A stretch of DNA of 64,000 nucleotides, from the NCBI GenBank assembly GCA_001275005.1, contig JWZX01003001.1, forward strand, positions 1 to 64,000, in the 5' to 3' direction. The notes under the pieces were generated by a model. The model made no database searches, was not told the origin of the DNA, and saw only the letters and a list, made by a program, of their open reading frames with translations. The position numbers and the translations under genes were made by a program. How positions within the stretch are numbered: the first letter of the stretch is position 1; each line of letters begins with the position of its first letter. Of this stretch, positions 1-64,000 are shown piece by piece. The stretch comes from Chrysochromulina tobinii (taxonomy: Eukaryota; Haptophyta; Prymnesiales; Chrysochromulinaceae).

Positions 1-27
1 GGCGGTGGCGGGAGGTGGTGGCGGTGA

Positions 28-348
28 GGTGGCGGCGAAAAGGGCGGCGGAGTTGAGGGTGGTGGCGGTGAGGGTGGTGGTGGCAAGGGTGGTGGAGGAG
101 AAGTTGGCGGTGGTGGTGAGGGTGGCGGCGGTGAGGGTGGCGGTGCCCAGGGTGGTGGCGGTGAGGGTGGCGGTGCCCAGGGTGGTGGCAGTGTGGGCGG
201 TGGCGGAGAGGGTAGTGGAGGTGGGGGTGGCGGCGGCGGCGCTGGCGGCGCGGGCAATGGAGGCAAAGGTAACGGTGGTAGTAGTGGCAGATCAACTGGC
301 GGTGCTGCGATCTCTGACAGCATCCGAGAGGGCATAGCGCTTGCTTGA
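28..348 (+). CDS. Gly-rich C-terminal coding frame, partial
   Basis: An open frame runs from an in-frame TGA at 25-27 to a TGA at 346-348, about 106 codons, with no early ATG. It translates to a Gly-rich low-complexity tract (GGGGEGGGAQ-type units) ending in a normal-looking tail, AISDSIREGIALA. This looks like the last exon of a gene entering from the left, with the upstream stop in an intron. The alternative is a non-coding GGT/GGC minisatellite, since every frame of this stretch is open for a while. The non-repetitive tail favours coding weakly. No function can be assigned. Confidence 0.3.
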   Translation, partial: GGGEKGGGVEGGGGEGGGGKGGGGEVGGGGEGGGGEGGGAQGGGGEGGGAQGGGSVGGGGEGSGGGGGGGGAGGAGNGGKGNGGSSGRSTGGAAISDSIREGIALA

Positions 349-985
349 CTTCGAAATACCTCTGAATGGTGCACCGGCATAACGAGGGCAGATGCCATCG
401 GCATCGGCATCGGAGGAGCAGCGACGCGGAGCATCTTTCGGAATACCGCGCGTATCGAGAAAAGTTTTGGTCCTGGACCAAGTTTTAAAGTTGTAGCTGT
501 GAACGTAGGTGTCGGTTGTGAACTCAACGTGAAGGACGCCTATCCATCATGGGACAGTCATGGAACCAGTCTGGGGGAGAGCCCTGAGTTTGTGGGGATC
601 TCTCCGCCCCCAAACGGCCGAATTAGTTTTGTGTAGTTAGTAGTTTGATGAACCGCGCAATCACAAACCGAAGTCGTGTGTACTCTCCCCAGAGAGGCAC
701 AATTGGCAGGTCCCGGATCCCGGTGAGCGTGTGAGTGTGGGTGTGGGTGTGTGGCCCCCGCGCCGGGATGCTGGAAATAGCGCAACGTATACGCGCTTGC
801 TTATACACTCGAGAGAGGAGAGGGCCGGGCGTGAAGTCGAGGCTCAGTCCGCAGTCACGCGAGGCCCCAATCGCTACGCAACCAGTCTTTCGGCCACGGT
901 GGAGCGCTCGTCGAACCGAGAGAGGAGCACCTCCAAGGTGATCACAGAAGGCCGGGATCGAGGTCGGCCATCCCCAATACGACGA
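349..985. other. Intergenic, no gene seen
   Basis: Only short overlapping open frames without recognisable domains occur. A GTGTGAGTGTGGGTGT purine-pyrimidine tract lies near 727-752. The stretch holds the 3' flank of the Gly-rich frame (+) and the 3' flank of the CobW-type gene (-). Confidence 0.5.
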
Positions 986-3052
986 TCACGAAACCGTGTG
1001 CTCATGTCCATGCTCCTTGCCGTCTGCATGGTCGTGCCCGCAATCCGCGTGGCTGTGGCCGCACCCCTCGCTATGCTCGTGGCCGCCGTGCTCGTGCGCG
1101 TGCTCATTGCGGATGGCATCCGCGTCGTCGCTCCCATGGCCGCGATGCTCGTGAACGTGCTTCTTGCTCGTGAACGAGCTAAATGGGACGGAAGCTTTCC
1201 GGACCTTCCTCTCCGCGTCGACGTGACCGTGGCAACGACTGTGATCGTGGACGTGACTGTGTCCGCCCTGCATAGGCTCCCACGCTGTGAATGGTCCGCC
1301 CTGCATAGGCTCCCACGCTGTGAATGGGTCGGGCAGGGCCAACCAGCTCTTCTCGCCGCCCGCCATCTCTTCCTCGGTAAGCAGGCATGCCTCCATCTGC
1401 GCCCTTGCCGCCTCGCGGATGATCTCGTCTGCGAACTTGCCGATGCACAACATCTCGGATCGCCGATCGCCGTGCATCGTGTCCCAAGTGTGAGAGCCCG
1501 TCGGATCTCGTTCGGCCGCCATCAGATCCTTTTGGATCTTCATCACGAGCTCTTGGGACCACTGCTTGCGCGGGATCGCGGCCACCCACGGCGGCCCAGC
1601 CACACAAGTAAAGATCGTGCCAGCCACTTGGATGATCGCTCGTTGCTTTGGCCGGGTAGGCAGCCATGCGAAGCCCTTGAGGCGCAGCAACCCAGCAAGT
1701 GCACCTTCGCGGGGTCGGCTGCCTAGGGCCGCATTCAACCGCTCTGGATGGAAGGGCCGCTTCGCACGGAAGATGAAGGATGTGACGCCGTACTCCATCG
1801 ACTCGGACGTGTGCTCCCCTACACGCGCCTCTACCAGCCATTGAGAGTGCTGCTCAGCCTTGTCGAGTTTGAACCGCCCTTTGGCGAGCAGCGTGGCAGG
1901 ATCGAGCACGCTGTGCCTCGTGCAGATGATCTCGGCATCGGGGTTGACCCGACGCAGGAACGCTTGGACCGCGCCGCGCTGCTCCTCACTGATGAGATCG
2001 CACTTGTTGATCGTGATCAAGTCCGCAAACTCGATCTGGTCGCAAAGGAGGTGCGCGACCGTGCGTTGATCTCCTTCAACGTCTTGCCAGCCCCGGTCGA
2101 CAAGCGTATCCATCGAGTTGAGCTGCTCGAAGATGCTCGCCCCGTCCACCACGGTCACGAGATTGTGAAGGCTTGCCACGTCATTCAAGCTAACGGCCGT
2201 CGCTTTGTCGCGGAAGGTGAAGGTCTCGGCGACGGGTAGGGGCTCCGAAATCCCAGAGGACTCGACGATGCAGTGATCAAAGCGCTGCTCGAGCGCGAGA
2301 GACGAGAGGGACGAGAGCAGGTCCTCGCGCAGCGTGCAGCAGATGCAGCCGTTCGTGAGCTCGACCAGCTTCTCCTCCATCTGCAGCATCCCACCGTTGC
2401 GCGCAAGCTCCGCGTCGACGTTGACCGCGGCCAAGTCGTTGACGATGATGGCGATCCGGTAGCCGGCTCGGTTGTTGAGCATGTGGTTGAGCAGAGTCGT
2501 CTTGCCTGCGCCGAGAAACCCCGAGAGCACCGTCACCGGCATCGGGCCGGTGCCGCCCGCCTTGCGTATCTTGGTCGCCGCGTCGAACACCACCGCGTAC
2601 GGACTTGGCTTGGCGTCGTTCGGTTGTGCCGCGACAATGTGACGCCACACGAAGAGGATGGCGGCGGGGCTAGCGGTCGCCTTGAGATTCGCCGGCTTGA
2701 TCATGCCGCTAGCCAAGCCATCGGGCAAAGACACGAGCACTTCGAGACGCTCAGGGTCGGTCGGAGACTTGCCGGCTATCCTGCCGACGAGATTGTTGAA
2801 GGCTTTGCCAGCCTCCGAAATCAAGCCTGTGATCTCCGCGCACATGCCAGCCTTCCACTCCGAAATATGCGAAGCGGCATTCGGCACGACATGGTCCCTC
2901 CAAACACGTCCAAAGTCCGATTCCTTAGTGCACACGCCGTCGCGCACGAGCTTCGCCGTGAGCAGGTGGCCGAGTAGCGTCAACTCGATGGCGCGCGCAC
3001 GTGCGGGTTCGGATGTGATCGAGACCAGCGCCTGTGCCGTCATGCGCACCAT
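986..3052 (-). CDS. COG0523/CobW-type metal-chaperone GTPase with His-rich tail
   Basis: A 688-residue protein of the G3E P-loop GTPase family that delivers metals, usually zinc, to target enzymes. It has about 165 residues of uncharacterised N-terminal region. Then come Walker A GFLGAGKTT (about residue 176), the family metal-binding CICC motif (about 234), a Walker-B-like ESSGISEP and the guanine-specificity NKCD. A CobW C-terminal domain follows, and finally a tail dense in His-Asp/Glu-His, typical of zinc-handling members. I chose the ATG at 3052 (MVRMTAQ). The frame is open further upstream, but a longer start would overlap the divergent polymerase gene, leaving a 199-bp shared upstream region. 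An 11-residue segment, PFTAWEPMQGG, is encoded twice in tandem just before the His tail. Family assignment is firm; the metal and client are unknown. Confidence 0.88.
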   Translation of the reverse strand: MVRMTAQALVSITSEPARARAIELTLLGHLLTAKLVRDGVCTKESDFGRVWRDHVVPNAASHISEWKAGMCAEITGLISEAGKAFNNLVGRIAGKSPTDPERLEVLVSLPDGLASGMIKPANLKATASPAAILFVWRHIVAAQPNDAKPSPYAVVFDAATKIRKAGGTGPMPVTVLSGFLGAGKTTLLNHMLNNRAGYRIAIIVNDLAAVNVDAELARNGGMLQMEEKLVELTNGCICCTLREDLLSSLSSLALEQRFDHCIVESSGISEPLPVAETFTFRDKATAVSLNDVASLHNLVTVVDGASIFEQLNSMDTLVDRGWQDVEGDQRTVAHLLCDQIEFADLITINKCDLISEEQRGAVQAFLRRVNPDAEIICTRHSVLDPATLLAKGRFKLDKAEQHSQWLVEARVGEHTSESMEYGVTSFIFRAKRPFHPERLNAALGSRPREGALAGLLRLKGFAWLPTRPKQRAIIQVAGTIFTCVAGPPWVAAIPRKQWSQELVMKIQKDLMAAERDPTGSHTWDTMHGDRRSEMLCIGKFADEIIREAARAQMEACLLTEEEMAGGEKSWLALPDPFTAWEPMQGGPFTAWEPMQGGHSHVHDHSRCHGHVDAERKVRKASVPFSSFTSKKHVHEHRGHGSDDADAIRNEHAHEHGGHEHSEGCGHSHADCGHDHADGKEHGHEHTVS
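1260..1326 (-). repeat. Tandem 33-bp coding duplication in the CobW-type gene
   Basis: Two adjacent, essentially identical 33-bp units (GGTCCGCCCTGCATAG... on the plus strand) encode PFTAWEPMQGG twice in frame. The identity points to a recent slippage or unequal-exchange event. Confidence 0.85.
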
Positions 3053-3251
3053 GATAGTCGATTGCGCTCGCACGCGCTCGCGGCGGCCTGCTCGTGTGTG
3101 CGTGGCGACTAGAAGTTCGGAACTTGACGAACATGGAAAGTGGTACAACACTTTGCAGCCGTCCGGTCTCCATCGGTAGGGCCATCGCCGCTCAAATTCA
3201 CGGATCGCTTCACAGACTTGACGACAGGAGGTGTGATCAGGAATTGTTCGC

Positions 3252-6200
3252 ATGGCTGATGACAATGGGACCGGCTTCGTCCGAGCCCGTCTCATGGAAC
3301 TCTTCCCCCCCAATGCTCGTACGGGCCCAGATGAGCCGGCCATCAAGAAGCTCGAGGACCTGTGCCGGCGAAAGAGGAGCGCCGCCGTGTGCGTGCTCGA
3401 TGAGCTGGCCATAAACTTGGGTGTCAACGGCCCTGCCCAAGGTGCTGAGGCCATCCGCGCAGATGGCGAGGAATGGCGCATGGAACCGAACGGTGTGGCG
3501 CAGCCTCCATTCCAGCCCTCATCTGCTCTTATGAGCATCGTGAAACGCTGGAACGAGCACCTAGACGGTCGGCGCCCATGCCCAGGCCGTGACATAGCTG
3601 GGAGCAAGCGAATGGCTCGTGCAGATACCCGATACGACTGGCGGCCGCCGCCCGCGCAACGGAACCAGGAGCTGCCCGACAGTTTTGCTCAGCAGCCGGT
3701 TCAACAGCCACAGCAGCCGCCGCAGCCACCGCACGGACCTCAGCCAGTCTTGCGCTGCCCGAATGAAACGGCCGACGATGCCGTTGCTGTCATCGTACAG
3801 AAGGCCAAGTTTGACCTGCGATTTCGGCTCTATGCAGCCGGTGCGCTCGAGCACTTCCGTGGGCGGCCTGACGAGCTTCAGGAGCTCATTAACGAAATCG
3901 AGGCTGCCGGAGAGAATGCGGACGCCAAGAACGCAATCTGTGCGCGCCGTGGCCTGAGCCTTGGATACTTCATGCCGGCGGCGCACTGCACCGTCATCTA
4001 CCAGGTAATAGTCACCAAGAACGGCGACGTGCGCTATGACCTGCCCACGGAGACGGGCACTGCGATCGCCCACCGTCGGCTGGGTTGCCACCTGCTTCGG
4101 GTCCGCTTTGAGCGGCTCGCATCGAACGCGCTGCACGAGGACAAGGAGCGCTGGGAGCAGATGCGCCAGCAAGTCATCAGCGTCGGAACAGATCAGAGCG
4201 GCATACGCAGCGTGGCAGGCGATCGGCTGTACCTCCATTTCTGCCACAAGGACGCTGAAAAGCCAGAGGCGCAGCTTTGGTTTGTGTCGGTGCCTGCGAC
4301 GCACCGCGAGCTCAAAAAGCAGGCGGTCTGGGTGCACCAAATGCAACAGCTGCTGCTTGACACGCTGGGCACGACAGATGGCCGCACCTCGAGCCTGAGC
4401 ATCTCAAAGCTCAACGCTCGGCTCTGCCTGGCCTTCTCCACTGCTGTGACGGTGCCCGGATGCGCTCCGACAGAGGAGGCGGTGCTCGATCTGCGTGATG
4501 ACTCCGGTCGGAGTCAATGGCAAGATTTAGCAGCACTTGAGCCGATGCCGGCCGGCAAAGTGAAGCTCGTCATCATGAACGACATCCGCGTGATCGCCGC
4601 AGATGGCTCGCAGGGGCCAGTCATGACAGACGGGGCCGGTCTGATCTCGCGCAACCTCGCTGAGCAAATGCCGCTGTGCTTGAGTGGGCGTCTGGTCACC
4701 CGCAAAGCTCTGGGCGCTCCGCTGCTGGCGCAGGTGCGTGTGTGGCATCGTGGCTATGTGGTCAAGGGGATGCTCATGACTGACTCCACACTGCCTGATG
4801 GCTATGTCGTCGTGCGCGAGTCAATGGTCAAAGTGTTTGCTCGACCCGGCGGCGAAGCCACGCTGGACGCGGACAAGGTTCCAAAACGCCTGCCCAGGGG
4901 TGACAAATATTGGGAGCGCTCGGCATTTGAGGTGCTACGCACTTCCAACGGTGCGCCGAGCGGCAAGATGAACCCTCAGCTCGTTCCTCTCCTCGAGCAC
5001 GCAAGCGGACCGAGAGGCAGCGAGGGGCGCACGACAATGGTGGGGCTCCTCCTCTCGCTCGCCGAGGAGAACAAGCGCCGCGTCTGCCAGATCGATTCGG
5101 AGGAGCTGAGTGGGCCGCAGCTGCGCAGTCTGCTGCTCGATTTTGGCTTAGGTGAGACCTCGGTCGCGTCCTACATGCTGCTCGCCGGCTTCCATCCGCG
5201 TAAGGAGCCATATCTGCGGCGCAAGATCGCGGCCGTTCAAAAGGCGCAGCTGGAGCAGATCGCATCGGGCAAGTTCAAGCTGCCCGGCTCGCTCTACCTC
5301 ACGGGCGTGCCTGACCCGACCAGCACGGTGCCGGTGGGCAAGGTCGTCGTCATCGAGGGCGGCAAGTTCTGCGTCGAGCAGCTTCTGATCTATCGATCCC
5401 CAGGGACCCATCCAGGGGATGTGCGCCGGACTCAGAGTGTCATGCCCCCTCAGCCCCTGCTGGCATGCCTGGAGCATGTGGCGGCCGAGCTGCAGAATGC
5501 GATCATCTTCTCGGTCCAGGGCGAGCGGGCTCTGGCGGATATGCTCTCCGGCGGCGATTATGACGGCGACGAGTTCGTCGTGATGCGTGCCTCGGACAAA
5601 ATTGACACCGGTGTCGCCGGCATGGCGCCACTCAGCCTCGTCGATGCTTTCCAAAACGAGAGTCCGCCATGGGTGCAGCCGCCTAAGGAGGGCGGCGGCC
5701 GTGGCCCACCGTCCCAGGTGACAGATGACCACCAGCAGACATGCACCGAACTCGCGCGCCACTATTTCGACTGCGACGCGGCTGGCGGCCTCATTGGGCA
5801 GGCAGCCAACAGCATCCAGATGGCTCAGGAGTATTGGGGATGCAGCTCCTGGATCACATGCCAGCTCATCGACCTGTACAACACGGCGCTCGACGCGGCC
5901 AAGCAGGGCATGCGAAAAGCCTTCTCGGAGGCCATTCGAGAGGAACTCAACAAGATGGAGCAGACTGTTGGTCTTCCGTGCTTCATGGTCGTCAAGGCGT
6001 CAGAGCACCGCCGAGTCCAGCCCGACGGTTCGTCGAATTCAGCTCTGGGCAGGCTGTGGTGTAAACGAAGGCAGCTGCGACTGTCGCCAGAGGAGGACGC
6101 ACCCGGTGGGGGATGCGACACCGATCTCGATTTTGGGCTGCTTCACTGCCACATCTGTGGGCTTGAGTGTGGTGCAGAGGAGCTCAGGATGCATGTACGC

Positions 6201-6857
6201 TGCTGCCGCCAGCTCCACGAGCTCAGGTATCCGGGGCAGCCGCTGCCGTCGGAGCCGCTGCCGTCAGAGCCGCGTCGCTGCGAATGGGGCCCTGTGCGCA
6301 TCCGCTTCTATGACAAGTGGAGAGATTTGATTGCCCTCGCCATCAGTGAGCTGAGTAGCCTGTGGCAGCGCAGCCTAGGACGCACGACCTCGGCGGGCGC
6401 ACGCCAAAAGTATGACGCAGCGTTTGCGCATGCAAAGCTTGCCCTCTTTGACCGGTACCGGCAGCATCTGCTAGAAAGCTACGACGAAGGCGAGCGGGAG
6501 CGGCCTGCGCATGTGCTGCTCTGTGAGGCCTCGCATGTGTATCTGGCTGCGTATGGCTTCCAAGGCAACGAGCAGGCCTGCCACCAGGCCCGTGAGCTCG
6601 CGTGGCAGATTGCGGGCTCTTATCTCGTGCTGATCAAGTTTATGCGAGAGCAGCACGATGTGCGTCCTGGGATGGCACCGCGCGGGCTTGTTGCGGCTGC
6701 GCAGCTGCCACGGATCCTTGCGCGGCGTGGGAATCTTCTGCACGACCTGGATGGCGAGCTGGCCGCTGAGGGTCTTGCCGTGGTGGAAGCAGGTGATGGT
6801 GGGAGCATCGAGGATGGCGAGGAGCTCGTCAGCACGCCGTGGAGCCGGTGTGCGTGA
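3252..6857 (+). CDS. Cellular RNA-dependent RNA polymerase (RDR/QDE-1 type)
   Basis: A single-exon 1201-residue protein. The diagnostic catalytic motif of eukaryotic RDRs, DYDGD, is at residues 769-773 within SGGDYDGDEFVVM. It lies in a region (about 520-900) that reads like the RDR double-psi beta-barrel catalytic core. Family members copy RNA into double strands for Dicer and amplify small-RNA silencing. The N-terminal 200 residues match nothing I know and contain a Gln/Pro tract (about 148-165). Near residue 965 is a CxxC...HxxxC segment (CHICG...MHVRC) that could be a zinc finger inserted in the C-terminal region. The ATG at 3252 is the first in frame. Catalytic residues are intact, so activity is likely. 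Partner Dicer and Argonaute genes are not in the window. Confidence 0.9.
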   Translation: MADDNGTGFVRARLMELFPPNARTGPDEPAIKKLEDLCRRKRSAAVCVLDELAINLGVNGPAQGAEAIRADGEEWRMEPNGVAQPPFQPSSALMSIVKRWNEHLDGRRPCPGRDIAGSKRMARADTRYDWRPPPAQRNQELPDSFAQQPVQQPQQPPQPPHGPQPVLRCPNETADDAVAVIVQKAKFDLRFRLYAAGALEHFRGRPDELQELINEIEAAGENADAKNAICARRGLSLGYFMPAAHCTVIYQVIVTKNGDVRYDLPTETGTAIAHRRLGCHLLRVRFERLASNALHEDKERWEQMRQQVISVGTDQSGIRSVAGDRLYLHFCHKDAEKPEAQLWFVSVPATHRELKKQAVWVHQMQQLLLDTLGTTDGRTSSLSISKLNARLCLAFSTAVTVPGCAPTEEAVLDLRDDSGRSQWQDLAALEPMPAGKVKLVIMNDIRVIAADGSQGPVMTDGAGLISRNLAEQMPLCLSGRLVTRKALGAPLLAQVRVWHRGYVVKGMLMTDSTLPDGYVVVRESMVKVFARPGGEATLDADKVPKRLPRGDKYWERSAFEVLRTSNGAPSGKMNPQLVPLLEHASGPRGSEGRTTMVGLLLSLAEENKRRVCQIDSEELSGPQLRSLLLDFGLGETSVASYMLLAGFHPRKEPYLRRKIAAVQKAQLEQIASGKFKLPGSLYLTGVPDPTSTVPVGKVVVIEGGKFCVEQLLIYRSPGTHPGDVRRTQSVMPPQPLLACLEHVAAELQNAIIFSVQGERALADMLSGGDYDGDEFVVMRASDKIDTGVAGMAPLSLVDAFQNESPPWVQPPKEGGGRGPPSQVTDDHQQTCTELARHYFDCDAAGGLIGQAANSIQMAQEYWGCSSWITCQLIDLYNTALDAAKQGMRKAFSEAIREELNKMEQTVGLPCFMVVKASEHRRVQPDGSSNSALGRLWCKRRQLRLSPEEDAPGGGCDTDLDFGLLHCHICGLECGAEELRMHVRCCRQLHELRYPGQPLPSEPLPSEPRRCEWGPVRIRFYDKWRDLIALAISELSSLWQRSLGRTTSAGARQKYDAAFAHAKLALFDRYRQHLLESYDEGERERPAHVLLCEASHVYLAAYGFQGNEQACHQARELAWQIAGSYLVLIKFMREQHDVRPGMAPRGLVAAAQLPRILARRGNLLHDLDGELAAEGLAVVEAGDGGSIEDGEELVSTPWSRCA

Positions 6858-7146
6858 TTCAAATTCAGCGTGTGTTCCCCCGAGCGGAGGATCGTAGGAT
6901 GCCGACCAGGATGACGAGCAGGTTGACGTGGAGGAGTGAGAGTTGAAGGCCAGGGGCCAGTAGTGGCGAGTGTGTAATCTGAGAACCCTTAGGAGACCGC
7001 ACAGTGTTACCATTCGAATCGCCGTGTGCATATTATGAAGGTCGAAGGGACTCTTCCAGATCTTCAGATCAGGCTCTGCAAACCTCACCATTCACGCCGA
7101 GTTCTGCGCACGAGTTCATTCACGCCCTTTCTTCACGGTCAGGCGC

Positions 7147-10100
7147 ATGGCCGCTTGTGGCCTCGTGGCGCTCAAACTTGGCGGCATTGCTGGGTGCGAC
7201 GGCGGTTCTGCGGCCTCCTCTGCAGCTGTGAGCGCCGAGGATGCAACGATCGCAGCGCTCAAGGCAGTGCTCGCAGCCAACGAGGCCAGGTCCAAGTGCG
7301 CAGTCAGCACATTCTCGAGCAGCGAGGATGAAGGCGATGATGATGGTGGTGATGATCGCAGCTCCGGCAATGTGAACAGCCAGCTGGCTCTCGCCACACC
7401 AGCGGTTGGTCTGAGGCTGAATCTGGGCGGTCTCGGCGTAGGCAAGCTCAACCTGAGTGCGCTGCAGCGCGAGGAGGTCGATGACGAGGCTCCGGCTGCC
7501 GTCCCAATGACTCCCAAGGAGACCTTCTTGAACACCGCGCTTGGCGCGCCGCCGCCGCCGCCGCCGCTGTCCGAGGCACCGCCACCGCCCTCTGCCGCTG
7601 CTGCTGCGCCGGGGCCCAGCCACGCCGCCGCCGCCACCGCCCTCTGCCACGCCGTCGTTCCCACGGGCGGCAGCGCAGCGGCGGCGCCTGTCCTCGGGTT
7701 GCACACGCGGCCCCTCGGGGTGCACTACGGCCGTGTGCTCCTCGAGGAGCTCGCGAAATTGCCGCCGCTCGCTGTGCTCCCGTCGGCGACCTCGACCGCC
7801 GCGGCCTCGGCAGCCCTGCGTAGCGCACTGACGATGTCTGAGACGATCACCGACCTCGCGAGCCGATGCTTCGATCTCCAAGCACGAGATCCCGTACCTG
7901 AGGGCTCCAAGCACGTCTCCAAGCACGTCTCCAAGCACGACTCGGAGCTCGAGCGCGCGCCGTCCTTGCGCTCGTCCTTGCGCTCGACCGAGCTCGCTCG
8001 CTCGCAATCCATCCGACCGCCTCGCCTGACGGCCCTCGGTGAGTGGCGACAGCACATGCGCTGGTACGGCATGATCGTCGAGCAACAGTCGTGGGAGGCG
8101 CCCGATTCCGCGCGCACCACGTACCTGGACGCTCTGCGTAAGCTCGACAACGAGCTGCAGCGCGTGCACCCGACGTTTGACCAGTCCCGCGACACGCCCG
8201 CGCCGGGCACGCCGGAGCAGCTGACCTCGCGGCTCGAGCTGCTGCACGAGCTGCACGAGATCGCGATCTCAATCAATCTCGAGCTCCTCTCCCAAGTTCA
8301 GCTGCCCGACGAGATGGCGCGCGCGCACCTGCCGTCGCGCGCCGCGCCGCTGCTGCCGCGCACCCTTGCGCGCGAGCTGCGCACCCTCGCGCGCGAGCTG
8401 CGCGCCGTGTCGAGCGCCTCCTCGACGGCCCGGCTGCCTACGGGCGCGCTCAGGACGACGCTGGACGCGCTCCTCGATCGCCTCGGTCTCGAGAGGCTTT
8501 CCCCACAGCTAGCTGCCGAGCTGCTCGATCGTCTGGAGAGGGCGGCGGAGGTGTGGCAGTGCTCAGCCGATAGGGGGGCCGAGCGCCTCGCGGCCGCTGC
8601 TGACCCCCCCTCGGTGGGGGTGGGGGAGAGGCCGCGACGACGCAACGCGAGCACCGATGTGACACTGGTGCGCCCGACACGGCGCTCTCCGGACTCCTCT
8701 CTCGACGACCGGCCGGAGCGGCCGCTGCGCACCCCCTCGATTCTGCTCGCGCGCATCTCGCGCGAGCGAGCTCCGGGCGCCGCGACGGGCGCCGCGACGG
8801 GCGCCGGGGCAGGCGCCGGGTCGGGCGCCGTGTTGGGCGTCTCCGGCGTCGGCGGGGATGGCCTCGGGGGGGGAGATCTGAGCGCTGGCCGTAGCACTCG
8901 ACGCTCGCGTTGGTGGAGCCTTCTGGGACGTCTCCATGGACACCCTGACGAACTGCGCGCGGCGAACAAGGCGCTCGTTGCGCGTGCTCTCGCAGTCCGC
9001 ATCCGCACGCGGCTGCCCTCGCTGCCCCCGACGGGGCTGGAGCGTGCAAAGGTGGCACACACGAGCTCCGTCGCCAATGCGATGCTCGAGGCGTACTCGC
9101 GCGCTCTTGCGATCCATTCGCAGTCGGCGGTTCGTCACTACGCTAGGCTGCGCCAGAGTGCGATCCAGGCGGCCGCCGCCGCCGCCGCGACTCTCGCCAT
9201 CGCGACCCTCAACGCCGCGGCGGCGAGTCCGACCGGCACCGGTACTCCTACCGGTACTCCTACCGGTAGCAGCGCTGTCGTGGGCACCGCAACCTGTAGC
9301 ACCGACCTGCAGTCCGTCGACAGAGCTGTCGGGGCCGACGACGCCTTCGCGAGCGGCGCGGGTGGCGAGCGAGTACAGGCCGCGGCCAACGGGCACAGCT
9401 CACCCGCCCCAGCTCTGCCCATGGCCATCGCGCCCATCTCGGCGCCTAACTTATCGCCCACCGTCACCAGTGCAGCGGCCGCCGAGACTTTCAGCGGCGG
9501 CGGCGGCGCTTTCAAACTGAAGCTGCACCTCCTTGACAAGCCGTTGGCTGACGGCTTGGGCGAGCACGCCCACGACGGCGCGGGCGCGCCCAGCGGCGCG
9601 TCGTACGCATCGCTGTCCAGCAGCAGCAGCGGCGGCGGCGGCGGCGGCGGCGGCGCAGCCCCGCGCACAAGCAGCAGCAGGAGCAGCAGCAGCGCAGGTG
9701 CACGCGAGGGGCCATCCCGCTCGCCTCTCGAGTCGCCCAAGTCCCCCAAGTCCCATCACATGGGCGACGCCCGCCCCAAATGGCAAGTACGCCCCGACGA
9801 GATCAGCTACTTGGAGCGGCTAGGCGCGGGAGCCTACGGCGAGGTGCACCTCGGCGAGTTTCGTCGAAAGGAGGTGGCAATCAAGGTGCTCGTGCACGGC
9901 GATCTGCACGAGGACGACTTTTACGAGGAGATGGCCTTGCTCTCGGACCTGCGCCATGAGAACATAGTCCTCTTCATGGGAGCTTGCCTCGCGCCCTCCA
10001 AAATGTGCATCCTCTTCGAGCTCTGCGAGCCCGTCAAGCATGCATATGCTCACTACGGCGCCCCGACCTCTTCCCCACAGGTGCATCCTCTTCGAGCTCT

Positions 10101-12303
10101 GCGAGGCCTCTCTGTACGACCTTCTCTACAGTCCCGAGTCGCCCTATCCCGTGGGCACTCCGCTACCGGTACCCGAATTCGTCAAGCTGCTGCGTGAGGT
10201 GGGCGCTCGGGATGGCGCCTTGTTCCCCTCTTGAGTGCCCTCTGAGTGCCTGTGCATGCAGGTGGCGCTTGGGATGGTGTATCTTCATTACTCTGAGTGC
10301 CTGTGCATGCAGGTGGCGCTTGGGATGGTGTATCTTCATTCGATGGAGCAGCCGCTGCTCCACTTAGATCTCAAGAGCGCTAACGTGCTCCTCGACAAGA
10401 ACCGTACCGCTAAGGTGTGTCCCTGATGACCTCTGATGACCTCTGATGGCCTCTGATGACCTCTGATGAGATTCTCGACAAGAATCGTACCGCTAAGGTT
10501 TGCGGCTTCAGCACGCGGATAGGTCGCCCTGGTCGACATGCCTCGGCGAAGATTGCCGCAGATTGCCGCCGATTGCTGCTGCGAGTCTGAGCGCCACAGA
10601 TTGCCGCCGCGTGTGCCCCTGCTGCTCCCTGCTGCAGGTGTGCGACTTTGGCATGTCACACGTGCTCGAGGACGCGGCCTCCGCCGCCGCCGAGACGGGC
10701 ATGGGCAAAGGCATGGGCTCTCCGCAATGGAGCGCGCCTGAGAAGCTGCGAGGCGGCGCGTATGACGAAACGGCGGACTCGTACTCGTACGGCATCGTGA
10801 TGTTCGAGGTGCTGAGCCGCTCGCTGCCCTATGCCGGGCGCGACCAGTACGAGCTGATGATCGGTATCATCACGCGCATGCTGCCGCGCCCGGCACTCAC
10901 CGACGAGCAGGCGCAGCGTTGGCCCCGCCGGCTGCCCAACCTGATGGCTCAATGCATGCGGGAAGAGCCCTCCGAGCGGCCCGACTTCAACGAGGTGCGT
11001 GATTGCCGCGGATGACCGCTGATGGCTACTGATTGCCGCTCGCCGTGATGGATTCGCTCGAGGTCGGGGTGCTTGATTGCCGCTGATGACGCCCCCTGAG
11101 TGAATGGACCGCTGATTGCGAGTCCAATCATCTTACGTCCTTTGTCCTATGACGAGATCATTCTCCTTACACCTACCAAATTTGGAAATGAGGAGTGGAA
11201 CAATCGATTAGTCTTTCGGAGGACCTAGGCTCATGCATTCCCTGACCAACTGCCACTCTGAAGGCGCATGCATTCCCTGACCAACTGCCACGCTGATGGC
11301 CCTCTGATGGCCCTCTGATGGCCCTCTGATGGCCCTCTGATGGCCCTCTGATGGCCCTCTGATGGCCCTCTGATGGCCCTCTGATGGCCCTCTGATGGCC
11401 CTCTTGCATGCCTGCCTGCAGGTGCTCGACACCCTCAACACCCTCTTTGCACGTGACAAGCGCGGCAGCATCGTAGGCAGCGCCTTCGTCTCCGAGGCTG
11501 GCGGTGCAGGGTCAGCATCAGCATCAGAATCAGCATCAGCATCAGCATCAGCACCTGCCATATTAGGGTCGACATCAGCACCGGCCTCGGCGGAGCCTCG
11601 CAACGCCCCCCGCGATGGCCTCACTGCCACGTCGCCGGTCCTCCTGTATGCATCCACGCCCTCTGTGCGGCTGCCGCGTGCACGCTCAATGGTGGTAGGC
11701 AAGCGGCAGGTGGCGGAGCTGCGACACGAGCTCGTCAGCAGCCAGGCGCCATCGTCGCCTGGCACGCCCCCCGCTACGCCCGCCGCCACGCCCGCCGCCA
11801 CGCCCGCCACGACGCCTTTCGAGGAGGCAACCACGGAGGCAGCCACAGCGCCAGAGCCCATGGCGGCGCCGGCGCGAACGGCGTCGTCGGCTCCTCCGAC
11901 ATACAACCGCCATACAACCGACATACACCCGGGACATACAACCGACATACAACCGTCGTCGGCTCCTCCGCGGCAGCAGCTGCGCATCGAGGTGCCGCAG
12001 CACGACCGCGCCAAGGATGGCCAGGCGATCTTCGTGATCGCCTGCCAATGCGATGGGCAACGTTGGACTGTCGTTCGCAAGGAACGCTCCGTCAGCGAGC
12101 TGCATGCTGCCCTCCAGCCGCTACTCCACTTTTTGCCCGACCCTCCACTCGAGAAGCGCGGCTGGTTCGGGCGGGGCACGGCGGGGCTGGCCACACAGGC
12201 GCAGCGGCTGCAAGAGTATCTGACCGAGCTCACGCGCGATGGGCAGTGGGCATTGGACGATCGGCGCGTGCTGGCGCGGTTCCTCGACGTGCCGCCGCGG
12301 TGA
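7147..12303 (+). CDS. TKL-like protein kinase with C-terminal PX domain
   Basis: Exons 7147-10004, 10081-10198, 10313-10414, 10638-10994 and 11422-12303 join to 1438 residues. The first 880 residues are Ala/Pro/Ser-rich and mostly disordered. The kinase domain starts near 881: glycine loop GAGAYGEV, Lys913 in VAIKVL, HLDLKSAN (1009-1016; Leu replaces the Arg of HRD), DFG at 1029-1031, and an APE-like SAPE. Sequence style is tyrosine-kinase-like (Raf/MLK group). After a disordered linker, residues about 1332-1437 resemble a PX phosphoinositide-binding fold (WTVVRKERSVSELH, then QRLQEYL and FLDV), which would bring the kinase to membranes. Exon joins follow domain continuity and GT-AG ends. The intron after exon 2 has a usable alternative acceptor. 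Kinase call firm; PX call good but by eye. Confidence 0.85.
10005..10080 (+). other. Kinase intron 1; 5' end duplicates the next exon
   Basis: 76-nt GT-AG intron, phase 2. Its first 25 nt (GTGCATCCTCTTCGAG...) are identical to the first 25 nt of exon 2 at 10081-10105. Unspliced reading shifts frame right after the kinase hinge region, so removal is needed. Confidence 0.85.
10199..10312 (+). other. Kinase intron 2 with duplicated acceptor
   Basis: 114-nt intron from GTGGGCGCTCGGGATGG to TGCATGCAG. A 51-bp unit (CTCTGAGTGCC...GCAG plus the first 28 nt of exon 3) is tandemly duplicated, so a second acceptor exists at 10261. Its use would add 17 residues in frame (VALGMVYLHYSECLCMQ). The intron 5' end is itself a degraded copy of the exon 3 start. 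Confidence 0.8.
10415..10637 (+). other. Kinase intron 3 carrying a decayed exon-junction copy
   Basis: 223-nt phase-0 intron, GTGTGTCCC...CTGCTGCAG. It opens with CTGATGACCT-type repeats. Around 10472-10515 it contains a degenerate copy of the spliced junction itself: the end of exon 3 (CGACAAGAATCGTACCGC) followed directly by the start of exon 4 (GTTTGCGGCTTC). Confidence 0.8.
10995..11421 (+). other. Kinase intron 4, repeat-filled
   Basis: 427-nt phase-0 intron, GTGCGTGATTGCC...CTGCCTGCAG. It holds GATTGCCGCTGATG units, a 25-bp direct repeat (11232-11256 and 11267-11291, starting CATGCATTCCCTGACC), and about ten copies of an 11-mer CTGATGGCCCT at 11292-11404. Confidence 0.8.
11292..11404 (+). 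repeat. 11-bp tandem repeat (CTGATGGCCCT)n
   Basis: About ten near-perfect copies inside intron 4 of the kinase gene, running almost to the acceptor. Confidence 0.9.
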
Positions 12304-12729
12304 AACACATTCGGGCCGACATACATCATACTCATACAACCGCCGGTGAGGCCTTATCTCAGGCTCACACCTGTCCCGGGTGCAAGGCTCCTGATGTACA
12401 GTGTAGTGTACGGGCGCGTGCGTCCGGGGCGCGAGCCCGGCCACTGTTGTGCATCTAGAGATTCTTCGGCGCGCAGTCGCGGCCGGAAATCATGCACTAC
12501 CCTCCCAGAGCCGGTCCGGGACGCGACACGCGCGAGCTGGAGCTCTCCAGACCGCAGACCCGCGCACGCCCGACGGCGACGCCATCGGCCGCGGCGCGCG
12601 GGCGGCACACCCCCACCCGCCACTTCCCGCCACCGGCACGCGGCCGACCTCACGTGGTCGCGACCTCGCGAGTCCCGGTGCCGCCGCGGGCTAAGCCACC
12701 TACACAGGCGGCTGCGCCTACACCCTGCA

Positions 12730-12776
12730 CGCGATAATTTACACACTATGTGTGTTTGCAGGTGTAAGTTATCACG
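12730..12776. repeat. Short inverted repeat (possible hairpin)
   Basis: Left arm CGCGATAATTTACAC at 12730-12744 pairs with GTGTAAGTTATCACG at 12762-12776 apart from two mismatches, around a 17-nt loop. It is AT-richer than its surroundings. It could be a terminator-like hairpin, a transposon end or chance. Confidence 0.45.
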
Positions 12777-12862
12777 TTGTATTGCATACTACTCGTCTTT
12801 CAACATGTGGGCACCTACTTACACAGACAGCGGCGTGCGCCTATCGTGGAGCGGCGTGGCGG

Positions 12863-12921
12863 CGTGGGTTGACAAATTCATCGAGACAGAGCTCTGTCCA
12901 CTTCTCTTCGTCGTTGCGTTT
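12863..12921 (-). repeat. Dispersed 59-bp inverted repeat, copy A
   Basis: Matches 14004-14062 in inverted orientation at roughly 85%. On its minus strand it encodes KRNDEEKWTELCLDEFVNPR; the other copy encodes KCNDDGKWRQLCFDEFVNPR. This suggests a shared coding ancestor, possibly a transposon ORF. Confidence 0.65.
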
Positions 12922-13539
12922 AGGCATCGCGCGCACCTCGTCGTTGTCAGAGTCCAGGTCCGTCGTGGGCAGGTCGAAGTCGTCTGCACGCGAGCAGGCG
13001 GTTGCAAGAAACAAGGCGATGAGAAAAAAGCGCAGGCAAAATTGTGTCACGTTCGGTGGAAAGCACGCACCATGGCCGAGAGACTCTGCCCGCCACTCGT
13101 CATCGATGAGATCCAGCAAGGCCGGTGGCTGATGAACGTGGGCGATGAAGCGGCCGTCCTGCATCGGTGGCGCGGGATGTGTTTCGACCTGTGTTAGTGC
13201 ACGACACGCGAACGGAGAGTGTGAATGAGAACAGGCGTGAACACCACTACTTTACTTGACTTGGCCTCAGGGGTTCGGTTTCTCGTGTGTCGATCCTGGG
13301 ATGGGAAGATGGCTGTGTACGCCGAACGATGGTACGATGCGTTCCACGTGTGGCCCCACGCGCTTGCCACACGTGGCAAGAAAACTAGAACAAACGTGTC
13401 CAGAGGCCTATCACCCGTTCGACTGCATCAACCTGGCGGTTTAAGTAATTGAAGTTGAGTCAAGAATGGGGATACAATTGTAAGAGCAGTCGACATTCCA
13501 AGTTAGGAAACCGGACGGAACGAACAGACGCTTATAGAA

Positions 13540-14370
13540 ATGACGCCAAGTGACTTGGAACCCTCAAGGACGCCGCAAGTGGGGTCCATCAAGGACTCTC
13601 CGGCTCAACCGGAGTCTACGCCGCCGCACGCGCAGGCGGTGGCGGCGGCGGAACCAGCAGACGACACTCCCCAACCGGAGTCTGCGCCGCCGCACGCGCA
13701 GGCGGTGGCGGCGGCGGCGCCAGCAGACGACACTCCCCTAGAGAGTACCACCGCGACTGTCGCCACTCCGGCAGCGCGCCGTCCCGGCATGTTCAGGCCA
13801 ACCTCGCAGCTGCGGTCATATTTGGCCACACTATCCGAAATAGCGTCGTCTCATGAAGCCGCAAAGCAGCGGACCATGCCGGGAGGACAGCTCGTAGCAA
13901 TGATGCAGGCGCACACGGTCGCAGGAGTGCCGACTATGGAACAGGGCAGAGGCTCGTATGACTCCGTACTAGATGGGCCAGTCTCGCACGACTCCATGGT
14001 GATAAATGCAACGACGATGGGAAGTGGAGGCAGCTCTGTTTCGACGAATTTGTCAACCCACGAGCCGGAGATGGCGGCACAGGAGCCGCCGCAAAGGCGA
14101 TCGACGCTCCAGCAAGGTACGCGAGGTGTACCGGGGCGAAATCGCGATACCCGCGAGTCGTCCTCGCCAATAGATCCCAACGGGCTGCTGGAAGGCGAGG
14201 ACGCGGCCGAACAGCCTGTGCCGCCATCGCCGCTATTTCATTCTCCGACTCGTGTTCGCGCTGTGGTGACCGTGCGGCACCACCGATTACAAGGGGACAT
14301 TCTCCGTGAGACGGAGCACACAGAGCATGGTACAGAGCATGCCCCCTTGCCAGTTCGGCCTCACCAATGA
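13540..14370 (+). CDS. Hypothetical low-complexity protein
   Basis: ATG-initiated frame of 276 residues. It contains two tandem copies of a 22-residue unit (QPES.PPHAQAVAAA.PADDT), then Pro/Ser/Thr/Glu-rich sequence without hydrophobic segments or a known domain. The long uninterrupted frame in a relic-rich area is the only support. Against it, the segment 14004-14062 shows conserved coding potential in a different frame (see the dispersed repeat), so the frame may be accidental. Confidence 0.35.
   Translation: MTPSDLEPSRTPQVGSIKDSPAQPESTPPHAQAVAAAEPADDTPQPESAPPHAQAVAAAAPADDTPLESTTATVATPAARRPGMFRPTSQLRSYLATLSEIASSHEAAKQRTMPGGQLVAMMQAHTVAGVPTMEQGRGSYDSVLDGPVSHDSMVINATTMGSGGSSVSTNLSTHEPEMAAQEPPQRRSTLQQGTRGVPGRNRDTRESSSPIDPNGLLEGEDAAEQPVPPSPLFHSPTRVRAVVTVRHHRLQGDILRETEHTEHGTEHAPLPVRPHQ
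14004..14062 (+). repeat. Dispersed 59-bp inverted repeat, copy B
   Basis: Partner of 12863-12921. Here the conserved peptide frame starts at 14004 and stays open to a TGA near 14309, out of frame with the 276-residue ORF that overlaps it. Confidence 0.65.
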
Positions 14371-15126
14371 ACATGACGGTCCTCGGCTTTTTCGACCTCT
14401 GCACCGGTGGAAGTGAAAGCTCTTAAGCTCGCGGGCGGCGAGGATTCTTAACGTCGGGCCGCACGCCCCCCGTAAAAAGGCCCGTCACGCTCGACCACGC
14501 CAGACGCGCGAACGACGTCGCGTGGAGCGTGGTCGCGGTACATTACATGTACAACTATGTCAAGTGAATAGTAATAAACTTAAAACTAGAGGCGCCGGCC
14601 GCCTCTTGGTGGATCTATAACTTTAACTACGCGACCGGGGCTCGGCCCCGCCGGAAAATTCGGGGTTCTTGAGGTTCCCCTTTCCCCGCGCGCCGCGCCT
14701 CGCGGCGCCTCGGACGGCGCACGCCCACGCGCCGCTATGTAAGTATGTATGGTTGTATGAAAAGTGGGATGTGGGTTTCGTTTTCAGCATTCGCGATTCG
14801 GGTTCCGGTCGCGGGACCGCCTGCGCCGCGCTGCCCGGACAGCCGGACCCGGGCACGGGGCAAGGCGCGAGGCGGTGCCCGGTGGCGCGCTGCGCCGCTG
14901 CGGGGTCCGGCGCCGCGGGGTGTACCGGGTTCGCGTATGTGGATTGTGGTTGACGAACAGTTGCGAGAAATAGGCACACTTCCCTATTAATATGCCTGCA
15001 CACTACCAGGGTGCAGGGGGACACCCTGTCTCGCTACTTGTAGCTCTAGACCCTCTCGGCTCTATCCAAAACCGCGTGCGGCGGATCAAGACCTTGCGGC
15101 ACGTACATGGACATTGGTCTTCTTAT
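14371..15126. other. Intergenic, no gene seen
   Basis: AT-richer DNA (14.5-14.62 kb, TACATTACATGTACAA) followed by a GC-rich island (14.64-14.95 kb). Frames here lack domains or plausible composition. Confidence 0.5.
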
Positions 15127-16488
15127 TTATCGTTCGACGTGTATGTGCTCGTGCAGCGCAGCCTCGGACGCGCCGACCGAAATCTTCTTGCGGTCCGTGA
15201 GGATGGCAGCCTGAATCGCCGTCCCGTGAGCGACTGCCTCTTCGGGCGACACGTCGCAGTTGAGATCGCGTCCAAAGGTTTCTCTCAGGAGCGCCCGTAG
15301 GCGAGCCATTCGGGAGGTACCACCGACCAGCACGAGCTCGTCGACGTCCTCGACGCCCATCTCGACGCGCGCGAGCACGTCGCGCACCGGCTGGAGCGCA
15401 CGCTGCAGCAACGGCTGCACGAGCGCCTCGAACTGCGCCCTGTCGACCGAGAGAGGTCCGGCCGCTTTGAAGGCTTGAGGCAGATCGATCTGGACGATGC
15501 CGGTATCGCCCTCCTCGAAGACCCCAGAGCAGTCCGCCTCGTCGTTGAGCTCGAGCTTCACGCGCTCCGCCTCCTCCCTCAGCGCTCGCAGTGCCTCGGC
15601 GTCATTCGTCACATTCAGGGAGCCAGCTGGCATGGCTTTCTCTATACGGTGGATCAGATGCTCGAAGATGATCATATTAAAGTCCTGGCCGCCCAGCCGG
15701 TTGTCGCCCGCGGCGGCGATGACTTCGAAGATGCCATTGTTCAGGTTGAGCAGCGACACGTCCAGCGTGCCGCCGCCGATGTCGTACACCATCACCGTGT
15801 TAACCATCGAGTTCGTGTGCAACCCATAGGCCATCGCCGCCGCGGTGGGCTCATGGATGGTGCGGAGAACGTTGAAGCCGGCGTTGATAGCCGCCTGCTT
15901 GGTCGCATTGATCTGCTTCGCGTTGAAGCCCACCGGCACCGCCAGCACCGCGTTGGCCACCGTACGGCCCACGTATGCCTCTGCGGCCATCCTGAGCTCG
16001 TGAACGATGAGCGTGCCAACGTCCTCGGGCGCAAGGCGCAGCCGCTGGCCGCCCGCCTGGAGCTCCAGGTGCGGCTCGAGCTGCGATCGCAAAATGCTCA
16101 GCCCCGGTACGAGCGCAAACGGTAGCCCGCGCCCCTCGCGCTCGACCACCTCGCGCGCGTACCGCTTGCCGATGAAGCGCTTGGCGTCATACACAAGCGT
16201 GCCCGGAGCGACGGCCGCGGTTGCGCGCGCGCCCTCTCCAACGACTAGGGGCGCCGAGCCGTCTGCCGGCTGGAAGATGACCGACGGCGTGATCGAGCTC
16301 TTTGCGCGATTGTTGATCACTGTGACGTCGCCATCCTCAAACACTGCGATGCATGAAAAGGTGGTGCCGAGGTCGATGCCCACGCACGTGACCGGCGGGC
16401 TCGGTATCATCTGCTGGATCGCCGCTGCGAAGAGCACGGCCAGCACGCCGAGGAAGATGAAGGCCTCGGAGGATGAGTCCATTGGCAT
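15127..16488 (-). CDS. Hsp70-family protein, ATPase domain only (HSPA13/Stch-like)
   Basis: A 453-residue protein starting at ATG 16488 (a second ATG is two codons later). Residues about 6-26 form a hydrophobic signal or anchor (FIFLGVLAVLFAAAI). Then comes a complete Hsp70 actin-like ATPase: GIDLGTTFSC (phosphate 1), VYDIGGGTLDVSLL (phosphate 2), ELVLVGGTSRM (adenosine). The protein stops just after the ATPase domain and lacks the substrate-binding and lid domains. A hydrophobic leader with an ATPase core alone is the layout of HSPA13/Stch, an ER-associated Hsp70, so ER or other membrane association is likely. A C-terminal exon adding a substrate domain was looked for downstream and not seen. 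Confidence 0.9.
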   Translation of the reverse strand: MPMDSSSEAFIFLGVLAVLFAAAIQQMIPSPPVTCVGIDLGTTFSCIAVFEDGDVTVINNRAKSSITPSVIFQPADGSAPLVVGEGARATAAVAPGTLVYDAKRFIGKRYAREVVEREGRGLPFALVPGLSILRSQLEPHLELQAGGQRLRLAPEDVGTLIVHELRMAAEAYVGRTVANAVLAVPVGFNAKQINATKQAAINAGFNVLRTIHEPTAAAMAYGLHTNSMVNTVMVYDIGGGTLDVSLLNLNNGIFEVIAAAGDNRLGGQDFNMIIFEHLIHRIEKAMPAGSLNVTNDAEALRALREEAERVKLELNDEADCSGVFEEGDTGIVQIDLPQAFKAAGPLSVDRAQFEALVQPLLQRALQPVRDVLARVEMGVEDVDELVLVGGTSRMARLRALLRETFGRDLNCDVSPEEAVAHGTAIQAAILTDRKKISVGASEAALHEHIHVER

Positions 16489-17271
16489 GACTCCTGGGCT
16501 GGAGCGCCGAGGCCGTGCGGCTGGCCGACGAAGAAAGATGGCTCCGCCACGCACACACCCCGAGGCGCGTGAACGAGAGATCTGGCGAGGTTCGACCTCA
16601 AGCACGAAGAGAGATACTTGGAGAGAGTGCTCCTGAAGAACTGAGGCCGCGGGGCCGAACGCGCGCGGCTAGCGCGCGGCGAGGGCCAAGGAGGATAATA
16701 ACCTCCGGGGCCGAGGGAGAGGAAATACGGAATGGCGACAATCTCTGCGATCAGGACACGGGTTTGCAAGCATTTTAACGATTAACCCCAACACAATAGT
16801 CGTACATGTACACAGACTGCTCTCATTGCAGCATCCCGCAATCGACATAGCAGTCTGACAGACCCGCGCCCCGGACGCCGGAGCCGGTACCCCGAGCATC
16901 TTTCACTGATGGCTTCATTGTACTCATTGATCGCGGAGCCAGGTGCCACCCATGGAGCGATGGGGGGCGCATTTAGCAGGCATCCTCTCGCTGCTCTCGT
17001 TGCTGATGCTGCGTTGATGCTGCCTCCAATACGGTACCATGCTGCGGTACTGCTGCTTCCAAAGGCACTCAGAAAGGCACTCACCCGGTGGTGGTGCACA
17101 GACGGCCTCTCGAGCACAACAGCGGCAGGTGCCATCGGCCCGACCTTCACATATATGTATATAGGCTCTCAACTTCACACTGCGCATGGATCCACCCGAG
17201 GCCACGCCCGGTAGCCCGATCCATGCGCGCATTGGCACTGGAACCGCGCCCTAGGCGACGCGTCAGGGCAC
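16489..17271. other. Intergenic, no gene seen
   Basis: Contains the upstream flank of the Hsp70-type gene and the downstream flank of the aminomutase-like gene. No frame with a domain was found. Confidence 0.5.
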
Positions 17272-18949
17272 TTAACGGCTGGCCGCATGGGCCGCACACG
17301 CTTCGGTCATCGAGCGCATGGCCACGTCCTCGAGCCACTGGAGGTCCATGGTCTGGTGAGCCTCGCAGATGAACCATGGCTCGCGAGAGTCCGGCTCGAG
17401 CATCACGCCGTACTTGATCAGGTTCCATGCGAATTTGCCGTAGAGCTCGTACTCCTCCTTCCGCCAATCACGGTAGTTCTGCGGGACATCCTTTGCGAAA
17501 TGAATGCCAAACATGGCAGGTGGGCCGGAGAATGTGTGCTGAACATTGTGCGCGTCGAAGACACGGCCGAGCACGGCCATGATGTCAGTGCCAACACGGT
17601 CGCAGGTGGCGAGGGCATCCGTACTCTCAAGAATGTCGAGCGTCGCGTGGGCCGCGGAGATGGCGATCATATTCGCGGTGAACGTGCCTCCGTGCACGAC
17701 CCCTCCCTTGAACGAGCCGATCACATCCATCACATCCTTCCGTCCGCCAAAGCACGCAACGGGATACCCATTGCCCATCGCTTTCGCATAGGTCGTCAGA
17801 TCGGCATAGATGCCGTACAGCTCCTGTGCACCTCCTTTGGCGACGCGAAAGCCGCACTTGACCTCATCGAAGATGAGCATGGTGCCATGCTTCGTGCACA
17901 AGTCCCGGAGGTGTTGCAACCACTCCTTAGTAGCAGCAATCGAGCCCGCGTTGCCAATAATCGGTTCAATCATCACGGCGGCAGTCAGATGGCCATACTG
18001 ATGAAAGTACTCATCGAGCATCTGAAAGTTGTTGAGCGAGAGGAGGGTCAGTCCCGTGGGGTTGCAGCACACCGCCGTATTCGGGCGCTGGCCCGCCCCA
18101 AACGGGATCACCTCCGGGGTCGTATCCGAGCGCATGTTCCACCCCTCAAGGTTGGCCTTCCACATGACCTCGTCCTGCAGGCCGTGGAAACCGCCCTCGA
18201 CGATGGCCACCTTGGTCCGGCCCGTGAAGCCGCGGGCGGTGCGGACGGCGCCCATCACTGCTTCGGTGCCCGAGTTGGCGAAGCGCATCTTCTCGATCTG
18301 CGGGCACAAGCGCTTGACCTGCTTGATGACCTCGGCGTCCAACGCCGTCGAGAAGCCGGAGATTACACCTCGGTTTGTGATCTGTGAGCAAGCATCGAGC
18401 GATGGTCAACCTCATCATGATCTAGCAAGCACCGAGCGATGGTCAACCTCATGATGTGCGCACCTCGTCGCACACGGCACGGTCGACGCGCTCGTCGCAG
18501 TAGCCCAGAATGATCGGGCCGTATCCCAGACGGAAGTCTGTGAACTCCTTGCCGTCAACGTCCGTCAGGACGCAGCCCTTGCTTTTGCTGACAAAGACCG
18601 TTGCCTCATCACCCCAATACCTGTAATTCTCTGCGACACCCTGCGGCATGTGATTGTGGGCTTCGGCCATCAACTTGGACTGCTTCGTGCCGCCAGTGCT
18701 GCCGACGACGATCGGCGTGACCCCAATCTTTTTTACCTCCCTCGGCATGGGCTTGATATTGCCATGCGCAGACTCGACGGTCAACGTGACGGCCTGCTTC
18801 GTGGCGACGGAGAAGGAGCGCACCATCTTCGGTATGTTCCAGTTGCGATGGTAAAACTGCGCACCGAGCATCATGTCCGATTGTGCGCAGGGGTCTTCCT
18901 GAAGCGTGAGGGAAAGATGCGAGGTCGCCGCGAGACTTGATGAAAACAT
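17272..18949 (-). CDS. Glutamate-1-semialdehyde aminomutase-like class III PLP enzyme
   Basis: Exons 18949-18464 and 18381-17272 (minus strand) encode 531 residues. The fold-type I aminotransferase class III pattern is clear: FRLGYGPIILGY, FANSGTEAVMGAVR (phosphate binding), LIFDEVKCGFR, and TYAKAMGNGYPVACFGGR, whose Lys near residue 360 should bind pyridoxal phosphate. The closest style is glutamate-1-semialdehyde 2,1-aminomutase, which makes 5-aminolevulinate for heme and chlorophyll. However, the N-terminus (about 90 residues) and several segments differ from canonical HemL, so another class III enzyme is possible. The N-terminus is not an obvious plastid presequence. A single 82-nt intron restores the frame between DE and ITNRGV. 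Confidence 0.8.
18382..18463 (-). other. Aminomutase-gene intron made of a tandem duplication
   Basis: 82-nt GTGCGC...CACAG phase-0 intron. Most of it is two copies of a unit of about 36 bp (AGCAAGCA.CGAGCGATGG on the plus strand, near 18387-18421 and 18424-18458). Confidence 0.85.
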
Positions 18950-19258
18950 TTGAAAATGTTTAGAGTGCTACCGCCGGCTTCCCCACCCCCGTTTGTCGTT
19001 TCTCGTTTCTGTGGTGAGGAGCTCTTACCGGGTACTTTAGACACAATGCGGGGAAGTTGAATTATTATCGAACAAGAAAAAAGAGTTCCCTTGTCTTCAC
19101 GGTGTGCCGTTTGAATGTCAATGGGCTCCTTGCGTGAGTCAGCGCACGCCCAGATCTCGATAAAATAGACTCGTGGTCGAGCCGCAGCTCATAGAAGATG
19201 TATTCGTATGTTGCACACGCTTCCTAAGAATGTATTTTCATTGCGTCTCGTCCCGACA

Positions 19259-19494
19259 TTGGCCATCACCACTCAAGCGCAAAGATGCTGGTCCTGATCG
19301 CGCAATGCTTGTCGCCGACAAGCTCGCCAATGGCGAGGAGCCGATAGAATCCCGGCTGCGTGCGCCCCATAATCGCTATCGCGATGGCGTACCCCCGCCT
19401 GGCATCTTTTGGCTCTTCGCCATTGGCGAGCTTGTCGGCGACAAGCATTGCGCGATCAGGACCAGCATTTTTGCGCTTCAGTGGTGATGGCCAA
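19259..19494. repeat. Foldback element with 84-bp arms
   Basis: Left arm 19259-19342 and right arm 19411-19494 are reverse complements with about three mismatches. They start TTGGCCATCACCACT and surround a 68-bp loop. No target-site duplication was obvious. It could be a MITE-like element, or transcribed as a long hairpin for small RNAs. Confidence 0.9.
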
Positions 19495-19514
19495 AGTGGG
19501 TGACGTACAGTTTC

Positions 19515-20160
19515 CTATCGTTTTTGGGTACAGTTTCCTATCGGATACGTATCCTGATGTATCTTGATGTATCCTGCATGTATCTTGATTGTATCTTGAT
19601 GTGTCCCGTTCATATACATCAAGATACATCGAGATACATCAAGATACATTTGTATCTGTAACTTTGGCTATCATTGGAAATGTATCTTATCTAGGGATAT
19701 GTATCCTTCTTTACGATACATTCAGGATACATTTAAGATACATTTAAAATACAATGTATCTTAACCCTCAGATACGTGACACACAAGATACATTCAAGAT
19801 ACATAATGGGATACATCGAGATACACCTCAAGATAGAACGTATCTCGACAGCCCTACTTGCGGCCGCGCTTGGATACCCCCAAACCCCCGAGATACGTGT
19901 ATCTTGCATGTATCCCGCATGTATTCCGCATGTATTCCGCATGTATCTTGATTACCTCTGAGGATACATGTATCTCGCATGTATCTTGCATGTATCCCGC
20001 ATGTCTCCTTCATATCAGATACATCTCTCTCTGGATGCATTTGAGATACATGTATCTCATCATGTATTTCGGATGTATCCCATATGTATCTTGATCAACA
20101 TTGCAGATACATGTATCTCGCATGTATCCCGCATGTATCCCGCATGTATCCTGCATCTGT
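19515..20160. repeat. Degenerate GATACATGTATC satellite
   Basis: Dozens of ATGTATC(C/T)(T/C)GC-type units. Orientation is mixed: TGTATC-forward at 19540-19610, GATACA-reverse at about 19612-19830, and forward again from about 19895 to 20160. The block is therefore self-complementary at several scales. Open frames in it (Met-Tyr-Pro-Ala-Cys-Ile type) are artefacts of the repeat. Confidence 0.85.
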
Positions 20161-20562
20161 GAGTAACCTTAGACGTCGCACGCGTAGTGCGCAGAGAGCT
20201 ACAGACTGTACTACATAAGAGAGCTACAACAGGCGAGCAACCCCCGACTCACGCCTGAGGAAAGAAAGCGCGCTCGCGAGAAGCGATCGCTATTCCACAA
20301 GGCGAACACGAGCGCGCGCCCGATTAGGAAATCGGGGCGCGGTGCCACGCTCCGGGGGCCACAAGCCTGAAGCCAGGGCAAGGGCCACACACAGGGGCAC
20401 ATACTAACACAAGACGGTAGGGACCGTCTGACAGGGCAGCCTCAGAATAGCCTCAGGCATTTCCTTCGGACGGAGCCGCGTCCTTATCTCACGGACTCAC
20501 GCCCGGCGTGGAAGCCGGCGAAGCCCCCACATTCACAATGAGAAAGGGGTCGATAAAAAAGC

Positions 20563-22035
20563 ATGCCAATAAGGGACCTCACACCGACGACACCGGGCAT
20601 CGCGCGCCGAGGCTTCTGCGCATACAGGGACGAGAAAGTGCCCAACGACTGCGCCGCCGGCCAGAGCGGCGGCTGGTCGCTCAACGCGAGCGCCAGCGCC
20701 TCTCTGGATTCCGCCGAGGTCGCGTGCATGCAGCTGTGCGGCACCTGCTCGAGATGCCGCTTCGCCTCCTTCTCGGCCAGGCACAAGGACTGCTCGTGGT
20801 TCGCAGGCTGTGCGGCGTGGCCGGATAAGCTGCTCGACTCCGTCCCCGGCTTCGCGACCGTGCGCCGTCGCATCCCAGGCTTCGCGACCGCGGCAAGCAC
20901 TCGCAGGGCCGGACTTGGCGATGACGGCCGTTTGCGCACTCTCGTGGTGCTCGTGGGCTCGTTACGAGGCGGAGAGCCGGCGTGGCAGTCGCTCGCACGC
21001 AACATGCTTGAACCGAATCGCGCGGACCTGGCCTTGTCGCTGGGCTATTTCGCGTCCCGAGGGCAGCCAGCCCCTGCTAGCAGCAGCCTGCTCCAGCGAG
21101 CCAAGTTTGTTTGGTGGACTGAGGAAGTTGAGGACTGGGGAGTGTACTTCGACGCTCTGGGCAACTCGACGGCGTGGCGCCAAGTCGTGGCGGACGTGCG
21201 CCGCGCCAACGGCGGCTCCATCGGCTTCGCCGGTCACTGCGGCCTCGGCGGGTCGCATGTTGACGGTGTGCGCGTCCCCGGCACGGCGGGGATCAACTTT
21301 GCTCTCCGGTGGCGTGCAGCGGCCCGTTTCGAGGCGCTTGGGCTGGCGGAGCAGTACGATCGGCTGGTTGTGACACGCACCGACCATTACTATGCATGCC
21401 GCCTCGACCTCGATTTGATCGAGGCGGACGCCGCGGCTCCACAGCTGGGCAGAGGACGCTACCTGGAAGGCACAGAGCCCAACACGACGCTGCACGAGCG
21501 GCTCCCCCAACAGGGACGCTACCTGGAGGAAAAGGACACATCCTCAGATCGGGAGACTTTGTCGCCCTCGACGGATGAGGAGGCCAACGCTGCCTTGCGG
21601 CGCGTGTACGTGCCCGAAGGGGAGGATTGGTACGGGATCAACGATCGCTTCATTATGTGCCGCGGCGCCCTGATGCTGAGCGCGTGCCTTGCGATGATTG
21701 AGCCGATCATCACGCACACCGCCGAGCACAAGGCCGCTCTCTCGTACAGTGGCGAGGGGTACAATAGGTACCTGCTCAGCCACTTCCACGCCGAGTTGCA
21801 CCGATTCCCCAGGAACCATTTCCTTATCGGCCAGCCGCTCGGAGCGCGCGTGGCTGGGGATAGCAATAGCCCTCTCGCAGAGGTGACCTCCGCCTTCTCT
21901 CACGCGCCATCGGAGACGCCCGACGAGGTGTTCGGACTGCATGTCAAGTATGCGGCCGAGTACCGCTTGACGCTGCGCACCTGCTTCCACAATCGCGACG
22001 TGTCAGCGTTCTCGGTGCGCCGCGTTCGTCAATGA
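20563..22035 (+). CDS. Putative glycosyltransferase-like protein with Cys-rich N-terminus
   Basis: 490 residues. Residues about 18-95 are Cys-rich (CMQLCGTCSRCRF, DCSWFAGC) and resemble small extracellular disulfide modules. Then RTLVVLVGSLRGGEPAW begins a Rossmann-like domain. Segments RLVVTRTDHYYAC and the later VYVPEGEDWYGINDRF resemble the acidic donor-site and NDR-type motifs of GT-A-like bacterial and plant enzymes. I infer a glycosyltransferase fold without a family name. No signal peptide is visible at the ATG at 20563, and an in-frame stop lies just upstream, so the true N-terminus is probably on an upstream exon I could not place. Expected location is the secretory pathway. Confidence 0.6.
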   Translation: MPIRDLTPTTPGIARRGFCAYRDEKVPNDCAAGQSGGWSLNASASASLDSAEVACMQLCGTCSRCRFASFSARHKDCSWFAGCAAWPDKLLDSVPGFATVRRRIPGFATAASTRRAGLGDDGRLRTLVVLVGSLRGGEPAWQSLARNMLEPNRADLALSLGYFASRGQPAPASSSLLQRAKFVWWTEEVEDWGVYFDALGNSTAWRQVVADVRRANGGSIGFAGHCGLGGSHVDGVRVPGTAGINFALRWRAAARFEALGLAEQYDRLVVTRTDHYYACRLDLDLIEADAAAPQLGRGRYLEGTEPNTTLHERLPQQGRYLEEKDTSSDRETLSPSTDEEANAALRRVYVPEGEDWYGINDRFIMCRGALMLSACLAMIEPIITHTAEHKAALSYSGEGYNRYLLSHFHAELHRFPRNHFLIGQPLGARVAGDSNSPLAEVTSAFSHAPSETPDEVFGLHVKYAAEYRLTLRTCFHNRDVSAFSVRRVRQ

Positions 22036-22480
22036 CGTGCCGAGTCGGTAATCACAACCCGCAACCCGCTCGACAGTCGACAGTTTACGGATTCCGAGTG
22101 GTTCTAAGATCAGGTCTAGCACCTGCCATATCGCCGAGAACATGCCGGGTGAATACTGCGCAGGGTCGAGGGTGCCATGGCGGGAGGCCCCGCGACGAAA
22201 ATATGAGCCATCACACTTGCATTTATAATATGAAAAAAGCTACCGATGATGATGACGCCACATCTGCCTCGAACGATTGCTCGGGTTCGGGCCAATTGGT
22301 TCGGCTTCGGGCAGCTTTTACTCGAGCTTACAGCTTTGAGCGACTCGCGAGGTGAGGCGTGAGCCTGGGTCGAGCCAAGCAGCATCGTTCTACTATCTAC
22401 ACACGAGACGCTCAGCACGACGGACATCGCAGTTGTGGAGTGGACGCTACCGGTAAGTACCGGTACTGAATGATGCGTGA
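22036..22480. other. Intergenic, no gene seen
   Basis: Short spacer between two same-strand genes, probably holding the first gene's 3' end and the second gene's promoter. No motif was recognised with confidence. Confidence 0.5.
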
Positions 22481-23461
22481 ATGCCCATGACGGCGCGACG
22501 CACGATGGTGTGGAGGGACGATCTTGACGCAGCCATGGAGTCCGCGTACACAGGCATGTCGGCACATCTGGTCGGTGCTCGGTTGCTAACTTCGCCGTCG
22601 CTTCTACGATCCTGTTTGCCGGGTGCCGCGCTTTCACTGGCAACCGCCATCAGCGTCGCCGCCTTTTTGTGGCTGCCGTGCTTGCTGCTCCGGCCATGGC
22701 TCTGGCTGGCGGGCTCATGTGTCATCACGTTTGATAAGGTACTGAGAGCTACTTCATTCGTCCTTCTCAACTTTGCAAGTTCTGTACTGCCGAAGTTTAG
22801 CGGACGCGCCTTTTTTGCAGCTCTCCGAGCTGTGTCTCCGGAGAGCGCTGCCATCCTCGAGCGGAAGCCTGTTGTGAACGGCCTCGCCGCCCAGCTACGT
22901 GCTCTGGTTGTCACGGGTCTCACACAGGTTGGGGTACTAGCTGCGCTGGTGGGGACTGCTCCAATATGGGCACCCATGCTCGTTGCCCTTGCGATGGTCG
23001 CACTCACGCCCATTCGCATCGCGCTTGCCGTTGGCAGCCTTGCACTCGGAAGCAGCCTGCTGAGCAGCCTGGCCCTGCCGTGGAATCTATTCTTGAAATT
23101 GCGGAAGATCTCGCGAATGCTTGCCGCCGTGGTCGCGCTTGGCGCTCTGAGTGGAATCTTGCCGCCTCGAGTCTTCCAATTCGCGTCGGAGCTCGGCACA
23201 GTGTACTTGCTATCCCAGCTTCTCACCAAGCAGCTGCTTTCGCCCTACAGCAGCCGCCAGACGCGCGCCGAGTGGTCCGCCCTTTGCAAGAGGCATCACT
23301 ACGAGCTCGCTGCTTTCGGCGCGCCCCTCGTCGGCTTGTTTTGGTACCTGCACCCCCTCGTTTCGTTGGGGATGCTTGAGTGCACACAACTAGGCGCGGC
23401 AGCACTCGTCCACGCGCTGGAAGAGAGGGCAATTACTCTCCGACAGAGGCGACCCTTATGA
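22481..23461 (+). CDS. Multi-pass membrane protein of unknown function
   Basis: 326 residues from ATG 22481. Six to eight hydrophobic stretches are visible: residues about 48-85 (two spans), about 135-205 (two to three spans), about 215-250, and about 275-315. Loops are short and basic. The final part (GAPLVGLFWYLHPLVSLGMLECTQLGAAAL) slightly recalls EI24/CysZ-type membrane proteins, but I would not assign it. Single exon; no targeting peptide apparent. Confidence 0.65.
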   Translation: MPMTARRTMVWRDDLDAAMESAYTGMSAHLVGARLLTSPSLLRSCLPGAALSLATAISVAAFLWLPCLLLRPWLWLAGSCVITFDKVLRATSFVLLNFASSVLPKFSGRAFFAALRAVSPESAAILERKPVVNGLAAQLRALVVTGLTQVGVLAALVGTAPIWAPMLVALAMVALTPIRIALAVGSLALGSSLLSSLALPWNLFLKLRKISRMLAAVVALGALSGILPPRVFQFASELGTVYLLSQLLTKQLLSPYSSRQTRAEWSALCKRHHYELAAFGAPLVGLFWYLHPLVSLGMLECTQLGAAALVHALEERAITLRQRRPL

Positions 23462-24091
23462 ATTTGACAATGTACTGTGCAGCTTTCATCTCAAAATCGT
23501 GCAGTGGCGTTGTACCACTCATCAAAAAGTGCTTGGCGCCAATCTTGGCGCGCACATACACGCTCCCGCGGGAGACGGGAGAGCGGAGAGGACGCAGAGC
23601 CACGCGCCGGCGTCCCGTTTAGCGTCCCGGCGATCCCGCTCCCCGCGCCGGGACGGCCACCGAGCGGAGGGCGGACCGTCGGTGCGAGGCTCGTCGCCGC
23701 ACCTTGCCTCACCGCCCGGCCCCGCCGTCTCGGTCGCGGCGTACGGTCGGGTAAAAACGACGCGCGAGCAGAACGTGGGATTCACGATGCGGATTCCGCG
23801 TCGCGTCGTGTAAGTGTGTAGTGGTTCAGGTACACGTCTCGATCTCCGTAGGGTAGAGTGTATGGTATTCAACACAAAACGTACGTCTGGGATATTCAAA
23901 ACAGTTACAAAACACACCTCCCATAACACCTCCCACAAGGAACTACAAACTACACGAAACAGACCGAGACGATCACATGAGCGCCCCGAGGACCGAGACA
24001 GAGAGCACTGAGCAGCACGATGCGAACGCCGTATCCACCGCCCGCACCGCCTCCCTCACCGCCTCCCTCACCGCCTCCCTCACCGCTTCCC
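23462..24091. other. Intergenic, GC-rich island, no gene seen
   Basis: Separates convergent genes. A GC-rich block lies at 23.56-23.82 kb, then AT-richer DNA with CTCCCATAACACCTCCCACAA repeats near 23.92 kb, then the 12-bp repeat by the oxidase stop codon. Confidence 0.5.
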
Positions 24092-24104
24092 TCACCGCCT
24101 CCAT
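24040..24104. repeat. 12-bp tandem repeat (CCCTCACCGCCT)n
   Basis: About five copies lying across and beyond the stop codon of the protoporphyrinogen oxidase gene, so the stop itself (minus strand GGCGGTGAGG) belongs to the repeat. Confidence 0.85.
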
Positions 24105-25966
24105 TGTGAGGCGGCACCAACGGCCTCTCCGATCGTCACACCCGTGGGGCTGAGGACCCATTTACCGTTGACCCACTTGCCAATCTCCATCGTCTTCTCG
24201 TCCCCGGGGCGCACGGCCGGCGCAGGCGGCACAGCTGGCGCTTCGTCGAGGAATCGGCGCACCACCTTCGCGTGCTCGTACCCGAACGTGACGCAGTCTG
24301 GGAAGGCGACGCCCGAGCGGTAGTTGCCGCATACCCACAGCCCAGGCTGGAGTGCTTCGGCCGCCTCGAGCTGCTCCATCAAAGCTTGGTGCCCCAGCTC
24401 GTACTGCGGGATCGCCGTCGGCCACAGCTTGACCCCGAGCACCTTCGGCGGCGGTGCATCCGCCTCCAGCAGCACCTGCCGGCAGCCTTTGTCCACCTCA
24501 GCGACGATCTCTTTCTCGCTCAGAGACGCGATGTCGACGTCGCGCGAGCCGCCAATGTAATTAAGCAGCAGATGGTAATCGGGCGGGCAGCGCCCCGGAA
24601 AGAGCGACGAGCTCCACAGCGTGCCCAGCGTGCGCACGCCCTCGGTGCGCGGGTTGAGAGAGCCAAAGCCGGGGAGGTCGCGCAGGCTACCGAAGCCGTT
24701 GGCGAGCTGGACGTCCTTGAAAGCTTTCTTCGGGTACGCGACGGTGACGGCGGCCACGGGCGGATGGTAGATACCGCGCCGGCCAATGTCCGCGCGAAGC
24801 TTGTCAAAGATCTCGCGCGCCTCGGGCATCACCGGAGCCAGCACGTCCTTGAGTGCATGCGCGGGAGCGGTGGAGACTACAGTGCGTGCCACCACTGTCT
24901 GCGGTCCGTCGGGCGAGTCAAAGGTGGCGACATACTGGCCGTCAGCCCGCCGCTCGAGCTTCGTGATCGCCCAGCGCAGCCGCACCTTCGAGTCGGGCGA
25001 GGGCGTCCCGCCCACCGGAGCACCGAGCTCCGCTGCGATCGCATTCGGCAGCGTGGCCAGCCCCTTGCGGAAAGAGCCTGGGTTCCCATAGTCAAACTTG
25101 GGCCACGCGGGATCGGGCGGGTCGGCCTTCCGCTCCTTGGTGAGCTCGATTTGGCGCTTCAGCCCGCCGTAGAAGATCGCGCCCCACTTGTTCCACTCGA
25201 TGTCGTACGCGTACCGTTCGATGCGCGCGATCTTGCCGAGGGCCGACCGCATAGAAAGAGTCTCCGGGTCGCCTGCGTACACACCGGAGACGAAGGGGTC
25301 CACGCAACGCAGGAAGACTTCCTCGCCGAGGATGCGCGACACCCACTCGCGGATGTTCTCGTCCTTCCCCTCGGGCGCCGGCGGGTGCCCGATGAAGGCG
25401 CCGATAGCCGCGCGGATCTTACCCGGCCATGAGAGTAGCTCACCGGCGAGGCCAAACTTGAGCACACCATTCGAGCCAAAGACGAGCTCGAGCTGCCCCT
25501 TGGGCCCCTTGCCGCCCTTGCCCTTGGGAAGCGGGTGCAGCTTGCCGTTGTGGTTCACCCACGGCGGCAGCGTTTCATCGGCGAACACGAGCTGGTCGCT
25601 GATGCCGAGCTCGTACGCAATCCGCACGATGCTCGGCTGCGTTGCGAACGAGTTGGGGCCCTCTTCCCAGATGAAGCCATCCTCATCGTGCGATTTGACG
25701 TTGCCGCCAACGTAGTCGCGCGCCTCGGTGAGCAGCACATTCACGCCTGCGCGGTGTAGGTTGTGCGCGAGCGTGCTGCCGGAGATGCCCGCACCAACCA
25801 CGAGGCAATCGACACCCTCGATCGTGGCGCCCATGCGCAAGCCCGTGCCACCACGCGACTCAGAGGCCGCGCGAGCTGGCGACGCGGCACTCCCAACGCG
25901 CAGGCCGACGACGCTGCCCATGAGCGTCGCGAGCAACGCACCCAGCATGGGTCCAGACGTCTTCAT
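24092..25966 (-). CDS. PPOX: Protoporphyrinogen IX oxidase, probably plastid-targeted
   Basis: 624 residues from ATG 25966 (an in-frame ATG at 26050 would add 28). The enzyme oxidises protoporphyrinogen IX to protoporphyrin IX, the last step shared by heme and chlorophyll synthesis. The FAD dinucleotide-binding motif VVGAGISGSTLAHNL is near residues 55-70, followed by EEGPNSFA, DPFVSGVYAGDP and the C-terminal GLWVCGNYRSGVAFPDC, all characteristic of the family. Residues about 7-33 (LGALLATLMGSVVGLRVGSA) form a signal-peptide-like segment followed by a Ser/Arg-rich region. That is the bipartite leader expected for a plastid with ER-derived outer membranes. About 35 extra residues after the conserved end are unusual. 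Single exon. Confidence 0.95.
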   Translation of the reverse strand: MKTSGPMLGALLATLMGSVVGLRVGSAASPARAASESRGGTGLRMGATIEGVDCLVVGAGISGSTLAHNLHRAGVNVLLTEARDYVGGNVKSHDEDGFIWEEGPNSFATQPSIVRIAYELGISDQLVFADETLPPWVNHNGKLHPLPKGKGGKGPKGQLELVFGSNGVLKFGLAGELLSWPGKIRAAIGAFIGHPPAPEGKDENIREWVSRILGEEVFLRCVDPFVSGVYAGDPETLSMRSALGKIARIERYAYDIEWNKWGAIFYGGLKRQIELTKERKADPPDPAWPKFDYGNPGSFRKGLATLPNAIAAELGAPVGGTPSPDSKVRLRWAITKLERRADGQYVATFDSPDGPQTVVARTVVSTAPAHALKDVLAPVMPEAREIFDKLRADIGRRGIYHPPVAAVTVAYPKKAFKDVQLANGFGSLRDLPGFGSLNPRTEGVRTLGTLWSSSLFPGRCPPDYHLLLNYIGGSRDVDIASLSEKEIVAEVDKGCRQVLLEADAPPPKVLGVKLWPTAIPQYELGHQALMEQLEAAEALQPGLWVCGNYRSGVAFPDCVTFGYEHAKVVRRFLDEAPAVPPAPAVRPGDEKTMEIGKWVNGKWVLSPTGVTIGEAVGAASQWRR

Positions 25967-26050
25967 TATTGCTCTTGTGCTCGCGCGCGGCGATCCCAAT
26001 GTGAGCTCGACGACGTTGATCACCAGGACGCGTTTCGTTAGGCTGCGCAT

Positions 26051-26494
26051 CGTAACTTCACAAGCTTTCCTCTTTTGAGTACTGTACTACATGCGGGGTG
26101 CGCAAAAGCCCAATCAGACCAACCCCCCACCAAGCAGACACAGAGCTCATGCAGCCAACACTAGAACATACGACATGCTGTCACAGACACAGTGCAACCG
26201 AGTGCAACCAAACCTCAGCAATCAGCGCTACCGGGTACCGGAACCGCGGGCACGCGCCGGTACCGGTAACGCACCGGAAATCCCCTCGGTCGGCTTGGGT
26301 AATACCCAATACGTTTTCGATAAGTCACGTGCACCGCACAGATGTGGCACAGTGCACGTCTTCGGAAAATGGCCGGCCGTGTGCCTTCGGAGCGGGCGTG
26401 AAGGGGGGGGGAGTGGCCTTCACACCAGCCGTGTGCCTTCGGAGCGGGCATGCAGGGGGGGGAGTGGCCTTCACAGCGCTCCGAAACGTGTGCT
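26051..26494. other. Intergenic with tandem duplication
   Basis: No gene. A unit of about 53 bp (GCCGTGTGCCTTCGGAGCGG, then a G-run, then AGTGGCCTTCACA) occurs twice in tandem at about 26378-26482, just downstream of the J-domain gene. Confidence 0.65.
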
Positions 26495-28582
26495 TCAGAG
26501 CAGCATGAACATCAGAAAGAAGGCCGCTGAGCGAAGTCGGCCGCGGACGTCATAGGTGGCCAGCAAACTTTCGAAGAGGCAACCAGCGAGGGCGACGATC
26601 AGGAAGGAGCCCAAGGACGAATTTATAGCGTTCAGATCGAAGCTCATCATAAAGTGCGTCACAAGAAGCACGAGCGCGCCCGCCATCATTCCAGAGAGGA
26701 TGAGCCGTCGCTTGAGCACGGTGCCAAACAGCTCCTTGGAACCACTCAGCCGGCGCGGCCGCTCGCGCGCCTGCTCGTCGCGTAGCCGGCGCACGAGACG
26801 CACACAGCGGAGCGACCATTGGCAGCAGGCGAGCACGGGCAGCAGCAGGAGCACAACCTTGAGGAGCAGTGCGACGGGCGGGAGGAGCCATGGCCACTCA
26901 AGCCAGCCGAGCTTCGAACGCACGATGCCACCGGCGCAACTGCCCACGCCGTTGCCGGCACGCACGGCTATCTCGTCGACGCCGACCAATTCGATCTGCG
27001 CGTGCCGGCGTACTATCTGCGCGACCGAGCCGGCGAGCGTGGCGGGCATCCAATCAAACGCAAGAAGCCGCAGAGAGACGCCCGCCGCGAACGAGGCGCA
27101 CATGGACGGCTCGTTCCCAGCTCCGGCAGTCGAGCTGAAGGTAGCTCCGAGCAGCATCAAATTGGTGACGGTGAGCACATCGCGCATGGGGGACCACTGC
27201 CACTGCAGCTGAAGCATCTCATTCTCTTGCATCTCCGTCAGCTGTGACTTGCCCGCGCAAAGGATGGTGTGCAGCAGGCCGGTGAGCATCACCAGCACAT
27301 GGTGCAGCTCCGGGCGCATCGACGGCAGCTTATGCAGCACCTGCGCGGTAACCATGGAAGACCAGAGCCCGTTGAAGACCTGGCTTGTCGCCACCAGCAT
27401 CACAAGAGGGATCACGTGCTTGGAGGTCGAGAGCAGCAGATCGAATTGCAGCGCGGCGGCAGCCGCCGCACGCGCGTGTGGCAGCGGCTTGCGCTTGAGC
27501 ACATCTGTCAGGGCAATTGCACGAATGCCGCCGCTGCCGCCGACACCGCCGCCATCCTCGCCGCTCGCAACCACCGGTGGCGCATTCTCTCGCGTTGTAG
27601 AAGGGACCTCTGGCTGCCCAAGGCGGCCGCGCTGACGGAGGCCGTCCGGGCTGGCGCTTGCAGCGGTAGCGCAAATTTTGGCGTCGGCAGCGGCGGCAAC
27701 GGTCGGCTTTGCATCCGCATCTGCCGCCTCGATCTGCACGGCATCCGCGTCGGCATCCGTGTCCGCGGCGTCCACGCCTGTGAGCGCAGGCAGGAGCTCG
27801 AGGCGCACAAACGTGAGCCAGCGGAGCGGCGGCGTGACGACGAAGCGACCCAGCGTGGGCAGTGGGCAAATGACGATCGTGATGATCGCCGAGACGATCG
27901 TGGTCAGCGGTCCTGTGTGCAAGAGCCATGATAACAGCTGGCGCAGCGCCTGCAACGCAGTCAAGCTCAGGAGCGCAATGGAGATGCTCATGCTGACATC
28001 ATACTGGAGCGTGACAAAGTCATACACGTGCTCGAAGAGCGACTGCAGGATGGCGAGGGGACCTGTCTCGACTAATGAACCGAAGAGGTACTGCAGACCC
28101 ATCCAGATGGCGGCGTCGAGGTGCGTCGAGCAGGCAGTATCGGCAGGTGCAGCAAGCCCCTGCGCGAGCGCAGCCTCCTCCGCGGCGGCAGCTTCGCGCA
28201 TGATCTGCAGCAGCTGCTCCCGCGCGCCAGACGCGCGCTTGAAGAGCATCTCTCCGCTGTGGATGTCAGCCGCTGAGTGGCCGATGAGCTTATCTGGGTG
28301 CGTGCACACAGAGAGCTGGCGGTACGCGCGCGATATCCCGGACTTGCTCACGGGCGACCACGTTCCGAGCACACCGCAAGGGTGTTCGAGTGTGAGGCCC
28401 AGCTTGAGCAGCGCGTAAACTGAGATGATGAGGCCGACCCACCACGGGAGCAGGCCACCCTCAGGCAGCAGCCGCTCCTTGAGCGTGAGCTGCTGCGTAC
28501 CCGCTGCAGAGGATGGCGTGGCTTCGGAGTCAGCCGCTGGAACGGCCTTCTGAGCGCTCTTGCGCTCCTTCTTGATGGGCAT
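26495..28582 (-). CDS. J-domain multi-pass membrane protein
   Basis: 695 residues from ATG 28582. After a Lys-rich start there is a transmembrane span (about 46-64). A J-domain-like segment follows, ISRAYRQLSVCTHPDKL, with the HPD triad at 95-97 that stimulates Hsp70 ATPase activity. The J segment is short and atypical, with helix IV unclear. Several more membrane spans follow (about 190-290, about 400-470, about 490-560, about 590-690), with an Asp/Ala-rich loop of variable composition between about 300 and 380. The combination suggests an organelle-membrane co-chaperone of unknown substrate. The frame is open past 28582, but only non-ATG starts lie there and it would run into the retroelement relic. 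Confidence 0.75.
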   Translation of the reverse strand: MPIKKERKSAQKAVPAADSEATPSSAAGTQQLTLKERLLPEGGLLPWWVGLIISVYALLKLGLTLEHPCGVLGTWSPVSKSGISRAYRQLSVCTHPDKLIGHSAADIHSGEMLFKRASGAREQLLQIMREAAAAEEAALAQGLAAPADTACSTHLDAAIWMGLQYLFGSLVETGPLAILQSLFEHVYDFVTLQYDVSMSISIALLSLTALQALRQLLSWLLHTGPLTTIVSAIITIVICPLPTLGRFVVTPPLRWLTFVRLELLPALTGVDAADTDADADAVQIEAADADAKPTVAAAADAKICATAASASPDGLRQRGRLGQPEVPSTTRENAPPVVASGEDGGGVGGSGGIRAIALTDVLKRKPLPHARAAAAAALQFDLLLSTSKHVIPLVMLVATSQVFNGLWSSMVTAQVLHKLPSMRPELHHVLVMLTGLLHTILCAGKSQLTEMQENEMLQLQWQWSPMRDVLTVTNLMLLGATFSSTAGAGNEPSMCASFAAGVSLRLLAFDWMPATLAGSVAQIVRRHAQIELVGVDEIAVRAGNGVGSCAGGIVRSKLGWLEWPWLLPPVALLLKVVLLLLPVLACCQWSLRCVRLVRRLRDEQARERPRRLSGSKELFGTVLKRRLILSGMMAGALVLLVTHFMMSFDLNAINSSLGSFLIVALAGCLFESLLATYDVRGRLRSAAFFLMFMLL

Positions 28583-29885
28583 GAGGACTCCGCGGAGATC
28601 GTGCCCCAGCTCGCTGCGTGAGCCGCGACCCCCGGTGTGAACGTCAATAAGGCGCGCAGCAAGTCCCCCCCGGCGAGACCTAAGCCAACTACCGCCACAC
28701 CTCCGCACCTACCCATCGTCAAACCGTCCTCGCTACCGCCACGAACCTCCACAACAGGAGGCAGCCACGCCTCGAGCATCAACTCCAGCCGCCGCTGCCG
28801 CCCGGTGGGCTCTCTTGACGCGCCGCGAGGCGACGAATCGGAGGAAGATGAGACGCAGGACGATGAGCCCGCGGTCAAGATCACCGCCAAGGAAACTACC
28901 CCGCGTGAAAACTACAACGTGGATGTTTTCAAGGACGTGGACCTCGACCGCCTCAAGGCCGCCTCTCTTTTCCACCAGGAACCCCCGAAGTCGACGGAGG
29001 CGGCCGGAGCGGTCATGCAACCGATGGTTTTTGCGTGGAAGGCGCTCTCGCGGCGCCTACACAAGGCTGAAATCATCGACCAAGCCCTACCTAAGAGCCC
29101 ATTTGGGTTCAAGTGGACGACCGCGGCAACCGAGGAGGGGTTGGCGGCAATCAAGATGTACTACGTTGCGCACGCAGTCCTTCTATGCCGCCCCAGGGGT
29201 ACCGACCCGTACACGGTGGACGAGATCCTCGCTCGTGCCAAAATAGCGGCGTCTTCAGCTGAGGCCCTGCTAGGCCTTTTCGACGACCTCATGGCCGCAA
29301 CGGAAGCAACGCCCTTGCCTCAAGCCAAGGAGGGCGACCGTGCCATCGAGGTGCCACAAGCCAGCAGACACACCCGGGCGCGCCGCCTCGCGCGCAGCGG
29401 CGAGTGGCGTCGCGCGGCTCAGGCTCTCGTGCCCACCAAAATCGCCCCCGCCCACGAACCACGAGGTGCGCGTGCAGTATGCAGCGCTCAACCCAAAGGA
29501 TGGCGCCGAGGCGTTCGGCGGTAAACTCACTGCCGAGCTAACCGCCGACGTACCTGGCCAGCGCCCTTTCCAGCCGACGATGAAAACTTTCGAGGCCGTT
29601 ATGGATCACCCGCCGCGGGCGCGCGCCGCGGGGATGCTCCACGACACTTATTTCGAGGTCCTCGCGGCCGTCTACCGTCACGGGGGCAAGGACGCCATGT
29701 TCCAGTTCTTCGCGGCTTTCTGCGCGGGAATGGTCTTGGACGAGCTCGCCGATCTCATCACGGACCTAAGAGCAGTATGCTTCTGGAAGGACGCGGATTG
29801 CACCAAGATCCGCCCGATCGGTATCGGCGAAGCCCTCCGTCGAAGGATCTGCGCGTGCATCGCTCTTCAAGACCGCGCCGTATGG

Positions 29886-30004
29886 GACACTTTCTGTACA
29901 TCTCTCCTACCGGAGGACCAGAAGGCCCGAGACAGCTCATTGCCGAGTGTGATGAGGTCGTCGACGGCCTCAACACGGCGATCGTTGCGGGCGCCGCCTG
30001 CGGC
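29886..30004 (+). repeat. Inverted-repeat arm 1 within RT relic
   Basis: About 119 bp encoding DTFCTSLLPEDQKARD and the next residues. It is duplicated in inverted orientation at 30740-30859 with only about two differences, one of them a 1-nt indel. Confidence 0.9.
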
Positions 30005-30739
30005 AAGCTTATCCTCGTTGGATTCGAGGTCGCAAAGACGTTTGCTCTGCTTTTGGAAATACCTGAAATCCTTATAGAGCCGGTCGCGGCTTTGGGACAG
30101 ATAGGTATCGTCAACATAAGCGGCAATCCGTAGCCCAGGGCGCTTTTTGCACACCGCGTGGCAGGCAAGGTGGTACGGGTATACGGATGCGAAGACAGAG
30201 AGCACGCAGCCCTGGTCCCAGCCCCGCCATCTCCGGACCGCCTCGTCGATAACGGCCGCCGTCTCCGGCGTGATGAGCAGGTTGTCCTCATGGGTCTCCC
30301 CTGCACCCGTGATCTCGAGGTCGCCCACATACGCGTCCCCTTTCGACCCGGCGTCGTCATAGTCCGCTGGTTCGGCGGGCGTGGCGAGATGAAGCCGGGG
30401 CATGCAGAGCTCGCCCTCTCGGCGGACGAGATAAATGCGAGCGGGCTTGCCGTACAGGAGCCTGAACGCCGGTACGTAGCCCGCAAATTCGTGGTCCTTG
30501 CGAATCTTGAGGTTCGTGAAGAGCGCTGGTCTCGACGCGGTCGGAAACATCGCCTTCTTGTCGTCCGAAATAGTATGGTCTTTCGGGTATTGCTCCACCC
30601 ACGATTGCACGTGATGAAAGGTCATTTCGGCCGAGTTCTTTGAGAACGAGTAGTTCACTGGGAACTCGGCCGGCGCCTTTGCCGCATCGAGTTCGCCCTG
30701 GGCGACGACCAGTTTTGCCTTGGCCTCGACGTTGGGGGT

Positions 30740-30859
30740 GCCGCAGGCGGCGCCCGCGACGATCGCCGTGTTGAGGCCGTCGACGACCTCATCACACTCG
30801 GCAATGAGCTCGTCTCGGGCCTTCTGATCCTCCGGTAGGAGAGATGTACAGAAGGTGTC
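30740..30859 (-). repeat. Inverted-repeat arm 2 within RT relic
   Basis: Partner of 29886-30004. On the minus strand it continues in frame into the RT palm, so this arm is probably the ancestral copy for the C-terminal half. Confidence 0.9.
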
Positions 30860-30884
30860 CCGTCGGGAGTATGGCTGTGATAAT

Positions 30885-30990
30885 AGGGGGTCCAGGGGTC
30901 CCCGAGCTAGTGTTAACCGCATCCGTATGTACGCCGGTCCGGTGTCTTGGGTGTCGAATTCTAAACATTGGCTGTGAACTTTGACGAGCG
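30885..30990 (-). repeat. Dispersed repeat of about 105 bp, copy 1
   Basis: Minus strand runs from TTCACAGCCAATGTTTAG to CCCCCTATTATCACA. It is nearly identical to 41890-41996 on the plus strand, apart from a 5-bp indel. Here it abuts the RT relic. Confidence 0.9.
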
Positions 30991-31279
30991 GCGCCAAGGG
31001 CACTACGTCTTCGTCCACAAGCTCAACCGCGTATAGTGTGCTGCGCTATTGACGCGCTTGGTCAGTGTGATCAAAGAGGTTTCCGTTAGTCTTTCACGGG
31101 CACGCTCTGTGAAGGCACTCGAAGAGTGTTCGCTTCATACTCTTTAGTGTGAACATGCCGCACTTGTATGCCCGCGCAACGCATTTTTCCAAGCCTGCGG
31201 AATTAGAGACGCGCACAAGTTAGTTTGCGGAGTCTGAACAGGCTTCCTCTCCGTGAGTCTGGTCCCGACGTCCAGACGA
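30991..31279. other. Intergenic upstream of the NACHT-LRR gene
   Basis: Spacer between the relic and the NACHT-LRR gene. An in-frame GTG lies at 31253, 27 nt before the chosen ATG. No other feature was recognised. Confidence 0.45.
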
Positions 31280-34200
31280 ATGCCCGGGTCTTCTGCTAAG
31301 ATTCTTCCGAGTCCCAAACCCAAACTGCCGAGTGCTCCAACGCGGCAACAATCTGGCAAGCCGCAAGCAACATCGTCGTCATTCAAGAAAGAAGCAGGGG
31401 GTAAGCTCGAGGTCGACCTCAGCGCTGTTTCTGCGCAGCGGGCCCTCCTTGACATGCAGAAAAAAGTAGCCTTAGCATTTGTGGAGGCAGACGCGGACGG
31501 TGACAAGAAGGTGAGCTCTGTCTCACGTCATGCCTGCTGCCGCTGCTGCCACTGCTGGCACTGCTGCCGTTGCTGCAATTGCTGCTGTTGCTCCTGCTGG
31601 CACTGCTGGCGCTGCTGCCACTGCTAGTGCTGCCACTGCTAGCGCCGCCACTGCTAGTGCTGCCACTGCTGCTCGCCGCGATCGTCGAGCTCACCTCATA
31701 TCCGTTCGTCTCATCATGCTCGCAGCTCACTTTCTCAGAGTTCTTGGACTTACTTCCCGAGACGATTCGGCAGAGCGTTCCTCAGTCAGAGCTACGTCAG
31801 ACTTTTGACGACGTCGATGTCAACAAATCTGGTGACATAACCATGGATGAGTACTTCCTCTGGACGCTCAGCACCTCCACGGGCGACGACACGTCCGCGC
31901 TCGAACAGATCTTCAAGAAGTACGATAAAAGCGGCGAGGGCACGTTGGATGCGGCAGAGTTCGCTCGCGTTGTGGAAGATATGGGCTTCGGGTCAATAGG
32001 ACACGACATCTTTCTCGAGCTCGATGCGGATGAGGGCGGCTCGATATCCTATCATGAGATCATCAAGATGATCAAGGACCGCAGTGTCGGGGTCGGCCGC
32101 GAGTGCAAGCGCCTCCTCACAGCTATAGCCTTCGATGGCTCAGCAGGCACTGGGGTGCACCTCGACACGACTGAGTGGGTCCTGGACGCCAAATCCTCCG
32201 AACAGCTGCGCAGCCAGCTCCAGGCTTATCTGCTGGATCAGTCCGCGAAGGTCTCGGACCTGTACGATCTCATGACCGACCACGAAGCCAGGACACTTAC
32301 TCGTCCAACCTTCCTGATGGCCTTATATGAGATGGGCTTCGAGGGCGACCCAAATATGGTCAAGGACGTCTTTGAGCAGTTTGACCTCGACAACAGTGGC
32401 ACATTGGGCCTGGATGAGCTGTACTCGTGGATGAACGGCAAGCAGCAACGCGTCCTGTTGGCAAAGCAACTGAACTTCAGCATGCGACGATCCGATGCCA
32501 GGCCTCTGAACGAAATCCCGTGGAAAACGGAAGGGATCCGGCTTGAGCTCCAGCGCTTGCTCATTCATCACAACTTGTGCCCACTCGACCTGCTGCGAGC
32601 GTGGGCTGAAAAGGACTTCTCGCTCCGGAAAACAGAGGTGCGCGCCGACGTTGCCTCAGCTTCGTACGAGCCCTCGCTAACTGGTGTGTGCGTTTGGTCG
32701 TTGGCAGTTCCTCAGAATGATGAAGACGATCGTCAACGACGAGTCCGTGTGGGAGAAGGAGCTAGGCAAGATCGCAAAAGAGACCTACCACAGCGTCGCC
32801 GGCCTTGATGCTGACCTTGACTGCGTAGAGTTCGAACGCTGGCTGAATAAAGGTTGGCTCCAAGAGAAAGCATCCTACTTATCCAAGTCTGATCAGAGTA
32901 AGGCTACCGCACCTGTTACTCACAAAGCCGCAGTGTCTGTCGCCGCCACCATGTCTACATTTTTGGTGGTCGAGCCACCGTTGACAGGTAAGCCGTCCAA
33001 CATGCGTGAACTCGCCCTCGAGAAGGCGCGGCGACGCACAAGTGGTGTAACAGGCAAGGTATCGATCGAGGAGGAACAGTATGCAGCCGCGTGCGCTCTG
33101 CAGCGCAGAGCGCGATCGCACCTCTTTCGAAAGCATGCAGCACGTACTTTGTCGCAAGATATGACGGAGGGGAAAGCGGCCATCATGATCCAGAGCTCAT
33201 TTCGGTCTAGGAAGGCCAGGCAGCTCGTTCAGCAGCGCAGACAGAGGGTTGTCGAGCACAAGGCGGCTGTCAAAGTGCAGACTGGCTGGCGGGTGAAGAT
33301 GGCCAGAAGAGAGAAGCAGCGCCGAGTGCAAGCCAAACGGCGAAAGCAAAAAAAGGATAAGGAGAAAGCAGCCAAGACAGAGATGCTATTGGAGAAGATC
33401 GCCCGGGACTCGCCCGGACGGGACTCGCCCGGACAGGACTCACCCCATCCTGCTGCATCTGCATCAGAGCCTGACGGCTCCTCAGCTTCTCAGCCCGATT
33501 TACGAGAGGGCCGCTTCCAGAGAAGACCTTCAGAAAAGGACGCCGTCGGGTCCTTTGCCCTCGTGGAGGATCAGCTCATCGTCCATCTGGCGGAAGATGC
33601 TGCCACGGAGCTGGCCACAGTGGTCCTCACGACCGTGCTCGATGACGAGATCGTGGCTGTGGTGCCGACGTCGGGGGAGTACATGTATTTTCCGATGCGC
33701 TTCGATCGTTTGTGCCACAGAAGTTTGCCGCTCAAGCTTGGGCAGGATCCAATGACCTTTCTGGGTCCCCTCCTCGAATCTGTGCGACGGGGCGTGGAGA
33801 TACTGGAGCGGCTCGAGGAGCTGCACGACGAGATTCGCCTGAAGAGCAAGTTGGTAGTACAGGAGTCTGCATCTGTGCTCGTGCTTTCGCCTAATGTCTC
33901 GGCGAGGAGCAGTCGCAGCCCACCGCTTGGTTCGTCTCACCTGACCAGAAACAGTGACAGCCCAGTACCGATGAGCAGCAGCCCACCCTTGCAACATCGC
34001 ATATCGGACAACTACTCAGTGCCAAGGGTACTGCGCGCTCAGGCAAAATCTCGGCGTTCAGTCAAGGAAAAGAAACCTAGGATAGGCCCGATGACTGAAT
34101 ATCAGGCGGCGACCTATATCCAGAGGCTCTATCGAGGTCGACAGGCCCGCAGGCTTTTGGTACAGCAGCGAAACGCAGTAACTATGCTGCAGGCTCGGAT

Positions 34201-37200
34201 CCGGAGCCGCGCTGCGCGGAGGCAAATGCTATCAAAGGCAGGGATGGTTGCGCAGCGACTCCGGGAACTGAATGAGGAGCTCAGTGCTCGCTTCCTCAGC
34301 GAGCTTCGCGAAGGTCTCACCTGCACCTTTGCAGAGAAGCTTCTGCAGACGCTGATCGAGAAGCTTCAAACGCACCTACATGACCAGTCCACGAAGCACT
34401 CGTACCTCGAAGCGCTCAGAATGCGTCTTACGCAGGATTGGGAAAGTTGTGGCAAGGAGTGTATGCAGATTGAGCAGTTCGCTGTGGAGCGCCAGGAGGC
34501 CCTTTCGAAAGAAGAGGAGAGCCTCGCCACCATGGAGAAGGCTCATCAAGCAGCGGCCACGAGCACAAAGCGCGAGCTGGCGAGATGCGACGTAGCCGTT
34601 CACGATGCGCGTAAGCTGGTGGAGGAGCTCGAGAGTGCCCTGGCCAAGCTTGACGGCAAGGTGGACCTCAGTAATGAGCTGGATGCTCAGCGCGCGGAGC
34701 TCCGAGTGCAGTTGGGTACGGCAAAAGCGCATGAGCAGGAGACGGATGTGAAGATGATGACGACACGCAAGCACTTGGTTGACATCCCACTCAAGAATCT
34801 CGATGAGCAGCAGAAGCGGGTCCAGCAGATGAGCACCGATGCGCAGCGCAAGAAGCAAATAGGCGACAGGCGCAAGAAGGCGCTCAGGGAGAAGCAAATC
34901 GCGTACGCTTCACAACGTCGCAACATAGAGTCGAAGCGCTATCGCATAGAAACAGAGGCTTCCCAGGCCATAATAGATGCCATCCAGATCAATCGTGTCG
35001 CAGAGGAGCGCTTTATGGAGCGTACGCTGCTCGAACAACTGCGCGGCTCCGGCTTGCACGGGCTGCGAAGATATTCAGCAGGCCAACATGTCGCTCTATT
35101 CGACCGCTCCTCTGGTCTGTGGCAAGACGCTTCCGTGAAGGCATACGCCTCCGGAAGGCACATGTGCGTTCTGGATGAGGACGGCTCAGAGCAGCACCTT
35201 GTGTTACATCCATTCAATCACGCTCCATGCCTACTCTCCGGCGTTGATTGCAAGCGCGTCGCCGAAAACTACCACGTGCAAGTCCGGGAAAAACATGCAA
35301 CCATTCCGGACTTGGTTCAAGCAGGGCAATATCGAGAGCCCTTCTGCGTGCACATTGACGTGGTGCAATGGGGCGCATGGCCTGCGACGGAGAAGAAGAC
35401 GACAATACCTGCTTCAGAGAGCCCACCAAAAGTCCCCCCACGTCCAGAGAGCCCACCCAAAATGAGCACGCCCAAACCAAAGAAGATCGCGTTCTCGACC
35501 CCTCGCATCCGGCCATGGTCAGCGCCACCGAAGAAGGCGCCCCTTGAGCACGGCTCGGCCGTGCCGATCAGCCCCAAAACTTTCGATCGCTTCGGCAATC
35601 CGTGCAATGTCACCTGGGACGGAAAGCCTCAAGCTACGGGGACGATCTCGACCCAGGCTGTGGACGTGCCGAGCTTCACGGTTAAGGATCTCAGTGAGGT
35701 TCTGCATCAGAGCTATCAAACGCGCCGCGATGGCGAGGGCTTGCTCGAGGAACCTCTCATTGCGCTAATCTGCGCACCTCCGTCGGCTGGAAAGAGCACT
35801 CTGATGAGTCAGCTTGCAACACTTGCCGCGGTGCGGCAGCACATGGTGCCGATCTACGTACATGGACCGTTATTGCATGCGCGGCTCACGAATCCAGACC
35901 GGAAGCATATCTTTGCAACCTCCTGGAATTGGATCGATGCATACCTTCGTATAGAACTCGGACAGCGGTCCGAGACATATGCCATGTTGCGACAGGCGAT
36001 GATGGCACGACGAGGCCTGCTGCTAATTGATGGCATTGACGAGGGAGGCCACGACTCTGCTCGGATTCGAAGGCATCTCATCGACGTCGTCGCACCACAG
36101 GGTCACTTGGTTGTCGTGACCTCACGGCCACCGAAGCTCGAAACCTTGTGGCCTAAGTCCTGTCTACGAGCCACTGTCACCTCGCTCAGCGATGAGCAGC
36201 AACGCGAGATCATCAAATCACGATTCGCTCCGGGAAGTGCGCGGGATGCCCTACTGCAGTGGCGCGACTCGACGGGAGCTTTCATCCAAGACAACTCTCA
36301 GGGTGGGCTGCCTATTACGGCCAACCCTCTCGGGCTCTCTCTCTTCATGAATTTGATGGAGCAGCGCCAAGAACATTCCAAGTGCTCGTTGTCGCCTCAA
36401 CGAGCAGAAGCTTGCTCAATGCCGTCCACGCTCACAGATCTGTACGAAGTCGTCGTGGACTGTGCCATGACCGCATGCACACAAAAGGCCAACATAGCGC
36501 CAGCCGTGGTCGATCAGATTCAGCTCATCCTCCAGGCGGCGGCATTTGAAGCGCATGCGGCAAACAAGCGAGAGTTGGACGAGGGTTCCTTCATGCATGC
36601 GTCCAAACTGGTGGTGGCGCATGCACCTCTGCAAAGAGCCGCGAGGCTGAAGCGCAAAGCGGGTCTCCCCTTGGAGGTGGAAGAAGCCTTGGGCCATATC
36701 AAGGATCTGGTGATCCGAGGCCAGCTGCCTCTGCTCACGCTCTTGCGGTCTGAGCCGTTTGAGTGCCTGTTCTCACACGTTACCTTTCAAGAATATCTCT
36801 TCGTGCGAGGTGCCCTCTGGGGATTCACCTTCCCTGCGCGCATGGAGAAGCCTTGGACCTGGGGTATTCGATGGGCCAATGTGCTTGAATTCGGACGCGA
36901 ACTCTTCGCAGACAACGGCGACGACTCTTTCTCGAGGAGAATTTACCAGAGTTGCGCTGAAGAGCCCCAATCTCGAGCTCTCAATCTCGAGACTCGCCTC
37001 TTGAGTCGAGCAGAGCGACAGATGTTGGGCGCCTCGCGTGCGGGTCCAGGTGCTACACGCGATCTCCATGCGGCGCTTGACAGCTACCATCAGTCGGCCA
37101 AGCCGGATGCGGATCGCTCGGTGCTGCTCCATGCGACCGTGATGATGGCCCGCGAGAGTGTCGACATCAATTTTCGGTGCAACCGACTGAGTCTTGAGGA

Positions 37201-39055
37201 CTTGTCAATCTTGTGTAAGGGCTTCCTGCCTGGCACCCTTTTTACGCTCAATCTGAGCGAGAACGACATCGGAGACCTCGGAGTGCAGGTTGTTGTGAAC
37301 GCACTGCTCGCAGAAGGGGCGAACGCATGCGTGCTTCGGTCGCTGATGCTGCGCAGCTGCGGCATGAATAACGGCGAGGGAATGAAGTCCATGGCCTTAT
37401 TTGTTGGCCAGGTGTCGAGGCTCACTTTGCTCGACATTCGCACGAACAAGCTTACGGACGAGGGGATGCTTGAGATTGGAAATGCACTCCTAAGGAATCA
37501 AACGAGCGTGCTCGCCGACCTTCGGTGTGAGGCATTCGATCTCCACGACGTCAAAACACTAAGCCTTAGCCCTGCTGCTCTGTCGAATGCGGTCCTGGTA
37601 ATTTTCTCGGGTGTGCTCAAATGCAATAGCGCACTGCGGTCCGTGTCGATCGTCGACTGCAAGTGCAACATAAGCACGGCCCGAGCCTTAGCTCAATCAT
37701 TACAGTACTCGTGCAACAAGACGCTGGAGGTGCTGGATCTCACAAACGTGAACCTCGATGATAATGGCGTCAGCATCATTTCGAGTGCGTTGACGACACA
37801 TCCGACAATCAAGGTACTACGCCTTGACAATTGCAACTTTGGTGAAGGAGGCGCCGGATCGCTGGCGGAAAACATCAGAGGTAAATCGAGCCTCGTCGAG
37901 CTTAGCGTCGCCAACAATCACATTCACGAGGTCGGCGTCAAGCACATTGTACTGGCGGCTATTAGCTTGACGAGTCTGCAGGTGCTGAGAGTCGATGGCA
38001 ACGGCCCTGGTACCATCGGAGCGGGTCGCATCGTAGGATTCTCGAGGCGCAAGGGCGTCATTCCGGCGTCCAGTCATGCTACGGCGCTCGCGCACCTTAT
38101 CGGAGGCAGCTTGTCTTTGACGAAGCTTGATATTCGCCAGGTTGGGCTTAGGGACGAGGACATCCAAATGCTGGGCGAAACACTTGTCAGGACGAAGAGA
38201 AGCATGCTCGGTCTGCTTCGGTGCGATGCCTTTGACTTGGGCGAAGTGTCGATCAAGGAGCTGCACCTTCGCGGAAAGGCCATAGGCTCCCGCATTGCTC
38301 CTTTGATCGGCGGCGTAGCGAGGATCAACTTGAATTTAATCCACATCGACCTTCAGTCGAATCAACTCGGCGATAACGGCGCGGCATGGTTAGCGCATGG
38401 TCTAGTGGGCTCTGCAGTTGAGCGGCTCAACATGTCGCACAACTTCATCAGGGTGGAAGGCATGTCAGCTGTCGCCAGCGCCCTCAAGGGCAATGTCTCC
38501 CTCACCTACCTTGACCTCTCGAGCAATGAAATCTGTGGCATCGCCCCCGACGGCTCCGGGAAGCATTCATGCGCTGGGCTCAAGGCGCTGTCAGATAACA
38601 TTGAGCACACGGCGCTGAGGACTTTGAATCTGTCTTCGAATGCCCTTTCATCTGCCGGCGCAAAGGCCCTGGTCCCCGTGGTGCGCAACGGCAAGGCGCT
38701 ACGTGACCTCATGTTGGTGGACAACAATCTGACCTTCTTTGGCCTCGAGCCCCTGAGCCTTCTGGAACTTGTTTCTCAAGCCAGGCACTCCGACAGTTTG
38801 AAAATGCTGGAGCTGGGCAGCAACCACATTAGCGGGGTGACGTTTCGGAAGATCAATCCGAGGATGGTGACGTCGCCCTTTGATCACAACCTGCTGGAAG
38901 TCTCCGCAGATCGCTGCCGCTGCCACCACTGTATGAGCATTGATGCCGCGGCGAAAGCAAAGGGCATTGCGACTGAGCCTGCAAGCGGGCCCGTGGGATC
39001 GCTGCTCGATCGCTGCGTCTGGAAGCCAAGTGGGTGGCACCCACGCAACGCGTAG
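31280..39055 (+). CDS. EF-hand / IQ / coiled-coil / NACHT-type ATPase / LRR protein
   Basis: Exons 31280-31510, 31726-32637 and 32708-39055 give 2496 residues. EF-hand loops: DADGDKKLTFSEF (spliced across intron 1, about residue 71), DVNKSGDITMDEY (about 107), DKSGEGTLDAAEF (about 142), a weaker DADEGGSISYHEI (about 176) and DLDNSGTLGLDEL (about 296). IQ calmodulin-binding motifs lie at about 506-585 and 846-896, and a long coiled coil follows. A STAND/NACHT-like ATPase comes next: Walker A CAPPSAGKSTL (about 1403), Walker B LLLIDGIDEGG (about 1485), then VVTSRPP. Leucine-rich repeats fill about 1860-2446 (LDLSSNEICG, LNLSSNALSS). Known STAND ATPases oligomerise after LRR ligand sensing. Calcium/calmodulin inputs in the same chain suggest a Ca-gated sensor; that role is inference. 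Intron 1 splices together a perfect EF loop. Confidence 0.88.
31511..31725 (+). other. NACHT-LRR gene intron 1
   Basis: 215-nt phase-0 intron, GTGAGC...CTCGCAG, dominated by GCTGCTGCCACTGCT-type trinucleotide-like repeats. Its removal joins DADGDKK to LTFSEF. Leucine-rich open frames in it are not exons. Confidence 0.85.
32638..32707 (+). other. NACHT-LRR gene intron 2
   Basis: 70-nt phase-0 intron, GTGCGCGCC...GTTGGCAG. Splicing joins SLRKTE to FLRMMKTIVNDE. Confidence 0.8.
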
Positions 39056-39240
39056 CGCAGAAGCGCTGTCGAGTATTGTACTCGTAGTCTCGAAAAATGC
39101 CGTGTGCCTATGAGGCCGGACGAGGGTTACACAAGTTAGGAAAGTAGCTCCCGACAGAAGGATAGTAATTGAACGTATCCCTCACCTTGGAAGTTTGCTC
39201 GACGTTCACAGCATGGTTCACAGGGCGTTCGGCCGCGGGG

Positions 39241-41672
39241 ATGTCCGCAGCGAACACGAGGGCCTTCAGGGAACTGGCAACGTCCATCCTTCACGAGGTA
39301 TCCTCGACGACAGCGTCATTGACGCGTGCTCATCATGAGATTGACGAAGACTTGCTCCTATCGAACTCTGAGGCACGCTCGGGCTCGCTGAGGCGGCTGC
39401 GCAGAGGAGCCCAGAGTCGTTTTGAGATGAGTCCTGAGCCGTCTGCGAGCAAGGCCTTGGGCGCATCGGCAAGCACGACCATGTCGGGCACGTGCGCCAT
39501 CTGCCTGGCCGTGCCGTATCGCCCAGCTCGTCTCGACGCATGTACGCATCAGTTCTGTCTCGCCTGTGTCTACAAGTGGTCGCAGGCAAGCAACGCATGC
39601 CCTTGCTGCCGCGCAAAGTTCCATACGATCGTGGACGAGAGCGACCCCGATTGCGCGATCGCCGTGGAGGATCTCGAGCTTCGCGCCGAGCCTACGGCGG
39701 ACGCGTTCGACCTGACCGAGCTGCAGCAGGGCGGATGCGTCGGCTGCGGCTCCGGCGAGGCGGAGGATGCGCTCCTGATCTGCGACAGCTGCGACGCGAT
39801 GTGGCATATCTTCTGCCTGGAGCCGCCGCTCAGGGCCGTGCCAGAGGGCGACTGGTACTGCCCGAGTTGCACTCGAACGCGCGAACGGGTGGCCCGCCGC
39901 CGAGCGCTTGCAATCTTGTACAGCGAGGTTCCAAAGGAGGAGTCTCGTCAGTCTCGTCAACCTCATCAGGGGACATTCCCGCCCTCCTTTGAAGCGCGTG
40001 AGGAGTCTCGTCAGTCTCGTCAACCTCATCAGGGGACACTTCCGCCCTCCTTTGAAGCGCGTGAGGAGTCTCGTCAGTCTCGTCAACCTCATCAGGGGAC
40101 ACTTCCGCCCTCATTTGAAGCGCGTGAGGGCGCCCACCGCCAGGCAGCCACACGTTTGTACAGCGAGGACGGCACCGGCCCTGTGAGCCATGCAAGCGGC
40201 GCGGGAGGACAAGTTGCATGCGGGCCGGGCGGTGCTTCCTCGAGAGCCCTACCGACCTCGGGCCCAAGTGGTGGCCACGACGAGGGCGCTGTGGTGGGCG
40301 TCCAGGGAGAGGGCGCGCGCTATCGCATTCGGCGACGGGAGCGTGAGGTGATCTCGGAGCCATCTCGGCTGCTGCCCGACCGACCGACGCCCGTGGCGCC
40401 GTCGTTGGCGCCATCGACACGCGCGCGTTCGCCCTCCTCGGACAACGATGCCGGTATAGACGAGGAACCACCGCCGCCGCCGCAACGCGGAGCTTCCGAG
40501 ATGGCTTCCGAGATGGTTCCGAGATGGCTCCGAGATGGCTCCGAGATAGCTTCCGAGATGGCTGAGATGGCTTCCGCTGTGCGGTCGCAGTGCAGAGGGC
40601 TACAGGCTGCAGAGCGCTTCGCCTCTCTCCTTGCGAAGCCGAACCACGTGGCGAGGAGCGAGGACACATTTCCCCACAGCGAGGACACATTTCCCCACAG
40701 CGAGGACACATGGCGCATGGAGGCCGATCTGCGTCGGGAGATCGCGAGGAGGTCGCATGGAGGTCTGCGGACCTGGAGGTCTGCGCGCGCCCTCGAGGAC
40801 GAGCTTGTCGCTCAGTGGCAGCGCCAGCCGCTGACCACACGCGATGGTCGCGCTGTGGAAGGGCGCTGTGGTGGGCGTCCAGGGCGCTGTGATGGGCGCC
40901 CATGGCGCTGTGATGGTCGCGCTGTGGAAGGCCGACCACCATCCCGACATGATGGCCACGCTGAGCGGGCTTCAGCAGCGCGAGCCGGCGCGGGGGACGC
41001 TTTTACAGCGCGCCCACCACAGCGCCCTGGGGCGCCCACCACAGCGCGGGGGACGCTTTTCAGCGGCCGCCACCGCCACCACCTCCGCCACCACCGCCGC
41101 CGCTCCCACCTCCATCGGCGCCGCCGACGATACCAGCGGTGTTCGTGACGGCATCGGCCCTGCCCGCCGCGCCACCCGCCGCGCCGCCCGCCGCTATGTC
41201 CGCCGCAACCGGCGCGCCGCCCGGGACGACGCCCGCTTGTCCATCGAAGCCCTCGCTGCACGCCTACCTGCACAGAGAGCTGCGTACTCTCCAGGGCGCT
41301 GTGATGGGCGCCCAGATCGCTGTGGTGGGCGTCCAAGGCGCTGTGATGGGCGTCACGTCGGACGGGGCGCTATGCACGGCGCTCAGCGAGGCCGAGTGCG
41401 AGCGTGTGGTGAGCTCTGCCGCCGCCAAATTGCTGGCTCATTATGGAGATGAAACGAGCTTCTTTCAACTGGATGTGGTCCCGTGCGCTGCCTTTTTAGG
41501 CAACTCAGATCCCACGCCCGAGATTCAAGCCGAGATTGCATTCTCGAGGCGGAGGACGCGGGCAGCACTTGAAGAGGGTGGCGTGGCTGCGGAGCCACCC
41601 CGCTCGCGACGGCAGCGCGTGCAGAAGCTCCTGCGCAAATACATTGACTCATTGCCGCCACGGCACGAATAG
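39241..41672 (+). CDS. RING + PHD finger protein (gene model incomplete)
   Basis: From ATG 39241: a RING finger at residues 84-122 (CAIC...C.H.FCLACV...CPCC), then a PHD finger at about 166-212 (CVGCG...LLICDSCDAMWHIFCLEPP...WYCPSC). This order is that of PHRF1-type nuclear proteins, in which RING suggests E3 ubiquitin ligase activity and PHD reads histone tails. The N-terminal frame runs to a stop at 41146-41148. A second frame, beginning about 41064 (acceptor-like TTTTCAG, then a polyproline run PPPPPPPPLPPPSAPP), carries on to 41672 and contains KPSLHAYLHRELRTL and ALSEAECERVV, a helical tail recalling SRI-type domains. An intron or frame break must lie between about 40850 and 41064. Several internal tandem repeats may be introns. 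Confidence 0.7.
39940..40130 (+). repeat. 63-bp tandem repeat, three copies
   Basis: Encodes EESRQSRQPHQGT.PPSFEAR three times in frame. It may lie in an optional intron: GTTCCAAAGG at 39928 and CGCCAG ending at 40143 bound 216 nt, a multiple of three, and TTGTACAGCGAG occurs on both sides. Confidence 0.85.
40497..40712 (+). repeat. Two short tandem arrays in the RING-PHD gene
   Basis: TTCCGAGATGGC-type units at about 40497-40577 and three 21-bp GAGGACACATTTCCCCACAGC units at about 40652-40707. Each unit of the second array ends in an acceptor-like CCCCACAG. Confidence 0.75.
40855..41352 (+). repeat. Interspersed GGCGCTGTGRTGGGCG units
   Basis: Clusters of a motif of about 20 bp occur at 40855-40930 and 41293-41352, and reversed at 41010-41046. 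One more copy is at 40281-40306. A segment (GCGGGGGACGCTTTT) is duplicated at 40990 and 41047, changing the reading frame between copies. Confidence 0.7.
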
Positions 41673-42107
41673 TCAATAGAAGGAACAACTCTCAACTGGC
41701 AAAGCTTTGGGAAAGGCTTTGCGTCCAGCTTGCAACTCTCAAACTCTCGTGCTGGCTCGAGCCTAGCTCGAGCCGCTTCAGAAAAATTAGTTCGTCCGTT
41801 CCGTACTGAGTGGTGTGAACGTACCCCCCTGGGCTGTCTTGGATCTCGGTTCCGCCAGGCGGTCGGAGTATTAACAGCGAAACAGCCAATTCACAGCCAA
41901 TGTTTAGAATTCGACACCCAAGACACCGGACCGGCGTACATACGGATGCGGTTAACACTACTGTAGCTCGGGGACCCCTGGACCCCCTATTATCACACAC
42001 AGGACCGGACGTGCCGCAGCGACCGCAGGCTGACTGGCAGCAGCTTGCTCGCGTATAAGGCCCCCAGCTCCTGTGGCGAACACGAAAGGTCCGCAATCCC
42101 AACATCG
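41673..42107. other. Intergenic containing dispersed repeat
   Basis: Spacer between two plus-strand genes; its middle is copy 2 of the 105-bp dispersed repeat. Nothing else was recognised. Confidence 0.55.
41890..41996 (+). repeat. Dispersed repeat of about 105 bp, copy 2
   Basis: Starts TTCACAGCCAATGTTTAG and ends near CCCCCTATTATCACA. It is a solo copy of the sequence flanking the RT relic at 30885-30990. An internal GGGGACCCCTGGACCCC segment is nearly palindromic. Confidence 0.9.
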
Positions 42108-42833
42108 ATGTCGACAACCTTGCCGCCGATGACTGGCACCGGCGTCTTGCTTCGCTTCGTCTTCCCTTTCGATCAGTCGCTGGCACGGACTGCGACAGTA
42201 GTCTGGCGCCGTCACATTGGCGGTAGGGACGTCGACACGCATTATGCAGATATCGCGCAGAGCGGAGACTCCCAAGTGGTTTATGAGCAGATCACCTTTC
42301 CAGGCGACTGCTGGGCTGTTATTGGTGCTGATGGAACTCTTTGCGCGCTACACGTGGCAACTGGCGAGCGTGAGCAGCGCGTGCTCATTACAACGGCATC
42401 ACAGCAGGCTGCGGCTGCTGGACTTGCCCAGCCTGCTCCTCCCGAGCACCTGGAGGCCGCCGCTGCCGACAACGAAGCAGGCAACGACCCGGAGCTCGAG
42501 GCCGCGATCCAGGAGAGCCTTCGCACGGCAGCACGTGAATCATCGGGTGCAGCCGCAGCGGTCTATAGCGGCGAACTCATGCGGCGCGAAATCTTGAGCA
42601 GTGGAGATCCTGAAGCGACTGCTAGGCAAGTGGTTGAGCGGGAGCGCGAGGCGAAGGCGCTGCGTGATGCTCTCGCGCTGAGCAAGAGGCTGGCAAATGA
42701 GTTCCGCGCGCGCGATGCAGGAGGGAGTGCGAAGGCCACAACAGCTGACGTGGCCGCGGAGCCGCCGACACCTGTGGATGTGGATTCGGTGCGGGCAGCG
42801 CGACTTCGGCGCTTCGAGCTTCCAGCTGCATAA
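42108..42833 (+). CDS. VHL-beta-like domain plus ubiquitin-interacting motif protein
   Basis: 241 residues from ATG 42108. Residues 127-143 (DPELEAAIQESLRTAAR) fit the ubiquitin-interacting motif, an acidic patch followed by A-I-x-x-S-L. A second candidate is weaker (KALRDALALSKRL). Residues about 12-95 (VVWRRHIGGRD, FPGDCWAVIGADG, REQRVLI) are consistent with a VHL-type beta-sandwich as found in some plant and algal proteins. That assignment is by pattern only. Together they suggest a cytosolic ubiquitin-pathway adaptor. The UIM call is good, the beta-domain tentative. Confidence 0.65.
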   Translation: MSTTLPPMTGTGVLLRFVFPFDQSLARTATVVWRRHIGGRDVDTHYADIAQSGDSQVVYEQITFPGDCWAVIGADGTLCALHVATGEREQRVLITTASQQAAAAGLAQPAPPEHLEAAAADNEAGNDPELEAAIQESLRTAARESSGAAAAVYSGELMRREILSSGDPEATARQVVEREREAKALRDALALSKRLANEFRARDAGGSAKATTADVAAEPPTPVDVDSVRAARLRRFELPAA

Positions 42834-42979
42834 ATATTGTAACTTCAATTTTTATTACCACCGACCGATCGTCAATCCCCTAACAAGCTACACCCGATGG
42901 CGATTGCCGGAAAATCTAGTGTAATTAATCAGCAAGACGACGATCCGATGATGAGGCTCCATCTTGAATGCTCTAAGCT

Positions 42980-44772
42980 CTAGCAGCAGCGCGTGTCGTT
43001 CGGATGGTCGCTTGGGAACTCGTCGAAGCTCGCAAAAGAGGTGCCGCCGAGCCATTTGGCGTAGCCGGTGCATGCATCCGGCTGCGCAAAGGAGCGGAGG
43101 TCGTGCGAGGCGGTGCAGCGCACCTTCGAGCCCCGATACGAGCCACCCCATCCAGGCGGACCGAGGGTCGCACTCGGCTCCGGCGGATGCACGCACGTGC
43201 TATTATCCTCGGTGAGGTAGTGCCGCGCGAACCACGTCTCTCGCGCGTAGTGCCGCCACAGGTCATCCTCGCAATCAATGCGCACGGCGCCCTTGCCGGC
43301 TCTGGGCGTGAAGCGCTGGCGCTTGGAGTAGCCTCGCAGCAACTCGGCCATGAACTTGGTCACCTCGGCTATGTCGAGCGTGGCCAGCCGAGCACGCCCC
43401 GCCTGTGCCACCGCGCGCGCGTACGAGTCGTTCCGCCGTAATCGCTCCACCATGGCGGGCACGTCAGCCGCCGTGGGGACCGTCACGTAATGGACCCCTG
43501 GTAACAGCCCATGCTCATAAAACTCCTTGTGGGTCATGCCGTCCTGCACGTAGATCACGACCGAGCCGCAGAGCAGCAGGTACTTGAACTTGTTCGCGTA
43601 CCCAATGGACGCCGAGTTGAGCAGGTACTTGTACCGGCACTGCTGCTGGAAGGTCATGTAGCACAGATGCTGCTGGAAGCCACCCTTGCGCTCGAGGCCG
43701 AGCTCATGGCACGTGCGCCGGATCTTATTGTGATCGCCAATGAAGAGCTCGTTCACAAGCATCGTGTCCGGATGCGAGCCGGCGACCAAGGCCAGCCGCT
43801 TTCGGAAGGGTGAGCCTACGTTGCCCGTGTGCATCGCGAGCTCAATCTTGTCCTCCCAGCGCACCGCCGCCGACTGATGAGAGAGGCAATCAGAGACCGA
43901 TGAGAGAGGCAATCAGAGACTATCAGATGGCCTCGGATGGCAATCACCTGCGCGAGCATCTGCGGGTGCAGGATCTTCCAGGGCGGCGTGCGCAGCTTGT
44001 GGTCCTTTTGCGGCATGAAGAAGCTGAAGTCGAGCCACGGCAGATCGAGGTGGTGTCGCGAGATCGTCGACGAGAAGAGCGGCGGCGGCAGGTCAGCGTC
44101 AGGACGGCGCGTCGCACCGGCGGCCTTGGGGCGTGCGGTGCCCGGGTACGCGGCGCAGAGCCGGCTCCAATATTTCGGGGTCACGAACGTCTTGATCCGA
44201 GGCTCGTCAACGGCCGCCACCACGAGATCGACATCGGGCAGGTTGGGATGCCGTCGCAGCGTCTCGAGCAGAGGCAGCACGCGAGACGGCGCGTAGTACC
44301 GGTCGTAGAAGATGGCGCGGTAATCGGTGATGTAGAGATGGCCGCCGATGACTTGCGCGCGCAGGCAGTACATCGTGCCATTGTCGTCGCAGGTCCTGAC
44401 AGCAGCTTCAAGCATATGTTCGGTGACCTGATCAAAGGGCAGGAGGAGCTCGTGCACCAGAATGCTCCAGTCCCAATGCCCGTGAACATCCACGGCTGCC
44501 GAGAGCTCCTCACCAACAATCGCCCCAGCGGAGCTACCTGCCGACCTGCCAGAGGCCTCTCCGCTGTCACACGGCCTCGCCAGTGGCGGCGGAGCTGCCG
44601 ATGCTGAGAGTTGCTCCAGCCGCGCAAGCTTGGCTCTTAGCTTCGAGTTGGAAGCTCGCAGGAGTTCGATCTCGCGCGATTGGCTGTCCACCTGGCCGCG
44701 GATGACCACTGTCACGAGCAGGCCGACACAGGTGCCGAGCACCGCGAAGAACCACTCTATCTTCGTCGGCAT
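42980..44772 (-). CDS. GT90 (CAP10/POGLUT-like) glycosyltransferase, type II membrane protein
   Basis: Exons 44772-43948 and 43873-42980 (minus strand) encode 572 residues. Residues about 7-25 are a signal anchor (WFFAVLGTCVGLLVTVVI), followed by a short coiled coil (EIELLRASNSKLRAKLARLE). The catalytic part has the CAP10/GT90 signature: YLLNSASIGYANKFKYLLLCGSVVI, then FYEHGLLPGVHYVTVP. Family members transfer glucose or xylose to proteins or polysaccharides in the ER and Golgi. About 120 residues after the CAP10 core (CVHPPEPS to the end) are Cys-containing and unassigned. The start was chosen so the anchor is N-terminal; an upstream in-frame ATG at 44889 would add 39 residues. Confidence 0.85.
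43874..43947 (-). other. GT90 gene intron, CTGATTGCCTC type
   Basis: 74-nt phase-0 intron, GTGATTGCC...CTCATCAG, with two tandem copies of TCTGATTGCCTCTCTCATC in the sense direction, the last running into the acceptor. Confidence 0.85.
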
Positions 44773-44964
44773 CACGCAAACACGTGGGCGCCAGTCGTGA
44801 GGACCGCATTGCGAAAAGCGCTGCGCTGGGCGTTTTTTTGTACATGAGAGGATGTCAATCGTTATTTCGCCGAGCCACGAAGGTCGCATAGTCGCGAACT
44901 GTACCCTTAAGTTTGCCAAGTTTTGCCAAGTTTGCCAAGTTTGCTGGCCCCTCCATCAGGGCTG

Positions 44965-47412
44965 ATGTCTGCCGACGGCCGCGAGCCAGCCATTGCTCAA
45001 CTATCCGAGCCCGAGCTCGATACCTTAGAGCAGCTGCGTAGCAAAGGCGATAGAAAGGCTCTGCATGAGCGGCTCAAGTCCCTCGGCTTTGCAACGCTTG
45101 GCGCACGCCTTCGCGCTGACGCTTGTCTTCAACATCGCTCCGAGGCATCGGCGGCGCTGCGTACCACGCCACCCACTGCGCCGCCGTTTTCGCCGACGAT
45201 AGCGTCAAGCGGTGCCCCGTCTGCATTGCACACCATGCCGCCGCCGCCGCCATCCGTGATCGACACCAACGACACCGACCTGAGTGCGGAGCAGTGCACA
45301 TTGCTGCTGCGGGACCTGCTGCGCAAGTACGCGGAGCCCGAGTTCCGCGCCATGCTCGACGAGACACAGCGCTCATTTAAAGGCCTGGGCGAATCGGGCC
45401 TCTCCGAGCCCATCTGGGCTCATCTGGCTCCGATATTGCTGCGCGTCCAGGCCCCCGTGCTCGCGAAGTACGGGCTGCCTCCTAGTCCGACGGGAGTTGA
45501 GCTGATGAAGTTTGCCATCCACCGGCGCATCGCCGAGGGCGCGACCGAGCTGCAGCCGCTCGCCAACGAGGCGCGGCGCGTGCTTGGCTTGCAGCCGTTG
45601 CCCAACACGCGCATGCAACGGGTGGAGGACCTCCTCGCTCAGATGGCCGAGATCACATCTCATGCAGATGCAATCTCGCGCCGCACCGAGATCACATCTC
45701 GAATAGATACCATCAATAGGGTTCATCCCATTGGGGGACGGCCGAAGGCGTGCGGCGCAGTGCACGTGGCGCTGGATGCGAAGCTGCAAGCTGCTCGGAC
45801 CTCAGGGAAGCTGGCGCCGCCCGCCACGGCGCTCCTCGAGTCGATCGTGGCGCACCTCTCCCCTTCGCTGGCATCGTGCCTGGTGGCGATGGCGACTGCA
45901 GGCTTACCGGTGGCCGCACTGCGCTCCGTCGCCGCTGCCGACGTATCGACGGACCCGCTTCGGGCGTCGTCTCGGGCGCTGCACGAGGTACCCGTGCTGC
46001 ACAGCCTGCCGACGGCCGCCGCCTTTTTCACCGCGCACGTGCTGCCGTCGCTACCGGCAGTGCTCCGAGGGGTGGTGAACGCGCAGACGTTTCCGCCGAT
46101 GGCGAACTTTCCGAATTTGGGCTACTTGCGCCGCCGATGTGCCCACCGGCGCGTGCCCGTCAAGTCCCTCGCTCTCGAGGACCAGGAGGGACGACCCGTC
46201 TTTGTGAGCGAGCCGAGCCTTGACGATAGAGGAGATCTCCTCGACTCCTTGATCTCCTTGATCTCCACCGATCTCCACCGATCTCCACCGATCTCCACCA
46301 ATCTCCACAGGTGAGCGACCCCGAGATCAAGATGCCTCTTGTTGGCTTCCTGAGCGCCGTCGAGGGGTCGGAGGCTTCGGGCAAGCGATGTCCCTTTTAC
46401 CTTGGGAAGGTGGGATTGCACACTGATGACTACTGATGACTACTGATGATTACTGATGACTACTGATGTCTGCTGATGACTGCTGATGACTACTGATGAC
46501 TACTGATGACCTCGCCCAATCCTGATCCCGCGACATCTCGCGACACGTGGCCACTGATTGGCTCTCTGATGGGCTCTCTGATGACTACTGTACTGATTGG
46601 CGCTCCGATGGGCTCTCTGATAGGTTCCGCTGCGCGCTGAGCTGCCCGAGCTCGATGAAGACCTCGCGGGATCGCCCTGCCTGCCCGTTACGGCGCTCGC
46701 ACCCGAGTGCTTCGGCTCGCTCAATAAGGAAGGTGTGTACACCTACTTTGGGTGCGACCGCAATGTGACCGCCACCCACTTTGACGGGTACGAGAACTTG
46801 CTCGTGTGCCTGAGTGGCACGAAACGGTTGTGGCTCTACCCGCCCTCTGACGCGCGCTATTTATACGCTGGGGCCGGGGCCAAGGGCGATGCTTCGCGCG
46901 CGGCCGCGCCGCCGTTTCAAACGTTCGAGCAGCTGCCCGCCGAGCTGCGCGCAACCTTTGGCGACGTGGCGCACGCGCGCCCTCTCGAGGTGCATCTCGG
47001 GCCGGGAGATTGCCTCTACCTGCCCGCGTGCTGGTGGCACTGCGTCGAGGGCTCGCGCGAGCGTAACATGATCCTCAACTGGTGGTTCGACGTGCACGAT
47101 AAGAAGCGCAATCACGAGGGCGAGCTTCCGAGTCTCGATCACCGCAATCACGAGGAGGGCGAGCTTCCGAGTCTCGATCACCGCAATCACGAGGAGGGCG
47201 AGCTTCCGAGTCTCGATCACCGCAATCACGAGGAGGGCGAGCTTCCGAGTCTCGATCACCGCAATCACGAGGAGGGCGAGCTTCCGAGTCTCGATAACCG
47301 CAATCACGAGGGCGAGCTTCCGAGTCTCATTAACGGTCTTGAGAGGGAGAGAGCCTTTTTGGATGACGGCCCCGTGTTGGCTGCTCTCTGTGCACCTCCT
47401 GCTCCTGCATGA
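44965..47412 (+). CDS. JmjC/cupin-8 Fe(II)-2-oxoglutarate oxygenase
   Basis: Exons 44965-46203, 46311-46409 and 46624-47412 encode 708 residues. Residues 1-330 are helical and unassigned, with a Pro-rich stretch. The JmjC region begins near 345 (LPAVLRGVV). Iron ligands are His498 and Asp500 in TATHFDGYENL and His585 in ACWWHCVEG, and LSGTKRLWLYPP is typical of the JMJD7/TYW5/FIH-like cupin-8 subgroup. Such enzymes hydroxylate proteins or RNA. After the domain, four to six copies of a 13-residue unit (RNHEEGELPSLDH) come from a 39-bp DNA repeat. Exon joins restore EGRPVF-VSDPEIK and FYLGK-VPLRAEL. Ligands are intact, so activity is expected; substrate unknown. Confidence 0.85.
46204..46310 (+). 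other. JmjC intron 1; 5' end resembles next exon
   Basis: 107-nt phase-0 intron starting GTGAGCGAGCCGAG and ending CTCCACAG. Exon 2 starts GTGAGCGACCCCGAG. The interior is CTTGATCTCC/ACCGATCTCC tandem units. Confidence 0.8.
46410..46623 (+). other. JmjC intron 2, CTGATGACTAC array
   Basis: 214-nt phase-0 intron, GTGGGATTGC...TCTGATAG, mostly sense-strand CTGATGACTA and CTGATGGGCTCT units. The acceptor itself is in a CTGATAG unit. Confidence 0.8.
47107..47330 (+). repeat. 39-bp coding tandem repeat
   Basis: Units CGCAATCACGAGGAGGGCGA... repeated five to six times in frame in the last JmjC exon. Near-identity at silent sites implies recent expansion. Confidence 0.9.
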
Positions 47413-48622
47413 TGTGACGTCGACGCGTGACGGAAATCTCACGCACTCAAACACGTTCGCCTCGCACGGTTCTTACTTCCGCTTGCCGTGGCGTACTGTC
47501 TACTGATCCGATCTGGGGACGATGACGTTGACGAATTACTGTGCGCGGCGGCCACTGCACCTGCCGCTTGCGCCGCTGCACCGGCCGCTTGCGCCGCTGC
47601 ACGGCCTGCCGCGTACAGCTCCGCTCAGAGGAGGAAGGACGAAGCACGCAGACGTTGACCGAACGCGTTCCATTCCGCGTGCAGTACAATTCGATTGGAG
47701 AGAACCTTTAAGCGCTCCTAACCCCCCGCCATCGTTCTGAATTCTGTATAGAACTGTAACATACGATAATCGATATTCAGCAATTCATATACACTCGTCG
47801 ACTCGACTCGTCGACACACGCGCCGTTTCCCAGAGACATCACGCCGATAGCGCCGCGATAAGGCATAAGCCTCCCGCGGCATTCTAAACATTCAATCCCT
47901 TAACGAGCTCACGTCCGAGAATCACCGCACGGAGCCACCGCGCGCACGACCGCTCTGTTATGACTTATGTTTTGCTCATGTGCTCTCTTTTGTGCCGTGA
48001 TCACCTGCACCATCTGGGCCAGCGTCGGCGAGCCTCCACCCTTGCTCCACGGCACAGATGCAGGCATATAGGCTCCCGGGGGCCCCCATGGTATGGCGCC
48101 ATCCGCGCAACTCCTTCCCTTCCCACTCAGACCGGACCTGCGCCACCACGCGAGGACGCCACACGCACGAGCGGCCGTGAGAGTCGCGGCAGCGCGGGCT
48201 CACCACGCCGGCGCCGGGCCGCACGCAGGGGGCGGGCCGCACGCGCGGTGGCACGGCGCGGCCGCCTCGCCGGGCGGAGGGTGGGGGGGCGCGCGGGAGG
48301 GCGGAGGGCGCGCGCGCGGCGAGGGTCGAGCTGAGTTCGATTCTCGGAGGGCTTACGGCACCGGCACTCGAGGAACCCCTGCACATCTGCGGCAATCACT
48401 CCACCTCCCCTCCCTGCATCTCGGCTGGAATGCGGCTCCACGTCGGCTGGTGTAGGTGCCCGCGGCGCGCCCTTGGTATAGTGGCTGCTATCTGGGGTCG
48501 TCGCGGCATGGTGGGCGGCACCACGGTTATCAGCCAAGCCCTTCAACGAAGATGCCCCCCATCCCAGTCAAAATTACCTGCGAATGGGAGAGGGAAGAGT
48601 GGTTAACACGAAGTGGCAAGGG
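47413..48622. other. Intergenic, no gene seen
   Basis: Region between convergent JmjC and TIR genes. AT-rich DNA at 47.74-47.95 kb and a strongly GC-rich block at 48.09-48.35 kb. A GCCGTGGCGTACTGTCTACTGA segment near 47487 recurs, slightly altered, near 52252. No domain-bearing frame was seen. Confidence 0.5.
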
Positions 48623-51600
48623 TCAACCTGGGTTCGAATTCTTGGAGGGGGACTTACAACAACGCCAATGACGTGGTTCAAGGTAATAATACTGGCCATC
48701 AGTCGATTGATAACGGAGAGGAAGGGAAGGAAAACCAGCCGCCCTGCCCTCTTCGTAGGTGAAGCCGGCCTCATAGCATTCCCTCCCAGCCTTGAAACCA
48801 GCCGCCCTCGCGTCCTTGCAGGTCGACAGCAAGTCAGCATCCTTCGCGTCCTTGCAGGTGAATCCAGCCTCCCTCGCGTCCTTGCAGGTCGACAGCAAGC
48901 CAGCCTCCTTCGCGTCCTTGCAGGTGAACCCAGCCTCCCTCGCCTCCTTGCAGGTCGACAGCATGCCAGCCTCCCTCGCGTCCTTGCAGGTGAACCCAGC
49001 CCTTCTCGCGTCCCAGCAATCGAACCCAGCCTCCTTCGCGTCCCAGCAGGTGAACCCAGCCTCCTTCGCGTCCTTACAGGTCCACAGCATGCCAGCGTCC
49101 TTCGCGTCCTTGCAGGTGAACCCAGCCTCCCTCGCGTCCTTGCAGGTGAACCCAGCCGCCCTCGCGTCCTTGCAGGTGAACCCAGCCCTTCTCGCTTCCT
49201 CGCAGGTGAACCCAGCCCTTCTCGCGTCCCAGCAATCGAACCCAGCCCTTCTCGCGTCCCAGCAATCGAACCCAGCCTCCTTCGCGTCCTTGCAGGTGAA
49301 CCAAGCCGCCTTCGCGTCCTTGCAGGTGAACCCAGCCTCCTTTGCGTCCTTGCAGGTGAACCCAGCCGCCTTCGCGTCCCAGCAGGTGAACCCAGCCTCC
49401 TTCGCGTTCTTGCAGGTGAACCCAGCCTCCTTCGCGTCCTTGCAGGTGAACCCAGCCTCCTTCGCGTTCTTGCAGGTGAACCCAGCCTCCGTCGCGTCCT
49501 TGCAGGTGAACCCAGCCTCCTTCAGCGCGGTGAACCCAGCCGCCTTCGCGTCCTTGCAGGTGAACCCAGCCTCCTTCGCGTCCTTGCAGGTGAACCCAGC
49601 CGCCCTCGCGTCCTTGCAGGTGAACCCAGCCTCCTTTGCGTCCTTGCAGGTGAACCCAGCCTCCCTCGCGTCCTTGCAGGTCGACAGCATGCCAGCCGCC
49701 CTCGCGTCCTTGCATGCATAGCCCGCCGCCATGGCCACCTTCAGCGCGATCTGGAGCTGCGCCGCCGCGTACCCAGCATTGGCAGCGTCCGCCTTGGTAA
49801 AGCCGCCGCGCAGGATCTCAGACAACACGTACCCTGCCTCCATGACGGCCTCCAGCTGAAAGCCCGCCTCCTTGAGGCCCTCGACATAGTTAGCTCGCTT
49901 GACCTCCTCCAAAGTATAGCCCGCGCTCTTGGCCTCGGCGCATGTCAGCCCCGCCGCCTTGACCTCGGCACACGTGTAGCACGCCCTGATCTCAAACCCG
50001 GCGGTCTTAGCCTCACGTGCCGTATAGCCAGCTTGCTGGACCTCCTCCAAAGTATAGCCCGCTCTCTTGGCCTCGGCGCTTGTCAGCCCCGCCGCCTTGA
50101 CCTCGGCGCACATGTAGCCCGACTTGATCTCGTACCCGGCGGCCTTGGCCTCACGTGCTGTATAGCCAGCTCGCTTGACGTCTTCCACCGTGTAGCCCGC
50201 GGTCTTCGCCTCGGCGCATGTGATCCCCACCGCCTTGAGCCCCTCGATGTAACCTTTGGCTCGTAGCTGCTTCAGCGTCAGGCCTGAGTCCAGCGCATCC
50301 TTCAGGGCCTTCTCCGCTCTCGCCGCCGCCACCGCCCTCTCCTTCTCCATTCTCTTCGCGTACGCCTCCTCCGACTCGGAGCATAGCCCAAAGCAATAGC
50401 TCTGCATCTCGGCGGGCGTGGGCTCGGAGGCAGGGGATTTCCCCGTAAGACTCTCGCGCTCCATGGCCAAGGGTGCGACCGGCGGCTGCGGCGTGGGCTT
50501 GGACACCGCCTCCGGGCTGAGGACCCGCACCTCGTCCCACCTGTACCCAGCGGTCCACGCGGCTCCGTCGGGCTGCACCATCAGCGGCTCCACGGACATC
50601 ACCGTGCCGACTTGCCAGCTCTGGCCGCGGTCGCGGCACTCGACGCGTTCCTTGAGTGTAAAGCGTAGCGGCGGGGGCTGCGGCGGGGGCTTGGTTGGGC
50701 TCGCCAGGGGCTGCGGCGTGCCCTCGGCCGCAGCATTCCAGTTGTGGCCCGTGAGGCTGGGCTTCGCCGCCGAGGCAGCCTTCTCGCCGGCCGCGCTCGT
50801 CGGGAACTCCCACTGCGTCTCGCGCGTCGCGGTCTTATAGTAGTATGTCTTTCCGCTCGTCGGATCCGTCACCGAGCCCCAACCCTGTGGCAGCTGCTCG
50901 GAGGCAGCGGCGTTCTCCGGCACACCCTCGCGCAAGGGGTTGACCCAGAACAGGCTCCCGACCTTGTCGCGTGCAGAGTTGATGAAGCGCGAAATCCGGT
51001 TGTCTAAAATCGGGCTGTCCGCGATGCGCAGATCCTTGTCAGAGCACATCTCTTGCGCCCCGCCAGAGCCACGCTCTCCGAGCTCCACCGTGTACGAGTC
51101 CTTGGCGGCATCGTACGTCGTCACATAGCCTGAGACTTCCTCTCCGTGACCTCGATTCACGTACACGCGGCTGCCGAGGGGGAAGCGCGTCCCATCTGAC
51201 GGCTCACCCGAGGACTTGGGGGGAGGCGGCGCCGGTGCCGCCGTGGGTGGCGTTGGCGCATCCACTGGCGTCGGAAGATACTGGTCAATCTGCGCCATGA
51301 TGTCTTTCAGGGCATTGGCTCGGTTGAGCACCGTGCCGGGGTTGGGTATGTTGTTGAGCTTGTTAAGTTTGGACTGTACGCGAAATTTCATCATCTCCCA
51401 CTCCTGGTCGTCGAGGTTCGTCCACTGGTCCTCTTTGGCGGGCAGCTTGTCCTCAAAGCGCACAGGTAGGAGAGCGATCTTGTTCTCGATGGCCGTGCTG
51501 ATCTCTTTCAGGCACGGCCTAGACTTGTACAAGGCCGCGGTGAGGACGACGATGAGCACCTTTGGCTTCTCACGCTTCCCGTTCTCGCCAGTCAGGCGCA

Positions 51601-51895
51601 GCATGAAGGTCTCCCAGTCCACGCCGGGGGGCACTTGCAGCCCGGAGAAGCACTGCAGGCCGCGCTCGTGGAGAAAGTCACTCATCCCCTTGGCGTACAC
51701 CACCCCGGGCCCAGAGCCCTCGCAGTCGCCAGGCCGGCGGCCGGACGCATACGACAGGACAAGGGAGGGGTAGAAATCTTCGTACTTGGTGCCCCTCGGA
51801 AGATGCGTGCACACTTCGCGCTTACATTCCTCCAGCTGCTCCAGTGTGATCGCATCTGGCACGACGAAGCGGCCCTCGTGTAGAACCAGCTCCAT
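48623..51895 (-). CDS. TIR-domain protein with WW domain and decapeptide repeats
   Basis: 1090 residues from ATG 51895. The frame is open another 75 codons upstream without an ATG, so an upstream exon is possible. TIR domain about 44-207: LVLSYAS, GLQCFSGLQVPPG, VLIVVLTAALYKS, then RPCLKEISTAIENKIALLPV. Glu131 aligns with the catalytic glutamate of NAD-cleaving TIRs such as SARM1 (HKEIVTAL). Next come an SH3/Tudor-like barrel (RVYVNRGHGEEVSGYV), a WW domain at about 336-366 (LPQGWGSVTDPTSGKTYYY...W) and a second barrel-like segment. From about 535 to 1065 runs a tract of 10-residue repeats, AGFTCKDAKE type. WW and repeats suggest protein scaffolding; TIR suggests signalling or NADase output. 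Function is inferred. Confidence 0.8.
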   Translation of the reverse strand: MELVLHEGRFVVPDAITLEQLEECKREVCTHLPRGTKYEDFYPSLVLSYASGRRPGDCEGSGPGVVYAKGMSDFLHERGLQCFSGLQVPPGVDWETFMLRLTGENGKREKPKVLIVVLTAALYKSRPCLKEISTAIENKIALLPVRFEDKLPAKEDQWTNLDDQEWEMMKFRVQSKLNKLNNIPNPGTVLNRANALKDIMAQIDQYLPTPVDAPTPPTAAPAPPPPKSSGEPSDGTRFPLGSRVYVNRGHGEEVSGYVTTYDAAKDSYTVELGERGSGGAQEMCSDKDLRIADSPILDNRISRFINSARDKVGSLFWVNPLREGVPENAAASEQLPQGWGSVTDPTSGKTYYYKTATRETQWEFPTSAAGEKAASAAKPSLTGHNWNAAAEGTPQPLASPTKPPPQPPPLRFTLKERVECRDRGQSWQVGTVMSVEPLMVQPDGAAWTAGYRWDEVRVLSPEAVSKPTPQPPVAPLAMERESLTGKSPASEPTPAEMQSYCFGLCSESEEAYAKRMEKERAVAAARAEKALKDALDSGLTLKQLRAKGYIEGLKAVGITCAEAKTAGYTVEDVKRAGYTAREAKAAGYEIKSGYMCAEVKAAGLTSAEAKRAGYTLEEVQQAGYTAREAKTAGFEIRACYTCAEVKAAGLTCAEAKSAGYTLEEVKRANYVEGLKEAGFQLEAVMEAGYVLSEILRGGFTKADAANAGYAAAQLQIALKVAMAAGYACKDARAAGMLSTCKDAREAGFTCKDAKEAGFTCKDARAAGFTCKDAKEAGFTCKDAKAAGFTALKEAGFTCKDATEAGFTCKNAKEAGFTCKDAKEAGFTCKNAKEAGFTCWDAKAAGFTCKDAKEAGFTCKDAKAAWFTCKDAKEAGFDCWDARRAGFDCWDARRAGFTCEEARRAGFTCKDARAAGFTCKDAREAGFTCKDAKDAGMLWTCKDAKEAGFTCWDAKEAGFDCWDARRAGFTCKDAREAGMLSTCKEAREAGFTCKDAKEAGLLSTCKDAREAGFTCKDAKDADLLSTCKDARAAGFKAGRECYEAGFTYEEGRAAGFPSLPLRYQSTDGQYYYLEPRHWRCCKSPSKNSNPG
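48790..49715 (-). repeat. 30-bp coding minisatellite (AGFTCKDAKE)n
   Basis: About 30 units of a 30-bp repeat. On the plus strand it reads GTGAACCCAGCCTCCTTCGC followed by GTCCTTGCAG. Most units are nearly identical; earlier units (to about 50.3 kb) are diverged. Several other frames are open only because of the repeat. Confidence 0.92.
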
Positions 51896-52552
51896 GAGAC
51901 AGCCTTCGCGCGTCCACGTCCAGCGAACGCTGCCTTCTTCCTTGGGGACCCCGCTCTTGCCACGAGACAGCCTTCGCTCACGACCTAAGCTGCTCTTCGA
52001 TGCCGCGAGAGTGCACAGGGCCTCTCGGAGGCGTGCGTCCACAAAGTTTTTCTTTCGGTTTCGTCCCAAAATTTCGTTACTTTTACTCAAAGTGAGGAGC
52101 CCCGTCCAACCAACCCACACTCCTTGATCATCGCGTTCAGCTGCCTGCGCAAGCGAGCGCTGCGGCGGGCGATAGGTCCCGAGGGACGCCCACCCGATCG
52201 CGCAAGGTATGCACTCACATATACGGTTCGCCGGCGCGCGCTTCTTTCACTCGCCGTGGCGTACGGTACTGTCTACTGAGATACTGTACCGTAGCGGGTC
52301 GAAACGCGCACAATATTATCAAAGATTCGTCGAACGTATGCGGCAGAAATCCAATTGTGCAATTGACGTCCCGGTGACAGAGCGAGAGACGTCGCTCGTA
52401 CGAACCGGAACATACAGGACAAACTACACACAAGCGAAGTTGCAACTTGGATCGGATTAGGGCCATCGATAAGGGACGGGAGGCTCGCTGTTCCACGACG
52501 CGGCGAAAACGTGCAGCACACCTCCTCACTAGCTCTTGCCGCTTTCTCTCTC
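51896..52552. other. Intergenic between TIR gene and ORC2
   Basis: Possible upstream exon of the TIR gene at 51896-52120 (open frame, no ATG), then about 430 bp without a gene. A segment of about 30 bp at 52249-52279 resembles 47483-47510. Confidence 0.45.
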
Positions 52553-55431
52553 TCACTTGCCTTCCGCCTCGACGATGGCCTTCATCGTGTCGCCTGGCAG
52601 CGAGCACCAGTAGCATTGCTGGCCGCCGGTGCCCGAGCGTGTGCGCACGAGGTGGTGATCGAGGAACTCGGCGATGTGTTTCTTGAGTGCGACCTGCACG
52701 ACGCGGCGATGATTGGGAATCCGAGGCGAGCAGAGGCGATCAGAGGCGATCAGAGGACATCATAGGCCATCCGAGGCCATCAGAAGCAGTTAGGTGGCAG
52801 GTAGGTGGCAGTTAGGTGGCAGTGCACACCTCATTGCTCGTGGCGTACACGGCGCGTGAGCGCTTATAGAGCTCCTCGAAGGAAAGTCCGGGCGCCTTCG
52901 GGTGTTCGAGCTGGAACGTGAGCAGGAGCGTGAACACCTTGCGGGCGTTACTCGTGAGCGCATCGAGCACAATCTGGGCCGATCTCCCCTCGGTGCCTAC
53001 TGCTGAGTCGAAGAGGCTGCCTAGCAGCTCGTGGATCGAGTCGACCGCCTCATGAGCGTAGGAGAGGCCGGTCGGTGCCTCGACCCACGCCCAGTTGAAC
53101 GCGCGCGCCTTGCGGGAGTCCCAGAGCGACGCCGCGTACCGATGGGAGCATGAGGCGATCACATGCACCTGAGGGGAGGGAGAGGCGCCGTGGTGAGCAC
53201 TGGCATGCACTTGCATGCACTTGCATGATGGGAGCATGCGATCACATGCACCTGTGGGATCGAGGCGATAGATGCATGCAGGATGCACAGGTGCATGCAT
53301 CCGAGTGCATGCATGCAGAGCACAGCGGGATCGAGGCGATGGGAGCATGAGGCGATCACGTGCACCTGTGGGATCGAGGCGATGGATGCCAGGAGAGCTT
53401 GCGCTTCGTCACTTCGCATTGCTGGGCCATCGATGGAGTGCACCACTATGTAGACGTGCGACGGCAGTGTACTCGCCGCCGCGCGACGGTGCGCGAGCGA
53501 GCCCGCGGCCGCGGCCGCCGCGACGCGTGCACCGCCCACCCCACCCGCGCCGCCGTACCCGCCGTACTCGACAAGGTCGAAGGCGTTCGGCGACACGAGA
53601 TGGCTCGGTGCCGGAGCACTGCGCAGCCGGCGGCAGACCCCCAGCCGTTGGGCAGGGGAAGGCTCCAAGTACTCGTCCATTCGCCTCGACCCGGACGGAG
53701 CGCCGTCTCGAGCGCCCGCCGAGCCCGGCGCCTGCTCACGGCTCGCGAGGACGCGCAGGTGCTCACGACGACGCTTGCGCGAGTCGGGCCCATCGGCGAC
53801 GCGTCCGGTGATCGACTCCCCCGGGCCTGCGTCCTCAGAGGCGATCAGAGGCGATCAGAGGCGATCAGAGGCGATCAGAGGCGATCAGAGGCGATCAGAG
53901 GCGATCAGAGGCAATCAGAGGCAATCAGAGGCGATCAGAGGCAATCAGAGGCGATCAGAGGCGATCAGAGACGATAAGAGGCGATCAGAGGCGATCAGAG
54001 GCGATCAGAGGCGATCAGAGACGATCACTCAGCAGCGATCACCCAGCGGCACTCAGATGCAATCAGCGGCTGCCCACCTGAGTAATGCTCCGAGTCCGCG
54101 AGCTTACGAAGTTGACGAAGCACGCGCCGCTCGCGTACCGACGGTGAAGGCGCGACAGATTCCACACGGACGGCCGCCTCCGCCGCCGCCTCGGCCGCCG
54201 CCTCGGCCTCCGCCTCCGCCTCCGCCTCCACCTCGGCGTCCACCTCGCTGAGATCAAAGCGAGCACCGGGCGCCGCCATGGGCGCCGCCGCTCCCGCCGC
54301 CGCCGCCGTGGGCGCCGCAGGAGTGACCGAAGCGAATGTGGCGCCGGGTGCGGCGCCGTTGTGAGCGCCCGCGGCCGAGGCGGGCGCCGAGGCGGGCGCC
54401 TCCTTCGCGGTAGCTGTGAGTGACAAGGTGCGCATCCCAACGTTCGCAGGGGTGGCGACTGGCGGCGCGGCCATCTCCTCGGCCATATTCTCCGCCATAT
54501 TCTCCGCCATCTCCTCCGCCATCTCCTCCGCCATCTCCTCCGCCATCTTATCGGCGGTTACGCCTCGGATGCCGTTGAGAGCTGGAGCATTCACATTCAC
54601 ACCCGCGCCGCCTCCTGTGCTCGCTTCGGCGGCGCCGGCGCCTGCCCCCGACGCGGAGCCGTCTGCCCCGGCGCTCGCCACACCGGCTGGAGCGTCTGCC
54701 CGAGCCTCGGCTGCGCCGAGCGGCGTCGGAGGAACATAAGCGAGTGCGGGCGGCAGATTTGGGCGGCCGGCGGCGGTCGGGAGGAGGCGCAGAAAGTGCT
54801 GCAGCCCCACGCCCTGCGGCGCGGCTGGCGCAGCCGGCGGCGCGGCGGCCGTCCGGAAGGCCTGCCGCACCTGATTGCACAGCGCGCGCGTCGTACCCGT
54901 CGGCGTGGCAGGAGTCTTGAGCACCTGAGTCAGGAGCAAGACCAGCAGCTCGCGCAGTCGTGCGCCGCTCGTGTAGCCCTGGAGCACAAGCACCGGCGTC
55001 TCCGGACCGTCGAGGCCGGACGCAAAGTCCTCGAGCAGCTCCTTTTTCGAGCCGAAACCGTGCAGCAAGAGCGAGAATCCGCCGTGCAGCATCGCAAGCC
55101 ACTCCGGGTAGCTGCGCGCATGGCGTTCGCGCGTCTCCGCCGGGAGCGAGGAGGGGCGGCGCAGCAGTTCGTGCACCGCACTTGCCAGCTCCTGCGGGCC
55201 GCCGCCGGGAAGATCGCACAGGCGCTTTTTATTGGCCGCCAGCCGCTGAGCCCTCCGTGGGTTGCGCTGCGCCGCAAAGTAGGCATTCGCCACCCGTACC
55301 GCATTAGTGCCGTCGTCCTGCTCGTCGTCCTCGTCGTCTTCGTCGGCTTCGTCCAGCAGGTCCTCGTCGGCGTCGTCCTCGTCGTCACGCTCTTCCACCT
55401 CGTCGGCTCGCTCCTCATCGTCGTCGGACAT
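52553..55431 (-). CDS. ORC2: Origin recognition complex subunit 2
   Basis: Exons 55431-54078, 53826-53366, 53168-52830 and 52693-52553 (minus strand) encode 764 residues. ORC2 is part of the complex that marks replication origins and loads the MCM helicase. An acidic Asp/Glu N-terminus (about 1-40) is followed by the ORC2 core start: WLAMLHGGFSLLLHGFGSKKELLEDF. Low-complexity insertions (Ala-rich, AEEMAEEM, Glu/Ala) occupy about 225-450. The core resumes with HVYIVVHSIDGPAM, SIPQ-VHVIASCSHRYAASLWD and FNWAWVEAPT. The last exon gives the C-terminal winged helix (VALKKHIAEFLDHHLVRTRSGTGG), matching the family's ...FLDHKLIRTKKG end. All four exons join in frame at GT-AG ends. The insert makes it longer than usual. 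Confidence 0.9.
52694..52829 (-). other. ORC2 intron 3
   Basis: 136-nt phase-0 intron, GTGTGCACTGCC...GTCGTGCAG, with sense-strand TCTGATCGCCTC/TCTGATGGCCTC units. The next exon starts GTCGCACTC, similar to the intron start. Confidence 0.8.
53169..53365 (-). other. ORC2 intron 2 with three copies of the exon 3 start
   Basis: 197-nt phase-0 intron. Its first 29 nt (GTGCACGTGATCGCCTCA...) match the first 29 nt of exon 3 at 28 positions. A middle copy, preceded by ATCGCCTCGATCCCACAG exactly like the upstream exon end, lies at about 53230-53270. CATGCAAGTG repeats fill the rest. Confidence 0.85.
53827..54077 (-). other. ORC2 intron 1, (CTGATCGCCT)n
   Basis: 251-nt phase-1 intron, GTGGGCAGCC...GACGCAG. 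It is almost entirely about 20 copies of the sense-strand decamer CTGATCGCCT with CTGATTGCCT variants. Confidence 0.85.
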
Positions 55432-55683
55432 GGTTTCGCGCGCCCGCGGTCAGCGAGTTTCGTCGAAGAGGGCAAACGACTGGGCTAACAAATGTTCTGA
55501 AAAGACGACTGGTGACCCTTGTGAAGCCCGCGGGGGCCCGGATGGGGTATACGCACGCTTCTCGTGGTAGTCGTAGGACCTCCTGGTCTGAAGGCGCCTG
55601 CCTTTTTTGGGATACCGGCACACGTGTCACCACGCCACGCTGCGAGCGCGTGCGCCGCGCATCTCCCACACAACCCGGCGCAC

Positions 55684-58600
55684 ATGTTGCACAGTCCCTC
55701 GGTATCGGAGACCTCTGCTGCGCAGGGCGTGCCCACGCCTGAGCCCAGGGGCGACTCGTCGGGTTCGATGCAGGACCGGGCCGAGGGCGCAGACGCGCAG
55801 CTCAACCTTCTGAAGGCGGAGGCCATCGCGCTCCGTGAGAGCGGCGACAAGATTGGGGCCCTTGCAAAGGTGCGCCAGATCCGGGCGCTCAAGGCGCAGC
55901 AGCAGGCGGACGAGCGGCAAATGGCGTTGGAGCTTGCGCATATGACGGGCCTGGTTTGGGCGCGGGGGCTGCTTGCCAACCCCGAGGAGCGCCGCAAGGT
56001 GAGTGACACGGAGTTCAGGCGGCAGGACGTGGATAACAATGGCGTGCTCGACAAGAGCGAGGCGCTCACGGTGGTCGAGCGCATGTGCACAAAGTTCGGG
56101 TTGACGTTGCCCAAGAAAGAGAAGATCAGCGAGCTCTTCAGCCTGTGCGACAAGAACGGCGACGGCGTCATCCAGATCGCCGAATTCCGCAACTACTTCC
56201 GCGTCGTGCTCGAGAGCTGTGTGGGCAAGGCCGAGAGCGAGCTGGCGGCGCGGTACAATGTGGAGCCGGGGGTGGTGGCGGCATTGACGCCTTTGGCGGC
56301 GGGCACGCTCAATCCCGCGGCCGAGGGCCTCACCATCGGCGTGCCGATGACATTTCCCCGAAAAGACGTGTCGCCGGCGACGACGAGCGTGCGCTCCACC
56401 CCTCCTTCGAGCAGCAAAGGCTCCACGCCCCCTTCGAGCAGCAGAGGTGGAAGCTCGAGGATCCATGGGGAGTCGTCCAGCAACGCAGCATCCAGCAAAC
56501 TCAGCAAGGCGGTATTCAGCAAGGCGTCGCCCCTCGAGAAGGTGCACGCGATGCGCCTGACGGCAGGTAGTCCAACGTCCGCGAGTGAGGTCGCACCCGG
56601 GTCGCCAACAACCCCTAACACCCAACAATCCCCTGTGAGCGGCGGTAAGGGGCTCTTGGGGCCTCAAACTCCCATCGACAACAGCGGCTCCCTCGCAACG
56701 GCATCTTCATTGGAGATCCTGATGGTCGAGCAGCGGCTTGCGACGCCAAGCGGGCCGAAGCCTTTCCCCTCCCATTCAGCGGCCGCGCCCTCTGCTCTCT
56801 TGGCCACGCCGCCGGCCGCGCCCTCTGCTTTCTCGGAGACGCCGTCAGCCGCGCCTCCCTCGGATGCACAGCCCGCGACGGCGACGCGAAGCTTCCCGAA
56901 GCCGCAGTCGACAATGTCGTTCCGTGAAGTCGCTCAGCTCAAAGGGATTGAATGGGTGCGCGCCCTCCTCGTCTCAGCTGAGGTCCGCCGCGCGCTCTGC
57001 AACGCGGAGTTCTCGGCGGCCGACCGATTTCAGAATGGGGCGCTTGATCGTGCGGAAGCGCTCGAGTGCGTGAAGCGCACGTGCGAGCGGTTCGAGGTCA
57101 GGCTGCCCTCAGCCGATAAGTGCGGCGAGTTCTATGACGCGTGCGACACCTCGCGTGACGGCAGCATTCAGCCGAACGAGGTGCGTTGTGCGCCATCTGA
57201 CTGCATCGCGCGCCCTCTCTGCATGTACCCTGCGCCGTCGCCCTGCGCACTCATCTATTCTTGCCCCTGCCTCTTCAGCAGTCCCCCCCCTCACTTCCCC
57301 TCAAACCTTCCCACATCCACCCACGCCCCCTTCGTTTGGCGGCAGTTCTACGTCTTTTTCGTCACGCTGCTCGAGGCGTGCGTAAACCAGTCTGAGAACG
57401 ACCATCTGGCTGAGAAGGCCTCGAGAGGAACAACAGGAGACCTCGAGCATATTCTGAGCCAGAAGGACGTCGAACCCTCCTCCGCGCTCAAGGCGAAGCA
57501 GCAGGCGGACGAGCGGCAAATGGCGTTGGAGCTTGCGCATATGACGGGCCTAGTTTGGGCGCGGGGGCTGCTTGCCAACCCCGAGGAGCGCCGCGAGGTG
57601 AGTGACACGGAGTTCGGGCGGCAGGACGTGGATAACAATGGCGTGCTCGACAAGAGCGAGGCGCTCACGGTGGTCGAGCGCATGTGCACAAAGTTCGGGT
57701 TGACGCTGCCCAAGAAAGAGAAGATCAGCGAGCTCTTCAGCCTGTGCGACAAGAACGGCGACGGCGTCATCCAGATCGCCGAATTCCGCAACTACTTCCG
57801 CATCGTGCTCGAGAGCTGTGTGGGCAAGGCCGAGAGCGAACCTGGCTACGCGACCTCGTCCGACTCCCTGCCGCCCCCAGACTCCGACGTCATGGCAACC
57901 CAAATTAGGTTGCCGCCACCAGAATCCGACCTCCGCGGCGCGGGCGGCGACAAAGTGCCGCCGTTGCCGCCGCCGATGGCGACGCCCCCGTCGTCGAAGG
58001 TAGGAGCAGTGCCGCTTTCGTCCTCGTCATCAACTTCATCGACCTTTTACGGCTCTCTACTCTCCAAGAAGCCGGTCCAAATGGCCCTGGGCTTCCCACG
58101 CCAGACCCATGATCCGCAAAAGCGAGAATTTCTCGTCAATCGCAAGCTGATGGCGGGCTTCAACACGTGGCGCACCGCCGTCGCCACCTTCCTCGAGATA
58201 ATCCAGCTCACGGTGGGCCACTGGCGCGGCCAAGAGATGATGCGCGGTTGGAACCGATGGCAGATCCGGCGAGATGACACTTTCCGGTTGCGCGCTTGGC
58301 TCGAGCAAGCGCTGCGTATGGCGCTCGCCGTCGCCGCGGCGCGCGGTTGGCGAGGCTGGCTTGCAATGCTCGAAATACAGCAAGAATATCAGTGCTTGAT
58401 GCGGTATAGCCTGGCCCGCTTCATGGACGCTCGTGCGCCGTGCGCACTCGCCTCATGGAAGCACGCGCTTCAGGTCGAGGCAAACCAGCGGCGACTCGCC
58501 AACGCTATGGCAACCGCCCTCAAACACATGCTGCAAAGACGGCACTCACTGGGTTTGAATACATGGATCATGAACGTCGAGAGGCGCACGCAGTACAAGG

Positions 58601-61299
58601 CGGCGCTCCACCGCGGGATCTTTCACCTGAAGAAACGCTGCGAGAGCCGCGGCTGGAACGGGTGGGTCGAAGCGACCGAGGGTCGTCGGATGTGGGCGAC
58701 GCGGCTGCGCTCCGTGCTGCGCACGTTCTCTCTGTCCAAAACGTGGCGCTGCTGGAACCGTTGGAAGGTGGCGACGGCGCTGCGGGCCAAAAAGGCACGC
58801 ACCGACGGGCGTGCGCGTCACGTGCAGCGTCGTATATTTGAACGCAGGATCCTGCTTGCGTGGAACACGTGGGCCGAGCTGCACGAGGAGCGTCTCAAGA
58901 CGTCCGAGGTGCTCGAGCGCGGCCTGAATTTCCTCCTGAAATGGAAGCTGCCTTCCAGGTGCTTGAACACGTGGGCCGATGCGTCGCGCGTGCAGATGCA
59001 CACGACCATGCTGTTCACGCGGGGTATGAGCTGGATAAGGAATACCAGCGGCTCGCGCGCATTCGCAGCTTGGAAGTTCGCAGTCCATCTCGCCTCTGCA
59101 AAGGCGCGCGCCGGCGCAAAGCAGTCGCGTGCCATCAAACGCCTCGCGAGCTTACATGTGGCGCGCGGCTTTGGTGCTTGGTGGGAGATGGTGGAGATTG
59201 CAGCGGCTATGACACGCGCGTCGCGTCGCGTCTTGAGCCTCTGGGCACAGCGCCACGGCGGGCGGGCGTGGGGCGCCTGGCTGGAGATGCTCGAGCTACG
59301 CGTCGCGTTTGAGAAGCAACTCGGCGTCGCGAGCCGTGTGCTGCTCCGTCGCAAGCTCAGCATTCGGCTAGGGCTGTGGAAGGTCCACCGCTGGGCACGG
59401 CGCGTGGTGCTGCGTGGCGTGAGGCACCTGGCCAGCCGGCAGAAGCGCCGCTCGATGAGCGTATGGCGCGCAATTTGCCACGGACAAATCGGTCATAAGG
59501 CGGCGCTGCTTCGCGCGGAGGAATACGGCTTGAGGACTTTCATGACGAGCGGCAGTTTCGGTACCACGGGCTCGACTAGGCTGCGCCACTGGCGCAACCA
59601 GGAGCTCTCACGCGGATGGATAACGTGGATGGTGCTCCGCGCCAAGATGACGTCGGCACAGGAGCAAGCCTCACGCTCGTTAGCGCACAGGCGCCGTTCC
59701 GCCTTAGCGTTCGGCTGGACCACGTGGGCCGCTGCGAGCGCCGACGGCTACGCGCGCCGGATGACCGAAACGAAGGCCAACTGCGTGCGGATGCTTCATA
59801 TGCTGCGCGTGGGGCGCGCGTTTGGCGAGTGGGAGCTCAACTTTATCTCGAACCGCATTCTACTCGACAATGTGGCGCAGTCAATGAGCCGATTGCGCTT
59901 CAATGAGCTCTCGCGCGCGTGGCGGATGTTGGCCGGGGAGGTGGCGGAGCGCGGCGGCCGTCACGAGGCTATGATTGAACGCTCCGTCGCCTTCCTGAAG
60001 AAAAACGATACGGCACGTGCATGGAGCTTGTGGCATGCCGTGTGGCGGGAACTCGCGGCGCAATCTGAGGCGATGCGACGAGGCGCGGGCCACTTTATCC
60101 ACGGCAATCGTGCACTCTGCTGGAACGCATGGATCGACTTTGGCGCCGCTCGTGGGCGCAATACGCGGCTGCTGCTGCGAGGGGTGTTCTTCTCGATGAA
60201 GTCGCTGCAGGCCTTTGGGTTTTGTTGCTGGCGCGACTTCGTCGCGCTCGAACAGGGGCGACGCACCAAAACACGCCGGATGACGCATGCCATCCGCAAC
60301 ATTAATACACGGCGCCGATATGGGATCGCATGGACTTGTTGGGTGACAAGGTGCGAGAAGCGCTTCTCCGACAGGCGGCGCATCCGACAGGCTGTGGGCC
60401 ATTTCGCCAGTCGACGGCTCTCACGAGCTTGGGTGACGTGGGTGCCGCAGTCTGAGGAGCGCAAGCGCCACATCCTCCACCTACGTAACGCCCTCCGCTT
60501 TATGGTGCGCAACTACAAGTCTCAAGCGCTCAAAGGATGGCGTGCCACGCACGCCTTTTTGAACGCGACGCGCGAAAAGAATGAGGACATCGTGCGCTCC
60601 ATTGTTCGCATGATCAAGCGTGGCAGTCTGCACCGCGGCTGGTGCACCTGGCATGCCATCTGGAAGGAGCGCGAGTGCATGCGACTTGGTACCAAGCTGA
60701 GCCTGGGGCATGCACGCTATCGGCTGTTGTCCAAAGTGTACGTGGCATGGCGGATGCATGCGGCCGAGATGCAAGCCGCCATTGACTTCGCCGCGATGCA
60801 ATTCTCTCATGTCGTGGTCGTGCGCCCGCAATTGGCATCGTCACCCGGCGCGGCGCTTGCCCAAAACGGCGCGAAGCGCCAGCCAGGCACGCCTACGCCA
60901 GCCGTGCAACGGCTGTGGAAGTGCAGCGAGACGGCACAGCACGACTACGCCCTGCTGCACGCGGCACAGGAGGGCCACCTGGCGACCGTGCGCGTGCTCA
61001 CAAACCGAGGCGCGCGCGTGTGTGTACGCGACGGCAAGGACCAGCGCAACGCACTGCACATTGCTTGCTTTGAAGGCTTCCTCGACATTGTGCGCGTGCT
61101 GCTCGAGGTCGGGGACGTTGATGATTTCCTCGAGGCTCGAGATTTGGGCGGGAACACTGCCTACATGCTCGCGTGCATGCGAGGATATTTGACGATCATG
61201 CGCGTGCTGAAGGAGGCAGGTGCTGACGAGCGCGCTGAGGAGCACGATGGAACACGGGCGAACCGTTCGTACCCGCGCCCTTCGAGCCGCGTGCAGTGA
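55684..61299 (+). CDS. EF-hand / Sfi1-like Trp repeat / ankyrin protein
   Basis: From ATG 55684, with an intron at 57181-57345, 1816 residues. Three EF-hand-pair modules occupy about 70-188, 410-515 and 545-663 (DVDNNGVLDKSEA, DKNGDGVIQIAEF); the outer two are almost identical. About 25 helical repeats with a W-x-x-W or single-W core (RGWNRWQ, RGWNGWVE, LAWNTWAE) spaced about 33-37 residues fill about 768-1645. This is the pattern of Sfi1-type centrin-binding rods. Two to three ankyrin repeats end the protein (LLHAAQEGHLATV, NALHIACFEGFLDIV). Sfi1 with the EF-hand protein centrin forms basal-body and spindle-pole filaments, so a flagellar or centriolar role is likely. EF-hands fused in cis are unusual. 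The 165-nt intron has no stop, so retention would leave the frame intact. Confidence 0.82.
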   Translation: MLHSPSVSETSAAQGVPTPEPRGDSSGSMQDRAEGADAQLNLLKAEAIALRESGDKIGALAKVRQIRALKAQQQADERQMALELAHMTGLVWARGLLANPEERRKVSDTEFRRQDVDNNGVLDKSEALTVVERMCTKFGLTLPKKEKISELFSLCDKNGDGVIQIAEFRNYFRVVLESCVGKAESELAARYNVEPGVVAALTPLAAGTLNPAAEGLTIGVPMTFPRKDVSPATTSVRSTPPSSSKGSTPPSSSRGGSSRIHGESSSNAASSKLSKAVFSKASPLEKVHAMRLTAGSPTSASEVAPGSPTTPNTQQSPVSGGKGLLGPQTPIDNSGSLATASSLEILMVEQRLATPSGPKPFPSHSAAAPSALLATPPAAPSAFSETPSAAPPSDAQPATATRSFPKPQSTMSFREVAQLKGIEWVRALLVSAEVRRALCNAEFSAADRFQNGALDRAEALECVKRTCERFEVRLPSADKCGEFYDACDTSRDGSIQPNEVRCAPSDCIARPLCMYPAPSPCALIYSCPCLFSSPPPHFPSNLPTSTHAPFVWRQFYVFFVTLLEACVNQSENDHLAEKASRGTTGDLEHILSQKDVEPSSALKAKQQADERQMALELAHMTGLVWARGLLANPEERREVSDTEFGRQDVDNNGVLDKSEALTVVERMCTKFGLTLPKKEKISELFSLCDKNGDGVIQIAEFRNYFRIVLESCVGKAESEPGYATSSDSLPPPDSDVMATQIRLPPPESDLRGAGGDKVPPLPPPMATPPSSKVGAVPLSSSSSTSSTFYGSLLSKKPVQMALGFPRQTHDPQKREFLVNRKLMAGFNTWRTAVATFLEIIQLTVGHWRGQEMMRGWNRWQIRRDDTFRLRAWLEQALRMALAVAAARGWRGWLAMLEIQQEYQCLMRYSLARFMDARAPCALASWKHALQVEANQRRLANAMATALKHMLQRRHSLGLNTWIMNVERRTQYKAALHRGIFHLKKRCESRGWNGWVEATEGRRMWATRLRSVLRTFSLSKTWRCWNRWKVATALRAKKARTDGRARHVQRRIFERRILLAWNTWAELHEERLKTSEVLERGLNFLLKWKLPSRCLNTWADASRVQMHTTMLFTRGMSWIRNTSGSRAFAAWKFAVHLASAKARAGAKQSRAIKRLASLHVARGFGAWWEMVEIAAAMTRASRRVLSLWAQRHGGRAWGAWLEMLELRVAFEKQLGVASRVLLRRKLSIRLGLWKVHRWARRVVLRGVRHLASRQKRRSMSVWRAICHGQIGHKAALLRAEEYGLRTFMTSGSFGTTGSTRLRHWRNQELSRGWITWMVLRAKMTSAQEQASRSLAHRRRSALAFGWTTWAAASADGYARRMTETKANCVRMLHMLRVGRAFGEWELNFISNRILLDNVAQSMSRLRFNELSRAWRMLAGEVAERGGRHEAMIERSVAFLKKNDTARAWSLWHAVWRELAAQSEAMRRGAGHFIHGNRALCWNAWIDFGAARGRNTRLLLRGVFFSMKSLQAFGFCCWRDFVALEQGRRTKTRRMTHAIRNINTRRRYGIAWTCWVTRCEKRFSDRRRIRQAVGHFASRRLSRAWVTWVPQSEERKRHILHLRNALRFMVRNYKSQALKGWRATHAFLNATREKNEDIVRSIVRMIKRGSLHRGWCTWHAIWKERECMRLGTKLSLGHARYRLLSKVYVAWRMHAAEMQAAIDFAAMQFSHVVVVRPQLASSPGAALAQNGAKRQPGTPTPAVQRLWKCSETAQHDYALLHAAQEGHLATVRVLTNRGARVCVRDGKDQRNALHIACFEGFLDIVRVLLEVGDVDDFLEARDLGGNTAYMLACMRGYLTIMRVLKEAGADERAEEHDGTRANRSYPRPSSRVQ
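55885..56240 (+). repeat. 356-bp EF-hand module, copy 1
   Basis: Equal in length to 57484-57839 with only about six differences. Both contain an in-frame AG-GTGAGT (consensus donor) that must be ignored for the reading frame to hold. Confidence 0.92.
57181..57345 (+). other. EF-hand/Sfi1 gene intron
   Basis: 165-nt phase-0 intron, GTGCGTTGTG...TGGCGGCAG, with a C/T-rich 3' half. Splicing joins IQPNE to FYVFFVTLLEACV and completes an EF-hand pair, matching the other modules. Confidence 0.8.
57484..57839 (+). repeat. 356-bp EF-hand module, copy 2
   Basis: Near-identical copy of 55885-56240, separated from it by a diverged EF module. This indicates recent duplication or gene conversion. Confidence 0.92.
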
Positions 61300-61914
61300 G
61301 ATATGATGCAGCGACGGTGGCATGGTCCATGTGCATGCGATGGTTGGCATGATCGGTTCGGTTGGAGGGCGGCGCGTGGAGGGCGGCGCGGGCTAGCCCC
61401 CCTAGGGCCGGTTGACTGATCGGTTCCGGCCCGGACCAGTGTGATCGGGGGCTCCGGGCGCTGTTTCGGTTGTACAACATTTTACACTGTGGGTTCCACC
61501 TGATGTCGTGCTGTGTCCGTTCCCGGCACCGCGCACGCGAATGCCAAGGCGAACGGCACGCCGGAGGTCCCGAGGACACGCGACGAGTCGATCCCCCCGC
61601 CCGCGCGCGCACGGCACTTCGCGACCGCACAGCTTCCGAAATTGACCTATGACCTCCCGCGCTGGCGCCACCGCCCACCGGCTCCGCAGCCTCGGCCTCC
61701 GCCAGTTCGGTTATCTCGGAGTGCCCCTCCGGCGCGCGTTCGGCTTAGCGTTTCCCGTTCTAGACCGTCAGACGCGAGACGCTGTGCCCCGTTGCCGTTC
61801 TAGCGGCAACACACACGCGCCCGCAGAGTGCACATACCACTTTTCATGCATCATGGTCATCTGTCGCGTACCTTGTCGACTTGTTTGCCGCACAACCCAA
61901 AATTGGCAAGGGCA
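61300..61914. other. Intergenic between convergent genes, no gene seen
   Basis: GC-rich in the middle (61.5-61.8 kb). Short frames only. Confidence 0.5.
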
Positions 61915-63997
61915 TCATGCCCCTAATTTGGCAGGCGCGGAGCGAGTGACGCAGTGGCGCCGATGGGAGCCGAGGCCGGAGATGGATTCAAATGGTCGCC
62001 CGCACGCGTCGCATATGAAGTTGCCGAAGGCGTCAGGCAGAACAGGGCCGGAATGACCGTTTCGATAGCGTGAGCCGCACGCAGAGCATAGGGTGCCTGA
62101 TCCACTCGGACCTGGTTCCTTGCCGCTCGTCTCTTGCCGTTTGCACTCGCACCACTCGCAGCGCCACTGGCCGCCGTCACAATCGCGGGAGTGTATACCC
62201 AGCGCGCGGAACGACTCGAAGGTGCGCTCGCACCGTTCGCAAGGGTAGCGCCCGTTGGCGTCCGTGGGCGGCACCGCGACATGCCCCGCGCGAAAGCGCG
62301 ACGAGCATAGAGAGCACAGCGTCCCGCCGCCGTCTGGGCCCGGTCCCTTGCCGCTCGCCTCGTCCGCCTTGCACTCGCACCACTGGCAGCGCCACTGGCC
62401 GCCGTCGCAGAAGCGGCGGTGGCTGCCTAACCCCATGATGAGTTCGAACCCCTTGCCGCATTTGTCGCACACATAGAGACCCTGATCATTCTTGGGCGGC
62501 GGCCCCGAATGGCCAGCGCGATGGCGAGCGCCGCAAGCGGAGCAGAGAGTGCCTCCGCCATGTGGACCCGGCGCCTTGCCACTCGTCTCGTCTGCCTTGC
62601 ACTCGCACCACTGGCAGCGCCACTGGCCGCCGTCGCAGAAGCGGCGGTGAACACCGAGCCCAGGGATGTTGTCGAACGTCTTGCCGCACTTGTCGCACAT
62701 GTAGAGACCCTGCCCAGTTAAGGGAGGTCATCAGAGAGGCCATCAGGGTCAGGGAGGTCATTAGGGAGGTCATTAAGGAGGTCATCAGAGAGGCCAGGTC
62801 ATCATGGCGTACCTGCTCGTTCTTGGGCGGTGGCCCGGAATGACCGTTTCGATAGCGCGAGCCGCACGCGCCGCAGAGGGTACCTGAACCATTAGGGCCT
62901 GGGCTCTTTCCACTTGTCTCGTGCGCCTTGCACTCGCACCACTCACAGCGCCACTGGCCGCCGTCACAGTCGCGGGAGTGTATACCCAGCGCGCGGAACG
63001 ACTCGAAGGTGCGCTCGCACCGCTCGCAAGGGTAGCGCCCGTTGGCGTCCGTGGGCGGCAACGCGACATGCCCCGCGCGAAAGCGCGAGGAGCACATAGA
63101 GCACAGAGTGCCGCCGCCATTTGGGCCCGGCCCCTTGCCGCTCGTCTCGTCCGCCTTGCACTCGCACCATTGGCAGCGCCACTGGCCGCCGTCGCAGAAG
63201 CGGCGGTGCGAGCCAAGACCCATGATGCTCTCGAAGGTTCGTTCACACTTGTCGCACACGTACTGCCCGGCCTCGTTACGAGGTGGCGGGCCAGCAGCAC
63301 CACCCTTCCAGCGCCCGGAGCATGCAGAGCATAGCGTCATTGCGCCAGCAGGCCCAGGCCCCTTTCCGTTAGAATCTTCCCATTTGCATTCGCACCACTG
63401 GCAGCGCCACGCGCCGCCGTCGCAGAAGCGGCGGTGGCCGCCGAGGTGTTTCATCGACGAGAAGCCCCGATGGCACGAGGCGCACAGGAACTCACCCTTG
63501 TCGTTCTGCACGGGCATGCCGTCGGCGCCGTGCCGGTAACGCTGGCTGCACGCATTGCAAAGCGTCTTGATCCCATTAGGCCCTGTTGCCCTATGGCTCG
63601 TCTCTGCCTCAGTGCAGTTACACCACTCGCACGCCCACGCCACCGAGCGGCCTTCGCAGAAGCGCGCGTGCGCGAAGAGACCGATGCGCGCCTCGTACGC
63701 CGCGCCACACGCCCGGCAACGCCACGCGCCGTCCGCCGACTTGCGCGCGTCCATGTCGACAGGCACCACCACCGGCAGCACTCCGCTGCGCCTGCCGCGC
63801 TTGGGCGTGAGCGATGGTGGCAGCAGCCATCGCTTGAGAGCGCGCGGCGCGCCATCGTCCGGCGGCGCGGCGGCGGCGGCCGCCGCCGCCGCGGCCGCCG
63901 CATTGCCGCCAAAGTACGCGATGCCGCCCATGCCGCCGCCGCCCCCGCCACCCTCATCGTCCTCAATGCCGTCTATATGCAGCCCAAGTCCGGTCAT
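61915..63997 (-). CDS. Tandem alternating C2HC and GATA-like zinc-finger protein
   Basis: Exons 63997-62813 and 62709-61915 (minus strand) encode 659 residues. The ATG lies three bases from the window edge, so the N-terminus may extend further. After Gly- and Ala-runs come eight C-x2-C-x12-H-x3-C fingers (YVCDKCERTFESIMGLGSHRRFC type). They alternate with seven GATA-like fingers, C-x2-C-x20-C-x2-C (WRCQWCECK...GPGPNG..TLC.AC..R), each with an extra Cys (CEC). GATA fingers bind GATA-type DNA or partner proteins; the C2HC units are degenerate C2H2-type. A DNA-binding nuclear role is likely. Neighbouring modules are close to identical in DNA, indicating recent expansion of the two-finger unit. 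Confidence 0.8.
62710..62812 (-). other. Finger-gene intron, CTGATGACCTC type
   Basis: 103-nt phase-0 intron, GTACGCC...AACTGGGCAG, filled with sense-strand TCTGATGACCTCC/TTAATGACCTCC units. It is the only intron here starting GTA rather than GTG. Confidence 0.85.
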
Positions 63998-64000
63998 TGG

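What the first reader, a model, noticed from the sequence alone, without database searches (positions are those of the whole stretch)
53827..54077. A sense-oriented CTGATnnCCTC oligomer fills introns of unrelated genes
Seven introns in five genes share the same family of 10-12-mers: kinase introns 3 and 4, JmjC intron 2, ORC2 introns 1 and 3, the GT90 intron and the finger-gene intron. Variants include CTGATGACCTC, CTGATCGCCTC, CTGATTGCCTC and CTGATGGCCCT. In every case the motif reads in the direction of the transcript, though the genes lie on both strands. CTGAT fits a CTRAY-like branch point, followed by pyrimidines. The arrays may supply redundant branch points, or be an intron-resident satellite constrained by splicing. 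I know of no description of this.
Basis: partly seen in the sequence, partly recalled or inferred. Interest (0 to 1): 0.88.

Follow-up and report, generated by a model that had tools for sequence, protein, structure and literature searches.

The report
Newborn introns built from branch-point repeats
In this alga a short sequence that looks like the splicing branch point is repeated inside introns in the gene's reading direction, and the introns that carry it look like inserted pieces that brought one splice signal along and borrowed the other from a duplicated bit of the gene.

Summary
CTGATNNCCTC occurs 30 times in the window (0.65 expected) and 12,671 times in the 53-Mb genome (reversed-pattern control 99). 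In a motif-blind annotation of 306 kb, 176 of 176 intronic copies (35 introns) are sense; Pfam fixes the strand of the main genes. The organism is a haptophyte related to Haptolina.

The arrays are not a free satellite but the body of introner-type introns. The last unit is often part of a 20-nt 3' splice module, CTGATNNCCTCNNTCATCAG (1,185 copies, control 0), and 67% of these are followed by GT. At a part of the sites (8 of 20 and 9 of 39 in two samples) the intron begins with a copy of the downstream exon that starts with GT, followed by an element with branch point, pyrimidines and AG: a target duplication whose GT became the donor. A second family without the array (668 core copies) shows it at 14 of 22 and 10 of 13.

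Introners are known, also in a Tara Chrysochromulina genome. New here: the branch-point concatemer body and duplications of 11-49 nt. Branch-point use is inferred; a benefit of redundancy is not shown.

The parts
53827..54077 (-). ORC2 intron 1; array 53835-54027 of about 19 x TCTGATCGCC fills most of it (18 CTGAT)
   Evidence: TRF period 10, 19.3 copies; borders from orthologue P0124; no antisense copy
52694..52829 (-). ORC2 intron 3 with a 10-mer array 52719-52784 and an 11-mer CTAACTGCCAC array 52786-52823; no internal AG
53169..53365 (-). ORC2 intron 2: second family (GTGCTCACCACGGCGCC...CCCCTCAG); first 29 nt copy the first 29 nt of the downstream exon (1 mismatch)
10005..10080 (+). kinase intron 1, second family: 25-nt exact copy of the downstream exon + 51-nt element ending CCCCACAG
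   Evidence: removal gives a continuous kinase domain
10199..10312 (+). kinase intron 2: head is a decayed copy of the downstream exon; part since duplicated in tandem (51 bp x 2)
10415..10637 (+). kinase intron 3; CTGATGACCT array 10423-10469
10995..11421 (+). kinase intron 4 (HMM borders); CTGATGGCCCT array 11293-11404, 10.2 perfect copies
43874..43947 (-). GT90 intron (HMM borders): 23-nt duplication of the 3' module; downstream copy ends CATCAG, upstream copy CATCGG
46204..46623 (+). JmjC/cupin intron with four neighbouring 9-12-mer arrays (15 CTGAT); acceptor position uncertain
62710..62812 (-). C2H2-finger gene intron (HMM borders) with CTGATGACCTC/CTAATGACCTC units; no internal AG

Best explanation
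These are introner-type introns of a haptophyte. A short element (36-48-nt core in the second family, about 35-100 nt in the array family) goes into an exon just before a GT and duplicates a stretch of the target, probably 25-50 nt at first. The element supplies the 3' half of an intron: branch point, pyrimidine tract and AG. The duplicated exon copy ahead of it supplies the GT donor, so splicing restores the reading frame. In the array family the element body is a head-to-tail run of a 10-12-nt unit, CTGATNNCCTC, equal to the branch point plus pyrimidine tract of the terminal module CTGATNNCCTCNNTCATCAG. Some introns also lengthen by unit slippage and by duplication of copy + element. Sense-only orientation follows because only that orientation gives a usable branch point, pyrimidines and AG; the reverse strand offers an AG twice per unit (ATCAGAGG). 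Shown: orientation, location, the shared terminal module, the GT after it, the exon copies at part of the sites, restored reading frames in two genes, a canonical U2. Inferred: splicing, branch-point use, mobility, its mechanism, and that sites without a visible exon copy once had one.
For: Sense-only: 176/0 in introns, 38/0 in the slices alone. Strand by Pfam: kinase, JmjC/cupin, GT90, ORC2, C2H2; L012, L013, L023, L029, L030 (in L009 the EF-hand exon lies far from the arrays of the same predicted gene). Terminal module: 1,185 copies, control 0; 798 followed by GT. Second family: 668 core copies; 346 with a TCCCCACAG end, 302 of them followed by GT. GT follows AG in 4.8% of 12,160 AGs in predicted exons. 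Copy of the downstream exon, score 10 or more: sample 1, second family 10 of 13, array family 9 of 39, other predicted acceptors 2 of 156 (both are family members my patterns missed), against 0.05-0.33 expected from swapped exons; sample 2, 14 of 22 and 8 of 20 against 0.03-0.07. Dropping hits whose left flank also matches by more than 6 nt (tandem copies of copy + element) or whose 'exon' is array-like leaves 9 of 13, 5 of 39, 12 of 22 and 8 of 20. Exact copies of 43, 32, 26 and 25 nt. Gapped alignment of 35 second-family sites from both samples: 26 with a copy, donor-to-core 39.6 +/- 6.5 nt, core 41.8 +/- 3.0 nt (no shuffled control). Array parts of introns hold AG 50 vs 188 expected and GT 49 vs 328; the rest of the same introns AG 330 vs 329, GT 310 vs 423.
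Against: No RNA, no lariat data. 26 of 45 array-family sites show no exon copy by my measure (13 do, 6 lie between), and the two groups do not differ in run length of units (p = 0.5), so 'arrays grow with age' is unsupported. One third of terminal modules (387 of 1,185) are not followed by GT. One young element has no other copy within 3 mismatches; another only partial relatives, 89-95% over 37-44 nt. Master element and mobilising enzyme were not sought. The second-family motif is antisense to the called strand in 2 of 13 cases. AG/GT poverty of arrays is partly a property of one shared unit. 14 of 20 slices hold no CTGATNNCCTC, and two hold a single exonic one; the assembly may hold more than one genome. 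Gene calls outside Pfam domains come from my own simple HMM. Sample 2 was picked by me from capped lists, not at random.
Confidence: 0.78

Rival explanations
1. In-situ slippage only: each intron's own branch-point/pyrimidine stretch expands locally; nothing moves between introns.
For: Explains sense-only and intron-only without transposition. Tandem periods 10-12 and long arrays show that slippage happens; GT90 has a local 23-nt duplication. 26 of 45 array-family sites show no exon copy.
Against: Does not explain a 20-nt terminal module in 1,185 places, GT after 67% of them, or copies of the downstream exon at intron heads. The second family has the same anatomy without such an array.
Confidence: 0.12
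2. Selected redundancy: extra branch points raise splicing efficiency or robustness, and selection keeps long arrays.
For: Branch A invariant in 60 of 60 aligned units while the two N positions vary; arrays are poor in AG and GT.
Against: Array-family sites with an exon copy have runs of only 1-4 units in 11 of 13 cases; some units lie far upstream of the acceptor (kinase i3: last YTRAY 171 nt away). Donors of array introns are not weaker than others.
Confidence: 0.2
3. Stop-codon arrays: TGA in every unit at period 10 or 11 puts stops into all three frames, so unspliced messages are degraded.
For: TGA or TAA in most units; period 10 in 40 and 11 in 12 of 67 intronic arrays, periods that shift frame, while exonic arrays are 9 or 12 in 49 of 60.
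Against: One stop suffices; some arrays have units without TGA/TAA (CCGATCTCCA, TCGATCTCCT); does not explain the 3' module or the exon copies.
Confidence: 0.07
4. Free minisatellite that happens to lie in introns, or an assembly/binning artefact.
For: Uneven distribution: 14 of 20 slices without the motif.
Against: 0 antisense copies in introns and near absence from exons and unassigned DNA; 36 of the first 201 contigs hold the terminal module (counted from the capped list).
Confidence: 0.03

Closest known systems
[quoted passage not shown] 2022, PMC9860276; passages read)
   Same: Probably the same algal group; sequence-similar introns in unrelated genes; target duplication supplies one splice site; no inverted repeats reported for the example family.
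   Different: Their example family has 4-bp duplications and carries its own 5' splice site, taking the 3' site from the target; here the element carries the 3' site, the donor is taken, and the exon copies are 11-49 nt. They removed families with an abundance of short repetitive motifs by hand, so this array family would probably have been dropped. Whether this very genome was in their set is unknown to me.
Introners of Symbiodinium microadriaticum (same paper, figure legend)
   Different: 4-bp duplication with terminal inverted repeats; no branch-point array mentioned in the passages read.
Introner elements of Amoebophrya (PMC7789003; passages read)
   Same: Repeated introns with direct repeats at the exon/intron borders.
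   Different: 3-5-nt direct repeats, inverted repeats, many non-canonical splice sites; here GT-AG.
Intron gain by tandem genomic duplication (potato RdRp, PMC4974935; search listing only)
   Same: A duplicated exon stretch supplies a splice site.
   Different: Here only the 5' part of the intron is exon-derived; the 3' part is a family element.
Strand-biased intronic tandem repeats in Daphnia (PMC3152781; passages read)
   Same: Repeat motifs that prefer the sense strand of introns.
   Different: The examples in the passages are 1-4-nt T-rich motifs with a density bias, not a 10-mer branch-point-like unit without antisense copies.

Membership tests
Introner element | Highly similar introns at many unrelated gene positions in one genome | tested here: met
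   1,185 and 668 copies of the two family cores, reversed-pattern control 0; that they lie in introns was checked only in the fetched sample
Introner element | Bounded insertion with target duplication that recruits a splice site | tested here: met
   Copies of the downstream exon at part of the sites: 10/13, 9/39, 14/22, 8/20 against 0.03-0.33 expected
Introner element | Inserted copies of one element (transposition) | tested here: inconclusive
   One element unique within 3 mismatches; another with relatives 89-95% over 37-44 nt
Introner element | Terminal inverted repeats (present in some families only) | not tested
   No formal search made
Introner element | Mobilising enzyme or autonomous partner | not tested
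   No search made
GT-AG spliceosomal intron | GT...AG borders, reading frame restored on removal | tested here: met
   Kinase introns 1-3 and ORC2 introns 1-3
GT-AG spliceosomal intron | Removed from RNA | not testable with these tools
   No transcripts of this genome held
Branch point (yUnAy, recalled consensus) | Sequence match and invariant A | tested here: met
   A 60/60, T at -2 56/60 (units were aligned to a reference unit; 7 of 67 array units did not fit)
Branch point (yUnAy, recalled consensus) | Short set distance to the acceptor | tested here: inconclusive
   16 nt in the 1,185-copy module; in 39 predicted introns 16 nt in 6, 22 nt in 4, otherwise 3-249
Branch point (yUnAy, recalled consensus) | Pairing with U2 / lariat at this A | not testable with these tools
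   U2 with canonical GTAGTA is present; pairing and lariat need RNA work
Ordinary minisatellite | No preference for strand or gene part | tested here: not met

The most novel reading that the evidence does not exclude
New introns are born as branch-point concatemers. A polymerase that slips on, or copies again and again, one 10-nt branch-point/pyrimidine module writes the element while it fills a break with a 25-50-nt stagger, so each new intron carries its own variant array and its own exon copy, and no fixed master element exists.
Probability: 0.2. Interest if true: 0.92.

Novelty: new variant of a known kind. Interest (0 to 1): 0.75.

Why it matters
How genomes gain introns is a long-standing question, and proven young introns are rare. 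Here some introns still carry exact 20-43-nt copies of the exon they interrupt, so insertion site, direction and the origin of each splice site can be read from one genome. If the units are real branch points, this is a natural series of introns with one to more than thirty branch sites in one genome, which makes the value of branch-point redundancy directly testable. It also suggests that surveys which discard repetitive intron families may have overlooked a class of introners.

Tried and rejected
Weak donors compensated by many branch points: not supported; array introns have better, not worse, donors than other predicted introns, many of which may be miscalled. Arrays grow with age: not supported. 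An 8-nt target duplication, first suggested by five introns: superseded by the longer copies. A constant copy + element length as a mechanism: the trade-off (r = -0.77 in 17 of 21 cases) can be explained by decay of the exon copy, since in the second family donor-to-core and core lengths are each narrow. A second genome in the bin: codon and tetranucleotide PCA showed no clear split by eye; unresolved. Viral contigs: no match to three units in a row. Rfam on the window: none at gathering score. Literature (introners, haptophytes, intronic minisatellites, branch-point repeats): searches; no listed paper describes this array by title or abstract start, and I read passages of three (PMC3152781, PMC7789003, PMC9860276). 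The Emiliania genome paper is not held; I vaguely recall intronic 10-11-bp repeats reported with it and could not check.

Full report
What was claimed and what is there. Every one of these holds it, and the quoted interval is exactly intron 1 of an ORC2 gene on the minus strand: the orthologous protein P0124 aligns from SEHY(A/S)G into the next exon across it. The window holds 30 exact matches against 0.65 expected. The whole genome, 53.15 Mb in 2,253 contigs, holds 12,671 against 99 for the same pattern read backwards. The organism is a haptophyte: the closest named relative of the window's HSP70 is Haptolina brevifila at 72% identity, and a 99% match is known only from unnamed ENA contigs.

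Strand and location. To avoid circularity I wrote a small gene-finding HMM with three-periodic coding states, GT/AG introns and a strand-symmetric background shared by introns and intergenic DNA, so that array orientation cannot influence the call. On the window and 20 slices of 10 kb at regular contig numbers, intronic copies are 68 sense and 0 antisense; exons have 5 (all sense) in 178 kb and unassigned DNA 3 in 38 kb. Slices alone: 38 sense, 0 antisense in 12 introns. Adding slices chosen because they hold the motif: 176 sense, 0 antisense in 35 introns; exons 12 sense and 1 antisense; 11 in unassigned DNA. Pfam fixes the strand of the main array genes independently; in L009 the Pfam exon lies far from the arrays of the same predicted gene. 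Of 67 intronic tandem arrays with unit 9-14 (2.8 copies or more), 40 have period 10. 61 of 67 match the CTGATGGCCT unit at 6 or more of 10 places in sense and 26 of 67 in antisense; letter-shuffled units average 4.5-5.5 matches.

What the unit is. The array unit is the upstream part of a 20-nt intron end, CTGATNNCCTCNNTCATCAG, in which the branch-like A lies 16 nt before the end of the AG. That module occurs 1,185 times (control 0), and 798 of these are followed directly by GT. In predicted exons GT follows AG in 4.8% of 12,160 cases. Some introns end CCTCATTGCATGCAG instead, with a distance of 22 nt; in 39 motif-bearing predicted introns the distance is 16 in six, 22 in four and variable in the rest, some of which have wrong borders. 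Among 60 aligned array units the A is invariant, T at -2 and G at -1 occur in 56 each, and the two N positions vary (units were rotated to fit a reference, which favours matches at all positions alike). The U2 snRNA of this genome has the canonical GTAGTA stretch. The array parts of introns hold 50 AG where 188 are expected and 49 GT where 328 are expected; the rest of the same introns holds 330 AG against 329 and 310 GT against 423. Because most arrays share one unit, this is suggestive only.

A second family without arrays. Another set of introns ends in GTGCTCACCACGGCGCC...TCCCCACAG: 668 copies of the core, 346 with the full end, 302 of these followed by GT. Kinase intron 1 and ORC2 intron 2 of the window belong to it.

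How the introns arose. In both families some introns begin with a copy of the first stretch of the downstream exon, starting at GT. Clean examples, copy + element: kinase intron 1, 25 exact + 51; L013 8913-8991, 32 exact + 47; L012 2326-2395, 26 exact + 44; L029 3650-3737, 43 exact + 45; L009 8336-8412, 33 with one mismatch + 44. In sample 1 such copies (score 10 or more) were found at 10 of 13 second-family and 9 of 39 array-family sites, and at 2 of 156 other predicted acceptors, both of which are family members that my patterns missed; swapped exons give 0.05-0.33. Sample 2, regions I picked from the capped genome-wide lists, gave 14 of 22 and 8 of 20 against 0.03-0.07. In several hits the left flank matches as well (for example L005 1449-1520, L029 6237-6311 and 7829-7903): these are tandem copies of copy + element, a secondary step. 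Without them and without one array-like 'exon' the counts are 9 of 13, 5 of 39, 12 of 22 and 8 of 20. Allowing gaps, 26 of 35 second-family sites from both samples show a copy; the distance from donor to element core is 39.6 +/- 6.5 nt, the core 41.8 +/- 3.0 nt, the intron 81 +/- 6 nt (no shuffled control was run for this version). The upstream exon often does not end in AG, so the target need is a GT rather than a full AG|GT. Removing the introns restores one continuous kinase domain and an ORC2 protein. This is the anatomy of an insertion with a long target duplication: the element brings branch point, pyrimidines and AG, and the duplicated exon brings the donor.

Why only sense. With that anatomy the strand bias follows: the reverse orientation offers no branch point or pyrimidine tract and has an AG twice per unit. 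The bias is therefore evidence that the arrays pass through splicing, but it does not show that more than one unit is used. The second family's motif is antisense to the called strand in 2 of 13 cases, one of them inside an intron of L009.

Growth. GT90 shows a 23-nt duplication of the 3' module in which the upstream copy reads CATCGG instead of CATCAG. Several introns show copy + element repeated in tandem (L005, L029; kinase intron 2 has a 51-bp duplication). Long arrays reach 34 copies (L029). I found no link between a visible exon copy and the run of units, so whether arrays are written at insertion or grow later is open. One young element has no second copy within three mismatches; another has partial relatives at 89-95%.

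Mechanism. Insertion of a short element into a wide-staggered break or nick pair, with fill-in, best fits long and variable duplications; a transposase with a fixed short cut does not. An RNA-primed route, in which an excised intron's 3' end is copied at the target, would also explain why the junction at the AG end is precise, though selection for exact splicing would do so too. These are inferences.

Known and new. Introners are established. Gozashti et al. (PMC9860276; passages read, not the whole text) report them in a Tara Chrysochromulina genome, with 4-bp duplications and an own 5' site in the example shown. They give 3-9 bp for the target duplications of previously characterised families and state that they removed families with an abundance of short repetitive motifs by hand. 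The branch-point-array body and exon copies of 11-49 nt are not described in what my ten literature searches listed or in the passages I read; the library lacks most subscription journals.

Limits. No RNA. Gene calls outside Pfam domains come from my own HMM. The array introns are unevenly spread: 6 of 20 slices hold CTGATNNCCTC, two of these only one exonic match. The assembly may hold more than one genome. Confidence was lowered from 0.80 to 0.78 after the recount.

Noticed in passing
window 19549-20156: About 600 bp of AT-richer 10-11-mer repeats (TGTATCTTGAT, ATACATCAAG) in both orientations, in DNA left unassigned: unlike the CTGAT arrays.
   Followed up: no
window 48623-52246 (-): Long ORF with TIR, WW and a decapeptide-repeat region (Pfam PF25296, E 3.6e-128).
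   Followed up: no
window 3237-6854 (+): RNA-dependent RNA polymerase (PF05183) next to the PRONE/kinase gene.
   Followed up: no
L009 1502-1702: An intron that contains the second-family motif in antisense.
   Followed up: partly
L043: Exon copy that starts with GC instead of GT (GCGAGGGGT...), a possible GC-AG intron of the second family.
   Followed up: no
slices L009-L028: Array and second-family introns are concentrated in a few slices while others have none; mixed bin or real clustering.
   Followed up: partly
window 40494-40576: About six 11-mers TTCCGAGATGG in a stretch called exon.
   Followed up: no
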